Source: Stachybotrys elegans (lineage: Eukaryota > Ascomycota > Sordariomycetes > Hypocreales > Stachybotryaceae). Taken from it: a stretch of DNA of 64,000 bases. Where the stretch lies: assembly GCA_020746835.1 (NCBI GenBank), contig JAGPNK010000002.1, forward strand, positions 744,001 to 808,000, given 5' to 3'. The notes under the pieces are model-generated. The model worked only from the letters and a program-made list of their open reading frames with translations. It ran no database searches and was not told where the DNA came from. Each line of letters begins with the position of its first letter. Positions within the stretch are counted from its first letter, which is position 1. Shown here one piece after another: positions 1 to 64,000 of this stretch. The translations under genes were made by a program, and so were the position numbers.

Positions 1-3000
1 TCCCGTAGCACCAAGCCGATGGTTCCAGAGCTTGGATATCCTCTTCCCTGCGAACTTCAGGGTCGATTCACTAGCCAATACCGTCCTTCGCTTGATAAGA
101 AAGGCGGGTTAGATGAACGAAGAGCTGAATCCCAGGGCTTGCTGGACGAGTTCGACCATTCTATGCACGCATTGGGGAAGCGACGGCCAAAATATACTGA
201 ATACCCACGTGAGCTCACTCAACCTATGCAATTGGCTATCACAAACTGACAGTACCAGATGCTTTCAAGGAACAGCTCAAGTCGGATGAGGCTTCGAAGA
301 AGAAGGCTAAGAAGGAGCTCGAAGGAGACAAGGATTCCAGGGAGGATCGCAATAAACCTGTGAGTCGGGGAAACTCCATTCACTGTCAACACATCCTAAC
401 ATCTCAGATTCGGTCCGCGACACGTCCTACCGACCCAGTTGAGGCCGCCGGTTGGGACGTGATTGGGATCGTTCATATAGATGAGGCCACGGCGCGAACC
501 AACTCCCTCATTGCCGGGCGAGTACAGCAGGCTGGCGATTTCTTCATCAAGCTTCGCAGTGATATGAACAAGTCGAAGCTGGATTTGGACCAAGCCATCA
601 AGGAGAAGCGAGCGGAAGCCGAGATCGCAGCTCTAAGACATGATGCGGATCAGAAGCGGGAGGCGCTCTACAAAGCGCTCGATGCGACGCTCATTCACGC
701 GGATGATGCCGTCTTGGACAATCTGGGTGGTCATCAGAAGCTCGTATTGAGTTTGGTCAACGTGTTGATCTCTTGCATCAAGGCTACCGATTTCTCCGGC
801 AAGCTTCCAGCCGCTGTCTGGGAACTCTTTACACATTTCCGCATGACCAAGAAAATCGCAGAGACAACCAATTTTGAAACCGTCAGGAAGAAGTTCGCTG
901 ACAAGGGCGACAAGAAGATGAAGGAACTCGTCCAGGAGGTTACTGTAAACATCAAGAAGCTCAGCAAGACCGAGGAATCGTCGACTGGGTACACGGGCAC
1001 CTCGAACAGACCCAAGGTGGCCAAGCCTGCAGATACTACATCAGTCAAGAGGAACCGAGATGATGAAGCCGACACGCGAACCGTCAAGAAGATTGCAGTG
1101 GAGCCCGGGACCAGCCTCCTCAGCAAGAAGCTCGCTCAACCCAAGATCCAGCCTCCCATGTCGAGGACCGGCGCGGCAAAGACTGGTCTATCTTCTGTGC
1201 TCCCCGGCAAGATGAAGCCGGTGGCAAAGCCTACACCCAGGCCCGAACAGCCTGCTGGGGATGACAGTGCCTCTGGCCCTTCGGACGATAAGGGCAGCAA
1301 GGTGGAAGTAAAGAAGACTGTCAGCAAGTTTGAGCCCAAGGGTCCCAGGACAGAGACGCCTGTCCCGCTGCCGAAGGTGCCGACATCTTCAACGTCGAGC
1401 GCCCTATCAGGCATCGCCTCGCTGCTCGATTCCATCAACGCACCAAAGGCGGATTCTCCAGGCGCTACACCGAAAGAGGCCAAAGGCGCTGACGTCGTAG
1501 AGACAGCTGAGGAAAAGGCAAAACGGCTCAAGAAAGAAGCCCGCCGAAAGCTACGCGTCAGTTGGAAGCCAGAGAATGAGCTTGTTCAGGTCAAGATCTT
1601 CCACAAGGACGATGGCGAGGATGATGGCCGGGAGGGCAACATGATCCGCGACGCGGCCGACGACCGATCTGAAGGTATGGTCCTCAAACAGAGAGCGGCA
1701 GACGTGGACGAGGATGATGAGGACGACGACATTCCCTACCAGCCTTGGGTTGGGCCCGTTGCAACCAACTTTTCTGTGCTACCCGAAGAGGTCCGTCACA
1801 AGAACTACGTGACCCGCGGCGGAAACGTTACGTTTGCTACAGAGGAGCAGCAGCTCATTGCTGAGCGAGAACAAAAGGAGCTTATGGCACTCTACACCGA
1901 CATTGACGACATTCCGGCCACGCCTAAGTCGCCGCCACCGGATTTGTCGGCCATTGACTCGGAGAGGAAGACTGTGCAGCTGCCTTCCGAGGATGCCAAG
2001 TTCCAAGAGATTCATCTGCGTTGGCGTGATGAGCAGCAGATGGGTATCGACGGGGCTCTGTACGCAGCGACCAAGCGCCTGGACGCCAAGGGTGCTCCAT
2101 CTAGCCAGTTGGACACCATCTTCGGCCGTCTAAGGGAGGCGCCCACTGGGATACCTCATACAGCTCAGTCATCAACCAGCGGTTCGAGCATACGTCTTGG
2201 ACCTTCAAACGTCAAGATTCCACTCCTCGTGGGTGCCGCTGCCGAAGGACAGGCACTTGCTATTCTTGAGTCGGAAAAGATCAAGACATGGCACGATCGC
2301 TCTCCCATCATCCCAGACCCAACACGGGTGCACAATTATGCGGACGAAAAGACACAGATGGCCGCAATGGTTGTTGAGCTCACATCAAAGGTGCTTTCGG
2401 GCAAACCGTACCCGGCTACTGCACCGCCCGAGTGGCTCCTGGATGATGATGAGAGGGTTCGTGAATGGTGGCTGGGATATAACAAGGAAGCCGCCGCCAA
2501 ACAGAAGAAGATGGAAGAAGAGCGTGCCAAGGCTGAGGCTGAAGCGAGTGCTGCCGCGACTGCAGCCGCCATCGCCGCCGCCAGCGCCGGAAACGCACAG
2601 CAAGACTGGAGCGCATACTATGCACAGCAGCAGGCATACGCACCATACATGGCACTCTTGCAGCAGATGAACGGTGGCCAGCAAAATGCCCAGGCAGGTG
2701 GAGCGAATGCTCAGGCGATCCCGGATAATCAGCTTCAGTCGATTCTGGCAGCCATCAACCAGCCATCGCAACCCCAGGCTCAGGCTCAGGCCCAGCAACC
2801 TCTGAGTGCGGCCAGCTTCCTCAACCCTAATGATCCTTCCTACCAGCAAGTCATGATGCTGGCTCAAATGTCACAGGGACAGGGGCAGGGGCAAATGTCT
2901 GGAACCAACGGAAATCACGATGGTGAACGCGATTGGGATCGCAACGACAATTACCAGTCAGGGTCGTACAAGGACAACAAGGGCAAGAAGAAGGCCACGC

Positions 3001-3110
3001 TGCCGCCGCACAAGCCAGCAAACAGGGCCCTCATTGGCACGAAGCCATGCACGTTCTGGCAGCAGGGCAAGTGTGCCAGAGGCGATAAGTGCACATTCAG
3101 ACACGACTAG
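1..3110 (+). CDS. PNUTS/Ppn1-like PP1-regulatory CCCH zinc-finger protein (5' end outside window)
   Basis: Exons <1-208, 253-359 and 408-3110; both introns (44 and 48 nt) are GT-AG and the second has a CTAAC branch site. The frame is open to base 1, so the start lies upstream; 1005 residues are visible. A helical region near visible residues 170-270 resembles the TFIIS N-terminal/LW fold. An RVSW motif (1554-1565, about residue 488), followed by an acidic stretch, matches the RVxF/W docking motif for protein phosphatase 1. The last residues form a Cx7Cx5Cx3H zinc finger (3048-3104). The order TFIIS-like domain, PP1 motif, C-terminal CCCH is that of vertebrate PNUTS; the fission-yeast relative Ppn1 works in the 3'-end-processing and transcription-termination phosphatase module. 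Ala/Gln-rich low complexity lies between about 2520 and 2900. The PP1 role is inferred from motifs. Confidence 0.8.
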
Positions 3111-3446
3111 CATTCTGGAAGTGGATTGTACGATGCAAGAAAGGGAAGAGCATACGATAGATAGGGCATCTACGGGTTCACTGGACGCGACACGGGGGTT
3201 TTATTCGGTCGGGGGTTGAATTCCAGTCAACCAAATTGGTGCCTGCTCAAGAGGCATTGCGTGTATATTTCTGTATTTCTATCATAAAATAAACGGGCTT
3301 GGGGGTGTCGCAAGGACAGACGACAATTTTTTTTCTTGTTAATGCGAGCCGCTAGGGCTTGGGCAATATTTAAATAAAGCTATCATCACATCATGTTGTG
3401 CTTATTTGCCTAGTATTTGCTTGCTTCATGTTGTGTATGCCCTTCC
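3111..3446. other. 3' intergenic region between convergent genes
   Basis: Short AT-rich region between the stop of the PNUTS-like gene and the stop of translin. It must hold both 3' ends. An AATAAA-like element (AAAATAAACG near 3284) could serve the plus-strand gene. I see no gene. Confidence 0.5.
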
Positions 3447-4417
3447 TTACTCGGCCGTCTTCATCTCGGTGTCTGCCTCTCCAGCACGCTTGACCAGTCC
3501 TCGCAGGCTCAGGTCGTAGACGACGTCCTCGACTCGCTTGACATCATACTTGACGGCGTCGGCGCGCTTGCGCAGCACGTCGTTCTTCAGGTTAAGGAGT
3601 TGGAACCCGGCAAAGAGATCCTTGATGAAGGCGCTGATGGTCATGGGCAGTTCAAAGTCCCCCAAGGTGACGGCGTTGGTGGCCAAGCGGGCGAGCTCGG
3701 ATGTGAGGTCGGTAAGGGACAGGAGATACTCCTCGATTGTGAAGTGGAATGCGTCCTGGTCCTTGAGGTTTGTAGGGACTAGGGTAGGGGAGCGGTCAGT
3801 CGTGGCTCTGGAGGGCTTGAGGGTTAAACGAGAAAAAGTCTTACCTTTGAAGATGGTGCCTACTTCTTCGAGGGTCATGAGACGGCCAAGCTCTGAGGGC
3901 TGGGTCTCGGTGCTGAAGCCACCAAGCCAGCCGCAGTGGACGGCTGTGCCTATCGCGTTCTGGACGGTGCGTTGCCACTTGAAGTTGTATCTTGAGTGCC
4001 GTGAGCATTTGTTCACCACAAACCACAGTGGGCTCCTAGGTTGAGGGCAGTGTCTTGCTCACTTGTAATACGGATGCTGGGAAGCCACCTCGCTCAGCTC
4101 GGCCACGATGGCCACCTCCTCCTTGACGGCATCCTCAATCTGCGCGACGAGGACCGGATCTGCGAAACATCCATCACAAGTCAGCGTGACAACTCCCTTG
4201 CCATGGTGTGCAGGGTAGGGCGGGTCGTGGACAGAGCCTTACAGCGAGCGCGGGGTGTAGAGTGAACGCGGGAGAGGAGGGCCTGGGCGGTAGCGACGGC
4301 ACGCTCCAGGCGCTGGATGATCTGGGTGAGGGTGTCGCGGACCTGCGTCTCCTCGTCGATCTTGTCCTTGAGGTAGGCGAAGATGGAAGGGTCCAGGAGG
4401 GGCGTGTCGGCGGACAT
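3447..4417 (-). CDS. TSN: translin
   Basis: Exons 4417-4243, 4159-4063, 3990-3845 and 3778-3447 give 249 aa, close to the family's usual 220-240. The C-terminal half reads as translin, for example EYLLSLTDLTSELARLATNA and the stretch ending VEDVVYDLSLRGL. The N-terminal exon is a helical region with regular heptad character. Translin is a single-stranded RNA/DNA-binding protein that forms octamers and, with TRAX, the C3PO RNase complex; TRAX is not in this window. All three introns are GT-AG, and the frames join without forcing. The start ATG (4417) is the first in the exon and gives the expected length. It converges with the PNUTS-like gene and points away from the U2 gene on the same strand. 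Confidence 0.93.
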
Positions 4418-4761
4418 GGTTGGTGATGTGAAGATTTGGAGGTTACGTGGGGATAGTTGATGACGATGAAAGATTGGGTTTTTCTTCTCTGGGAGTAGGA
4501 ACATTACATGGCAAATAGCTCGACGGCACAAAGAGCAGGATGATGATTCAGATGTCACGGGTGTTACAGCATTGACAGTAAATTGGAGGATGAATTATTA
4601 TCTTGTGCTGCGAATTTGGCCTTTGCCCTACGAACGAGTTCTGCAAAAATCCCGACTACGACAGTCTCAACCAACACCAACACGTCAACACGGGTCATGG
4701 GATGAATTTGGTTCTTCTTCACCATCCAGGCAAGCCTGAAAGAGCAATGAAAAAACAAAAG
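4418..4761. other. intergenic, translin 5' side / U2 3' side
   Basis: Holds the translin promoter and the sequence just past the 3' end of the U2 snRNA gene. The open frames here have no recognisable protein character. Confidence 0.5.
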
Positions 4762-4948
4762 GTTCGCGTCACCTGGAGGCAGTGTAATACCAGGGACACT
4801 GTGGGCGGAATCATGTGCAAGCACAGAGGAAACCACCCGAGAGCCAAAAATAAGAATAATCACGATTGTTCTCCTTAGAGAACTTTCAGAGATTAAACTG
4901 AAAAGAACAGATACTACACTTGATCTAAGCCAAAAGGCAAAGAGAGCT
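4762..4948 (-). ncRNA. U2 spliceosomal snRNA
   Basis: Read on the minus strand, the 5' part gives the near-invariant U2 segment: the GGCTTAGATCAAGTGTAGTA core, with the branch-site-pairing GTAGTA at RNA positions 32-37 (4917-4912), then the SL IIa region TTCAGTTTAATCTCTG. An Sm-type site ATTTTTGG is at 4851-4844. The 3' part has the stem-loop IV motif CCTGGTATTACACTGCCTCC (about 4795-4774), almost identical to the metazoan loop. The length, about 187 nt, equals that of canonical U2. The 5' end is set by alignment to the standard start and the 3' end is approximate. U2 pairs with the intron branch site in the spliceosome. Long-looking open frames over this interval are artefacts. Confidence 0.95.
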
Positions 4949-4997
4949 AAAGAAGAAAGGAAAGAAAAAATCCCAAAAAGTTGGCGGGCGAGCGATG

Positions 4998-5005
4998 AAT
5001 TTATA
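4998..5005 (-). promoter_or_regulatory. TATA-like box of the U2 gene
   Basis: The minus strand reads TATAAATT about 50 nt upstream of the predicted U2 5' end. It is the only TATA-like element nearby. Its role is inferred from position. Confidence 0.35.
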
Positions 5006-5094
5006 GGAGCTAGGAGGGCGGTGTGAGGGGCTGGGCGGCAGAATTCTCTGGCCAATGGGCGCGGAGCCCACTGTAGGCAGCAGCTGTGGGGGGT

Positions 5095-5541
5095 TTGAGC
5101 CTCAGGATTCTTCTCTTTGGTTGGCTCAACGCTGAATGGCCTGTCCTCTGTGCCCCACGTAGGTAGGCCATCCGTTCCGTAAAGTAAAAAAATGCAGTGA
5201 ATATGCACGCCTGGGGTTGCAATCCGTCACTTTACGGTGCTAAGGTGCCTCTTGGAGTACCAAGCATGTCTATGAATCCACTTATATGGAAACCTCTGAT
5301 ATCAATCTGCTAGTTATCTTGCAGAGAATTATCAGGTTATATGCAGTCTCCATCTATCCACCCCCTAATAGATACCAACAGCTAGTGAAAGCCAACCTTC
5401 TTAACAACACAGCCATAGATTTATTGCTCAATACTTGTGGTGAGTGAAGATGACTATCTTACAAGTAGCTCCCACAAACAAGCCCTCGGCAATAACGGTA
5501 GGTGCTTGCAAGACAATAGACACGTAATAGCCAGATAGATT
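5095..5541. repeat. decayed tandem duplication, unit 1
   Basis: Unit 1 has two blocks that recur in the same order in unit 2 (5542-5895). Block 1 (about 5100-5200) shares GGCCATCCGTTCCGT and AAGTAAAAAAATGCAGTGAA with 5592-5637. Block 2 (about 5366-5520) shares GTGAAAGCCAACCTTC-like sequence, TTGCTCAATACT and GGTGCTTGC-like sequence with 5725-5880. Differences in block 2 are mostly transitions in which unit 1 carries A or T where unit 2 has G or C (for example AACAACAC versus AACGACGC). The segment between the blocks is unrelated or strongly diverged. Confidence 0.75.
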
Positions 5542-5895
5542 GAGGTTCAGGATCCTTCTCTTTGGGCGCCGCCTGTGCTCCCCCACGTACCTAGTTTAGT
5601 AGGCCATCCGTTCCGTGAAGTAAAAAAATGCAGTGAAAAGGACCAAGCGCACCGTCACGGACAAAACTCACCATAGGTACGAAGTGTTTTGTCCGGTACT
5701 AGGTTGAGCTGAGTACTCCCGTACTCCTAAATAGATGCCAGCATCCAATGAAAGCCAACCTTCCCAACGACGCAGCCATGGATGCTCTCTGAATTTGTTG
5801 CTCAATACTCGTGGTAAGTGTGATGATGATTGCCATGAACAAGCCGTCGGCGGTAACCGTGGATGCTTGCGAGGCGACAAACATGTAAAGGTAGC
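5542..5895. repeat. decayed tandem duplication, unit 2
   Basis: Partner of 5095-5541 and the GC-richer, less decayed copy. On the minus strand, block 2 keeps an open frame of 61 codons (5884-5699) with a hydrophobic MAIIITL segment, so the ancestral unit may have held part of a membrane-protein exon. I do not recognise the family and call no gene. Confidence 0.7.
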
Positions 5896-6918
5896 CCGAC
5901 GTGTCTGGGGGTTAGGCCTTGCCAACGGTCTGGGCATGGGCTCAGGTATGCAGCTTCGTTCCTGGCGGTGGTTGATGCGCAGCCTGCTTGCCAGGACTCG
6001 GCAGCTTCACCGCCGTGGAGGCTTCCTCACTGTTCACCGGACGAGCAGAGCATCTGTCCGCGTCGCCCTCGCGCCTCCAACCAAGGAATGCTGCTCGCCA
6101 TACTTTTGCATCTGACCAGAAGAAATATCGTTTCCCTCAATAGATATCCTCCTTATGCTGTTGTTTTAATTGACACGGTTCCATGCTCATTTCTCGAAAT
6201 TTCTTTCTATCCGTGCGAACGTGGTGATGATGACGAAAACATCTAGACTTCTGCACCTACCCTTCACGCGAAAGACGCTATCGAACGCGTGCATCTCTCC
6301 CTGATTCACACGTGCAGGCAGCATACAGTCATGCATTCATTCTACATCGTACATACACGTCGCTTTCTCCTTCAGAATCCTCTACGATGCTTCAGCTGTT
6401 GAGCCCAGGAGGGGAAGGAGAAGCCTCCTCGCCATGAAGCGTACAACCTGATGAACCAGGCCCGAGCTGCCCATCTACCGTGCGTCACGGACGTCTCAGT
6501 CACCACAAAGGCCTTCGCCGCATCGGCATGGTTAACGGACACTAGCCGCGAATTTCCGCCTACACCTCAGGCACGCTGCAGTGGGCGAGGTTGATTCGAA
6601 AACTGTACGCAGCCGCCAGCAACCACCTGCTATGCCCGGACAGAACAATACCCGACGTCCTTAATATTGTTCCTCCAACCACGACCTTGTCCTCTGCTGC
6701 GATTCACAAACCCCATTCAACAACATTCTCAAATGCTATGCAACTGCTGCTGTCCCGCAAGAATACCTGCCCTGGCTGAGATTGCTATCCCACCAGCGCT
6801 TCCTATATAACGATGCCGATAGCCCGGATGGAAGAACCCTCACTGCGTCTTCAAGCTTATATCTGTCCTCAATTTCTTCCTTACTAGCCCTTGATCCATC
6901 CTTAACGATATCCTCGTC
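5896..6918. other. intergenic, sedolisin upstream region
   Basis: No supported gene. Open frames at 5863-6246 and 6591-6779 lack recognisable motifs. The 3' part is the promoter and leader of the sedolisin gene. Confidence 0.5.
6803..6809 (+). promoter_or_regulatory. TATA box of the sedolisin gene
   Basis: TATATAA lies 110 nt before the ATG at 6919, a usual fungal spacing. Assigned by sequence and position only. Confidence 0.5.
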
Positions 6919-9006
6919 ATGTTGGCAAAGCTGCTTCTTCCAGCCGCGTGCCTGCTGCTGCAGGTAACAGCGCCCTTTGTCTCTGCCAAACCCATCGCCA
7001 GCTCCAAACAAGATGGCATCTTCGCCGGCCATGCTCCGTCAGACAACCACCTCATCCACCTGTCCATAGCCCTGCAGCCCGCCGACGAAACGCTGCTGGA
7101 CCGCACGCTGCTTGCCGTCTCTGACCCGGACAGCGAGCGCTACGGCAGACACCTCACGCGGGAGGAGGCAAAGGCGCTGCTCCAGCCCAGGGCAGAGTCC
7201 ACTGATGCCGTGCGGCGCTGGATCGCTGACGCTGGCGTCCCGGATTCCCATGTCCTTGACAATGGACAGATGATCCATGCGCACGTTCCAATTGAAAGGG
7301 CCGAGACGCTGCTCGCTGCTCGTTTCCGCATCGTTGCTCGTGGCGATACGCACGTCCTTCGAGCTCCCAAGTACTCTGTCCCGGTCGAGCTCCGTCACCA
7401 CATCAGCGTCATCCATCCCAGCATCTCCTTTGGAGACACCACAATCCAGGGGAGCACCATCTATCCCACCTTTCCCAAGGAAAAGAAGCCGTGGAATCAC
7501 CTCGGCCCTCGTCGCCAGTCTCCTGGCACCCGCAAAACACCAACCGACATCGAGGCATGTCGTAATGCCACAACTCCAGCCTGTCTGCGCGAGATGTACC
7601 GCATTGGTGACGATATGGCTACACCTTCCAACCGATCACTCTTTGGCATCGCTGGTTTTAGCCATGTATGTCGTTCCCAAGCCGTGTCAACGGCAATTCA
7701 TCTGACATTTCCCTAGCAAGCTGCGCAATACCATGAGCTCGAGCAATTCATCGACGAATGGGCTCCGTATGCCAAAGGCGCCAACTTCTCCGTCGAGTCC
7801 ATCAACGATGGCGACAATCCTCAGGGCGAATATCCCAGCGGTGAGGCCAATCTCAACATACAATACGCAATGGCCTTGGCGTACGACGTTCCCATCAGGT
7901 TCTATTCCACAGGTGGCGAGAACCACGATTTTATCCCTGACCTCGAGTATAACCCCCCTCCCCCCCTTTCATGACCATGCCCATGCTTACGACGTTGTAG
8001 CCTCTACGACCCAAGCATCGCCTACGTAGAGCCATACCTCGAGCTCACCAACCATCTCATCGACCTCGACGACGACCAGCTCCCTCAGGTAATCTCCATC
8101 TCCTACGGCGTTAACGAACAACACCTCCCCATGGCCTACGCCACGCAAGTTTGCAACGCCTTCGGTCAGCTCGGTACCCGCGGCGTCTCCGTCGTTGTCG
8201 CCGCCGGCAACCTCGGCCCAGGCATCTCCTGCCGGTCCAATGACGGGACAAACACGACCAAGTTCCTACCCGTATTCCCGGCCTCCTGCCCCTACGTGAC
8301 GACCGTCGGCGGCACCGAGAGCAACTGTCCCGAGGTCGCATGGAACTCCTCCTCAGGTGGCTTCTCCGAGTACTTTAGCCGTCCCAAGTGGCAGGACGCT
8401 GCTGTTGGGGGGTATCTCAAGAAACTAGGCGACCAGTGGAAAGGATATTACAACCCCAAGGGACGAGGTATACCGGATGTTGCTGCGCAAGCCGACAACT
8501 ACCGCATCTACAACCACGACGAGATCGAAGCCACTGGTGGCACGAGGTAAGACAGCTGGCATTCCCTTCTTCATGCAGTCGCTCACTCAGGCACATGACA
8601 GCGCCGCAGCTCCCGTCTTCGCCTCCATCGTCGCCCTCCTCAACAACGAACGGCTCAGGCAGGACAAACCCGCCCTCGGCTTCCTAAACCCTTTGATCTA
8701 CAAGTTTGGCCACTCCGGTTTCACCGAGTAAGTCCTTAGCACACCACCCACTTCTCGCCAAGACAACTCACGTACTGACATTGCACTTCCAGCATCAAGC
8801 AGGGCCGCTCCGTGGGATGCCCGGGAACAAGCCTCTGGGGTCTCCCCTCGCCTCTTGTCCCCGATGCTGGGTGGAGTGCTGTCGAGGGTTGGGATCCCGT
8901 GACGGGCTGGGGCACGCCGCTGTATGATAAGCTCAAGAAGTTGGTCACGAGCGACATGGCTAATGGTCTGTTGCCAAAACTTCCTGCCTGCAAGAGGAAC
9001 GAATAG
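6919..9006 (+). CDS. secreted sedolisin-family (S53) protease, tripeptidyl-peptidase type, with Asp-to-Asn changes at key sites
   Basis: Exons 6919-7665, 7717-7946, 8001-8546, 8602-8727 and 8793-9006 give 620 aa. A signal peptide (MLAKLLLPAACLLLQVTAP then SA) is followed by the S53 pro-domain (to about residue 200) and the catalytic domain. The nucleophile motif GGTSAAAP is rebuilt across the third intron, and the C-terminal calcium-site region (DIKQG ... AGWSAVEGWDPVTGWGTP) is intact. The general-base Glu is present in GEANLN (Glu 7843-7845), but the usual E-x3-D aspartate is Asn (7855-7857). The oxyanion-hole Asp of the SGDxG motif is also Asn, in AAGNLG (8209-8211). Family enzymes act at acid pH outside the cell or in the vacuole. 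Whether this one is active, pH-shifted or a pseudoenzyme cannot be read from sequence. Confidence 0.9.
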
Positions 9007-9909
9007 GCTTAATAGGGGCAGGCCCATCCATGAGGCTATCCAATCTCGCCTTGCCTCACTTGCACACAAATCTCCATTCTTCTACGTAGGAAACGGTTTC
9101 AATTAAGATAATAGATGACTATGGCATAGATACAGCAGCATTTTAATACATTATATGTCTTCGCATTGTACGGTCCGTTCATTCCAGGTGGAGTCAATAG
9201 ACGACACTGGACGCAAATAGTCTGCTGTTGATCTTGGTGACTCTGAGGTGGAGGTCGAGAGGAGTGCTGGCGTAGGCGGGGGATATTTAAAGAAGGAGAA
9301 GAAGGAGAAGAAGGAGAAGGAGAAGAAGAAGAAGAAGAAGAAGAAGAAGAAGAAGAAGAAGAAGAAGAAGAAGAAGAAGAAGAAGAAGAAGAAGAAGAAG
9401 ATAACACTCTTTAGTAGCACCATAGAAAGCTTCTAGATGGAGTCATATTTCAATTTCATTCAAGGTCTACAATAAAGCTTGGAACATCATCCGACGCTGG
9501 CCCCTATCCATCAACAGGGCACACTGCGCGGAACTTCCCCCATCCTCAACATGCTGAGGGTAGATATCTGCACATACAAACCACATCCGTGTACACTTGG
9601 CCATAGTTCCATCCCAACCCCCATCGTCGTGGCCAGCCCTCTTTCGCCCCAGCGCCATCTTTCCATATACAAGCAACAGCAAGGTCCTTTTAAAACATCA
9701 GTCGCGGTGAAGAAAGAATCGTGAAAAAAAAATACGGATGGGTATAGATCCAGGACCGTCATTGCGTCAGCGGGGCAAGACCCAGCCCTGCGAGACGCCC
9801 GCTGTGCGATTCATCAAGGTATACCAAGAAAACTCCAAGCCGAAGAGTAAAGAAACAAAAACAAAGAGTTGTGTTCGTGTCAATTACGTCACAGACGCTC
9901 TTCCACTGC
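9007..9909. other. intergenic between convergent genes
   Basis: Contains the 3' ends of the sedolisin (+) and chitin synthase (-) genes and the GAA microsatellite. I see no coding gene. Confidence 0.5.
9291..9401 (+). repeat. GAA/GGAGAA microsatellite (pure purine tract)
   Basis: About 110 nt of uninterrupted purine. It starts as AGAAGGAGAAGGAG-type repeats and becomes perfect (GAA)n from about 9320 to 9399. Lys-, Ser- or Phe-run open frames over it are artefacts. Length is likely polymorphic and prone to assembly error. Confidence 0.97.
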
Positions 9910-12900
9910 TTAAACGCCACGGAACATTCTGACGATAAGGAACCACATGGCTCCGATGAACTTGAAGGCACTAAGACCCGCCACGCTCCACAGGATGATG
10001 GTCATGTACAGGTTGGAGCGAGCTTGCTGCTGCAGTTCTGGGTCTTCGTTGGCGTTGCCAGGAGTAATGGAGTCGAGGCCAGCAGAACTCAGAACAACGG
10101 CGGCGAGGGCAAAGTTCATGAGCATCCAGATGAGGACGACACCAGTTCGCACACCTCTGTAGTAGTCCATCTTCTTCTCCTCGAGCTGCGAGGGGGTAGG
10201 CGCCTTCTTGACTTCGACGTGCTTGGAGCTGAACAACTGCACCTCACGCTGATACTGGGCGTTGAGATCACCCTCGTCAGGTAGATCCGTCTTACCCTGA
10301 CCATCCTTGGTGCTGACGGACGGCAGCTTCTCGACCTTGTCGTCACCCTTGGTTCCCCAAGACACATCATGGGTGTTGCAGAATGCGTAGACGTTGAGGA
10401 CGTTGGTGTAGGTTGGGGTGAGCAGCATGTACTGAACCATGGAGGTGACCATGTGCCAAGGATCGAAGAAGATGAGGGATGCAACAAGCCACAGACCGTA
10501 AGTCGACATGACGGACACGATCAGTGTATAGAAGACTTCGTTCTGGAAGAGCGTGTTGATATTGAAGCGTCCTTGTCTCTGGAGGTCTTCCCGAATAGCC
10601 GTAACGGAAATGAAGATGGCTGCGAACATCAGGTAACTGGAATCTTGTTAGCAGGACGAAACACAGGCAGGGAAAGTTGCAATAGGAACGCAGCGCAACA
10701 TACATCATGATAATAGCCCAGAACCACACCATGGCGGTGTAAAACTTGCCAGAGCCGGCGGGTCGGTTGCCCATGGACAGGACAAAGCAGGTAACGAGGA
10801 AAGCGCCGTACAACCAGGTAAACACAACACCGAGGATATCACCAACTCTGCCGAGGAGGTTTTCGGCGCCCAGACTTGTGGTCAGAATACGGAAGACGAG
10901 GAAGAAGTTGCCAATGGCGAACCAGGCAAAGATTGTGTTGATAGTCTGGAACACAAATTCAATGAAGAAGGCAAACTTGCGCAGGATCGTGTGCCTGGAG
11001 CGGAAGAACTCGTGGAAGTGGACCAGGGCGTAGATGGAGGCGAAGAAGGAACCGTTGAGCCATCGACGTCGCTGCAGGACAAGCTCTGTGACGGTATCGG
11101 GAACGTCAGTCTCACCAGTAGCGGATTTAACGTACTGCAGGATCCAGTGACAGTTGCGCTTGGTGACGATTTCGAAACAGAGAATACGATCCTCGGCCAG
11201 GTACATGTTGGACTCGAAGAGACCAGCTTCAGCACCACCATGGAGTGTCTCACCCAGGAAGTACTTCTCCAGAGGTCCCTTGCCGTTCTTGTCATTCTGC
11301 AGAGCAACGTATCGGTAGGCGGAGAAGGCACCGGGCAAGACGGAGATGAATCCGAATGCCGACTCGAGCGGCTTGTCGAGAATGTTGCTCATCTTGTACT
11401 CGAAGTTCTGCGTGGCGACGAGAGGATTGAGCAGATATTTACCTCCGGGTCCTAACATTGCCTTAATCTCACCGCAAGCACCACCGCACATGGGCTCCAG
11501 GTCGAAGGCCTTCCAGAGGTGGTAAATCGAGTTACCGCCAGGTCGAGTACCGGCGTCGATAAGAACGCAAATATTGGGGTCCAGGACACGGCCGAAAGCT
11601 TGGAAGAACCATCGGTGGGAGTTGATCTTCTTGGCGTTCTTCTCCTTGAGACAGAAGAGCATTTGAACAGGCTGGCGACGGTGGACGAGGCTTACGACAT
11701 CATTCTTGATCTGAAGATGCGTCTGGGTGGTGTACTCGTAGATGTGGGCGGTGACCTCCTTCTTGTCGACGTGCTGCTTGGCAATGCCCTCCTGGTAAAC
11801 ACCCATTCCGGTGAGAACCGCCTTGGTTCTAGCGTTGATTTTGGCTCGACCGTCGCTGACCACACAGACAACAATCTTCTTCCACGCCTCCTTGTCCCAG
11901 GTCTTGCTGTTGGGTCGGTTGCACATGTACTCGATGTTCTTGAAAACACCAACCATGGTGCGAGCAAAGAGGATATCGTCCTCATTGTACATTGTGACGA
12001 CAATAAAGAGCTCAGTGTGGCGGGGCTTGCTGAAGAGCTTCTGGCGAAGAGTGAAGTTCTCATTGTAAAACTCACTGGGGTCGCAGGTGGCAGCCGTGTA
12101 GCGCATGTGTGTGAACTCATCACGCTCGCCGTGGGGATTCTGCTGGAGAAGGACGGGCGGCACAGGGCAGTCGAGAACCAAATTACCCCGATACAGCTGG
12201 ACTTGCTTGACCGTCTTGTAGCGTCTAATGCCTGGACCAGGAAGCATAGGTTGCTGCTCCGGCTCCGAGTCTTGGTGTGGCAGCATGGGCCGACGGTCTT
12301 CCAGATCATAGCCCTGCTGCTCAGGCTGAGGCTCGTATGGGGAGTTGTAGTAGGCATCATGGTGAGCTTCGGGGTTCACAGCGTAGTCGCCGGGCCGATG
12401 GGGGCCGGCATCATAGCCTGACAGGTTGTCGACGGATTGCTGGAAGCTCATGTTAGAAAGCGGCGCATCTTGCGAAGGCAAGGGAATGGAGGAGCTTACC
12501 GCAGCGTTCAGGTTTAAATGGTCACTGGGAGTTCCCAGCCGTTGTTGTGAGAAGCCGGCAGGAGGGATGAGGTTGGGGTTGGAAGCTCCATAGGGGTCGA
12601 TGGCACCTGGAGTGTGCTGCCTGTAGGGATCGCTCATGCTTTGGGGCTGGCGGTTGTATGGATCGTCCTCAAGCTGATAGCCATGCTGAAGAGGATGGCC
12701 TGGCGAAGGCGTTCTGTAGTTTCCCCGGTTGTCCATTGTCGGGTCGTAATAGTCGTCGTCTAGTGTTGTAGCGTTAGAATGAAAGGAACATCAAGCGCAG
12801 GCAGCGACGATGCTGCGATTGCAGAAGCTTTGGAGTTTTGGTGGATGCGCCCGCCGTGTGACCCGAGTATTGTCGCAGTCAAAGGAGAAAATTAAAGGAA

Positions 12901-13069
12901 CAAAGGACAAGCAGCGTAACACACTGGCAGGCACATGCACAGCGCTGCAGGATAGGTAGTTTGTTGGATAGAGGGGCAGGTGACAAAAGCAGGCCAGGCA
13001 GTTGGGAGAGGAGATGAGGGACGGGAAATGGAGGTGGAAGATGTTCTTACTCAAGCGATTGTACGCCAT
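9910..13069 (-). CDS. chitin synthase (class I-III type)
   Basis: Exons 13069-13051 (19 nt), 12759-10704 and 10636-9910 give 933 aa. The tiny first exon encodes MAYNRL and joins NDDYYDPT across a 291-nt intron, giving the MAY...DDYF-like N-terminus common in fungal chitin synthases. A disordered Pro/Gln/Tyr-rich region (to about residue 180) precedes the GT2 core with [22 protein letters not shown] and the signature QRRRWLNGS (UDP-GlcNAc polymerisation). At least six membrane segments follow, with the [11 protein letters not shown] motif. The enzyme extrudes chitin at the plasma membrane. The lack of a myosin head and the lone catalytic core exclude classes V and VII; I cannot choose between I, II and III. 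An alternative start at 12736 would lose the conserved MAY terminus. Confidence 0.95.
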
Positions 13070-15068
13070 TGTATCTAGGCTTATGCGCTCCCGAGGGATA
13101 CCTGCTGGGGGAGACGGGGCAGAGATTTGTCGGTTGGATCAGCGAGAGCTGTGTCGCGCGGGCGGGCTAGGCTTGGGCCAGGGGACGAATGGATGGGACG
13201 ACGTCGCAGAATCTGAGCAGGTCCCGTGGACACGACGCGACACGAGCACGAGCACGAGCGATGCTGGCCAGCAAATACGGGGCTACCACTATTGTGCCTG
13301 GCCCGAGTGTGGTCGACAATTAATCAGATGCGTCAAACAAGTACCGGCTCGCAGACGTCGTGGTCGTGGTCGTGGTCGGGTCGTGGTAGGCAGGCAGGCA
13401 GGAGGAGGGACGGACGGACGGACGGGAGAGGTGTAGGTAGTAGGTAAATTGGGAGTGTCAAGAGGGAGTTGGGATGGAGTCTGGAGTTTTGGAGGAGAGA
13501 TTTGAGTGGTTGCAAAGGGGAGCAGCCAGCCGTCGGGGGTTTCAAGCTGATGGTCGCTGTTGCAGGTTGGCTGTGGCGGGGCTTGGCGCTCCAGGGGCTG
13601 GCAGGGCAGGGATGGCCCGGGCCTTGGAACACCACTGATCTGCCTGCTAAGGTACCCGACCTATTGCACTGCAGCTTCTCTAACCAGCCCACCTCATCTA
13701 CCATGACGCTCGCTCCCGAGGCTCTCCCTTGGTCCCTTGCCTCCCTTGCCGCGCTTCCGGTAACGACAGCTCGAGGCGCCAGCCTGATGCCCTGTGCGCT
13801 GAAACAGAGATGCGCGGTCCTGCACAGTCGGGTAGAGAGGGCTACATGCAGGTTTCAACCATCACTACTCCGTACCCCTCCGTCTTTTGCGACTATTAGC
13901 AGATTACCATCACCAGCGGCGTGGGAACTAACGTCGAGCCGGCCTATATGTTATCCTTGGAGGAAAACCGTTACGCCCAGCTCCGATACCCATGGCAACA
14001 TCCGTGGGATAAACAGAATCAATCCTATTGCTCCAGCGAATTCTCGTGAAACATCGCCCAAAGCGTTCCAGAGGGGGGCAGACGGCAATAGAGTTCCCCA
14101 TGGTTGCCAAGGCAGACTGGAGTCTGTCAAATGACCGCTTCGAGGGTATTTGGATCGGCAAAATGTCCCCATGTCCATCCTGTGTATCAGAGACCCCTAT
14201 CCTACCCATGATGCCTGCAACTGAAGAACTTATCGCCATCCGCTATTCTCGTGGGGAAACGAACAAGAAGGGATCTCGGCGATGTTTGCGAAATGACATT
14301 TCCAGAGCCTCGCTTGATTACCCCCTTGCCAAGAATCGCCTTCTTTCGTGTCCAACCCATGCGGTCTGCCTCGTGATGCCAGATCTGGAGCCGCTTCTGA
14401 CCAACCAAGGCCATGATGCATACTTGGTTCCCGCTTCTTCCCGCCCCTCGAGCTGGTTGGACTCGCATGTTTCGTCATCCGCTATGCGCGCGCGCACGTC
14501 GCATCCAATCATGGCCTGCGCCCACTATCGCTTGCCCACACCAGCCGATCATCTGTCTCTGTTCCTGAATCACGGAAGCGGACATACTGACGTCTGCTGC
14601 CCACTGGATGGAATGGCTACATACATAGATGCCAGTTTTTTTCTCCCGTCCCGCATGCAGAGAAGCTGGGCGCTAAAAAGACCCAAACTGCTGGAGAACT
14701 GGAGAATCAAGACTGGAGACGAGCTTCACCTCGCCCCTGCGCCACCACGCCACATAGGCACAGCCTCGACTTCCCCCCACATATCTAAACTCCAGACGTC
14801 CAAACGCCAAGGCTTCCTGTTTCCTCCCACCAGTTTGCCATGCTCGAATACATACGCTACTAATGCGAGCCATTACGAACCTTGGCGCCCAGTGGCACGG
14901 GAATGCGCGCTCAAACTCCCCGAGGCAGAGTCTAAACATAGAACGGACTGCTTCGTCAGTCAACCTACGAGCCATCGCAGCTTACGACGTCAAGTGTCAA
15001 GTCAAGTCAACTTGGGCTTTTCGATCCGCATAGAATTCGTAAGCTAATTGCTGTCCCCATCGCTTGCC
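13070..15068. other. 2-kb intergenic region, chitin synthase promoter side
   Basis: Lies between the chitin synthase start and the permease 3' end, both minus strand. It has low-complexity runs (CGAGCACGAGCA near 13240, GGTCGTGGTCGTGG near 13362, AGGCAGGCAGG and GGACGGACGGACGG near 13390-13420). A 339-codon frame at 14028-15047 has no recognisable motif and I do not call it a gene. Confidence 0.45.
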
Positions 15069-16912
15069 CTACTCAAACATCTTGCCAAGCACCTTTGATA
15101 CCTTACCCTTCTGTCGCGGCATAAAGAGAGTCTCGTAGCGATCAATCTCTTCCTTCAGGCCATTGAGGCTGACATCCGCCGTTCCAGGCCGAACATATTT
15201 TGTCTTCCAGAAGAGCTTGCCAAACCCAAAGGCTAGCACAAAGAAAGCAATCATGCCGTACGTCAAGAAGAACCACATGACGTCCCAGCCACCGTCCAAG
15301 AAGAGCGTGTACCCACCTGCGAGAAGCATGAAGGCAGTCCCGCCCATCGCCACATACGAAGTGTATGGCTGGAATCGCCCCTTATAGGGCAGCGTGTCCC
15401 GGGAAATCCCTTGCTGCTGCAGGGCCGAGTAGAAGTGCCGATAGACGATGGCCGTGCACCCGTAGTTGATGAGCTGGCAGGCAGTGACGAGGCCAATCAG
15501 GTATGTCATGACCACGGCCGACGAGCTGTTTACCTGGAGGAAGGCCAGCAGGCAGAATGACAGCGAGAAGAGAAGTGCCCACAGGGGAACTCCGCTTCGC
15601 GTGCACCATGCGAAGATGCGCGGCGCGTGGCCCTCGATAGCCATGCCGTGCAGCGTTCGCGTCGCCGAGAACAACAGACCGTTACCGGCACTGAAGATGG
15701 ACGTCATGATTAGGGCGTTGACCAAGTGAGGCAGTCCGTGGATGCGCAGCCTCTGCATAGCAATAATGTACGGCCTGGAACCTGTCAGTACAGCCTACCA
15801 CGCATACGTCTTGTAGGGTTGGGGGGCAACCTACGATGCTGCGCCAGTGCCAGCACCGCCCTGCTCGCCTCCCAGAATGGCCAGAAGCGTCTTGTCGTTG
15901 GACGGGACGACGATACCCATGCAGAGCGCGGAGCCAACAAAAAAGACGAGAATTCGCCATACAAAGGATCGGTAGGCTGGAGGCAAGACCTTTCGCGGAT
16001 TCTCCGTCTCGGCCGCAACCATGGAGATGTACTCTGGACCACAGATGCTAGGCAAGTGTCAGCAGCCTCCGGCGAAGGAAAGAAGGTGTGGTCTTACGAG
16101 AAACTGGCCTGGTACATGCAAGACAGGATTCCTAGAAACCTTCCCGTCCCTCCCGGAGCTAGATGTTCGACGAAGGCTCCGGGATCCTGCCAATATCGGA
16201 AACCGTAACGGTCGTTGATAGGATTTCCTCCGACCATGGTGATAAAGGTAAAGCCAAACAGCCCAAGCATCAGGAGCACCTTGAAGATGGACAGGTAGAA
16301 CTCGGCAATACCAAAATAGCGCACCGTGGCCACGTTGAGGAGAGCATAGAGGACAATCATGGCGACGATGATGGCGACGACGGGCACCTTGTCGGTCCAA
16401 AATGTAAACATGATGTTCATGGCCACAATCTCAAACGGCACGAGGAAGGCCATGTTGAGGAAGAAGTTCCAGGCCATGGCGAAGCCCATAGCACCGTCCA
16501 CCCACTCGCTGCCGAAGCGGATAAAGGGCGAGGGGACAGGGACGTATGTCACCATCTCGGCGAAACACTCGTTGACAGCCCACATGACGGCTCCCCAGAT
16601 GATGAAGGCGATGAAGAGGCCCGCGGGCCCTCCCTTGCTAAGCGCAGAACCCATCTGCACATAGAGAGCTGAGTGCCATTAGCTTGTCGGTTTGGTTTCT
16701 CCGAGGTGACGCGGATTCCACTTACAGGTGCCAATGGCGCCTCCGATGGCAAAGAGCTGCACCTCCTTCCCCCTCAGCTTGCGGTGCAGCGCCTGCGAGC
16801 CGGCCGTGACATCGGCCACGGTCCCGGAGGCTACATCGTCGATGGACTCCTGGGACTTTGAGTCTGCAACGGGGGTAGGCGGGCCCTTTTCCTGATAGTC
16901 TGAGGCGGACAT
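15069..16912 (-). CDS. amino-acid permease (APC family, fungal YAT type)
   Basis: Exons 16912-16726, 16668-16098, 16047-15835 and 15774-15069 give 558 aa. The first membrane helix has the AIGGAIGTSLYVQMG motif of fungal amino-acid permeases, and about 12 hydrophobic segments follow (for example AMAWNFFLNMAFLVPFEIVA and the ICGPEYISM helix). It should be a plasma-membrane proton-coupled importer of amino acids or related compounds; substrate cannot be read. A perfect GTCGG-N5-CCGAC palindrome lies 324 nt upstream of the ATG (17236-17250), the same site found in the promoters of the 19-35 kb enzyme block, so this is probably that block's transporter despite the intervening secreted-protein gene. 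Acceptors of exons 3 and 4 were chosen to keep the frame. Confidence 0.92.
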
Positions 16913-16972
16913 GATGTGTATGTTTTACTGAGCAGAGGACATGTAGTCAAGTGGCATAACAGGCAGGCAAAC

Positions 16973-17000
16973 CAAGGCAAGGCAAGGCAAGGCAAGGCAA
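16973..17000. repeat. short AAGGC tandem array
   Basis: Five or so perfect copies of a 5-nt unit (CAAGG/AAGGC) just upstream of the permease ATG, in its probable 5' leader. Confidence 0.8.
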
Positions 17001-17235
17001 AGACGGAGCAGGAGAAGACTGCAGTGGGGGGCGGGCGATGGAGATGGAGATATATGTCTTATGTTCTACTTTGAAGCCATCCTGACAGGCGTGATATCAT
17101 CCAAGAGGAAATGGGAGGCCTAGTGCGCCCGTTGAAGGCTGGAGATAAGCATACAGCAGGGCATGGACCAGGGTGGGTGCCGTGAGGTTCTAGACGTCGC
17201 GGGCAGCGAGTTGGCTAGTGGACGGTAACCCCAGT

Positions 17236-17250
17236 GTCGGATTGTCCGAC
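17236..17250. promoter_or_regulatory. GTCGG-N5-CCGAC palindrome (permease promoter)
   Basis: GTCGGATTGTCCGAC, 324 nt upstream of the permease ATG. Perfect 5+5 inverted repeat with a 5-nt centre; CGG half-sites facing each other are typical of Zn2Cys6 dimers. One of eight copies at 17-33 kb. Confidence 0.7.
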
Positions 17251-18220
17251 ACGATATCGAGTCATGGCGGCTTATCACGACCACGCCTGTGGGGACTCCC
17301 GCATAGCACATGGACTTGACGCTTGCTTATCTTGTATGGGTCTGTCATGATAATTTGTCAATGCTGCATAGGATCATGGGAGTTTGGCAAGCTTTGTTGC
17401 TGATACTATCTGCTTTATCTCCCAGCTCGTCCATGCCTTGCGTCAGCTTGATATGCAGTGGCCTGTCTCGGTTGTTCGCCAAGGAACTGAAAGACGTACA
17501 ATACGATAAGCAGGTTCTCGTGCATGATTAAGGGAAATAACCTGAAGCTCATGGCGCGTACGAGCTATACTATTCTTCTAGTATTTTAAAATTGCTCTCA
17601 AAGCGAAAGGTTGCCATGTAAAAGATGGCCACACACGAAAACATAAAAAGAACCAATATGATAATATTCCTGTTCCATGGAACAGTTGCTACTACAGCAG
17701 CATGAAATTGAATTAGGCATTTCCCGCAGGAAACAACATGTCGTGATACAAACCCGAAGGTTCAGAGAAAGTTGCCGTCTGTTCTGCACTTGAAACCAAT
17801 GATAAAGTAGCCTGGGAAAAACTGTCCCCCTATTACCAGGTACTCGGCGAGAAAGATGATGGCGAATCGATAATTTTAGGCTTCCTGTTTCCACTGTACA
17901 AAGATCTTGCTGTGTTGGAGAAATGAAGGCGAAGTTTTAACCTTGTTGGAAACCCAAAGTCGTCGACTGAATATATTACCAGTGCCAATGAAGGTTGCCG
18001 GCTAAGGTTATTCGTGTGCAAACTTTGGCAACTCTTTCACAACAGGTGGAAAATCCCGATACCGTGCCCCAACGGGATGGGGAGCCTTCTGGCGATATAA
18101 ATGATATAAAATCAATAGATGGCAGTTGGCAGAAAACAAACTTTTCAGTACACCCATCCTGAATGCTCATTCCATTCTCAAGATCACCATCTTCTCACCT
18201 TTTTCTTTATAGCCGCAGCC

Positions 18221-18956
18221 ATGCATTCTATCAAGACCATCGCAGTCGTCTGCCTCATGGGGCTCGTCTCCATTACCAACGCGGGTTCTCGCCCAGTCAA
18301 CAGAGTCTTCAACCTCGCCGATGCCGCACCGCCTTCCTGGGAAACGATCAACGACCAGATGAAGTGGTGGGGGGTGGCATACCTCAAGGACTCCGGGTTC
18401 ATAAAACAGGGCGAGGACTGGGTAGGGGTAAGAGGAGCATCGCCTTGACGGCTGGGTCTCTTCTCGCTAACAGCAACCGTCTAGGTCCGCGACCGGTTCC
18501 TGTGGAATAGTATCAGAATGCTCGACCAGTTCAACCCCAACGCGACTCTCTACCAAGCCCTTGTGTGCCATCATGACGTGGTCGAATTCCCCCATCATGT
18601 GTCGGCCCTTACATTTCCCCGGAGGCTCTGGTTCGAAGCAGGTGGTGACACTAAGGAGTTAGTAGTCCAACAAGACAGGGAGACGGAGAGAAATGCTGAC
18701 TTGTTACACGCAGCTACGACTGCTACTTCCTCCCGTTCCCCTTTGAGATGCATTTCAAGGGAAGAGACAGCGTCCATGAGGTGAGCTGCCGCAGTCCCTT
18801 CCGCTTCCCGATATCCTAGCTAATGAATGTGATGCAAAGGCGGCACTCCTCATCAAAGACTGGCATCATTGCCACCTCGCCACGAGGCGGAAGCGACTGA
18901 TTTGCCACACGAAGCCGATTCCCATAGGAAAGAAGAAGGGCATTTCGCGGTGGTAG
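18221..18956 (+). CDS. small secreted protein of unknown function
   Basis: Exons 18221-18427, 18485-18657, 18714-18780 and 18840-18956 give 187 aa. All introns are 56-59 nt and GT-AG, and the frames join cleanly, so this is a real gene although no exon exceeds 70 codons. A signal peptide (MHSIKTIAVVCLMGLVSITNA) is followed by a mature protein with four cysteines, an aromatic-rich centre (DYDCYFLPFPFEMHFKG) and a basic C-terminus (TRRKRL, GKKKGISRW). I recognise no family. Small size, secretion and position in an accessory block make it an effector candidate, which is only an inference. No copy of the palindromic site lies in its near promoter, so I do not count it in the regulon. Confidence 0.72.
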
Positions 18957-19443
18957 AGAGCCGGCGTCGAATACTACTAGCCATGAGGGGGCAAGATAGT
19001 GTCGCGTTGGCTGCACTGAAAGGGACTTGGTGCTTTCATCAACACCTTCCATTTCCCGCTTTCGCTGCATACTCGGCAATAATACACATATAAATTTAGA
19101 CACTCGAGCTGTTTATATTCCGGCTCGCTTGAATAATCTGCTTGCCTTGCCTTACTCTTACGGCGTCCCTCCATGATCATATGGACAGATTGCTTCCCTC
19201 TCCCCTTTTCTCTTCATTTGTATTTGTTTTATTTTAATTTTATTTTGGCTCTTGGTGAGCCCCAATATACTTATGATGTTCTTTCTTCTTCTCTTTAATC
19301 ATCCTAGCCGCTCAGCATCATCTGTTGATTTAATTATCTATATCGTCAGAGAGGGCCTTCTTCAAGTCACTGGTCTCTATCGCACTGGACCTCGGTTCGG
19401 AAATCTCACATACAGATATTCTTGAACCACCAACTTCATGTCG
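18957..19443. other. intergenic with dispersed-repeat copy
   Basis: AT-rich 3' regions of two convergent genes. Contains the repeat at 19321-19415; nothing else seen. Confidence 0.5.
19321..19415 (+). repeat. dispersed repeat A, copy 1
   Basis: About 70 nt (GTTGATTTAATTATC ... TATCGTCAGAGAG ... CACTGGTCTCTATC) matches 58265-58335 in the same orientation at roughly 80 percent by eye, followed in both copies by GGAAATC-T/C-CACATAC. Origin unknown; possibly a transposon end. Confidence 0.65.
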
Positions 19444-20386
19444 TCACTGCTTGAAAGAACCCCCGCTCATGGCCTCCTCGTATTGATAGTGCGGCTGGAA
19501 CTCGGTGTATAGCGTTTCCTAGTACAAGCATTTAGCCTCTCGTCTCGTACATCACCACAGAGGAACGTACCGGCGTGCTTGCCATGCGGAAGTTGTAAGC
19601 GGCCTCTTCGTCACTGACGTAGTTCTTCTTGTGTCCGGCGCTGTCGGCCAGCATCTGGATCATGCAGCTCCTCTCCATCAGGCAGAAGAGGTAGGCTGCC
19701 TCGTCGACCGTCTCGCCAACCGTCAGCAGGCCGTGGTTCATGAGGATGCACGCCTTGCCGTCGCCCAGGTTCTTGGCGATGCGCTCGCCCTCGGACTCTT
19801 CGTTGGCGATGCCGCCGTACTCCGAATACACCGAGTGCGCCTTGTAGAGGTAGCAGACGTCCTGGTTGATCATCTCGAGGGGTCTGGCAAAGGCGGACCA
19901 GGCCCTCCCGTGCGGCGAGTGCGTGTGGCAGATGGCATGTACATCTTTGCGCGCGCGGTGCACGGAGCTGTGGATCTGGAAACCCGCGTTGTTGATGGAA
20001 GCGTCGACATTGCCGCCGACGACGTCGCCATCCAGGTTGACGCAGACCATGTCACTGGCCTTCAGCAGTCCAAAGTGCACGCCCAGTGGGTTGATCCAGA
20101 AGCGGTCCTCGAACTCGGGGTCTCGCACGCTGATGTGGCCCGAGATGCCCTCTGCGTAGCCCTCGCGGGCAAAGACACGAAAGGCTCCGGCCATGTGCTC
20201 CAGCTGCCATTGTCGCTTCTCGGCAAAAGTCGAGAACTTGGGGATGCCAGCGAGTCTCTTTCCCTTGTGAGCCATGCCAACCATGGCCTCATGGGACCGC
20301 ATCTTGGCGGATGACAACTGAAGGGAATCGGAATCGGAAACGGTTGCCGTTACCGCTGCTGTCGTAGTGGTTAGTGCTGGAGCCAT
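19444..20386 (-). CDS. class II aldolase/adducin-domain protein
   Basis: Exons 20386-19571 and 19518-19444 give 296 aa. The second exon (ETLYTEFQPHYQYEEAMSGG) restores the usual C-terminus; reading through the 52-nt intron would end early. The zinc-binding histidines of class II aldolases are present in CHTHSPHGRA and MNHGLL, and the EGNIS-like phosphate/zinc motif appears as EGISGHISVR. Bacterial relatives cleave or epimerise sugar phosphates; fungal members are often metabolic-cluster enzymes of unknown substrate, probably doing a retro-aldol cleavage or decarboxylation. It is divergent from the CYP504-like P450, and a palindromic site lies 212 nt upstream of its ATG (20598-20612), linking it to the regulon. 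Confidence 0.9.
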
Positions 20387-20597
20387 GGTTATTACTACTT
20401 GTCTCTCTCAAAGGGACTTTATCCAGGTAGAGTTATCAAGTTACAAGAGAAGCAATGATAAAATGAAGTGAGGAGCTACTATCAAACAACAAAACAACGA
20501 CGAATCATGGGGCAACACAGCATGTGATTGTATTTACGAAGCCGGCCCCCCCCCCCGTCGGCTTGCTTGAATCCAGGCCATGCTGAACTCTCTTGTC

Positions 20598-20612
20598 CTC
20601 GGGTTGTCCGAC
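20598..20612. promoter_or_regulatory. CTCGG-N5-CCGAC near-palindrome (aldolase promoter)
   Basis: CTCGGGTTGTCCGAC, 9 of 10 fixed bases match the regulon consensus. It is the copy nearer the aldolase in the aldolase/P450 divergent promoter. Confidence 0.6.
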
Positions 20613-20925
20613 TATGCATACCATCCTCGTTTCCTGAAGCCGTATAACCCCTGATATTGATCAACTCCATATCAAAAATAGATAATTTAATGCAGGATAG
20701 CTTATTGGACCAGTGTATGGACCGAAAAGGAAACCGCGTATCTGATACGGAGCTGACGATAGTGAAGTAGGACTAGTTGTGGAGGAGTGTCGATTGATCC
20801 GACGCAGACATCCATCCACCTTGGTTCCGTCCTGATAAGGCTGATGGGGCAAACCAGTTAAGCAGAATGGGGAGCTATCGGCAACCAGTGAGCTGCGGAA
20901 GATAGCGCCTGATGACGTCCAGATC

Positions 20926-20940
20926 GTCGGCCCCTCCGAC
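20926..20940. promoter_or_regulatory. GTCGG-N5-CCGAC palindrome (P450-1 promoter)
   Basis: GTCGGCCCCTCCGAC, perfect inverted repeat, 178 nt upstream of the P450-1 ATG. Confidence 0.7.
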
Positions 20941-21117
20941 AGAGAGGATGGGTTTCCTGGAGAACATGGCTCTGGCGAATGCAACCAGACGATCAATCAG
21001 CTAGACGACGTTCAAGCCTATATTATTTAAGCTATCGTATCGGGTTTGGTATCGGTGTTGCTGGTTGTTGTGTCTTGAGTCTTGTCGCAGGCTGAAGAAC
21101 CTCAGAACACACTCATC

Positions 21118-22882
21118 ATGGACTCAAAACTAGCACACTTCATCACTCCCCTTGAGCACCGCCTCGCCCAGTTCAAGGATCATGAGAGCGCATGGCCGTT
21201 TTTGGTCGCGCTCGGCGTGGGCCTCGGTAGCTATTTCGTCTACAATGTGAGACGATGCCATCCCAAGACTTGAGCGGCGTACTAAATGAATCCCAGGTCG
21301 CCTTTAAGACTGACATCCCCCACATCAAAGGTCTCCCCGAGATTCCCGGGGCTGTGCCCATATTTGGACATCTGCTGAAGCTTGGCGAGGACCATGCCAG
21401 CACATGCGAGAAATGGTGGCGCCAGTACAACCACTCCGTCTTCCAGATCAAGCTCGGCAACACGAGGGCCGTCGTGGTCAACTCGTTTGAGGACTGCAAG
21501 AAGATGCTGCTCGGCAACCAAAACGCCGTCATCGACCGTCCCAAGCTGTACACCTTCCACGGCGTCATCAGCAGCACCCAGGGCTTCACCATCGGCTCCT
21601 CGCCGTGGGACGAGTCCTGCAAGAAGAAGCGCAAGGCGGCCGGCACAGCTCTGGGAAGACCTGCTCTGAGGAACTACTACCCCATGTTTGACCTGGAGAG
21701 CTACTGCATCGTGCGGGACATGAAGAGGGACAGCAAGAATGGCGAGATTGAGGTCGACGTGCGGCCTTATATCCAGCGCTACGCCCTCAACACTACTTTG
21801 ACGCTCTGCTATGGTATCCGGATGGACGAGGTGTACGACACTCTGCTACGGGAGATTCTCCACGTCGGGTCGGCAATCTCGCTTCTGAGGAGCGCATCCG
21901 AGAACCTGCAGGACTACGTGCCCCTCTTGCGCTACCTCCCCAACAACGAGAAGAACGCTCGCTCCAAGGAGCTCCGAGACCGCCGAGACGCCTACCTCAA
22001 CCTGCTGCTAGACAAGGTCAGGGACATGATCAAGCGCGGTGTCGACAAGCCATGTATCTCCGCGGCCATTCTTAAGGACGAGGAGACGAAGCTGAGCGGC
22101 GTCGAAGTCTCCTCCATCTGCCTCTCGCTCGTCTCTGGAGGATTCGAGACGATTCCCGGAACGCTGACGTCCTGCCTGGGCTCTCTGTCGACAAAGGAGG
22201 GTCAGGCGTGGCAGGATCGTGCGTACGAGGACATCAAGCGCCACTATCCGGATGTGCGCGATGCCTGGACGAGCAGCTTTGTTGAGGAGAAGATTCCCTA
22301 CGTCAACGCGATTGTCAAGGAGGCGGGACGGTACTACACTGTCAGCGCCATGAGTCTGCCCAGGAAGACGGTTACCGAGATCAACTGGAACGGCGCCATC
22401 ATCCCTCCCAAGACGATGATCTTGATCAATGCCCAGGCCGGAAACCACGGTAAGCCGATATGACGGGCATCTCTGACGGACCGGTCCATTTACTGACCTG
22501 AACAGACGTCGACCACTTCGGCCCCGATGCCGGATCCTTCGACCCGGAGAGGTGGCTCAAGAGCCTCGACCCTCCCGCCGAGGCAGACGCCAACGGCCTC
22601 GGCCACCTCAGCTTCGGCACGGGCTCGCGCGCCTGCTCGGGCCAGTTCATCGCCTCGCGGTTGCTGTACTCGGCCCTCGTGCGCATCCTGTCCACGTACA
22701 AGATTGTCGCGAGCGAGACGCACCCGCCCAACACGGACTATGTCGAATACAACCAGTTCAAGACGGCGCTGGTGGCCATCCCGCGAGAGTTCAAGGTCAA
22801 GCTGATTCCCAGGGATACGGGCGTGAGCGAGGAGTGCTTGGAGGCGGCTATGCTGCGGACGCAGGATCACTACAAGGAGTAG
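21118..22882 (+). CDS. cytochrome P450, CYP504-like (phenylacetate hydroxylase family)
   Basis: Exons 21118-21246, 21297-22449 and 22506-22882 give 552 aa. An N-terminal membrane anchor (about residues 20-42) is followed by the proline hinge GLPEIPGAVP, the I-helix GGFET motif, EAGR as ExxR, FDPERW and the heme loop FGTGSRACSGQ. The core (NAVIDRPKLYTFHGVISSTQ, GSLSTKEGQAWQDRAYE) resembles CYP504, whose characterised Aspergillus member PhacA hydroxylates phenylacetate at C2; this assignment is from memory of the family. It is an ER-bound monooxygenase, probably acting on an aryl-acetic or similar aromatic acid. It is divergent from the aldolase and carries a perfect regulon palindrome upstream. 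The start was chosen as the first ATG before the anchor. Confidence 0.88.
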
Positions 22883-23287
22883 AGTTGCAAGATAGATCTG
22901 GGCCAGGGAATGAAAATTATGGTTATGAATATATCGAATATATCCACATGAAGGATCCAGCAGCACAATGACGCATGGCCTTAACCAAGCATTGACTACA
23001 TTCGCACGTAGATCGTGTTTTGAGGACTTGATGGATACACAACTCCTGAGTATGACGAGCTTGTACTTGAACCAAAGAGCACCGCATGCACCGCTTTATT
23101 CTGAGTTATGCTCGCCCCTCCATCTGTCACGAGGTCCGCTCCTCATTGGAGCAAGAATCTCGTCGGATCGGCCGACAGGACACGATTCGCCCCAGATTTC
23201 CTATCAGACACTAAACTTCAATACAGCCGTACAAGTAGCACAACGCCGCCTTAGCCATCCCGCCCAGTATCATCACATTCAAGCAGC
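22883..23287. other. intergenic, SDR-1 promoter
   Basis: 3' region of P450-1 and promoter of SDR-1, with one perfect palindromic site. No gene seen. Confidence 0.5.
23162..23176. promoter_or_regulatory. GTCGG-N5-CCGAC palindrome (SDR-1 promoter)
   Basis: GTCGGATCGGCCGAC, perfect inverted repeat, 112 nt upstream of the SDR-1 ATG. Confidence 0.7.
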
Positions 23288-24406
23288 ATGTCTTCTCTAA
23301 ACGTCAAGGATCTTTTCAGTGTAAAGGGGTTCGTGGCGGCTGTGACGGGAGGGAGTAGTGGACTGGGGTTTATGATTTGCAAAGTAAGTACGGCTCTTCC
23401 GTCGATAAGCTCTCCCTTACTACTTGTCGTACTGATGGTCTATAGGGCCTTGTAGAGAACGGGGCCAAGGTCTATGTCATTGCTTTGCCTACTGAGCCTA
23501 TAGATGAGAAGGTGGCAGAACTGAACAGCCTCGGAGCAGCAACGGGAGGCAGTGCACACGGGTAGCAACGTCGCTCATTCGGACACGACGATGGACTAAC
23601 AAGGCTTACAGAATACCTTGTGATGTCCGAGACAAGGACCAGATCGCCAAGCTTGCAACGTACATCGGCGAGCGGGAGACGCATCTGGACATGCTCCTGT
23701 CCAACGCGGGCATCAGGCGAGACCCCGTCATCCCATGCAACGTCCTCACAGCCCCCCTCGCCGAGCTGCAAGCATCCATGTGGTCATCCAAGCACTCCGA
23801 CTGGGCCGACTCCTTCTGCGTAAACACAACCGCGCACTACTTCCTATCAGTCGCCTTCCTGCCGCTCCTCGCCGCAGCCTCCACGCTCGATCTGGGCGGC
23901 GGCGTGCTCGGGCGCAGCCAGGGCCGAGGCGTCGTCGTCGTCACGAGCTCCTGCGCCAGCATGCACAACGCCACGAACGTCGACTTGACGAGCTACGCGG
24001 CCACCAAGGCGGCTACGGACCATCTCGTCAAGCTGCTGGCTGCCAAGTTTAACCGCTTCTACGTGCGTGTGGCAGGCATCAACCCGGGCTGTACGTGCTG
24101 CGCTTGTTACTCTTCTGTGCGTCTTGTTGTGGCTGACTAGTTTTGCGCAGTTGTTCCGAGCAACATGAACCCAGTGGGAGAAGAAGGAAACATGTTTCAG
24201 TCGCTCTTCGACAAGGTTCCCGCCAAGAGAGCGGGCAACGAGGGGGATATCGCCGGTGCGATACTGTACCTCGTCAGTCGCGCAGGTGTAAGTGGTTTTC
24301 CATAGTCTTTGTGGCTTTGCTAACACGGAGTTGCCAGGCATACGTGAATGGGGTTTCGTTATGCATGGATGGCGGACGAATCCTCCTGGCGAATGGGCAG
24401 GAATAG
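23288..24406 (+). CDS. short-chain dehydrogenase/reductase (SDR-1)
   Basis: Exons 23288-23383, 23446-23561, 23612-24090, 24151-24287 and 24338-24406 give 298 aa. Classical SDR motifs are present: TGGSSGLG for the dinucleotide, CDVRD, LLSNAG, the catalytic Ser in VTSSCAS, and YAATK with the catalytic Tyr and Lys, then the PG motif GINPGF. The C-terminal exon has the usual NGVSLCMDGG. It should be a cytosolic NAD(P)-dependent alcohol dehydrogenase or ketoreductase of unknown substrate. Same direction as P450-1 and the amidase. No single exon shows the whole fold, so the model depends on four GT-AG introns that all keep frame. Confidence 0.9.
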
Positions 24407-25040
24407 AAGGGAACAAGTTCTTGCAGTCTTTCTTGGCTATTCTGATCCAGCGAGGATCGATGCACATGGGGAGTACCATCATCATACTATATCGTTCAAG
24501 TGTCTCAATTTGCTGAACTTCTACCTACAATCTTCCTATATGCTTCCCATGGCTCTTCCATTTCATCGCCGCACTTGTTGAGACATCTGCTTCCTTCTTA
24601 TATGTTGAATGATTTTCAAGAGCGTCACAACTCCCCAGAAAAGACGGCAATAGCTAAGACCAACAGGTTGAAAAACTTCATTCAATTTTATAATAGCAGC
24701 AGGCTCTTTGAGAAATAAACAGTTTCTTTGATCGAGCCTTAGGAACTAGCTAACCGACTGTCCTGTGCAGAAACCGGAAGATGGCTCAAGACGATGTTGA
24801 GATGTGGGAAGCATGACGACAGAGAACCACGCAACCTCCACTTTCCACGTATTCTCTCCACGCGGGTATTGCTAGTACGGTGATAGACTGGTGTTGGCTG
24901 GATAAGGAAGGTGTCCTTGCATTAATGCCCAAAGATAGCTGGGTCGGCTTGTCCGACAGTCTAGTATTCCCAACTTCATACATAGGTCCTCCAGACGGCT
25001 GAACCAAAGGGCATCGCCCGACAAAGAAAGATTGCCAAAC
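24407..25040. other. intergenic, amidase promoter
   Basis: 3' region of SDR-1 and amidase promoter; one perfect palindromic site, no gene seen. Confidence 0.5.
24943..24957. promoter_or_regulatory. GTCGG-N5-CCGAC palindrome (amidase promoter)
   Basis: GTCGGCTTGTCCGAC, perfect inverted repeat, 84 nt upstream of the amidase ATG. Confidence 0.7.
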
Positions 25041-26795
25041 ATGTCAGTGGTTTCACTTTCCAATGCATCACGGTAGGATTCTTACCCATCGCCAGACCTC
25101 GGAGTATTACTAACATGCCGTAGATCCAATCTGGGCCTTGATGATCTGCGAGAGCTTGCCAATAAGCTGAACATTTCCATTGACGATGACGAAGTTGCCA
25201 ATGATTATCTTCGGTTGCTGTGGTCCTTTGAGGGCATTTTGAACCAAGTAGAAGACGGCGAGGATTACATACACCCAGCACTGCAACCGCAAGCTGTCTC
25301 ACCAAGCCGAGAGTACACGCGTCCTACGTCGGAGGAGAATCCAATAAACGCCTGGAGCCATTGTTGCAGCTTCCGATCCACTGCTCCAGCCGACGCTCGG
25401 CTCCAAGGACGCACGCTTGCCATCAAGGATAACATATCCGTGGGTGGCTTGCCAACTACCTTGGGAGCGCCGGCCAGCATAGCCTCCAGGGATGGAGTGT
25501 ACAAGGAGTCACCCGTCGATGCAACTATTGTGTCCCGACTGCTCGCGGCAGGGGCCACAATCAAGGGGACCACGACATGCGAGTTCTACTGCGCATCTCC
25601 TTTGTCCTTCACCTCAGCGACGGGACCCGTTCACAATCCGCGCCTTCGTGGATACACGGCTGGTGGAAGCAGCAGCGGTTCTGCCGCCTTAGTAGCAGCC
25701 CATGGCCTCGCCGAGCCCAACGCTGTGCTGGGAGAAACCGTCGAGCTGTCCGTCGGTACTGACCAGGGCGGCTCGGTCCGCATACCAGCAAGCTTCAACG
25801 GCATCTACGGCTTGAAACCTACCCACGGTCTGATCCCCTATACCGGTGCAGCGTCCATGTCACCAATGATTGACCACCTGGGCGTCTTTGCACCGACAGT
25901 AGACGATATCGCAGTCCTGCTTGAAGTCTCGGCGGGCTACGACGGCATCGACCCCCGAATGACGCCTGAGTCGCCTCTGTTGGGCTCCGTGAAGCCGTAT
26001 AGTGAAATGCTGGCAGGTTTCCGCCAGCAGCTGGCGCAGGGCCTGGATCTTGGTAGGAAATGGAGGATTGGACTTGTCACTGAGTCCTTTGCTGTTCCTG
26101 GAGTCTCCCCCGATGTTCGTGATACAGTTCGAGAAGCCGCCAAGGCCTTCTTCGCCGCCGCAGGGGCAACCGTCGTGGACATATCGATCCCCATGCACAC
26201 AGAGGGGCCTCTTATATGGACAGCATCCACGCGCCCGTCCATGTCAAGCTGGCTCTGTCAGGGGAAGCCGACTGGACATCTTTCCTACCTGCCCCCTCAC
26301 TTCCAATCGAAATGGCCACTCTCAAAAGAAGACTTTGACTGCATTACAGCATTGAATCCAGCGCTGGGAAACATTGTGCTCAGCGAAGTCTTTGCTCAAA
26401 CAAAGGCGCCTGCGTGGATCGAGGCCAAAGCCGACCGCAAGGCGTTCCAACTGAGGGCAGCATACGACAAGGCCCTGGAGTCGGTGGATGTTCTCATCAC
26501 GCCGTGCGCACCAACCATTGCAACACCGAACCCAGCCTCGGTGGACAGTGATGGCGCGGCAATACCTATCCTGGAGAGGCTACAGCCTGCCATTGGGGTG
26601 ATTAGCAACACCTGCCCCTTTAATGTGTCTGGACACCCGGCCATGAGCGTGCCCTGTGGTTCATCCAGCCATCCGGAGCACCCCGATGTTGAACTACCCA
26701 TTGGAATGCAGATTGTTGGGAAGCGGTGGGCTGACGAGGATGTATTGTACGCGGCAGCTTTATTTGAGACGGGAAGAGCTATTGTATCAAAGTAG
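25041..26795 (+). CDS. amidase (amidase-signature family)
   Basis: Exons 25041-25072 and 25124-26795 give 567 aa. The short first exon (MSVVSLSNASR) joins the main exon over a 51-nt intron with a CTAAC branch site. The Ser-cisSer-Lys triad is visible: Lys in AIKDN, cis-Ser in GGSSSGSAALVA and the nucleophile in GTDQGGSVRIPAS. The enzyme hydrolyses an amide to acid plus ammonia or amine, in the cytosol as no signal peptide is seen. The last 9 nt overlap the end of the alpha/beta-hydrolase gene on the other strand. A palindromic site 84 nt upstream places it in the regulon. Confidence 0.95.
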
Positions 26796-27791
26796 ATCAT
26801 CAGTCAGAAACTCGGCAATTGTCTTATTCATCCACTCCGTATCAGCCTGGTTACTGCCCAGGCCCGCCAAGTGTCCCCATATTGACGGTATCACCGCCAA
26901 CTTAGCCTTGGGAATCCACTGAACCTCCCTCTCGCTCGCCTCCCAGCGAAAATACTGGTCTGTCTGGCACGGCATGAGCAGGACGCGTGCCTGTATCTTG
27001 GAAAGTGCCGTGTCCAACTTGCCCTCGCAAGACTCATCGACAACGGTAACATCACCGTGCTGCCACATCTGCAGCTTACAGAGAAGATCCTCCGGGTCCC
27101 AGCTGGAATAATTGTTGCCAGCCACATCCACGTCCCACTTGGCTAGGGTTTCGTAGCCCAGCGTCTTGTAAATCTCCTGCTCGAACCACTCCGCGCTCGT
27201 CAGCCAAGCCGAGTACGCCTTTCCAAAGGCACGCAGGCCACGAGATGGGCCTTGAGTAGGTTTCTGGCTCGCATCGACATAGTCGATTGCATTCTGCAGA
27301 GCAGCCTTGGGGCCCTCGAGAAATTGGTAGTTGTGCCTGCTTGTGCGGGCCGAGGAGCAGACAATGACGGCATTCCGAGCGAACTCTGGGTGCATGACGT
27401 TCCAGTAGTAGGTGCACTGGCCTCCCATGGAAAAGCCCAGCATCACGTCGACGCAAGTGATTCCAAGATGCCGCACGAGTAGCTGGCGCTGAGCTCGCAC
27501 GCAGTCCCGATAGTCAACCGACTTTGGCATGTCGGGAGTATTAGATGGACTCGACGACTCGCCATTTCCGAACAGAGCGACAACAATTACTCTGTAGTCT
27601 CTGAGGCAGCCATTGGCGTAGTTCAAGGTGGACTGGAGACGTCCGCGAAAGCAGGTGATGACCAAGGCAGTCTTGCTTGCCTGGGGGTTGATGTCCAGGT
27701 AGGCCAGCTTTACCGATGCGTTGGTTCCATTTTGGAACCGAAAGTCTTGGATTGTGTAAAACAGGATTGCCGGGGCTGCTTTGTCTGCCAT
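26787..27791 (-). CDS. alpha/beta hydrolase, homoserine-acetyltransferase-like (MetX fold)
   Basis: Single exon, 334 aa. The nucleophile elbow is GFSMGGQ, the acid is probably Asp in CQTDQYF and the base His in WGHLAG, in the MetX/HAT order. Fungal members of this subgroup are widespread in accessory clusters, and their reactions (ester, thioester or amide hydrolysis, or acyl transfer) are mostly unknown; a role in methionine synthesis is not implied. It is convergent with the amidase and divergent from RidA, sharing a promoter with a perfect palindromic site 243 nt upstream. Confidence 0.88.
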   Translation of the reverse strand: MADKAAPAILFYTIQDFRFQNGTNASVKLAYLDINPQASKTALVITCFRGRLQSTLNYANGCLRDYRVIVVALFGNGESSSPSNTPDMPKSVDYRDCVRAQRQLLVRHLGITCVDVMLGFSMGGQCTYYWNVMHPEFARNAVIVCSSARTSRHNYQFLEGPKAALQNAIDYVDASQKPTQGPSRGLRAFGKAYSAWLTSAEWFEQEIYKTLGYETLAKWDVDVAGNNYSSWDPEDLLCKLQMWQHGDVTVVDESCEGKLDTALSKIQARVLLMPCQTDQYFRWEASEREVQWIPKAKLAVIPSIWGHLAGLGSNQADTEWMNKTIAEFLTDDLL

Positions 27792-28299
27792 GTTGGGCTA
27801 GATTTGTGTCTTGAGTCAAGCTTGATAAGATGATGCCTTTGTCCCCAAGCTGGTGCATCCGTACATCAACCAAAACAGGCACGCCTGTGGCCTCGATCAT
27901 TACTCACACACGCACCATTTCCCATGTCACATAATTAATGCTGCTATCGGGAGTGTCGACCTCGGAGCCAGGGTCTGCCTTGACTCGAACAAGTGCCGAC
28001 GTAGGAGTTGTGGGGGGAGATTGGAGATAGCAGGTCGGAGCGTCCGACGCGGCCCATAAAGATATCCATCGGCTTGTTCCATCGGCTTATCGTGTGTTAT
28101 GGACGGGTTATCGAATCGTCACCAACTAAGCGTCGGACAGAGAAGATTGTGTCAAGTCGAGGATCAAGCAAGCGGGAGGCGCGACATGTAAAAGGCCGAG
28201 TAGGAAGACAAGAATGAGTCAGTAGACACTTGTTTCGATAGGAAAACACAGCCCAATCATCTCATCACTTGTCTCCCCTCTGCTTCCGCACAGCATAGC
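27792..28299. other. divergent promoter, alpha/beta hydrolase / RidA
   Basis: 508-nt bidirectional promoter with one perfect palindromic site almost exactly in the middle, a single TCGGA half-site near 28132 and a direct repeat of CCATCGGCTT (28066-28075 and 28079-28088). Confidence 0.6.
28034..28048. promoter_or_regulatory. GTCGG-N5-CCGAC palindrome (hydrolase/RidA promoter)
   Basis: GTCGGAGCGTCCGAC, perfect inverted repeat, 243 nt from the hydrolase ATG and 252 nt from the RidA ATG, placed to serve both. Confidence 0.7.
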
Positions 28300-28758
28300 A
28301 TGGCACCCAACGGAGAAGCATACCTGCTCAACCCGGAACTCCCTGCAGGGCCAACCATCTTCCCACAGGCTCGCACGGCTCCTGCAGCCAAGCACAAGAC
28401 CATCTACATCTCGGGCACGGCGTGCTGCCGGCCAGACGGCACGTGGGAGGGCGTGACGACCAACGCCGACGGCACGCACACGCTCGACATCCGCGTGCAG
28501 ACGGCGGCGGTGCTCAAGAACATTGACGACATCGTCAAGGGCGCCTCGGGGGGCAAGGGCGGGATTCACAACGTCATTGACGCCGTTGTTTACATCCTCG
28601 ACATGAAGAGCCAGTATGCGGGGATGAACGAGGAGTGGAACAAGGTCTTTACCAGCCGAGAGACGGCCCCCGCGAGAGCCACTATTGGCGTCAGGGAACT
28701 GCCGGACCCGCGCATGATTGTCGAGGTCAAGGCCGTGGCTGTGGTGGAAGAGGATTGA
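28300..28758 (+). CDS. RidA/YjgF/YER057c/UK114-family enamine-imine deaminase
   Basis: Single exon, 152 aa. The family Arg that holds the substrate carboxylate is in PARATIGVRELPDPRMIVEV, and YISGTACC matches the conserved strand before the active cleft. RidA proteins hydrolyse reactive imines/enamines to ketones plus ammonia; some relatives are 2-aminomuconate deaminases in aromatic breakdown. Length is slightly above the usual 130 aa because of an insert (GASGGKGG) and a longer N-terminus. In this block it probably removes nitrogen from an amino or imino intermediate made by another regulon enzyme. Confidence 0.92.
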   Translation: MAPNGEAYLLNPELPAGPTIFPQARTAPAAKHKTIYISGTACCRPDGTWEGVTTNADGTHTLDIRVQTAAVLKNIDDIVKGASGGKGGIHNVIDAVVYILDMKSQYAGMNEEWNKVFTSRETAPARATIGVRELPDPRMIVEVKAVAVVEED

Positions 28759-28921
28759 TTGCGTCTAGGCCTTGCCTGTTCTAGTCCTACTTAATAGAGT
28801 GTGTATCCAGGCTCACCCCACATGGCGATAAGATGGACCTCTACACAGTCTTGAACCATCCCGCATCCTCCCCATCCATCATCAATACCTACCGACTTCA
28901 CTTTACCACCTAATCGTCACC

Positions 28922-31313
28922 ATGTCATCCTATGCTCCCGCCGCAAAGGCAAGAGTGTCGTGCACGCGCTGCCATAAAAGAAAGAAGCGCTGCGACAAGG
29001 CCATCCCGTCCTGCCACAACTGCGACGCCGCCCGCGTCCGCTGCAGTTTTCTCGACGACAACCTCCAGACGGCTGCGTATTCCGTAGCGTAGGTCCATTC
29101 CGTTGTATGAATCGGGGCGTAGTCTGAGGCGGAAACAAAATTTGCTGCGTACTCTTTGCGTTGACCTCTCAATTGCTGTCCTTCTGCCACGCGCATGTCT
29201 TTCTATCAGAAGGGGGAAGGGCTTCCTCGCCATCACTCAACTAACATCTGCATAGCTATGTCCAGAATCTTGAGAGAAGAGTGAGAGAGATGGAGAGGAG
29301 GACGAGCGACGCCTCCTTTGCTTCGCCCCGCGAGGGTGAGGCAGTGGGCATCGGCGTCGCCTTGGACGACCCGAGCTCCCTCTGCCCAGACGCCACAATG
29401 AGAGATATGATCACGGCCATTCCAGAACCCAATATCATGGCACCTCTCTCGCATCAGCCTCACCTCGCTCAAGGTCCCGGTATTGCCGATCTCGCCCCAG
29501 CAGAGCCGCCACACATAACAAGTCCACCGATTCACCAAGAGTCATCACCCTCCTTTGTTGGAGAGCTCAAGACGCTGTCCTTTGAAGCAGCAGCCGAGCG
29601 TCATCTTGGCTCTTTCTCCGGGATATCCTTTGCCAAGCTGACGCAGACTGTCCTTCGGCGGCTAACGCCGGACAAGACCGACTTTGTCTTCAACAACGGC
29701 CGCGAGGACCTCGAGCCGCGCATGTTTGACTTCAACTCGTCGCTTGATCTCTGCGACCCTGCCCTGCTTGAGAACCTGAACGCGACTTTCTCAAACCAGC
29801 GCTTCTTGTATGGCGATGTGCCGCCTACCGACAGCGGGCTGGAACCCAGCCCTCCCGTGGCTCGCCTGGATGTTGAGAGTGACCAGCCGCGCATCGACGA
29901 GCTTGTCAATTTCTACTTTGCGCACTCGCATACGCTGTATCCCATGCTCCATCGCGGAGACCTGCTCAAAAGTCTGGAGCAGATCCGCGAAAAGCCATAT
30001 GACCCCGTGGTTCATTCACCACTCGACCTCTTTAGGATATGGATGGTGCTGGCGATTGGGTCCACAGCCTACGCCTCCGTTTCCCTAACAGATGAGGCCG
30101 AATCCAGGTTCTACTACGGAAAAGCCCTGAGCTACCTTGATGAGGCCATGGCATGTGGCGAAATGGTCAGTCGCCGCGTCTTGAAGATGGTGCCCCATTC
30201 ATTGCTGATTGAGACGTACAGGCCGCCCTCGAGGTCATCGCACTACAAGTCTCGTACTCCTTCTTCAATCAGTTTGGACCAAGTAAGTACCTTGAAGCCA
30301 CTTCTGTACTACCGACTAACCTGTAGTATAGATACATGGTTCCTTGTAGGGCTGGCTGCCCGGCTGGCTCTGGGGATGGGCTTGCATACCGCCTCGACTT
30401 ACGTCGGGATGACAGCAGACATGGAGCAGCGGCGAAAACGAATCTTCTTCTCCATCTACATGATGGATCGGTAGGTTGATTTGACCACTCTTAGGCAGCA
30501 TCCCATGCTGACTGGTTCTGTGAAGCGTCATATCAAACGCATTGGGTCGCCCCTTTGCCCTTCACGAAGACGACATCGACGTCGAGGTAAGGGCCCCTGA
30601 TGGAGAGTAAAGACTCACGCTGACACAATAAGCCTTTCTCTGTCAATCACGACGACGGTTATAGCAGTGGTTTTGGACGCGTTGACGATGTTTTTCGAAC
30701 ATCCATCCTGAGTATTCCCCGGCATATCCTGGCACTCCGTATGATTGCCAGTAAGATTGCGCGGCAGGTTTACTCGAACCGCAAGGCAGCAAGCCTCAGC
30801 ACCGAGGAGCGAGAAGAGATTCTACACTCCCTGCACAGAGAGCTGATTCAGTGGCGCCGAGACATGCCGTTCCCACTGCCGGACATCAACGACCGCGTTC
30901 CTCAGTTGACGAGCAACTGGTTCGACTACAACTACTACACGCACCTCGCCATGATCTACAGGCCATCGCCTCTCATGCCAACCATGGACAACAGGAGAGT
31001 CGAGATTCTACAAGACGCAGCGTCCATGTCCTTGCGGCAGGCATTCGCGATGCACAGCCAGAGACGGTTCGCATACAACTGGCTCAATCTCTTATCCATC
31101 TTTACATCGGCATTATCACTCATCTACGCGACCACCGTCCAACCCAAGGACCTAGGTAAGGCCCTGAAGGAGACACGGGCCATCGACGACCTTGATTTGG
31201 CTATTGAGTTGTTCGATACGCTGGGGATGAAGTTTTCGGCGGCCAACAACATACGGAGCATGGTTGCTGAAGTGTCAAGGCGGTACAAGGACTTGCGAGG
31301 ATCAGCTGGGTGA
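28922..31313 (+). CDS. Zn2Cys6 fungal-specific transcription factor (candidate cluster regulator)
   Basis: Exons 28922-29088, 29256-30165, 30222-30282, 30332-30470, 30526-30586 and 30633-31313 give 672 aa. The N-terminal zinc cluster CTRCHKRKKRCDKAIPSC then HNCDAARVRC has all six cysteines. Exon 2 opens with a coiled-coil dimerisation stretch (YVQNLERRVREMERR). The fungal_trans middle-homology domain spans about residues 210-480, with WFLVGLAARLALGMGLH rebuilt over two introns. Such proteins bind paired CGG triplets as dimers, which fits the TCGG-N5-CCGA palindromes in neighbouring promoters. Its own promoter (28759-28921) has no such site, so control may come from inducer binding rather than autoregulation. 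That it binds the palindrome is an inference. Confidence 0.93.
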
Positions 31314-31426
31314 GGATATTGCTCATGTGTCTGCTGTATTATGGATGCCATGATTCTTGCAAGTTAACAGAAATTTCCAAAGACGAAGAAAGGATAGAGG
31401 CGAAAATCTCCCATAATCAAGGTCTC

Positions 31427-32336
31427 TTATGAGACCCAGCCTCCGTCAACAATGATATTTGTGCCCGTCATGCTCCTGGAGATTGCAAGCGTCAATACCT
31501 GCAGGGCGACGTCCTAACGATGAGTGTCAGTAATGCTCATAGCACGCGCAGACTGCAATCACTCACCTCGAGCTCTGCAAATCTCTTCAATTTCGACTTT
31601 TGCTTCATTGCGTCTTTTTGCTCTGCGCTAAACCTCTCGGCCCATTCCTGATATAAGGTTAGCAGCAGCTTCTCTGATATTTGCGGCGTCGCTTACCGTC
31701 TGAAGCATGCCGGGAGATATGGTGTTTACACGAATCTCAGGCCCAACCATGCTGGCCAGCCCCTTGACCATGTGTATCTGTGCAGCCTTGGTGGCGCCAT
31801 ATGCCTGGAGAATTCAGCGATGTCCATGGACAAGCGGTTGTGTTACTGCATACCAAAGAACTGCCCATCCCTTGGACGCCTGCTACGGAGGCCGTTGTGA
31901 TGAAGGCGCCCTCCGTTTTCTTCAAGTGCTCCTTTGAAGCATGCAGCAGCCAGAGGTGCGACTTGACGTTCATGGTAAAAGCACGATCCCAGTCTTCCAC
32001 ATTGACATTGTCATCGAGGCTCGTCGTGTCGGTGAAGCGAGTCCAACCACCATTGGAAAAGACGACGTCGAGACGGCCCATGGCGGAGATGGTCTCCTGC
32101 ACCAGCCGCTGGACATCTTCTCGCTGCGCCAAGTCTGCCTGGATCGTCATGTGCGAAGGCTTTCCATCGTGCTCCTCTTGGCCTCGGTTGATCTCCTTGC
32201 ACAGCTGCGCAGCGCGTGCAGTGTTGGAACTGTAGTTGATGACGACGCGGTAGCCACGGCGTGCAAACAGCCTACAGACCTCAGCGCCGAGGCCTGCACT
32301 GCCAGCAGTGACGAGAATTACGAGTTTGGGCTCCAT
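31427..32336 (-). CDS. short-chain dehydrogenase/reductase (SDR-2), atypical motifs
   Basis: Exons 32336-31854, 31804-31697, 31647-31567 and 31513-31427 give 252 aa, a normal SDR length. The nucleotide motif reads VTAGSAGLG (TAG where TGG/TGA is usual), and the NNAG motif reads SNGG. The catalytic Ser (ITTASVAG) and YGATK are standard, as is the C-terminal GTNIIVDGGW. Probably an active NAD(P)-dependent oxidoreductase with a slightly altered Rossmann loop. Divergent from P450-2; two overlapping palindromic sites lie between them (32510-32538). Confidence 0.88.
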
Positions 32337-32509
32337 GCTGGTCGAGTAGAAGGTCTTGTGGAGTAGGTAGTAACCGAAACAAGCAAACAAATAAATATGA
32401 ATAAATGCTAAATAATAGATGCACACTCGATGATCACTTGACAACTTCAACACCATCTGCAGCGCATCGACGGCATGCCATGCAAGCGCTGCGATACCGG
32501 TGTTGGGGC

Positions 32510-32524
32510 GTCGGTCCCTCCGAA
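32510..32524. promoter_or_regulatory. GTCGG-N5-CCGAA site (SDR-2/P450-2 promoter, first of pair)
   Basis: GTCGGTCCCTCCGAA, 9 of 10 fixed bases match. Shares its last base with the next site; 174 nt from the SDR-2 ATG. Confidence 0.6.
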
Positions 32525-32538
32525 TCGGGTACTCCGAT
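32524..32538. promoter_or_regulatory. ATCGG-N5-CCGAT palindrome (SDR-2/P450-2 promoter, second of pair)
   Basis: ATCGGGTACTCCGAT, perfect palindrome of the same spacing with A/T outer bases; 252 nt from the P450-2 ATG. Confidence 0.6.
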
Positions 32539-32789
32539 GCAGCATGACATGGAATTCAGCGCCCTTTGCCCCTCCTCCAGGCTTATCATATCTCCCCTCC
32601 TTGCCTAGACTCCGCTTTCGACGACTAGAGTCCTCAACCAGCGATGCGATCGATGCTGGAGATGATGGCTCGTCTGTTAGTGGATTAGTGACGAGTGATG
32701 AGTTCTACCCCTCCTGCGGACGAGGTTATTTATTTAGATGCGGATTGGTCGAGGCCAAGACGCTCGCTTGGGTCTCGTCCAGCACCGTC

Positions 32790-34645
32790 ATGATTGCCAT
32801 CCTTGACAAAGTGAAGATGGCTTCATGGCCGGCCATCATCGTATACTCGGCGTCCTCCCTCGCCCTCGCGACATACTTGATCCTGGAGCCGCTGTTCCTC
32901 AACCCATTGAGCAGGATCCCAGGCCCCAAGCTCTTCGCCCTCACCAAATGGCGCCTGGCCCTCGAGGACTGGAAGGGAACCAGGACCCAGGCCATTGACC
33001 GCCTGCACAGGCAATACGGCCCCGCCGTGCGCATAGGTCCCAGCGAGGTCTCCTTCAACAGCCTCAGCGCCCTGCGCACCATCTACGGGCCCGGCAGCCG
33101 CTATGGCAGGACCTACTTCTACCGCATGTTCGACGTCTACGGCAAGCAGAACCTCTTCACGTTCCACTCGCCCGTCGAGCACGGGCAGAGGAAGAAGCTC
33201 GTCTCCCACGCCTACTCCAAGACGACCATGCTCAAGCCCCCGGCCGCGAGCATGGTCGAGGACAAGGTCCACAAATACATGAAGCTCATCGAGTCAGAGC
33301 CCGACCATGTGAGCGACGTCTTCAACACGCTGCACTATTACTCCCTGGACAACATCACTGCCTTCCTATACGGCAAGTATGGCTCGACGTCTGCCATGGA
33401 TGGCTCCGAGGCCCATCGCGCTCTGATCGGCGACATCTTGGATCCTGCCCGTCGCAGGCTCTCCTGGTTCACGGTGCATCTACCGTCGCTGACGAGGTGG
33501 CTCTACACGCGGACGGACCTGATGGAGTCGCTCGTCGCGCCGTTCCTCCCTATGCAGAAGCCTGCCACGTATACCGGTATCCGGAAGTTTGCGCTCGACG
33601 TGTATACCAGCTTCAAGAACCACAAACAGGGGAAGGAGACGGGTATTGAAGATGATGGTCGGTTTGTCCCTACCACTGAATTTATTACCGCTCGTGCACA
33701 TGTCCCAACTGCGAATGATGAAAAATCCCAATGCTAATCCTACCGTCGTATCAGGCCATGGATCCTCCATCATGGAGCGCCTCTGGCAACATCACAACAC
33801 ACAGCGAGAGAATGGCATGGATGATCTTGAGATTGCCTCCGAGTGCGCAGACCACTTCCTCGCCGGAATCGATACGACCAGCGACACCCTCATGTTCCTC
33901 GTCTGGTCGCTCTCGCAGCCCAGAAACAAGGTATTCCAGGAAAAGCTGCGCCAAGAGGTGCTCGGCATACCCGCAGAGTCTCTCAACGAGCGCGGCTATC
34001 CCACCGTCGAAGCAAGCGACAAGTGTGCCTACCTCCAAGCCATCATCAAGGAGACGCTGCGTCTCTACGCGCCGCTGCCGTCCTATGAGCCGCGCTCCGT
34101 GCAGGTCGACTCTGAGGTGGATGGGTACGCCATCCCCGCCGACACCGTGGTGGGAATACAGCCGTATACGCTGCACCGGAACCCCGAGGTCTTTGAGGAT
34201 CCCCTCACCTTCAACCCAGAGCGATGGCTCGGTCCGCAGGCTGCCGAGGCCAATCGATGGTTCTGGGCCTTCTCGAGCGGCGGCAGGATGTGCATTGGTC
34301 TACAGTAAGTCTAACCGTCGAGTTCGCTCTTCTTCCCAGCAAACGTCCAAGCTCCCTCAGAAAACGATGCACTAATATCCATACGTAGCCTCGCCATGGC
34401 CGAGATGACGACTCTTACCGCGGCCATCTACCGAACGTACCAGACGAACCTCGCACCCGCGTTCAAGCAGGCAAGCCCGGGAATCACTGCGAGGTTTGAG
34501 ATGTTTTACGATGAGAGGTTTCCTACCATCAAGGCAAGTTCTCTCCCTGGCAAACTGCACTTCTTCTCGCCTTTGTGCTAACGAGAGCTCGATTCAGGAG
34601 CATTCTTGTATTATTAAATTTCAGAGTTTTGATGGCTCGGTGTAG
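32790..34645 (+). CDS. cytochrome P450 (P450-2)
   Basis: Exons 32790-33657, 33755-34304, 34389-34533 and 34598-34645 give 536 aa. An N-terminal anchor (WPAIIVYSASSLALATYLIL) leads to the hinge RIPGPK, then the I-helix AGIDTTSD, ExxR in KETLR, FNPERW and the heme loop FSSGGRMCIGLH, completed across intron 2. The last intron would be GC-AG (GCAAGT donor) and adds EHSCIIKFQSF, a normal P450 tail; without it the protein ends at 34581 with a less typical tail. It is an ER monooxygenase, of a family I cannot name, related in style to toxin-pathway P450s. Start: ATG 32790, with ATG 32817 an alternative. Confidence 0.9.
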
Positions 34646-35468
34646 AAATAATGAAACTTGCTGTTCCAAATATCAATCTCGAGTCTGTTTCTCAGGGTGT
34701 TGTTCGTTGTATATATGTGTGTTGTTTGCAACAAAGACTGTCGTACACTGCACGCACTACGCCTTTGAAATGCAACTGCACATTTTGTTTCATGGTTAGC
34801 CGAAATAAAAAACGTGCGGCAGTGCCTGGTTTCTGCGTTCCACGGGGCGTGTGTTTCCTGAAAGGCCTTGGGTGTTTTCGGGGCGAGCTGCAAACATGCT
34901 GGCGAAGGAAGAGAGCTTTGTTGCTTTCCCGGTACGCACACGGAGCACTACTTGGTTCTTTTCTTTCTTTTTTCTTGCAAGCACTCCAAAAATCATTTCT
35001 CGGTACTGCACTCCCCGAGTGAGCAAAACAGCTGCTGACAGTCGGCAGCCTGAGGTCAAGAATCAGGCTGCACAGGCGTTTGTTCGGCTTCAGCAGTAGT
35101 AAGTGCGTGTTGTTTGCACTGTTTGGCCACTCCTTCCCTCCTTCCACTTCTCCTCCGTCCTCTCCCTCATCTCCTTCTTTCTCTCTACTCCACCTGCACT
35201 GCTCGCTCAGTGTTTGCACACGACTTTTCTCCTCTCACACATTCACACATTCACACATTTATTTCTTCTCTTCTTCGAGTCCTTTCCTCTTCTTCCACTT
35301 CTCTCTTTCATCCCTCCTCTTCAACTCCTCTCTTCTACCTCTTCCATTCCTTCGTCACATCTAGCGCTCTTCACCCTTCTCGTCCCCAACTCCAGTGCAT
35401 TCTACTTCTGTGCTCTGCCTGATTTCTACGTCCACCAAAGGCAACACTGGTTGGGAAGCCGTGCTATC
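34646..35468. other. intergenic with pyrimidine-rich leader
   Basis: No gene. From about 35135 to 35370 the plus strand is strongly CT-rich (long runs of TCTTC and CCTCTC), likely the promoter and 5' leader of the next gene. Confidence 0.5.
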
Positions 35469-37244
35469 ATGGCCGGGGAGATAGATGAACAAATGGTGCA
35501 GCAGGCCATTCGGGTATGCATTCTCTCATCCTGTTCATCTCCAATTGCTTCCTGCCCTTTGCACACATATTCCCACAGCCTTGGATCTCTGTCGTTTTCA
35601 AAGGCCACGTTGACTAACAAGCTTACGACAGGCGGACTTGGGACAGAATCGCCAGAATGAGCTTCCCCTCGGGGATACTGTGCGCGGTGGGAGTTCCTAC
35701 ACCCCGAGCAAGAAGAATGGCGTGGACCACATCCACCCCGAACTACGAAAGACTTTGACTTCCATGTGGATGAACAGTAAGGCGCCCCAGTTTATGGCAT
35801 TTCTTTGTATTTATTGACCGTAGCAGTCCGTATAAGCGATGCTGGGACGCGCGAGGTCCAAGGTCTTGATGATCTTGGAAAAGCAAACGGCCGAGTTTAC
35901 GACACAAGCAATCCTGCTCCTGCTCTCCAGACGAAGGCTCCTGCTCCCCAGATCAAGGCCAATCTCCCCCAGAAGCCAACTCAACAGCCTCACCTCCAGA
36001 AAGAGGCCATCACAAGACAGGCACAAGTCCCGATGAACCACATCAATGCTGTTCCGCGTTTGGCTCTTCCCGGCTGGGACCAACCGGTCGCAAATAACCA
36101 GACAGAGGGACTCAAACGGCTTTCCAGCGCCAACCGCTTGGTGAAGACCGCACCTCCACCAAACCCGAATACTTCCAGCGCGGTGCTGGCGGCTCCTCTC
36201 CCACCCCCCTCTGCTCCTGTATGCGTCAGCACTGTTCCTGACAAGCCAGTGACTTCAGCTCCCCAGGAAGCAAGCACTCCAGTCCCTGATACTTCTGATG
36301 ACGTGAAACAGGAGGTTCAAGTGCAGCTTTCAGCTCCACCATCAATTCTTGATGAGAATGAGGAAGAGACTGCAGGCCAAGAGCCTCTTGTGGACCTCAA
36401 AGAAGCCGAGTCGGATGAAAAGCACTTGGATGGGTTCAATAAGCTTGCCCTTCAAGCAACTGGAACCATTACAGTGACGACGGAGTCTGTGGATGCCCTA
36501 GAGAGAACCGTCCTCTCCACCTGGAATCGAAGGCTGGGCGATAGTGCTAACCCAGTCAGCTTGGGTCAGGACATGATGGCGCTCCTAGGGCTCATACAAA
36601 AGATTCGAGCCCAGGATAGCGGTGAGGGGTCGCAGAAGGAGCAGAAGGAGAACAAGGGGCAGAAGGACAACGAGGAGCAGAAGGGCGATGAGGCAACTGC
36701 TCAGGTGGTCGTTGACACCACTCCAAGCACCAATCTCGAGCTGCTCCAGCACGGATACACGCCTCAAGCGAACCCGCAAGATGCTGCAGCTTCAAAGCAG
36801 CGCATCACATATTCTGCCGATATCATTAAATCGCAGCGACCAAGTCCTGTTGCTTCTCCAGGCCCGGCCCAACCGCCTAAGCTGTAAGTACTTCAACTTT
36901 GTCTACAGTGATTCCAATTGCTAACATCTTCCAGTGTGGCACCCATGGTCCAGCCCAAAGCGCAGGAGAAACCTGCCGCTATAACACTACCTACCCCGGA
37001 AGTGTCTCCCAAGGCCAAGGCCGCAGCAAACCATGCAGGGAACCATGTCAGCACTGTTGCCAACACCATCGATAAACGCACTGATGCTGACGGTATGCAG
37101 GCCCTGGAGAAGGCCATGACCAAGTTGACAGTCACCGAAAAGGTCAAAGCACCAGCGAAGAAGGAGTTGGGGCTTAGTGCATCAATATGGGCAACCGCGC
37201 CTGTGGCCCATGAGGGCAAGTTCACAGGAGTGAGGAAGGTTTGA
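35469..37244 (+). CDS. hypothetical, largely disordered Pro/Gln/Ala-rich protein
   Basis: Exons 35469-35513, 35632-35776, 35824-36883 and 36935-37244 give 519 aa. Intron 3 has a CTAACA branch site. The second acceptor is an AG-CAG pair, so one codon at that junction is ambiguous. The protein is low in hydrophobic residues and rich in Pro, Gln, Ala and Lys, with an acidic Q/K/E repeat-like stretch near 36630-36700 (KEQKENKGQKDNEEQK). Two conserved-looking short motifs, YSADIIKSQRP and LSASIWATAP, may be docking motifs. I recognise no family; a role in RNA or translation control is possible but unsupported. Confidence 0.72.
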
Positions 37245-37366
37245 GGCAGGGCATGGTTATGGTTATGGTTATGGTAGCGCAAGGAAGCGGCTCAGATGAA
37301 TGGAATTTGTTATGAATCACCAGAATTTCGACCCCTGAAGATGTATCCGGTTGATCTTGTCTATTC

Positions 37367-37808
37367 TCATTCCTGAGCAGCCAGTCTTTGACGACATCGT
37401 GACTGATAAAGAGTCAAGGTATCACGCAGTGCATCATCTACCATACCGCCCTGGTCAGGATCGAGCACCTTGTTTACTAGATCGATGGCGTCCTGGTAGC
37501 GGCGGAAGAAGTAAAGCTCCTCAACCGCATGCATCACCTCCTGGATCTGTGCCTTCTTGGAATCATCCGATAGAGGCAGGGTGATGTGCTCGTAGATCTA
37601 CAGCGGGGATAGCCTGGTCAGCTTTGTGTACCTCAAGCGAGGACGGATTGCTCACGTGTCCATTCTCGACCTTGATCCGATAATCACGCTTGACGGCTTG
37701 GAACTCGGATTCTGACTGGCCAGTCCTGCGGGAAGCCTTCTCCTCGTGCTGCTCCGTCTCGTCGTCGGAGATTTGGATATTGAAGAGCCCGCCTCCGTCG
37801 TCCTCCAT
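37367..37808 (-). CDS. small conserved-looking hypothetical protein
   Basis: Exons 37808-37656 and 37597-37367 give 127 aa, phase-0 intron of 58 nt. An acidic start (MEDDGGGLFNIQISDDE) leads to a helical C-terminal half (VMHAVEELYFFRRYQDAIDLVNKVL) that resembles one TPR-like helical hairpin. No family recognised. Convergent with the disordered-protein gene. Confidence 0.72.
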
Positions 37809-38380
37809 GGTGGTTGGGAGTGCGTGAAGTGTGACAGCCTGATGGATCGGCGGCTGAGGGAAAATTGAAGTGCCTAGCCTGGTGCAAAATGAAATAGCTG
37901 GGCTCGTCCATTGGCTCAGCGATCTTGTGCGAAAATGGTCGGTTCAGGGACCAGCAACCCCACTGGAGCGCAGTGACGTAACGTGGGCAGATTGATACTT
38001 GGGATAATATCATAAGACCTACAGAGTACAATTATGTATGAACAGGGATTTACTATAAATCCAGGGAGAGTAAGATGAAGCGGGAATGATCTCGGGTCCA
38101 CAATCAACCAACTTCTTCATCGTGTCCCTGAAAATGGTGCAGTAATACAAGTTCGGCCAGTCCAGACAAAAACCCTGAATGGGGGCTGTTGGCTGGACGG
38201 TCAGTGGAGAGCGCGCATCGTCAGTGCACCAACAGCTAAAGGACCCCCTGGCCTAGTTGCTAGCGAGAACCAGCTAATATAATAATCCTGGTTGGCGCCC
38301 ACCTTCCATCTGCTGATGGAATCACATCCTCTTGGCAACCTCACAACCGAAGGCTCTCCTACATTCAGCACATTATAGCC
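37809..38380. other. intergenic, divergent promoter
   Basis: Between the small gene (-) and the AhpC/TSA-like gene (+). No gene or strong motif seen. Confidence 0.5.
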
Positions 38381-39552
38381 ATGGCTGATCCCAAAGCACC
38401 TCCTGCGGCCACTGCAGCCCCCGACACTGTCCCCGACGCCCAAGTTGCGACTGAAGTCCCCAAAGACTCGACCGCGAGCGAGGCCGTGCCTGCTCCGTCC
38501 ACCGACGTCACCACCAACCCGACGCCGCCACCCGAGACAGCACCACCGACAGAGACGCCCAAGCCTGCCGAAGCCGCGAGCGAAACGTCAACATCGAAGC
38601 CTGATGGCGCGAAGCTGAGCCTCGATGGGGTCGACAAGAGCATGCCCGAGGACTTTGACGGCGAAGTTTCCACGACGAACGAGCTCCCCTCGGCCGAAAT
38701 AGTCAAGAAGATCGAGAACTACATTGTGCTGGATCGAGATGGCAAATCGCATACCTTTAAGAGCCTGTACAGCGGTCCCAATGTCGCACGGCGTGTGCTC
38801 GCCATCTTTGTCCGACATTTCTTCTGCGGCGTGCGTATAATGATACCTCAACGGCACTGGCCTGGCTAACCACACTGTAGAACTGCCAGGACTACCTGCG
38901 CACGTTGTCCGAGTCCATCACCCCCGAGATGCTGCTCCGACTCCCCGTCAGCACCTTCATCACTGTCATCGGCTGCGGCGACCCCAGCCTGATCGAGACG
39001 TACGCCAACGACACCAAGTGCCCCTTCCCCATCTACACGGACCCGAAGCGCTCTCTCTTCCAGGCCTTTGACATGACCAGGACGTGGGACGCCGGGTCGC
39101 GCCCGGCCTACATGAAGAAGTCGCTGGCCTGGGGCGCCATCGAGAGCTTCGCCAAGGCGCTCAAGCAGATCCCCAAGGGCAAGGCCCTCAAGTCGGGCAA
39201 CTTTGCCCAGGTCGGCGGCGAGTTCCTCTTCGAGCCGCTGCACATCGACACGCCCATCACGACGCCGCAGGACGAGAAGAACAAGCAGATCCAGCACCCG
39301 GCGTTGGACATGGCAGGGGAGCAGGAGGCGGTCGACCGCCACGCCGAGGAGAAGAGGATCACGTGGTGCCACCGGATGAAGACGACGAGGGACCACGCCG
39401 AGATCCCGGAGCTGATGGAGATTCTCGGCCTCGACGGGCAGGGCCAGCCCGTCAAGGACCTGAAGCTCTGGAACCGCGCCTTGTCGCAGAGGAAGGGGAC
39501 GGGGCTGAGCATGGCCAGCGAGATGAACCAGCGGGCGAAGGAAAGGTCATGA
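38381..39552 (+). CDS. AhpC/TSA-like thioredoxin-fold protein (AAED1/PRXL2-like)
   Basis: Exons 38381-38830 and 38881-39552 give 373 aa. The first 90 residues are a Pro/Thr/Ala-rich disordered region. The thioredoxin-fold domain starts near residue 110; the redox motif CGNC lies in FVRHFFCGNCQDYL, split by the intron. This arrangement matches the AhpC-TSA_2 group (AAED1, FAM213), putative peroxiredoxin-like oxidoreductases. The extended C-terminus includes a basic/acidic tail. Function probably redox related, with no known substrate. Confidence 0.85.
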
Positions 39553-39734
39553 GCATTTGATCGGTGCTTTGAATAGCGAGCGGCAGGTGTGCTTGATTTT
39601 TCTTGTTTAGATATCCGTAGTCTTCTTCTTCTTGTCTATTGCTACCCTGCAATTTCTGATGATGGTATATCTTTCTTTAGATTGAGCATCTGGTCCAAAA
39701 AGACAAACAAAGGCTGGCTCCTTGCAATGGAAAC

Positions 39735-40548
39735 TCATTCATGCACCCAGGTGCCGTCTTCTCTGCTCTGGATGACCTCGTCGACAGGCAGTCTATCCTC
39801 GACAATTACCCGCCCATTGACCAGATCATTCTGCACCGCCCTGCGATCGCCATCCTCTAGATCCGTGGCGATGCCAGCCCTCACATGCCTCTCGCGCAGT
39901 CTCTTCCTCGCGACCTCAAAGTCGACGTCTACGAACCACTTCTCGTCGAGCAGGGCCGCCGCATCGCGCCACACATCCTGGTCGAGAGCGAGGTAGTTGC
40001 CCTCGAGCACGACGATGCGGTGCGTGGGCAGGACGGCAATGTCGTCCTCCTTGGGGTCCTTGACGGCGTGGTCAAAGGATGGTGCGAGGATGGGGGCGTC
40101 GCCGGGAGCGAGGCGTAAGGCCTGCATGAGGGCGAGGAACTTGGGGCCGTCAAAGGTGAAGACTGCGCCGCGGCGGGCGTGCGCCGTCTCCGGGTCCGGC
40201 ATGGCCGAGAGGGCGGCGCGCGTGAGGTGGAAGCCGTCCATGGGGAGGAAGGTGGCGGGAGGAGGGGAGGATGGGTCGAGTTTTAGGGCATGGTTGTTGA
40301 GACGCTGCGTGACGATTTGCGAGAGCGTTGTTTTGCCTGGGATGGTTAGGCGGGTAAAGCCGTAGCTGGTGTAGTGAATTGGCACACACCTGATCCTGGG
40401 ATACCGGCGACGCCAATAACTGGGAGTCAATATCAGCACTGGGGAAATGTCGTTAGGTGGGGGAGCTCTTACGTAGCCGCTGGTTCGGAGGAGTGGCCTC
40501 GAATTTCTTCCAGGCCTTGTCGACCAGTCTCTGAACTTGGTCCTCCAT
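39735..40548 (-). CDS. P-loop kinase of the uridine kinase/phosphoribulokinase family (Yfh7-like)
   Basis: Exons 40548-40473, 40419-40390 (30 nt) and 40336-39735 give 235 aa. The P-loop GIPGSGKTT is spread over exons 2 and 3. The domain continues with PMDGFH (Mg/nucleoside region), VLEGNYL and the lid DVDFEVARKRLRERHV. The family phosphorylates nucleosides, pantothenate or related small molecules; the closest known fungal type I recall is yeast Yfh7, an ATPase/kinase of uncertain substrate. All junctions are GT-AG and keep frame; without the microexon the P-loop is lost. Confidence 0.88.
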
Positions 40549-40931
40549 GATGATGGTGCACGGAGCTGTCAAGAAGAGCAGTAATGATGGAAAAAATGAA
40601 TGAGTGTGAGACAGTGCGAATTCTACGTGATATGTCTGTTTACAGCTGTTATGGCGGGGTGAGGGGCAACGGTTCAGATATCGTGATTCGTTCAACAGCA
40701 TGCAATGAAACAAGACACAACAGGCGGGTCTACAGTGCGTGACAACTTGGCGATGGCTTCATACAGTGGACACCGCATTCTGGACGTACAAAAATGAGCA
40801 CCACAGAACAACTTCAATGACAATGATGTACAGCTATGTGGTGGACTTCAATGACGTAATAAGAAAAGAAAACAAGAACAAAAAATATCGCCCACCGCAA
40901 AAAGGCCGCTGAGTCCATAGTTGATACGTTT
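40549..40931. other. intergenic, kinase promoter to tRNA
   Basis: AT-rich sequence with the kinase promoter and A-rich runs near 40860-40890 just past the tRNA 3' end, which on the minus strand give TTTT-type Pol III terminators. No gene seen. Confidence 0.5.
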
Positions 40932-41005
40932 CGCCATGGACGGGACTCGAACCCGCAACATTACGGTTAAAAGCCGTACGCGCTAGCCAATTGCGCCACC
41001 ACGGC
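40932..41005 (-). tRNA. tRNA-Lys (anticodon UUU)
   Basis: The minus strand folds as a complete cloverleaf of 74 nt: acceptor stem GCCGTGG with CCATGGC (one G-U), D-arm GCGC...GCGC, anticodon stem TACGG/CCGTA with loop CTTTTAA (anticodon TTT), T-arm GCGGG TTCGAGT CCCGT. A-box GGCGCAATTGG and B-box GGTTCGAGTCC are present. No intron. CCA is not encoded, as expected. Confidence 0.97.
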
Positions 41006-41591
41006 AAGAACCTAGTAGGCCACCTGTTGAATCCCTGCGTTCTTAATGCTGCTTATGGACGCTGAGGTGGAAAACGCAAAACGCCCCAATTGTCAGCGCT
41101 GGTCGGAGGATGCGGTTGTTGAGGCTGTTGCGGTCCCTGTGTTGGTTTCTGTCCGGAGCATGCAGGTTAGATGCCATTTGGTGCGATTGGAGAGTGGTTG
41201 TTATGGAACTGGTGCGTATTGTCAGAGCTCCTGACTACATGTGTGAAGGCTTGTATGGCTATGGGCATGGCCGCCAAATGAAATGGTGTGAGATGAAATG
41301 TTAATTATTGTAGAGACAAATATGCTTTACAAGAGCTAACAAGGTTGCTTGTGGGCTTGGTCCTGATTTCCGGTTGCTACTTGGATCAGTGAAACCTGTG
41401 TACAAGGCTTTGGCACTTGAACAAAGGCAACTGTATTGAGCACATGCCGTTGATTCACACTATCAACAAGTTTTACGTGAGTAGCCCGTACTTTGAAACT
41501 ATTCTCTATATAGCCGCGAGTCCTGCTATCTTTCCTTGTGCTATTTGGCACGCAAAACCTTCATCAGAATCCTCGCCGGCACCGCCATACA
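41006..41591. other. intergenic
   Basis: Between the tRNA and the BTB-like gene. Nothing recognised. Confidence 0.5.
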
Positions 41592-42263
41592 ATGTCGCAG
41601 CTACCACTACCACATGGCTTCTCGAACTCTCGCAAGCGCGGTCGCGGAGACATGGACGACCATGACATGGAGAACAGAAAGCCCACAAAGCAACCCAGGA
41701 CCGACGGCGAAGCCTGCACAGCGCCCACGGTGCCAGACGTCATCTTCGCTGTTGGCTCCAGCATGAGCAAACTTCACTTCCACTCGTGCATTTTGAGGCA
41801 AGCTTCCAGCGCCTGGGCGTACAGGCTCTCCCCCGTCGCGCCAGAAGGGCATGAAATTGCGCAGAAGGGTTGGGTGCAGATTCGATGCCCCGAGGACCGG
41901 CCCGCCACCATGGAATTCGTCCTTCGCGCGGTCGAGGATCCATCCGTGGTGACCTTTGAGCGTACCACGCCCCTCTCGCTCGTGCAGATTGCTCTCTGCA
42001 TCAAAAGGCATCAGTTTCTGCCCAGGCTCGGCGCCCGCCTGGCGGTGTGGATGGAGGCCGCGCTCGGATGGGAGCCGCGCTTCGTTTGGGAGGTGGCCCT
42101 CGCCGCATGGGCATTAGAGGATGCAAACATGTTTTCAAAGGCTACGAGCAAACTGCTCTTCAGGTACGATGACTGTTTCTGGAATAGCTGTCTCCAGCAG
42201 TACCGTGATGGGCTGGATTTGTGGTGGGTATTTCGTGAACAAAGACCTGTACATGAACAATAA
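41592..42263 (+). CDS. BTB/POZ-like fungal protein of unknown function
   Basis: Read as one exon this is 223 aa. A basic, disordered N-terminus (RKRGRGD) precedes a BTB-like core: PDVIFAVGSSMSKLHFHSCIL, a strand-helix pattern to about residue 150, then two helical pairs. An alternative model splices out 42228-42309 (GT-AG, branch site CTGAT) and ends at 42363 with ERGISPLERLAHLDRLV, giving 229 aa; both are possible. Fungal BTB-like proteins are numerous and mostly uncharacterised. Confidence 0.65.
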   Translation: MSQLPLPHGFSNSRKRGRGDMDDHDMENRKPTKQPRTDGEACTAPTVPDVIFAVGSSMSKLHFHSCILRQASSAWAYRLSPVAPEGHEIAQKGWVQIRCPEDRPATMEFVLRAVEDPSVVTFERTTPLSLVQIALCIKRHQFLPRLGARLAVWMEAALGWEPRFVWEVALAAWALEDANMFSKATSKLLFRYDDCFWNSCLQQYRDGLDLWWVFREQRPVHEQ

Positions 42264-42692
42264 AGCCCCCCATGGCAAGGCACGACTCGCAGGACTGATA
42301 GCCCTACAGGAGCGAGGGATCAGTCCTTTGGAGCGATTGGCCCACCTTGATAGGCTTGTTTAGTCCTCTGTTAATAGCTTACTGTTTATACTCGTTTCAA
42401 GGCCTTGATTTGGCCTAAAAATTCCAGCTTCCTACATTGAACCGCCACACGGTTTGACATGCCATGCCCATATCCCTCTAAGTCGGTAGATCCTTCTTCC
42501 AACTCCGACCGGGATTCTTCCACTACGCCAAGGCCAGATACCATAACCACTGGCCCAGAATGCCTACCAAGGTTACGTCTCCATGTTCCTTCCCACCACC
42601 GACAGAACCCAGGCCTGTATACACCCTACCAGTCCCTCGGTCGCCTTGTAAACACATTGGCCGTCCCTCGCCTACCTCGTTCCGCAAGAAAC
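42264..42692. other. intergenic, aldo-keto reductase promoter
   Basis: Includes the possible last exon of the BTB-like gene (42310-42363). The frame open from 42459 into the reductase has no conserved content before 42693. Confidence 0.45.
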
Positions 42693-43700
42693 ATGGACAT
42701 CCCAACGCTACCCCTTCGCGACGGCAACAGTATCCCCTTGGTGAGTCTTCGTCTCCCATTCAAACCACAGGTGTGCCTGTCACCAACCTCGGCTGATAAA
42801 TCCATGCAGCTGGCTTTTGGCACGGGAACGGCTTGGTTCAAGGAAGTCGGCGATGTGGCCTTCAACCAAAATCTAGTCGACTTGACCAAGGCCGCCATCC
42901 AAAAGGGCTTTCATCACCTGGACTGCGCAGAAATGTATGGAACTGAAGAAGAGGTTGGCATCGCCATCAAGGAGTCAGGCGTTCCTCGCGAGCAGCTCTT
43001 CATCACCAACAAGGTTGCCCAGGGCATCGACGACATACCAGCCGCTATCGACAAGAGCCTCCGAAAGATGCATATCGAGTATTATGATATGTAGGTCCAG
43101 CGGGCTTCTGAGCAGTTGGGTTTGCTTTCCAGGGCTAATGCCACACATAGGTACCTTATTCACATCCCGTTCTTTGCCAAGTCCGAGGCCGACTTCCAGC
43201 GCGCGTGGAAATCCATGGAGGCGATCCAGCTATCCGGCAAGGCCAGGTCCATTGGAGTGAGCAACTACCTCAGGCCGGACGTCGAGGCAACACTTCGGGG
43301 TGCCAAGATCCCACCTGCTCTCAACCAGATAGAGTTCCATGCCTACCTTCAGCGTGGAAATGACTATGTCCCATGGCTCCTCCAAAATGGCATTCAAGTT
43401 GGCTCTTTCAAAGGACTGACCCCGGCCTTTCGAGCTCCCGACGGGCCGCTCCGCGAGCCATTGGCCCGCATCGCCAAAGCCCATGATACCACCGAGGCTG
43501 CCGTGCTTATTCGCTGGATTATACAGAACAACATCATTGCTGTCACCACCGCAACCAAGGTAGAACGGCTTAATGAATATGCAGAGGCCTTGAAGATTCA
43601 TCTGACACAGGAAGAGGTACAGGAGATTACAGACATTGGCGCCACCTACCATTTCCGCACATCGTGGCCGGAGCATTTCAAGGAAGATGATCGATCATAA
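42693..43700 (+). CDS. aldo-keto reductase
   Basis: Exons 42693-42740, 42810-43090 and 43151-43700 give 292 aa. The catalytic tetrad is visible: Asp and Tyr in HLDCAEMYGTEEEVG, Lys in ITNK and His in YLIHIPF. The NADPH-binding end has TTATKVERLNEY. A cytosolic NADPH-dependent carbonyl reductase. The first intron (69 nt) is in frame and stop-free, so retention would give a slightly longer protein. Start ATG 42693 matches the family's usual N-terminus. Confidence 0.93.
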
Positions 43701-44093
43701 ATTGTTTAGTACATTCTTATAGGGGTCAAGAGAGTATATCCTAAGAGAAATTGAGCATTGAATCAAGTGTAGATGATACACCATGATGGAGTACGTGCAT
43801 GCAGTGAGGAAAAAAGAACAAGAGTGCATGCGAGCAATGATGGTAGCCCTAGTGCCCGCAGGACGAAGGAACGGAGCCAAGCGATGAAGGGATCGTCAGA
43901 ATCACCTGTTGGCTGTGCCAGAAATACGTGATCTGGCGCGAGGCCCAGCCCTAGAATAAAGTTCGGCAGATGCACACAAGCCTTCGCCCTCTCCGTTGCA
44001 TACACTGCCACAAAGGCACATTTTCCAACCCTTGCCTATCGACTTTTGCTCTTTTCATATTTGACTTATTCAAACCTTCTAGATTATGGATTA
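43701..44093. other. intergenic with dispersed-repeat copy
   Basis: 3' region of two convergent genes; contains dispersed repeat B copy 1. No gene called. Confidence 0.5.
43780..43872 (+). repeat. dispersed repeat B, copy 1
   Basis: CATGATGGAGTACGTGC, then a GCAGTG block, then GGAAAAAAGAACAA and a GGTAGCCCTAGTGCCCGCAGGA-type segment, match 57909-57990 in the same orientation with small indels. On the minus strand both copies can encode LFS-S/T-LHA...TPS. Confidence 0.65.
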
Positions 44094-44644
44094 TTAGTCT
44101 CTGCCTGCCTGCCTCTGAGCTGTCCTGGCCAACGACGCTCTCACGCGCTCATGGCGCTGATACAACTTCCGAGATCGCTGATCAGCTCTGAAGAGCAAGG
44201 TGTAGGATAGTATGACCTCGCCCAGTAGGCTGGCTACACCGAAATTCTCGCTTGGCTCCTCGTCCTCCTCGTAAAAATCGCGTAGCATGCTGTGAAATGG
44301 TGCGTCAATTTTAAAGTTCGAGCTTGTGCGAAGAACATGTGGAGGCAAAAGATGCGCTCAACTCACATGGCCAGGGTCGCCTGCTCCGAGTGTTGTTGTA
44401 TCTTGCAAAAGATGGGCACTTGAAGATGCTCACGGATGGTATAGTTGGGTCGAATTCCAGGTGTTCGCTCAGCAATTACGCCCAGATGATTTGCATGTTT
44501 GTCAAGGATTAAAGTGTTGCAACATTCATGTAAGAGACCTCCAACTTGGCTGCCGGTTGCTGCATCGTGGGTCGAAGTCTGACGTCGCTCAGCCGATGCT
44601 ACGAGACTGGAGTGCTGAGGGCCCGAAGCAGCTGACGAGTACAA
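44094..44644 (-). CDS. spliced hypothetical protein, 5' end unresolved
   Basis: Two exons join well: 44367 and upward (open to 44644), then 44289-44094, over a 77-nt GT-AG intron. The product reads NHLGVIAERTPGIRPNYT ... EQATLAIMLRDFYEEDEEP and ends KLYQRHERVRASLARTAQRQAG with two more residues. The two parts have similar helical, charged protein character and no stop. No ATG opens the upstream part, so an exon is missing, the 5' end is decayed, or the start lies past an intron I cannot place. No family recognised. Confidence 0.5.
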
Positions 44645-44994
44645 ATGACATTATCATAGATTGAAACCTCTCCACCTTGAAAGTGTAGCATCATACTGTT
44701 GTCGCAGGCACTGATATGCCTGGATACGGGTTGTCACATGCGTCAGTGTGCACGTCTGTGCCCACAAGCAAAGGAAGATGACGCGTGTATGCGAGGTATT
44801 GACCAACCTGCCACCGGGAGAATGCCTTCAGCTCTCCCTGCTCATTCCAGGATATACAACCATTGTAAAAGCACATCGCTAGCAGCTCAACAACCGGCAG
44901 AGCCGCTATTCCTTTTCCCAGCATCACTCCCAAGGCAATCTCTCCCAAAGCTGACCGACAAGCAAGTGTGGCTCGCTTCGCCAGGTCCTACACG
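44645..44994. other. intergenic, possibly with a missing exon
   Basis: Between two divergent genes. May hold the 5' exon of the previous gene and the promoter of the peptidase. A minus-strand frame at 44691-44948 has no recognisable content. Confidence 0.4.
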
Positions 44995-45809
44995 ATGTTT
45001 CCGCAGCGCCAAGTGCACGTGGCAGTGACGGGGAACCCCGTAAGTTGCGTTCTGGTTGTCAATGGAAACGAGGCTCACGCTTGCCAGCCTTTCATGGAGT
45101 ACGACTACAATACTTCGCAACTGGTCAGAGACGCGCTGCCCGAAGTCATACAGAGACCAAATAAGAGAGATATTCGGATATTGAAGTACTACCGGGACAC
45201 CTTAGACACCTACGACGATGTGCGGGCCGTGTCCAATGATATCTGGAGCGGCAAACGCTCCATGTTCTTGCCGACGCCTCAGCCCGACGAGAAAGAGGAA
45301 CGCGTGCATGTCGATTTCATTCTTCATCTTGGCATGATTGCTCTGGGTTGGGACGCCGACCAGTTTCGTTTCGAAACCATTGCACACAGGGACGGATACA
45401 AGCTGCCCGGCGATGATGGCAAATACGTTGACTCCGATCACCTGAAGAGTCTGGGCCTGCCAGATACTCTAACAACCTCCCTGGATGTCGAAGCCGCCTG
45501 GCGCAAAGTCAAAGAACAATATCCAGTACGTTTACCATGTTCACATGAATTTCTTTGCTTCAAGACAAGCTGATGGTGCCCGAGGATGTGACCTCGTGTG
45601 TCTCCCACGATGCGGGGCTTTATTTCTGTGAATTTCGTCTCTATTCCTCACTTGCAGAGCCCCTTTTGACCAAGGATTTCAGTGATAGGAAAGGTCGAGT
45701 GGTGTTTGAACATCTCCCTCAGGCACATACTGAGCAGGCGATCCACTTAGCTCGGGATATTACGGTTGCATATCTTGTTAGTCTTGTTGATTGTTCTACA
45801 CTTGATTAA
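44995..45809 (+). CDS. pyroglutamyl peptidase I-like (C15 family)
   Basis: Exons 44995-45039, 45088-45525 and 45570-45809 give 240 aa, a normal length. Family motifs are the HLGM...FETIAHRDGY segment, the nucleophile Cys in SHDAGLYFCEFRLYSSL, and a C-terminal His in EHLPQAH. The enzyme removes N-terminal pyroglutamate from peptides in the cytosol. The usual N-terminal TGFGPF motif, which lines the substrate pocket, is here TGNPPF after splicing a 48-nt intron. The intron is in frame and stop-free, so retention would insert 16 residues at the same spot. Specificity may differ from the standard enzyme. Confidence 0.85.
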
Positions 45810-45979
45810 ATAAACGATAATAGTCGGTAATACCTCTGATTATATTGCTCAAGCGCAAAACAATAGCCCATGAAGCTCGAGAGCATTGAAGGAGAGCATC
45901 TATATCGTAATGTCTTCCGCCACATTGCAGCCCACCAGTATGAAGGTTTGTGAAACTCGATATATGATTCATGCTTCAT

Positions 45980-48194
45980 TTATATCTTACCGGAAGGGAT
46001 GTCAAAGAAAACCATCTTGGATGGGTCATCAGGATGGGAACCATCGAAAATGTAGTATCCCTTCCGCTCGAACTGAACGATTGCCCCTTGATCCAACTCA
46101 GCCACGTTGCAGTCACCGAATGCATGACTTCTGAACTCCGTTACTTCAGTCAGGCAATCCTCTATAGCATCCGTCTTTTCCAGCTTGTTCTTGGTAATCA
46201 AATAATCGAAAGCCACCAAGTCAACAGGAACCATATTGCCATCGGCAACTGCCAGCCATGTGACCTTTTTCGTCTTTTTCACATCACCCTCAAGGTGCAA
46301 TTCAAGAGATAGCTCAGTGATAGGCCCATTTTCGACAGGTCTGGTAATGCTGCGTACATAGACATTACCCCAATTCATAAGAGTAATCTCTTCATCAACA
46401 GTCAAGGTGACAGCATCGACTTGTTCAATCAGAACAGTCTTGTTATATAAGACCTTCTTGACACCGAGTTCAGCGTTCTTGTGATATTTCGGCTTCATCA
46501 GAACACCAGCTTCGTTAACGCCCATAATGGTACATCGAACAACATCTTGAGAGTCGATGGCAGTGTGCCGAGGGGTGATTGGATCGATGTACTTTTTGTT
46601 CAATGCCCAGAAGGCGCCCCATTCCAGGTTAAGAATATTTCGACTAGGACCCTGCTTCAGGATGAATTCCCGGAGTGCAGGAACAGTCATACCACGCCGG
46701 ATGATACCTCTAATAGTAGGCATACGTGGGTCATCCCATCCCCAGACTCTACCCTCATCCACAATCTTAGTCAACTTCCTCTTGGAAAGGACTGTGCGAA
46801 TGAAGTTGAGACGGGAGAAGTCCCAAATGGGAACCTTGCGTAGTCGAAGCGCATCTTGAAACCAATGATATTGGACATTTCGGTCTCGGTACTCATTTGT
46901 ACGCAAAGCCAAAGTCACACCCTCAATGGAATCAAGGATTGGGGCACAGAAATCATAAGTTGGGTAAACCTTCCAGGCGGTGCCGGCGCGGTGATGTGGT
47001 GTCAAGTTGCAGCGGTAGATGACGGGGTCTCTCAGTGTGCCGTTAAGACTATCATATGCGATGCGTGCACGAAGACACCACTTTTGACCCTCTTCTGTGC
47101 CCAATATCATATCTTCAAAGCGGGCGAGCGTGTCCTTGATGCTGAGATTGCGGCGCTTTGAAGGTAGACGGTTCTTCCTGTCCTCGTCTCCCTTGCCAAG
47201 TTCAGAGTCGTCGGCGAAAGCCTTGCCATCCTTAATAAGCTGGATAGCATAGTTGTAAATTTCCTGGAAGTAGTCACTCGAAAAGCTTATTCGGTCAGGG
47301 ACGATGTTCATGAGCCTGAGGTCATGAATGATAGACTCCTGAAACTCCATGGACTCTTTGGATGGGTTGGTGTCGTCGAACCGACAAATAAGTGTGCCTC
47401 CGGGCTTCCGGTGCGCGAAGTAATCGTTTAGTAAAGCTGCTTTCGCATGTCCGATATGAAGATAGCCCGATGGTTCGGGAGGGAACCTTGTTACCATCGG
47501 TCCTTGGATATCAGGCAAGTCGATTTCATAACTGGCTCCGCTAGCAGAAGCTGCCGCCCTTGCTTTCTGTTTCTCGTTCTCTACGGGGTTCGTCACCGCA
47601 CCAACCGATATCTCCAGCCACGGCTGCGATTGCTCGATGTATAGGTACCACCTCAAGGCGTTCTTGGTGCCTTTCTTGATCAATGTGAGGGCAACGTGGT
47701 TCACTCTCAGCATAGACCATATGAGCAAGTCTGCGGCACTGACATCGTATCCAGCAACGTAAGTTCGGAGCGTAAGGTGGGCATCTAATTCATCCAAAGC
47801 CTGGCGTAAAGTTTGGAAGTTCTTGCTCGCAAACGAGGAGCTTTTTGCGATCCATTTGTCGATCTATGGAGCAGGCAAGCAAATTAGTCTGGGGGCTAGA
47901 TGATGCACAGCTGTGACACTGAAGATAATCCCTTACTATAGAGAGCCATGGGGGTTTGTCCAAGACCTTGGCCCGCGTAAGGTTGATTAAATATGTTGCT
48001 ACAGCTTCTCCAGCTAAACTGTCACCTGATGGTTTGACAAGTTTCGATGGGAGGCCATGAGTCAGACCGGCGTCTGATGTAAATATTTTTGTCAAATCCG
48101 ACAGCAAGTTTTTTCGGCAACAAAAATCAGCCAGAACAACGCTTGGGATGATCTGAATCAAATCTGCATCTGTATCAATCTGGAGTGTTGTCAT
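45980..48194 (-). CDS. GUS1: cytosolic glutamyl-tRNA synthetase
   Basis: Exons 48194-47937 and 47863-45980 give 713 aa, close to yeast Gus1. The N-terminal 190 residues form a GST-like appendage ([16 protein letters not shown] ... WLEISVG), used to bind Arc1/MARS-type partners. The class I synthetase core has the HIGH motif in [11 protein letters not shown] and the KMSKS equivalent LSKRKLTK. The C-terminal half is the beta-barrel anticodon-binding domain found in eukaryotic GluRS/GlnRS. GluRS rather than GlnRS is chosen from the overall pattern and the GST-like domain. Divergent from MetAP2 with a 197-nt shared promoter. Confidence 0.92.
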
Positions 48195-48391
48195 AGTTGC
48201 AATTTATTGTGCAGGAAGAATTATGTTTGTGGCAAGTCTCAAGTCGAGGGTATGCCGTGTTGGTCGGCTTAATTGGCGGGACGGGTTTGGCGCTTGGCGT
48301 GGCGGGGTAAAGGCATCCAAAATCGGTGCCGATCCACCAAATTTTGTCTTTGCTTTGGCAATCCGCCACCAACATCCAGCATCCGGTAGAG
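48195..48391. promoter_or_regulatory. short bidirectional promoter, GluRS / MetAP2
   Basis: Only 197 nt separate the two ATGs on opposite strands. No TATA box is evident. Both genes act in protein synthesis, so shared control is plausible. Confidence 0.55.
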
Positions 48392-49889
<1,498 letters not shown>

Positions 49890-52800
49890 AGCCAGAGCGC
49901 AAGAAAAGGATTGGACGCGACGACGCATAGAAAAAGAATGGGCAGTGATAGTGTGTACGGTAACCTTGGAGTAGAGTTATGCCAACGAAACTCCGACAAC
50001 ATGCTTCTGCGTAAGCGCTTGCTCAAACTCTAAGATGGGCAGCCTTGGAGGCTTTAGCCGGGAATGCAACATGATCGGAGACGTGCGTCAGCAGCACAAG
50101 GTAAGGCAGATCTGAAGGGTCTCACATGCACGATGAAGAAACCTTGTCGCGCGACAAGACCCTGGGGGAGAAATATGTCGCACGGCTGTTTGCCGAGGCA
50201 GCACAGCCATAGGTGAAGGAGAAACACGTCTGGGCTGCAGTTGTCGCGTGCGCGTCCATGTTGCCCGGCACATGTGTGGCAGGTAAGCATTGTCGCATGT
50301 AGCTCGAGTCAGGCACCTGGACGCCTACCTATTCCGTCTGGCCTGTGCCCATATGTCTGTGGCGAGGCGTCCCAGGCACATTCTGGGGGTTTTGGCCGTA
50401 GCAAAAGAAAGAGGTGACATGCAGCCAAGCCGATACGCCGGCTACCTTCCCAACGGCGTGCGGCTTTTGACGAACCTTTGTTCGGCTAACGAATTTTTTC
50501 TCTTTCCTTTTGCGCAGTGAGGTTAGATTAAAGATCTGCAAGCCACACGGGTGGGCTTCGGCCTTGGCTGTGGCAGCTTGCTCCGGAGGGCGACCCCGGT
50601 AAGATTACGCCTGTTTCTGCATCAGTGGCGCTGAGCTAGTCGGTAGTTCACCGGCCTGGAAAGAACGGGATATAGTTGTATGCAGAGTGTTTGTTGAGGA
50701 AGAGTGAATGAAGCCTGTACTGCGTATATATGGTTGAATCCACCGGTTGTTGTGGAAGCTGCTGCGAGATGGGCCATGCGACAGAGTAGCATCCAGGCTG
50801 ACAGGGAGGCGAGGCGAGGAATGAGCACAGGTATGGCAGAGCTGCAGCCGGGACCCGGGTGATACCGGTCCTGGTCTGAACGGCGCAGATGCAATAGATG
50901 ATGCTACCCAGATGGATAGGTGCCAGGGTGCGGCTTACCGTTGAGGGCATTTGGGTCTAGCTCGCTCGCTCGTTCTCCAGACCACCGCAGTACCCCTCCC
51001 GGTCCTCGTACTGTACTGTACAGTGCAATATGGGACGACTACGAAGGGAGATTTATGGGGTAATGGGGGCGGAGACAGCCGGCCTCATTACTGGCAGCCA
51101 ATGAAGCCTCGAGGAGATATCAGCGCCATAGCCATGTTTGGGGTCCCCTGCCGCAGAATGGCGTGTGCTGTTGCTGCTATGGTTGAGGGATGGAGATGCT
51201 GGGGGTGTTACTTAGAGACGAAGAAAGAAAGAGATAGCGAAGTAGAGGCTACCAGAGTGCGTGCGGCATTACTACGTAGCAGGGCGAGGCTAACGGCGGC
51301 AAAGAGGAAGACTGGAAGGCAGAGATTGTTATGCCTCCGTGATGGGGTCCAATAATGTCTTGGTGCGGGCGCTCGAGGTTCTAGAAGGGTTCCTTCGGGG
51401 ATCGAGCCAGACTGGAGCATGTGCGTTTGCGTGTGCGTGCGGCTGGGAGGGGGAACTTTTGGTCGCAAGGATGTGTGCAGGTGGTTTGACGTTACAGCAC
51501 ATGATCCAGCTGGAGGGACAGGGGCGCCGGAAGCGAAGCAGAAGGGAGGGGAGGGGGGCCACCAATATTGCGCTGGATGCAGATGATGCAGCGAGGGCGA
51601 TGCAAGCGCTGCAACCTCGTCGTCAGAGTCGGGTCGTCGTGCTGGCTGTTCACCTTACCCTCCCGAAGTCAGCTGAGGAGGAGATGTAGAGGCCGCTAGA
51701 GCGCTTGCACATCACCTATCCATGCCCCTAGCGCAGGCCCCTGTCCACTACCACCCTACCACCGGCCTCTGACTTGCCAGCAGCCATCAATGCCGTAGGT
51801 GTTCGGGAAGTGAATCGTTCAGTTTGTAGACAGGAACTGCGGACAAGATGTGCTGGAGGCCTCCAGTTGTCGTTGGTTTCCCTGCCAAGTGCCAATGCTT
51901 GGCGGAATCGATCACTTGAGCTTCTTTGTCGCCAAGCAGTCTTAGCTGATGCTTATCTTCGGTAAAGGCCAGAAGGTCCCCCAGCGTAGGGCAGGGCTCG
52001 CTGTCCAAAAATGGTGCGACAAGGGGGGCCAAGCACAAAACAAGCTTCTGCTCGCTCTCCGTACTGTCGACAATAACAAAACGCCAAGAATATTAAGCCC
52101 ATATCTCGCATACCCACACCCATCAACTCCCACTGTGCAGAAGGAGGAGGAGGAGGTGGTGGTGGTCCGGCGGCGGGGAGCGATAATGGTTTATTACGTG
52201 AGGGCATTGCACGGCTTGTACGTAAAGATTCGCGCGTAGGGGCCGCGTGGTGGGAATTGCCGACGATAGCCAGTGACAGACTGGCCGGCCGGATGCGGCT
52301 GTGGCAGAGATTAGCTACAGCTAGCGTCGAGCCAACGCCGGCTATCAGCACAGAGGAACTGGCACATCACTTCTGCTCGCCGTGGCCAACACAATACCCC
52401 AGGGTTAGGAGGGGAAAATTAACAATAATATGTTAGGCAAGATAAGGTATAGGTGCGGCACGCCATGGAAGGGCAACCGTCGCATCGAGCATCAAGCCAC
52501 AGTAGACGGATATCTACGTTGAGTATGTACCTGTAAGCATCGGCCAGTGTCCATGATGATGCCAAGATCCGTCTGCCCCTCACTCCTACTGATAAGTTAG
52601 GTAATTAGTTGGACTGATACACGCATATGTAGGCGGCAAGAACGCATTGGTCCCGGATCCCAACGGCCTGGTTCATTTCGTCCCTTGCTAGCCCCGAATC
52701 TTACAACCAACGCAAAAGATAAGGTGAAATTTTGGGAAATAAGAATAGGCAATGCAGGATCCGGCGCCTTACTGGAGGAGGAAACAAGAGGCAGCCGGCC

Positions 52801-53475
52801 ATTTCAATTTTTGCACAGTGCTGATACGGGCTAGTCCCTGCACTGGGTACAATGCCTGATGGGGGGCCCTGGTAGGTAGTGGGCAGACCAGGGGAGCCTG
52901 CCAAGAGGACGGGAACGCCTTCTGGACCGACGCTACCAGACCTTCCTAATACGGGCAGCTGCGGGCATACCCCGGCGCCACCACCGCCCACTGGCCTGGC
53001 AGGACTCAACAGCATGGAGCATCAAGGCATACATCTCTGCTCGTGTGAGATGAGAGACGGGCTAGTGTGTCTGGTAAGGTTCGGAGGGGGTGGGCGACCC
53101 CTGGTCCGGGCAAAAAAACAAGGACCCGCCTGTTAGGCTTATCTTGCCCCAAACTCGTGCTACGTAACCAGCGAGCTACCAGCGCGTTGCCCGTCTGTCT
53201 GTACCTTGACCGAAGCGAGCCTATCCGTATCTCGCTCCAATCCGTGTCTGCAAGCATGGGGACGCGGGATAAGGTCGCACGCCAGAGGGTAGGGTGAGCG
53301 AGAGTACGACTATTTCATCAACCTTCCTCCCCCCCGATCCATCCTCTTCTTCCTCCTCCTCTCTTCCCCTTCCCCTTCTCCTTCTTCCCCCATCCCCCCT
53401 CCGATCTCTTTCTTCCCCCCTCTCTGGGCCCAATCCCTGTGAGAAAGAGAATACCCCCTCGGAAGCTCGCCCACC
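49890..53475. other. 3.6-kb gene-poor region upstream of permease
   Basis: No frame here has a recognisable domain, and neighbouring frames do not join across splice signals. There are weak low-complexity stretches (GGAGGAGGAGG and GGTGGTGG near 52142-52165). It ends in a C/T-rich segment (about 53318-53440) that looks like the permease leader. Could hold distant control elements or a noncoding RNA. Confidence 0.45.
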
Positions 53476-55232
53476 ATGAGCGACATCAAGTCCACCATGG
53501 CCGACGAAAAGGCCCCCCCCCCCCTTACTCCAACAGCAACGTTCACGTTCAGATTCGCGGTTTCGAGACGTCGGCCGAGACGTCGCTGCACAAGGGTCTC
53601 AAGTCGCGCCACATCACCATGATTGCCATTGGCGGTGCCATCGGTACTGGTCTTATAATTGGAACTGGCCGGGCCCTCGCCAACTCTGGTCCTGGTTCGC
53701 TCTTCATCGGCTACCTCTTCATGGGCGCCATCGTCTGGGTCGTCATGTGCGCCGTCGGTGAGATGGCCGCCTGGCTCCCCATGAGCGCCGGTTTCGCTGG
53801 TTACGCTACTCGATACTGCCACCCTTCTCTCGGTTTCGCCCTCGGCTGGAGGTACGTTCCAACCATCCAATTGCGCCTCCGTCTGTAACATGCTGACCAT
53901 TCGACTAGTTATCTTTTCAAGTATCTCATCATCACGCCGAACCAGCTTACCGCCGCTGCTCTCGCCTTCCAGTTCTGGGTCGACCGTGATACCGTCAATC
54001 CCGGCGTCTTCATTGCCATCTTCCTCATTGCCATCTTCTGCATCAACTTCTTTGGTGGCATCAAGTTCTTTGGCGAGTTCGAGTTCTGGCTGTCCTCGTT
54101 CAAGGTCGTCGTCATCCTCGGCATAATCCTCTTCTCCCTCTGCATCGCCTGCGGCGCTGGCCCCCACGCCGATGGCGCTCCTGGCTTCCGCTCCTGGTCT
54201 GACCCCGGCGCATTCAAGGAGCTCGCTCCCCTCACCGGTGACGTCGGTCGCTTTGCTGGTTTCTGGGCCGTCATGGTCAACGCCACCTTTGCCTACCTCG
54301 GCACCGAGCTTGTCGGTGTCACCGCTGCCGAAGCCCAGTCTCGCGCCGCCGTGAGCAAGGCCATCAAGCTGACCTTCTACCGTATCCTCATCTTCTACTG
54401 CCTCAGCGTCCTCCTCGTCGGTATGATCGTTCCCTGGGACTCTCCGCAGATGGCATTCGCTCTCGACTCCCCCAGCACCAACGCCAACGCCAGTCCCTTC
54501 GTCGCTGCCGCCAACATCGCCGGTGTCCAGGTCCTCCCCCACATCCTCAACGTCTGCATCCTGTTCTTCGTCTTCTCTGCCGCCAACTCGGATCTGTACA
54601 TTGGCAGCCGAACCCTCTATGCCCTTGCTAGTGACCGCTCTGCCCCCGCCATCTTCAAGCTCACCAACGCCCGCGGCGTGCCCTACCCCGCCATGTTCGT
54701 CTGCACGGCCTTTGCCCTGCTGGCTTTCCTCAACGTCACCGACGACTCCAGGACTGTCTTCCTGTACTTTGTCAACCTCGTCACCATCTTCGGTCTTCTC
54801 ACCTGGGTCTCCATCCTCGTCTCCCACATATTCTTCATCCGCGCCCGCCGCGCCCAGGGCATCGAGGATAGCCAGCTCACCTTCAAGGCTCCCCTCGGAA
54901 TCTGGGGCAGCTACGTCGCCCTCTTCTTCTGCATCCTCGTCTCTCTTACCAAGAACTTCGATATCTTCATCGATGACGGTGAGCCATTCGACTACCGCAC
55001 TTTCATCACTGGCTACCTGGGTATCCCCGTCTACATCATCTTCCTGTTCGGCCACATGTACTTGACCAAGAGCAAGGGTGTCAAGCCTGCCGAGGCCGAC
55101 TTCTACCTGGGACGCGACATCGTCGAGGCACAGGAGGCCGAGTACTACGCTGCTGAGGAGGCCAAGAAGGCTTCTGCCCCCACTGGCCACTGGGACGCTT
55201 TCTACAGGCGCTACATTGCTTGGCTGTTCTAA
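53476..55232 (+). CDS. amino-acid permease (DIP5-like APC family), frame broken at a C12 tract
   Basis: Exons 53476-53851 and 53909-55232. Membrane helix 1 carries IAIGGAIGTGLIIGTG, and about 12 segments follow, ending GHWDAFYRRYIAWLF. Fungal relatives such as Dip5 import dicarboxylic and other amino acids at the plasma membrane. The ATG at 53476 encodes MSDIKSTMADEKAPP, but 12 Cs at 53513-53524 put the rest in another frame; 13 or 10 Cs would restore it. The downstream frame has no ATG until inside helix 1 (about 53620), so 53476 is the likely true start. A sequencing or assembly indel is the simplest explanation; a real mutation or length variation is possible. Confidence 0.88.
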
Positions 55233-55494
55233 GATACCAAAGCAGCCCGTCTGCTTGTGTAATGTTTAGTGAGATGTTCTCTAAGTACATATATATATAC
55301 TTAGTATAGAGTCAGATGAATGATGAGAAGTTGATCTATCATGCCAATAACCCGTGTTCATTTCTTTTGTGACGTGTCGTCTCCATCTTTGAACCTGTTC
55401 TAGGTTGATTGGCTTATGCCTGGCTGCCCTTCAGGCCGGAATCGGGAAACATGGCTTGGACTAGCCGTGAGCTGCCTGTCTACTAGGTATGTGT

Positions 55495-57889
55495 CTATAC
55501 TAGATAAACCTGGGTATCCTTCTCAAAAATGGTTTTCAACAATCGAGTATCCGATCCCGCCAGCACCGCCTGACCAACCTTTGCAGTCCTCAGCCCAGCC
55601 ACAAGAACATAGATCCGCTCAGCCGCGGTCAGGCGATTGAACTCGAGCCATATAATGGCCACGCCACCGAGCTTCCCATACTCACCCGCGGCCGCACTTT
55701 CCATCGTCAGATCGTAGAAGCGCTCGTGATATTCAGACATGAGGCTCTGCACCAGCGCCGGGGTCTGCTCCAGCAGCCTGGAAGGCCCTTCGCTGATTTC
55801 CGGGGTGCGCCCGACCAGCGATAGCCATGCGTCAAGCCGCATCAGCTCGACCAGGCGACGCTCGCAAGACTCCTGCGATGATGACTGCGCCTGGTTGATA
55901 TGGTCTTCATAGGACCCGATCAGATCGATGGTGGGAATCGGCTGCGCGAACGCCCGATGGGAGACGGTCGAGTAGACGCCGCCACAGACAACGCCGCCGT
56001 CGGCGCCATGCGCGTACGCTGGATACGTGCGCTTGCCTTGAAGCATGGCCTCGACGGTGTCGGAGCAGCCAGGACCGTATGAGCGGTACCTTACACCCTC
56101 CGCGTTGCCGAAGCTGATGCCTAGCGCTTCAATGAAGGTCGCTACAGCGCCGACACAGACGGATGACGACAGTTGTTGGAATTCCCGCCAGGGCGTGGCC
56201 CAGAACCCGGGAATGATGTCTGTCTGCGAGAGCCAAAACCAGTTGACGTCTGTAGCTTGGAACCCCGCCCCATTGGAAGGATGTGTCGGGTTTAGGTTGG
56301 GCAAGGGGACCTTCTCATCCTCCTCTTTCTCCCCTTTCTCATCTTCCCAGGGGTCCATATGGACTGGACTAGGCAGCTTTCTCGGCCGTTGTCTCGGCGA
56401 CGGTTCACCATCGCGAGATTTCGAAGATCTTCGCGAAGCAGAACTTGCGGTGGGCGCCCTGAATCTTTCCCGCGCGCTTCGTAACACGTCGGATGCATCC
56501 GAGGTCGTAGCCCAGTCATCACCCATTTCCCGCTCATTCTCCTCGATAGAGCGTGGAGGCATGGGAGCTAGAGAGCCGGCTTCGGGCACCTCTGGCACTT
56601 GCGTTTGGGTCTCTCGCGCCCGGCGAATCATCTCAGTATGACGCCAGAGTGTATCTTGCTCTGGCTCACTAACCCATCTCCTGATGAGGAAAAAATCGGG
56701 ATCCTACACGAGCCCGAATCAACGATGTCTTTCTTCTGTCTATTTCCCCTCGAGGACTTACTGTATCTAGTGTATAGTCGAAGCCAAAAGTTATCAGAGT
56801 TTCTGCCGAGAGATATTTGCGAGTCATTCTGGTATACGTGGGCCTGGGAATTGGTTCGGGCTGTTCGGGTGGCTTCTTGCCCTGCCAACTAAGTGCAGGA
56901 AGCTGGAAGTCGGGCTGCGCAGTTTCATTTTCGAGGAGATTGTCGCTGCGATTCGACCTCCAAGTTCTACGTGTGGGCAGTTTGGAAATGGAGGTGGTCG
57001 TCGCATCAGATAAGCGCCACTGTCCATCTTGCGGTTTCCTTGGTACTACCGTGCCTCCTGGAGAGGCGTGGTCGTCGTGCGCTGAGCGAGTCCTCGGGGG
57101 AGGATATGTAAACGGGGGAGAGGATTCGAAAAATGCCTGCTTCGCCTCGACACCTTTTCTCAGACGCCAATTGTAATGCTTTCCTGCGACAATGCAATTC
57201 CCCATGGTCCTCCAGAGCCAGTCCTTGGAGATGGTGCCAGTTGATCCAATGCCCATCAGTTCAGTAGGATTGCGGGCGGTGAAGTGAATCATTGGGCCCA
57301 GGACGGGGTGCTGCGAGCTGGTAATCGTTCCGACAACGCCTTGGAGCGACACGGAGCCCTTTTCGAAGGAGGCAGCGGTGCACTCCATGCCCATCATCAA
57401 GCCCATGACGACGGCATCACGCAGCGACATTTGCATGGGGATGGTGGGTAGATCAGTCGGACATCAATCTGCGTCGCCTTGCATGAATGAGTATCCAATC
57501 GACTTGTGGCATGACGGATATACCGCACGGCAAAACGAGGCCCAGGAAGCCTCGCCTATGTTGCCGGGTATGGATGCGCCCTTGCGGTCCAGGCTGGAAG
57601 GCCTAGGAAGCGGATTGTCAACCCGCACAAAGGACTTGGCTGCCGTGGAGGGCCAGAGCGCCGGGTCCAGGCCAATCTGGGGGATCTGGTAGACGACGCG
57701 GAAGCGGAACTGGGACATGCGCCAGATGCGCCGGCCTTGGCCTGGGAGCCAGCCAAAGACGACGCTGTCGCATAGACGTATTAGCTGACCGGTGATGAAG
57801 TACTGCTGTAGCGCCTGGGCCAGCGCAATAAAGAACGCGGCAGTTGATATGCCCAACGCAGCCCAGGCCACTGTCAGTTCATCAGCCAT
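55495..57889 (-). pseudogene. fungal integral-membrane/hypothetical protein with in-frame TGA
   Basis: Exons 57889-56762 and 56703-55495, with a clean 58-nt GT-AG intron, would give 778 codons. TGA at 57466-57464 interrupts the first exon between GDAD and CPTDLP; the reading continues in the same frame and keeps protein character on both sides, and no intron can remove it. The N-terminus has a membrane segment (AWAALGISTAAFFIALAQAL) followed by QYFITGQLI and FRFRVVYQIPQI, a layout I have seen in uncharacterised fungal membrane proteins related to heterokaryon-type families. The C-terminal half is soluble with a disordered, charged linker. One transition (TGG or CGA to TGA) explains the break, so decay is recent, or it is a sequencing error. 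Confidence 0.7.
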
Positions 57890-57908
57890 GGCGCGTGTTT
57901 AATCGAGG

Positions 57909-57990
57909 CATGATGGAGTAGGTGCGTGCAGTGTGGAAAAAAGAACAATAGTGGCCTTGCTACCCACAGGATCAAAGAACAGAAACTGGA
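57909..57990 (+). repeat. dispersed repeat B, copy 2
   Basis: Partner of 43780-43872: CATGATGGAGTAGGTGC, GCAGTG, GGAAAAAAGAACAA and a CCCACAGGA-type end. Lies just upstream of the membrane-protein start. Confidence 0.65.
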
Positions 57991-58264
57991 TTACCTGCTG
58001 TATGTAGCTTATCGGGCCTGTATCACTCGCTAAACTTCTCGCAGCAGTTCTGATCAAGTCACCAGGCAGAAGCGTTCTCGCGCCCAACGCCACAGCAGCA
58101 TCTTGACAGGACTTCTAGCCAATTGCAGTATGTGGCTAGAAAACTTTAACATTAGCCACAGCTATAAGCACCAAGCTTTTCTCAATCGAGTGTATATAAA
58201 GTCCTCCCTTGCTTCTGACTATGCCACTGAGATTACTACTCTTATAGATTTTCTTGCTACGTGT

Positions 58265-58362
58265 TACCTATTGATTTAATACTATCTTTATCGTCAGAGA
58301 GAGCCTCCTCTAAATCGCTGGTCTATATCCTATTGGGGCACACGAACGGGAAATCCCACATA
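58265..58362 (+). repeat. dispersed repeat A, copy 2
   Basis: Partner of 19321-19415; ends with GGAAATCCCACATAC, 40 nt before the CWC24-like ATG. Confidence 0.65.
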
Positions 58363-58396
58363 CTTCCTGGCTCCGCCCACTGAAGGGGACGATAGG

Positions 58397-59500
<1,104 letters not shown>

Positions 59501-59714
59501 ATGACTTGCTTCTACGTTCTTGCAGGATGTACACTATAATCCTCTAGGAATGAGATATGGGGTAACGGGTTGTAATGAGGATAGAATCCGAGATTAGTGG
59601 CGAGACCTGGAGCACCTGTTCTGACCGATTGCACTCCGGATGTATGTAGCGATGAGTTAAGAGTAACGAACTCACAAATGTAATTGATCTGAACCTTCTA
59701 TTGCCTCCTCTACA
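59501..59714. other. spacer with small CWC24-derived fragment
   Basis: At 59619-59655, TTCTGACCGATTGCACTCCGGATGTATGT-type sequence repeats the codons for LTDYAPDVCKD at 58866-58902 with about eight mismatches, a third fragment of the same ancestor. Confidence 0.55.
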
Positions 59715-59978
59715 CTAATTATCACTGGTCTCATCTTGGGCGCTTCTGCGTAGCGCAAGTAGCTTGGGCAGTTTCGTCGCTTTATTGAACACGCCATTTG
59801 TTCCCGTCCCACAAGCTGCACATGTGGGATCTTTCCTGTAACGATTCAACGCACAGGATTGGCAGAAATAATGCCTACAACGTGTTCTGACTGGGTCCTT
59901 ATAGTCAGCCTTGCAGATGATGCATGCGAAAGGGATATCTTCTGCGTCTGCTGACGTTTCCGTGTCCTCCGCATCGGA
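59715..59978 (-). pseudogene. CWC24/RNF113-type RING fragment, inverted
   Basis: On the minus strand an open frame after a TAG at 59981-59979 encodes an acidic lead-in, then EDIPFACIICKADYKDPV and a full C3HC4 RING (CIIC, C-x-H, CQSC, CAAC), then NGVFNKATKLPKLLALRRS and a stop. This order is the C-terminal half of CWC24. No ATG or upstream CCCH exists on this strand, so it is a fragment. All eight zinc ligands are kept, implying recent separation from the CCCH part at 58397-59500. Confidence 0.8.
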
Positions 59979-61572
59979 CTAGCTTCTGCGGCTTGTTGAC
60001 TCATCTTGTGACATATTAAGCTGAACTTCGTCGGGCGCCCAGTTGATCCAATGTATAGGCCAACATGCGTAGTACTTCCCCCCTGGCTGTGGATGACATG
60101 AGCGTATATACTGGGGTTTTGGCAATGCTGGCTCGTCGAATTTGCGCAAGATGTGAGTCTGCTGATGTCTCCGTTTCGTAGTACTTCAAGATCACTATGT
60201 CTACTAGCTCCGGATCTTTGCCGGCAGCCCTGACAATAAACTTACAATTTACAATGAGTCCTGGCTAGTAGCCATGGGCTACAAAGGGTAGCCACCTAAC
60301 TAGCATCTATGAATCCGCATAGATGGCCTTAGGAAAGGGAACAAAAAACCCCTTCTATGATGGCCCGGTGCTGGAAGATCTTCTACCCTTTAATGCTGCT
60401 AGGACAGAATGTCAGGGTACGTGACCCGTAAGAAGGGTGAATAGGCACGCAGTGAGGTCACAACAGCCCTGTGGCTAGGTCTATGGTATTGATTTTCAAT
60501 TCTTAGCCGTCTTTCTTCAAAGAAGGCCTCTTCGCTAGGTATCAGTCTGGGTGCTCAGTATAGGTTATGCCAGTTCCGGCGTGGGCTCACTCCGATACAT
60601 TGCAGCCTTTCGTCATGGGGCTTTGATGTTCTGATGTTGCTTTATGCATCAGCTTGACTAAATTGAGGGCATGTGGGTCGAATACGAAGCTTGCCTCCTT
60701 CGCGCGCTCAACGGGATAGAGTTCGAGTGCTCACCTCCATCAAGCGATGAGCATGATTGACGATAAGATGACAACCCATGCATTGCGTCGAGTTGTTGAC
60801 AGTGGTGAATTCATCTTATACCCTGCAGTAATGTCATCAGCATTTGCCTCGTCGTCATCAGGGTCCAACATGACGCCGTCGCCACAAAATAAACCCAGCA
60901 CAATGCCATCACCCATCCCCAATTATGCATCTCCTTGCCTATCGGAGAAGCGGTCAAGCTCCCCCCCATCCAATCATGCGCCGGCGATTTCCCAGCCTTT
61001 TCGATCCCGAGCTTTTCTCGCCGCATGAGAGCGCTAAACCGCATCGGGATACAGCACACACGACGCTTTCCGGAAGAAGCTCGGGCCACTCGTCCGGACC
61101 GGGGTAACGGGCTGTGCGCAGGCTTTGGGCTTTGTGTGCTTTATTGTTAGTGGCCACTCACATGCTTTTCCCTCCCTCCATGTTCTGAAAAATTCACCTC
61201 GAAACGAGCCGAGAAACGCCTCCCTCAGGGAAAAAAAAGACCGCGAATCCCTCCCCTCTAGGTTTTTCCCGCCCATCACCAGTCACTCTTCGCCACAGCA
61301 CAACGCTCTTTTATCGTCTTCGGACTTCAAAAGTTGCTGTGCCTCTTCTTTTTCGTGTCCTGTAATTCTTTCCCTCGTCTCCACGCCAAGTCATCTGGAG
61401 CTCCTTTTTTTTCTATCAAGGGGTTTGATTCCTCGGCTATAGCAACAAATTATTTCCACACCGATCACCGATCACCGGCGGATCCGATTTCAAACAAAAA
61501 AAAGCCTCCAACCTGCAACCAAACACCAACCCTCACACCCACCGGCCATCGCGACCGAATCACGCCGACACG
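59979..61572. other. intergenic between rearranged locus and Ups2-like gene
   Basis: No supported gene. The 3' part (about 61340-61570) is a C/T/A-rich leader before the Ups2-like ATG. Confidence 0.45.
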
Positions 61573-62142
61573 ATGAAGGTCTTCTCCAACACCGTCACCT
61601 ACGACTACTCGTGGGATGAGGTATCGACGGCCAACTGGCGCAAGTACGGCCCCTGGAACAACAAATCCACGCATGTCATCGCCGTCGACACGCTCTCGCG
61701 CAGCGTCGACCCCGAGACGGGCATCCTCCGCACCGAGCGCCTCATCACATGCAAGCAGTCGGCCCCCGAGTGGATGAAGAGCATTCTCGGCCCCTGCATG
61801 GAGATGAGCCACGTCTACGAGGCCAGCTACGTCGACCCGGCCAACAAGACGCTCACCATGGTCAGCCAGAACATCACCCTGAACAACCTCATCAGCGTTC
61901 AGGAGGAGGTCGTCTACCACCCCACCGAGGCCAACAAGACGCAGTTCGTCCAGAGCGCCCGCATCACCGCCCTTTGCGGCGGCTGGCAGCGCATCAAGAA
62001 CAGCATCGAGGACACCCTCGTGACGCGTTTCCGCGAAAACGCCCTCAAGGGCCGCGAGGGCTTCGAGCGCGTCCTCGAGATGAGCCGAATCATGTTTGCC
62101 GAGGAGAAGGCGCGCCAGCAGGCCGCCCAGATGATGCACTAA
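61573..62142 (+). CDS. PRELI/MSF1-domain lipid transfer protein (Ups2-like)
   Basis: Single exon, 189 aa, the whole PRELI/MSF1 domain. MKVFSNTVTYDYSWDEVSTA and ANWRKY then STHVIAVDTLSR and TERLITCKQ follow yeast Ups2 more closely than Ups1. Ups2 with Mdm35 moves phosphatidylserine across the mitochondrial intermembrane space. The N-terminal VxxxY-type start also serves for import. No intron. The long pyrimidine-rich leader and strong codon bias suggest steady expression. Confidence 0.93.
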   Translation: MKVFSNTVTYDYSWDEVSTANWRKYGPWNNKSTHVIAVDTLSRSVDPETGILRTERLITCKQSAPEWMKSILGPCMEMSHVYEASYVDPANKTLTMVSQNITLNNLISVQEEVVYHPTEANKTQFVQSARITALCGGWQRIKNSIEDTLVTRFRENALKGREGFERVLEMSRIMFAEEKARQQAAQMMH

Positions 62143-62620
62143 ACGCACATCCCACTCGCGCATGAATCGGAGTCACGGGGCTACCCCCGCCTCGGACGCT
62201 CACTAGTCGGCTTAACTCTCCCATCCGGCGTCCAACGGGCTTGTTTTTAAACATGGGTTTTTCTTTTCCAGCATGGTGTTTAGGGACAGACAAAAAATTG
62301 CGCTTTTTTTACAACATTTTTATACAGGGGGGGATCTCTCGTCCACGGACAAGAGTAAGACGGATTAGACGTTGCTTGACGATTCTCGACCTTTATACCC
62401 AGTTGCGTTGCAGCACGATTTGCACGGCATAGACGCGCCGGTTGATGAAGAACACGGCACACGAGGGTCGATTGTTGTCATACCAGGCTGGCTTAATAGA
62501 CGATAGAATACAATTGATGATGATACATATGTCCAAGCAATATACCTCTCCCTCAAAATGCGTGAGATCTAAAAACTAAATAAACAAACAAAAAAGAAAC
62601 AGGTATCACAATATCCAAGA
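62143..62620. other. intergenic between convergent genes
   Basis: 3' regions of the Ups2-like gene and the acyltransferase. Nothing else seen. Confidence 0.5.
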
Positions 62621-64000
62621 CTACACTGTCCTGCCAAGGTACATCAACCAGTCCCGTACTCCATCCATCAGTCGATGTGCCAGCGCATCATCATATGCAC
62701 CAGTAGGCCAGCACGCCGCAATGCACAGCTCCTTGCCCTTTGTCGACGCAACAGCAAGCTCCAGCGCGGCGCTGGTCTTGTTGCCAGACAGCGCCATGAA
62801 GGCCTTATCCATGGACCACCTGTCATCGGCCTCGTCGCCGCCGTCCAACGCGCCCAAGTTCGTCACGAGCCACGACAGCTCGCGCGGCTGTTTGAACAGG
62901 TCCTTGAAGTGTGCCAGCCAGTCGGGCTGGTACTTCATGGCGGCGATGATGTTGTCCCGGACCCCGGTCTTGACGTAGGCAGCCATCTCCTTCTTGACGG
63001 TCGCCGCCGCGGACCAGACCAGGTCTTCGGCGGCGGCCTTCTCGTCTAGCTTGGCGGCGAGGCGGCCGCGGATCTGGTCGACGAGTGCCGGGGCAAAGTT
63101 GTGCGTGGTGGAGCATACGACATTGGCCATGACCTTGTTGGGCTCGAGCCACGGGTGCTTGGCGGGGTGCGGCGGCGTCACCTGGCGCATGTTGATGGCG
63201 GTGCCGGCGCGGAAACCCGGCGCCTGCTGCTGGGAGAGCTCGGCGGTGAAGCTGGCGAGGCAAACGGCATGGATCAGGGCCGTGATGGACGCGCCGTGAG
63301 TGCGGCAGCTCCGCAGCAGGTTGCCCACGGTGGCGTCGTCGATGTTGAGGAGGCGCAAGCCCGTCTTGAAGGGCAGGTCGGGGCGGAAGGGCGCCCAGGA
63401 GGCGTGGGTGAGGAGCTTGGAGGTGGAGGACTTGGGGCGGTACTCGTTGTAGACTTCGGCGAGGAGGTGGCGCGTGGCTATCTTGTACTTTACCATCTTC
63501 TCCATGGCGGGCGGGAAGTGGTGCCGCGAGCCCGAGACGTCGAGCACGGTGCCGGCGAGCTGCGACGGGGCGGGGGCGCTCGGGTCGTTGAGGTTGTGGA
63601 GGAGCGTGTGGTGGAAGATGGTGGCGCCCATGCCGTCGGTCGTGACGTGGTCCCAGAGGAAGACGACCTCGAGCGTCGTCGGGCTGCTGGGACGCTGCAG
63701 GACGATGATGCGCCAGGGGGGGCAGGTGTCCGGGTTGAGGAATTGCGTGTCGAGGGCTTGTAGCAGGAAGTCGAGGAACTCCTGCTCATGGTCGTCCGAG
63801 AAGCCCAGCGTCCGCCATTCAATGTGGTTGGACAGGTCCATGGACTGGAGAACGACGTAGACGGGCTTCTTGGTCCCTATGCGGGCAGTGCCAACCTGCA
63901 GGCTGGGCTGCTCCATGACGGTCAGGGCAACGGCCGTGAGCATGGCCTGGCGGAGCTTGTCCGCGGCGTCGGGCCCGGCGAGGTGAGACGGGATCTGGTA
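62621..64000 (-). CDS. alcohol acetyltransferase-like protein (BAHD/condensation superfamily), 5' end outside window
   Basis: The frame runs from the stop at 62621 to the window edge; the first visible residues are YQIPSHLAGPDAADKLRQA, so the start lies beyond 64000. The catalytic HxxxDG motif is DHVTTDGMG, giving His and Asp as in alcohol acetyltransferases and condensation domains. About 460 residues are visible, which is most of the fold; no membrane helix is seen. It transfers an acetyl or acyl group from CoA to an alcohol, amine or similar acceptor; the substrate is unknown. An ATG at 63943 is internal, not the likely start. Confidence 0.85.
   Translation of the reverse strand, partial: YQIPSHLAGPDAADKLRQAMLTAVALTVMEQPSLQVGTARIGTKKPVYVVLQSMDLSNHIEWRTLGFSDDHEQEFLDFLLQALDTQFLNPDTCPPWRIIVLQRPSSPTTLEVVFLWDHVTTDGMGATIFHHTLLHNLNDPSAPAPSQLAGTVLDVSGSRHHFPPAMEKMVKYKIATRHLLAEVYNEYRPKSSTSKLLTHASWAPFRPDLPFKTGLRLLNIDDATVGNLLRSCRTHGASITALIHAVCLASFTAELSQQQAPGFRAGTAINMRQVTPPHPAKHPWLEPNKVMANVVCSTTHNFAPALVDQIRGRLAAKLDEKAAAEDLVWSAAATVKKEMAAYVKTGVRDNIIAAMKYQPDWLAHFKDLFKQPRELSWLVTNLGALDGGDEADDRWSMDKAFMALSGNKTSAALELAVASTKGKELCIAACWPTGAYDDALAHRLMDGVRDWLMYLGRTV

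What the first reader, a model, noticed from the sequence alone, without database searches (positions are those of the whole stretch)
17236..32538. A shared palindrome, GTCGG-N5-CCGAC, marks every enzyme promoter of a 20-kb gene block
Five perfect copies (17236, 20926, 23162, 24943, 28034) and three close variants (20598, 32510, 32524) all lie in intergenic promoters between 17.2 and 32.6 kb. They serve the permease, aldolase, P450-1, SDR-1, amidase, the hydrolase/RidA pair and the SDR-2/P450-2 pair. With ten fixed bases the chance expectation is about 0.06 copies in 64 kb at equal base use. The element has the form of a Zn2Cys6 dimer site, like UaY/Ppr1 sites (TCGG-N6-CCGA) but with spacing 5, and the block encodes a Zn2Cys6 protein. 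The fifth spacer base is T in seven of eight copies. I believe this is an undescribed regulon.
Basis: partly seen in the sequence, partly recalled or inferred. Interest (0 to 1): 0.9.

Follow-up and report, generated by a model that had tools for sequence, protein, structure and literature searches.

The report
Shared control site in fungal cluster
A block of nine neighbouring metabolic genes in a fungus carries the same short DNA control site in the promoter regions of its enzymes and transporter, most likely bound by the zinc-cluster regulator encoded in the block; the design is a familiar one, but this site and the pathway it seems to switch on appear to be uncharacterised.

Summary
Five exact GTCGG-N5-CCGAC copies lie where stated, against 0.09 expected; among all 5-mer inverted repeats with spacers 0-12 it is the window's strongest. 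The 43.4-Mb genome has 44 copies, five in this 11 kb. Of the other 39, 21 are called coding. All six promoter regions of the nine enzyme and permease genes carry a site, one of them only imperfect copies; the regulator's own promoter has none. The better description is asymmetric, TCGG-N4-TCCGA: the window's eight all lie in these promoters, the densest group among 241 listed of 257 genome places. A second group, three copies in one promoter on contig 1, lies outside the block. Best reading: target of the block's own Zn2Cys6 regulator (28922-31313), whose DNA-binding domain and linker are well conserved and which shares a contig with the CYP504E gene in 32 cases. GATA sites suggest nitrogen control. 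Host: probably Stachybotrys elegans. The design is known; spacing 5 appeared once in the papers searched, as an untested candidate. Binding and footprinting are untested.

The parts
17236..17250 (+). site GTCGGATTGTCCGAC, exact; amino-acid permease promoter (centre 331 bp from its ATG)
20598..20612 (+). site CTCGGGTTGTCCGAC, 1 mismatch; aldolase promoter
20926..20940 (+). site GTCGGCCCCTCCGAC, exact; P450-1 promoter (185 bp from ATG)
23162..23176 (-). site, exact; reads GTCGGCCGATCCGAC on the minus strand; SDR-1 promoter (119 bp from ATG)
24943..24957 (+). site GTCGGCTTGTCCGAC, exact; amidase promoter (91 bp from ATG)
28034..28048 (+). site GTCGGAGCGTCCGAC, exact; hydrolase/RidA divergent promoter
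32510..32524 (+). site GTCGGTCCCTCCGAA, 1 mismatch; SDR-2/P450-2 divergent promoter
32524..32538 (+). site ATCGGGTACTCCGAT, 2 mismatches; SDR-2/P450-2 divergent promoter
15069..16912 (-). amino-acid permease (PF00324), 4 exons, 558 aa
   Evidence: model; Pfam on two exons
19532..20386 (-). class II aldolase/adducin-type enzyme (PF00596), 284 aa; best solved sequence TqaM
21118..22882 (+). cytochrome P450-1, 3 exons, 552 aa; a listed homologue is named CYP504E1
23288..24406 (+). short-chain dehydrogenase 1, 5 exons, 298 aa
25041..26795 (+). amidase (PF01425), 2 exons, 567 aa
26787..27791 (-). alpha/beta hydrolase, homoserine-acetyltransferase-like, 334 aa; its end overlaps the amidase end by 9 bp
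28300..28758 (+). RidA-family protein (PF01042), 152 aa; best solved sequence 2-aminomuconate deaminase
28922..31313 (+). Zn2Cys6 regulator, 6 exons, 672 aa: PF00172 at 13-47, coiled-coil-like YVQNLERRVREMERR, PF04082 at 274-521
31427..32336 (-). short-chain dehydrogenase 2, 4 exons, 252 aa
32790..34645 (+). cytochrome P450-2 (PF00067), 4 exons, 536 aa (one GC-AG intron in my model)

Best explanation
TCGG-N4-TCCGA (extended form GTCGG-N5-CCGAC) is the operator of a pathway-specific Zn2Cys6 activator encoded at 28922-31313. A dimer of the activator sits on the two inverted CGG half-sites (spacing 5), about 90-330 bp upstream of start codons. On an inducer, probably the pathway substrate or an early intermediate, it switches on nine genes together: an amino-acid-type permease, a class II aldolase-like enzyme, the CYP504E-like P450-1, two SDRs, an amidase, an alpha/beta hydrolase, a RidA-type deaminase and a second P450. 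GATA factors probably add nitrogen control. The enzymes look like a catabolic or detoxifying route for a nitrogen-containing aromatic compound (uptake, hydroxylation, amide cleavage, imine/enamine deamination). Shown: the sites, their number, place, spacing, asymmetry and rarity in the genome; the gene content; a conserved regulator; its contig-level linkage to the P450-1 family. Inferred: that this regulator binds the site, that it activates, the inducer and the substrate.
For: Five exact copies against 0.09 expected; strongest pattern of its class in the window; 5 of the genome's 44 copies in 10.8 kb, Poisson P 1e-12. Six of six 5' intergenic regions of enzyme and permease genes carry a site; the small-ORF/aldolase gap, the RidA-to-regulator gap, the regulator/SDR-2 gap and the 823 bp after P450-2 carry none. 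In the nine block gaps 8 of the 10 TCGG-Nk-CCGA pairs with k 0-20 have k=5, and these are 8 of the 9 k=5 pairs of the window. The window's eight TCGG-N4-TCCGA matches are all in these promoters, against 257 places in the genome (288 oriented matches); of the 241 places listed, the block's eight are the densest group at 16 and 20 kb, the next being four on contig 1. Flanks of the copies are unrelated. Regulator: Zn_clus and Fungal_trans domains, best solved relative of the domain Ppr1, an inverted-CGG binder (recalled); 80 of the 120 listed homologues show the cysteine pattern near the N-terminus, with a closely similar linker. Regulator and P450-1 homologues share a contig (equal contig length) in 32 cases among two 120-row lists. 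Three database proteins fuse the regulator with RidA, SDR-2 or P450-1 orthologues (71, 61, 85% identity), which shows adjacency in three other species.
Against: No binding, expression or deletion data. No fungal DNA of another species could be fetched, so conservation of the site is unknown. The regulator's own promoter has no site, and the SDR-2/P450-2 promoter has only imperfect copies. The site form is not confined to the block: three identical TCGGTTGATCCGA copies lie 60-135 bp before the ATG of an unrelated-looking small gene on contig 1, and one exact copy lies upstream of the best non-self regulator match (26% identity), so another zinc-cluster protein may read the same site. Sixteen of the 257 genome places were not listed. 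No ring-cleavage dioxygenase was recognised in the block, so the substrate class is a guess.
Confidence: 0.77

Rival explanations
1. The site is a true regulatory element of the block, but is read by a different, unlinked zinc-cluster regulator (a UaY-like protein or the contig-1 paralogue); the linked regulator uses another site.
For: The best non-self match of the regulator in the genome (C1:5730681-5732375, 26% identity over residues 271-647) has an exact copy, C1:5732844, upstream of it, with TCGG-N6-CCGA and TCGG-N7-CCGA in the same intergenic region. Three copies lie in a contig-1 promoter outside the block. The block regulator's own promoter has no site.
Against: The densest group of sites is in the block that contains the regulator, its domain class fits inverted CGG sites (class preference recalled), and it is linked to the P450-1 family elsewhere.
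Confidence: 0.17
2. Chance or pattern-hunting artefact.
For: The pattern was picked after reading the sequence; two-mismatch matches are common (49 in the window against 31 expected).
Against: Scan of all comparable patterns, genome counts, and placement and spacing that agree with promoters.
Confidence: 0.01
3. Copies are pieces of a dispersed repeat or a structured RNA element rather than protein-binding sites.
For: They are inverted repeats.
Against: Flanks and most spacers differ; the genome has only 44 exact copies; they lie upstream of genes on either strand; no Rfam family matches 15000-35500 at gathering score. No folding was run.
Confidence: 0.02

Closest known systems
Ppr1 (yeast) / UaY (Aspergillus) zinc-cluster regulators and their TCGG-N6-CCGA sites
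   Same: Inverted TCGG half-sites; zinc-cluster domain followed by a short linker and coiled coil; Ppr1 (1pyi) is the best solved-sequence match of the domain (E 5e-5)
   Different: Spacing 5 instead of 6; T as last spacer base and mostly flanking G/C; different target genes
GliZ of the gliotoxin cluster, TCGGN3CCGA (string seen only as a hit term in the listing)
   Same: Cluster-encoded zinc-cluster regulator with an inverted TCGG repeat (role recalled)
   Different: Spacing 3 against 5; secondary-metabolite biosynthesis against an apparently catabolic gene set
AflR, TCG-N5-CGA (recalled)
   Same: Cluster-specific regulator and palindrome
   Different: Here the TCG and CGA triplets are 7 apart (TCGG-N5-CCGA)
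FDB1 benzoxazolinone cluster of Fusarium verticillioides (PMC4726666, passages read; the FDB2 gene table was not seen)
   Same: Zn2Cys6 regulator, amidase and amino-acid transporter in one cluster
   Different: FDB1 lists metallo-beta-lactamase, dienelactone hydrolase and salicylate hydroxylase genes; the words P450, aldolase, permease and endoribonuclease do not occur in that paper's main text

Membership tests
Zn2Cys6 (Gal4-type) regulators | CX2CX6CX5-9CX2CX6-8C motif | tested here: met
   Residues 14-41 by reading; PF00172 E 2e-7
Zn2Cys6 (Gal4-type) regulators | coiled coil after linker and Fungal_trans domain | tested here: met
   YVQNLERRVREMERR by reading only; PF04082 E 4e-30
Zn2Cys6 (Gal4-type) regulators | binds CGG half-sites | not testable with these tools
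   No binding assay; sites of this form are in the linked promoters
UaY/Ppr1 site class | TCGG-N6-CCGA | tested here: not met
   The block gaps have 8 pairs at spacing 5 and none at 6
GliZ site class | TCGG-N3-CCGA | tested here: not met
   None at spacing 3 in the block gaps
pathway-specific regulon | site in the promoters of the cluster's genes | tested here: met
   6 of 6 promoter regions, one with imperfect copies only
pathway-specific regulon | site rare and not grouped elsewhere | tested here: inconclusive
   39 exact copies elsewhere, 21 called coding; but three TCGG-N4-TCCGA copies in one contig-1 promoter and one exact copy before a paralogue
pathway-specific regulon | co-expression dependent on the linked regulator | not testable with these tools
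   No expression data

The most novel reading that the evidence does not exclude
The block is one case of an uncharacterised pathway found across several classes of Ascomycota that takes up and breaks down a nitrogen-bearing aromatic compound with a CYP504E-like P450, an amidase and a RidA-type (2-aminomuconate-deaminase-like) enzyme. It is run by an orthologous regulator that reads an asymmetric spacing-5 site through an asymmetric dimer and also has targets outside the block, such as the contig-1 gene with three copies; the site could then be used to predict the regulon in many fungi.
Probability: 0.4. Interest if true: 0.6.

Novelty: new member of a known kind. Interest (0 to 1): 0.42.

Why it matters
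Few of the many fungal zinc-cluster regulators have a known site (recalled). Here one genome gives a regulator, a candidate site, its spacing, its asymmetry and a target list at once, and the domain and linker are alike in 80 of 120 listed homologues, so the prediction can be checked in sequenced species. It also points to a route whose P450-1 is conserved at 79-88% identity in the other 119 listed homologues and whose substrate I could not find in the papers searched.

Tried and rejected
Rejected: identity with the FDB1 benzoxazolinone cluster, since the gene content differs. Rejected: chance. Not supported: a general promoter element. Of the 39 other exact copies 21 are called coding, 7 uncertain and 11 non-coding. 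On the genes the codon table was trained on, the scan called 103 of 140 coding positions coding and 22 uncertain; of 150 intergenic positions it called 0 coding and 8 uncertain. Some copies called non-coding lie in long open frames (L036 in 1557 aa, L013 in 571 aa). Pfam was run on 10 open frames from 8 of the 18 loci listed: prenyltransferase, MFS transporter, lipocalin-like, WD40, actin, tRNA synthetase, AA9 and flavin monooxygenase, two without a family; no amidase, SDR, P450 or RidA. The other 10 of those 18 loci were not examined this way.

Led nowhere: fungal DNA for footprinting (P450-1 protein in viral contigs: no match, alignment A1 in genome and viral contigs: 63 and 15 pattern matches, none a relative). 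Literature: searches found no paper; two searches gave two papers each, seen as listings only; one search listed FDB1 papers, of which passages of PMC4726666 were seen; one search listed 7 papers, none opened; one search gave PMC5215518, where one passage names CGG-N5-CCG as a candidate motif in the A. fumigatus cdr1B promoter without proof of binding; one search gave PMC11534201 for a spacing-6 string, listing only. CreA sites are not clearly enriched (17 against 14.7 simulated) and CCAAT is not (8 against 10.5). The P450-1 search of solved structures gave only general P450 relatives among the 60 shown. Rfam: no family at gathering score in 15000-35500.
Full report
Observation. The exact pattern GTCGG-N5-CCGAC occurs five times in the window, at the stated places, against 0.09 in dinucleotide-preserving shuffles. 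In the whole genome (43,405,109 bases, 61 contigs) there are 44 copies, below the 95 of the reversed control pattern; five of 44 in 10.8 kb has Poisson P 1.3e-12, or 5e-9 after multiplying by the number of such stretches.

Placement. I built gene models from splice sites and open frames. The block runs from the permease (ends 15069) to P450-2 (ends 34645). Its 5' intergenic regions are permease/small ORF, aldolase/P450-1, P450-1 to SDR-1, SDR-1 to amidase, hydrolase/RidA and SDR-2/P450-2; each has at least one site, the last only imperfect ones. The amidase and hydrolase genes converge and overlap by 9 bp at their ends. The regulator/SDR-2 convergent gap, the 163-bp gap before the regulator, the gap between the small ORF and the aldolase, and the 823 bp after P450-2 have none. 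Site centres sit 91 to 331 bp from the nearest start codon of an enzyme or permease gene.

The element. Over the block's nine intergenic gaps (4,937 bases) TCGG-Nk-CCGA occurs 8 times at k=5 and once each at k=0 and k=19, and at no other k from 0 to 20; in the whole window there are nine k=5 pairs. Among exact GTCGG-N5-CCGAC copies elsewhere, 15 of 39 have this T on one strand (counted by hand), against 5 of 5 here. So the site is asymmetric; I take this as a hint of an asymmetric dimer, as I recall for Ppr1 (inference).

Genome-wide groups of the asymmetric form. There are 288 oriented matches, 257 distinct places; 241 of the 257 were listed. In 16- and 20-kb stretches the block's eight are the densest group; the next has four (contig 1, from 358133), and at 20 kb two further groups have three (contigs 5 and 14). 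Eight in 15.3 kb against 0.09 expected has Poisson P 1e-13. The contig-1 group is a result that limits the 'block only' claim: three identical TCGGTTGATCCGA copies within 88 bp, 60 to 135 bp before the ATG of a small open frame with repeats rich in glycine, proline and arginine (tandem repeats). Its spacer TTGAT is that of site 20789. It may be a target in trans or the site of another regulator.

Other exact copies. I fetched 5 kb around all 39. A codon-usage scan coding, 7 uncertain and 11 non-coding; its error on the training genes is given under Tried and rejected. Ten open frames near 8 of these loci belong to families unrelated to the block. C1:5732844 lies about 470 bp upstream of the DNA-binding-domain match of the best non-self match to the block's regulator, in an intergenic region shared with a flavin monooxygenase gene, and that region also holds spacing 6 and 7 pairs.

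The regulator. 672 aa, six exons, PF00172 at 13-47 and PF04082 at 274-521. The best solved relative is Ppr1, through the domain. 225 homologues pass E 1e-3 among the 7,996 candidates scored, the best 120 listed; the best is 59% identical, in Clonostachys rosea. In 80 of the 120 the cysteine pattern is found near the N-terminus, and domain plus linker read close to RCHRRKKRCDR-LPxC...CSFLDDDxQxxSYPIAYVxxLExRVxELE. The other 40 lack the pattern in their first 120 residues; missing first exons in gene models are likely but were not checked. The listed names span Sordariomycetes, Eurotiomycetes and Dothideomycetes (class assignment recalled).

Linkage. 32 of the 120 listed regulators lie on a contig of exactly the same length as one of 120 listed P450-1 homologues; in nine of these pairs both locus tags are legible and differ by 3 to 8, for example Fusarium nematophilum ACJZ2D_003748/003753 and Neonectria magnoliae QQZ08_007996/007992. 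Three database proteins fuse the regulator with a neighbour: RidA in Purpureocillium lavendulum (71% identity to ours), SDR-2 in Penicillium concentricum (61%), P450-1 in Aspergillus terreus (85%). Five listed P450-1 homologues carry SDR domains as well (P0152, P0164, P0165, P0179, P0215). I read these as merged gene models of neighbours. Linkage of the permease, aldolase, amidase, hydrolase and P450-2 in other species was not tested.

Host and pathway. P0121, cytochrome P450 of Stachybotrys elegans, is 100% identical to P450-1 and lies on a contig of 3,522,092 bases, the length of this genome's contig 12. A listed homologue is named CYP504E1 and many are named phenylacetate 2-hydroxylase. Best solved sequences: RidA, 2-aminomuconate deaminase (E 5e-15); aldolase, TqaM (E 9e-81); amidase, chains named Amidase (E 3e-71); hydrolase, homoserine O-acetyltransferase (E 4e-32); SDR-2, 3-oxoacyl reductase (E 6e-27). 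HGATAR sites number 31 in seven block intergenic regions against 12.6 in simulations (0 of 200 reached it); five non-coding control stretches of similar total length have 3 against 8.6, fewer than simulated, and the 39 fetched loci as a whole have 1.7 per kb. Together this suggests nitrogen-controlled catabolism of an aromatic amide or amine; the substrate is not shown.

Comparison with the known. A cluster-encoded zinc-cluster protein with a shared inverted repeat in its target promoters is an established design (AflR and UaY/Ppr1 recalled; GliZ seen in the listing). Of six spacing-5 strings searched, one was found in one paper, as an untested candidate. The UaY/Ppr1 and GliZ spacings are not met here. 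I therefore file it as a new member of a known kind, with a distinct site. What would change that is evidence on the asymmetric reading of the site or on the pathway.

Noticed in passing
L007 2151-2782 (G000 C1, near 5732844): Intergenic region between a distant paralogue of the regulator and a flavin monooxygenase gene holds one exact GTCGG-N5-CCGAC plus TCGG-N6-CCGA and TCGG-N7-CCGA and seven GTCGG/CCGAC half-sites.
   Followed up: partly
L044 2485-2572 (G000 C1:368784-368871): Three identical TCGGTTGATCCGA copies within 88 bp, 60-135 bp before the ATG of a small open frame with repeats rich in glycine, proline and arginine; possible target outside the block.
   Followed up: partly
window 16913-32789, intergenic parts: Excess of GATA-factor sites (HGATAR) in block intergenic regions, while non-coding control stretches have fewer than simulated.
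   Followed up: partly
window 18221-18900: Small gene model between permease and aldolase with a signal-peptide-like N-terminus by eye; its splice sites and family are uncertain.
   Followed up: no
window 26787-26795: Amidase and hydrolase genes converge with overlapping ends.
   Followed up: no
window 34534-34597: The P450-2 model needs a GC-AG intron.
   Followed up: no
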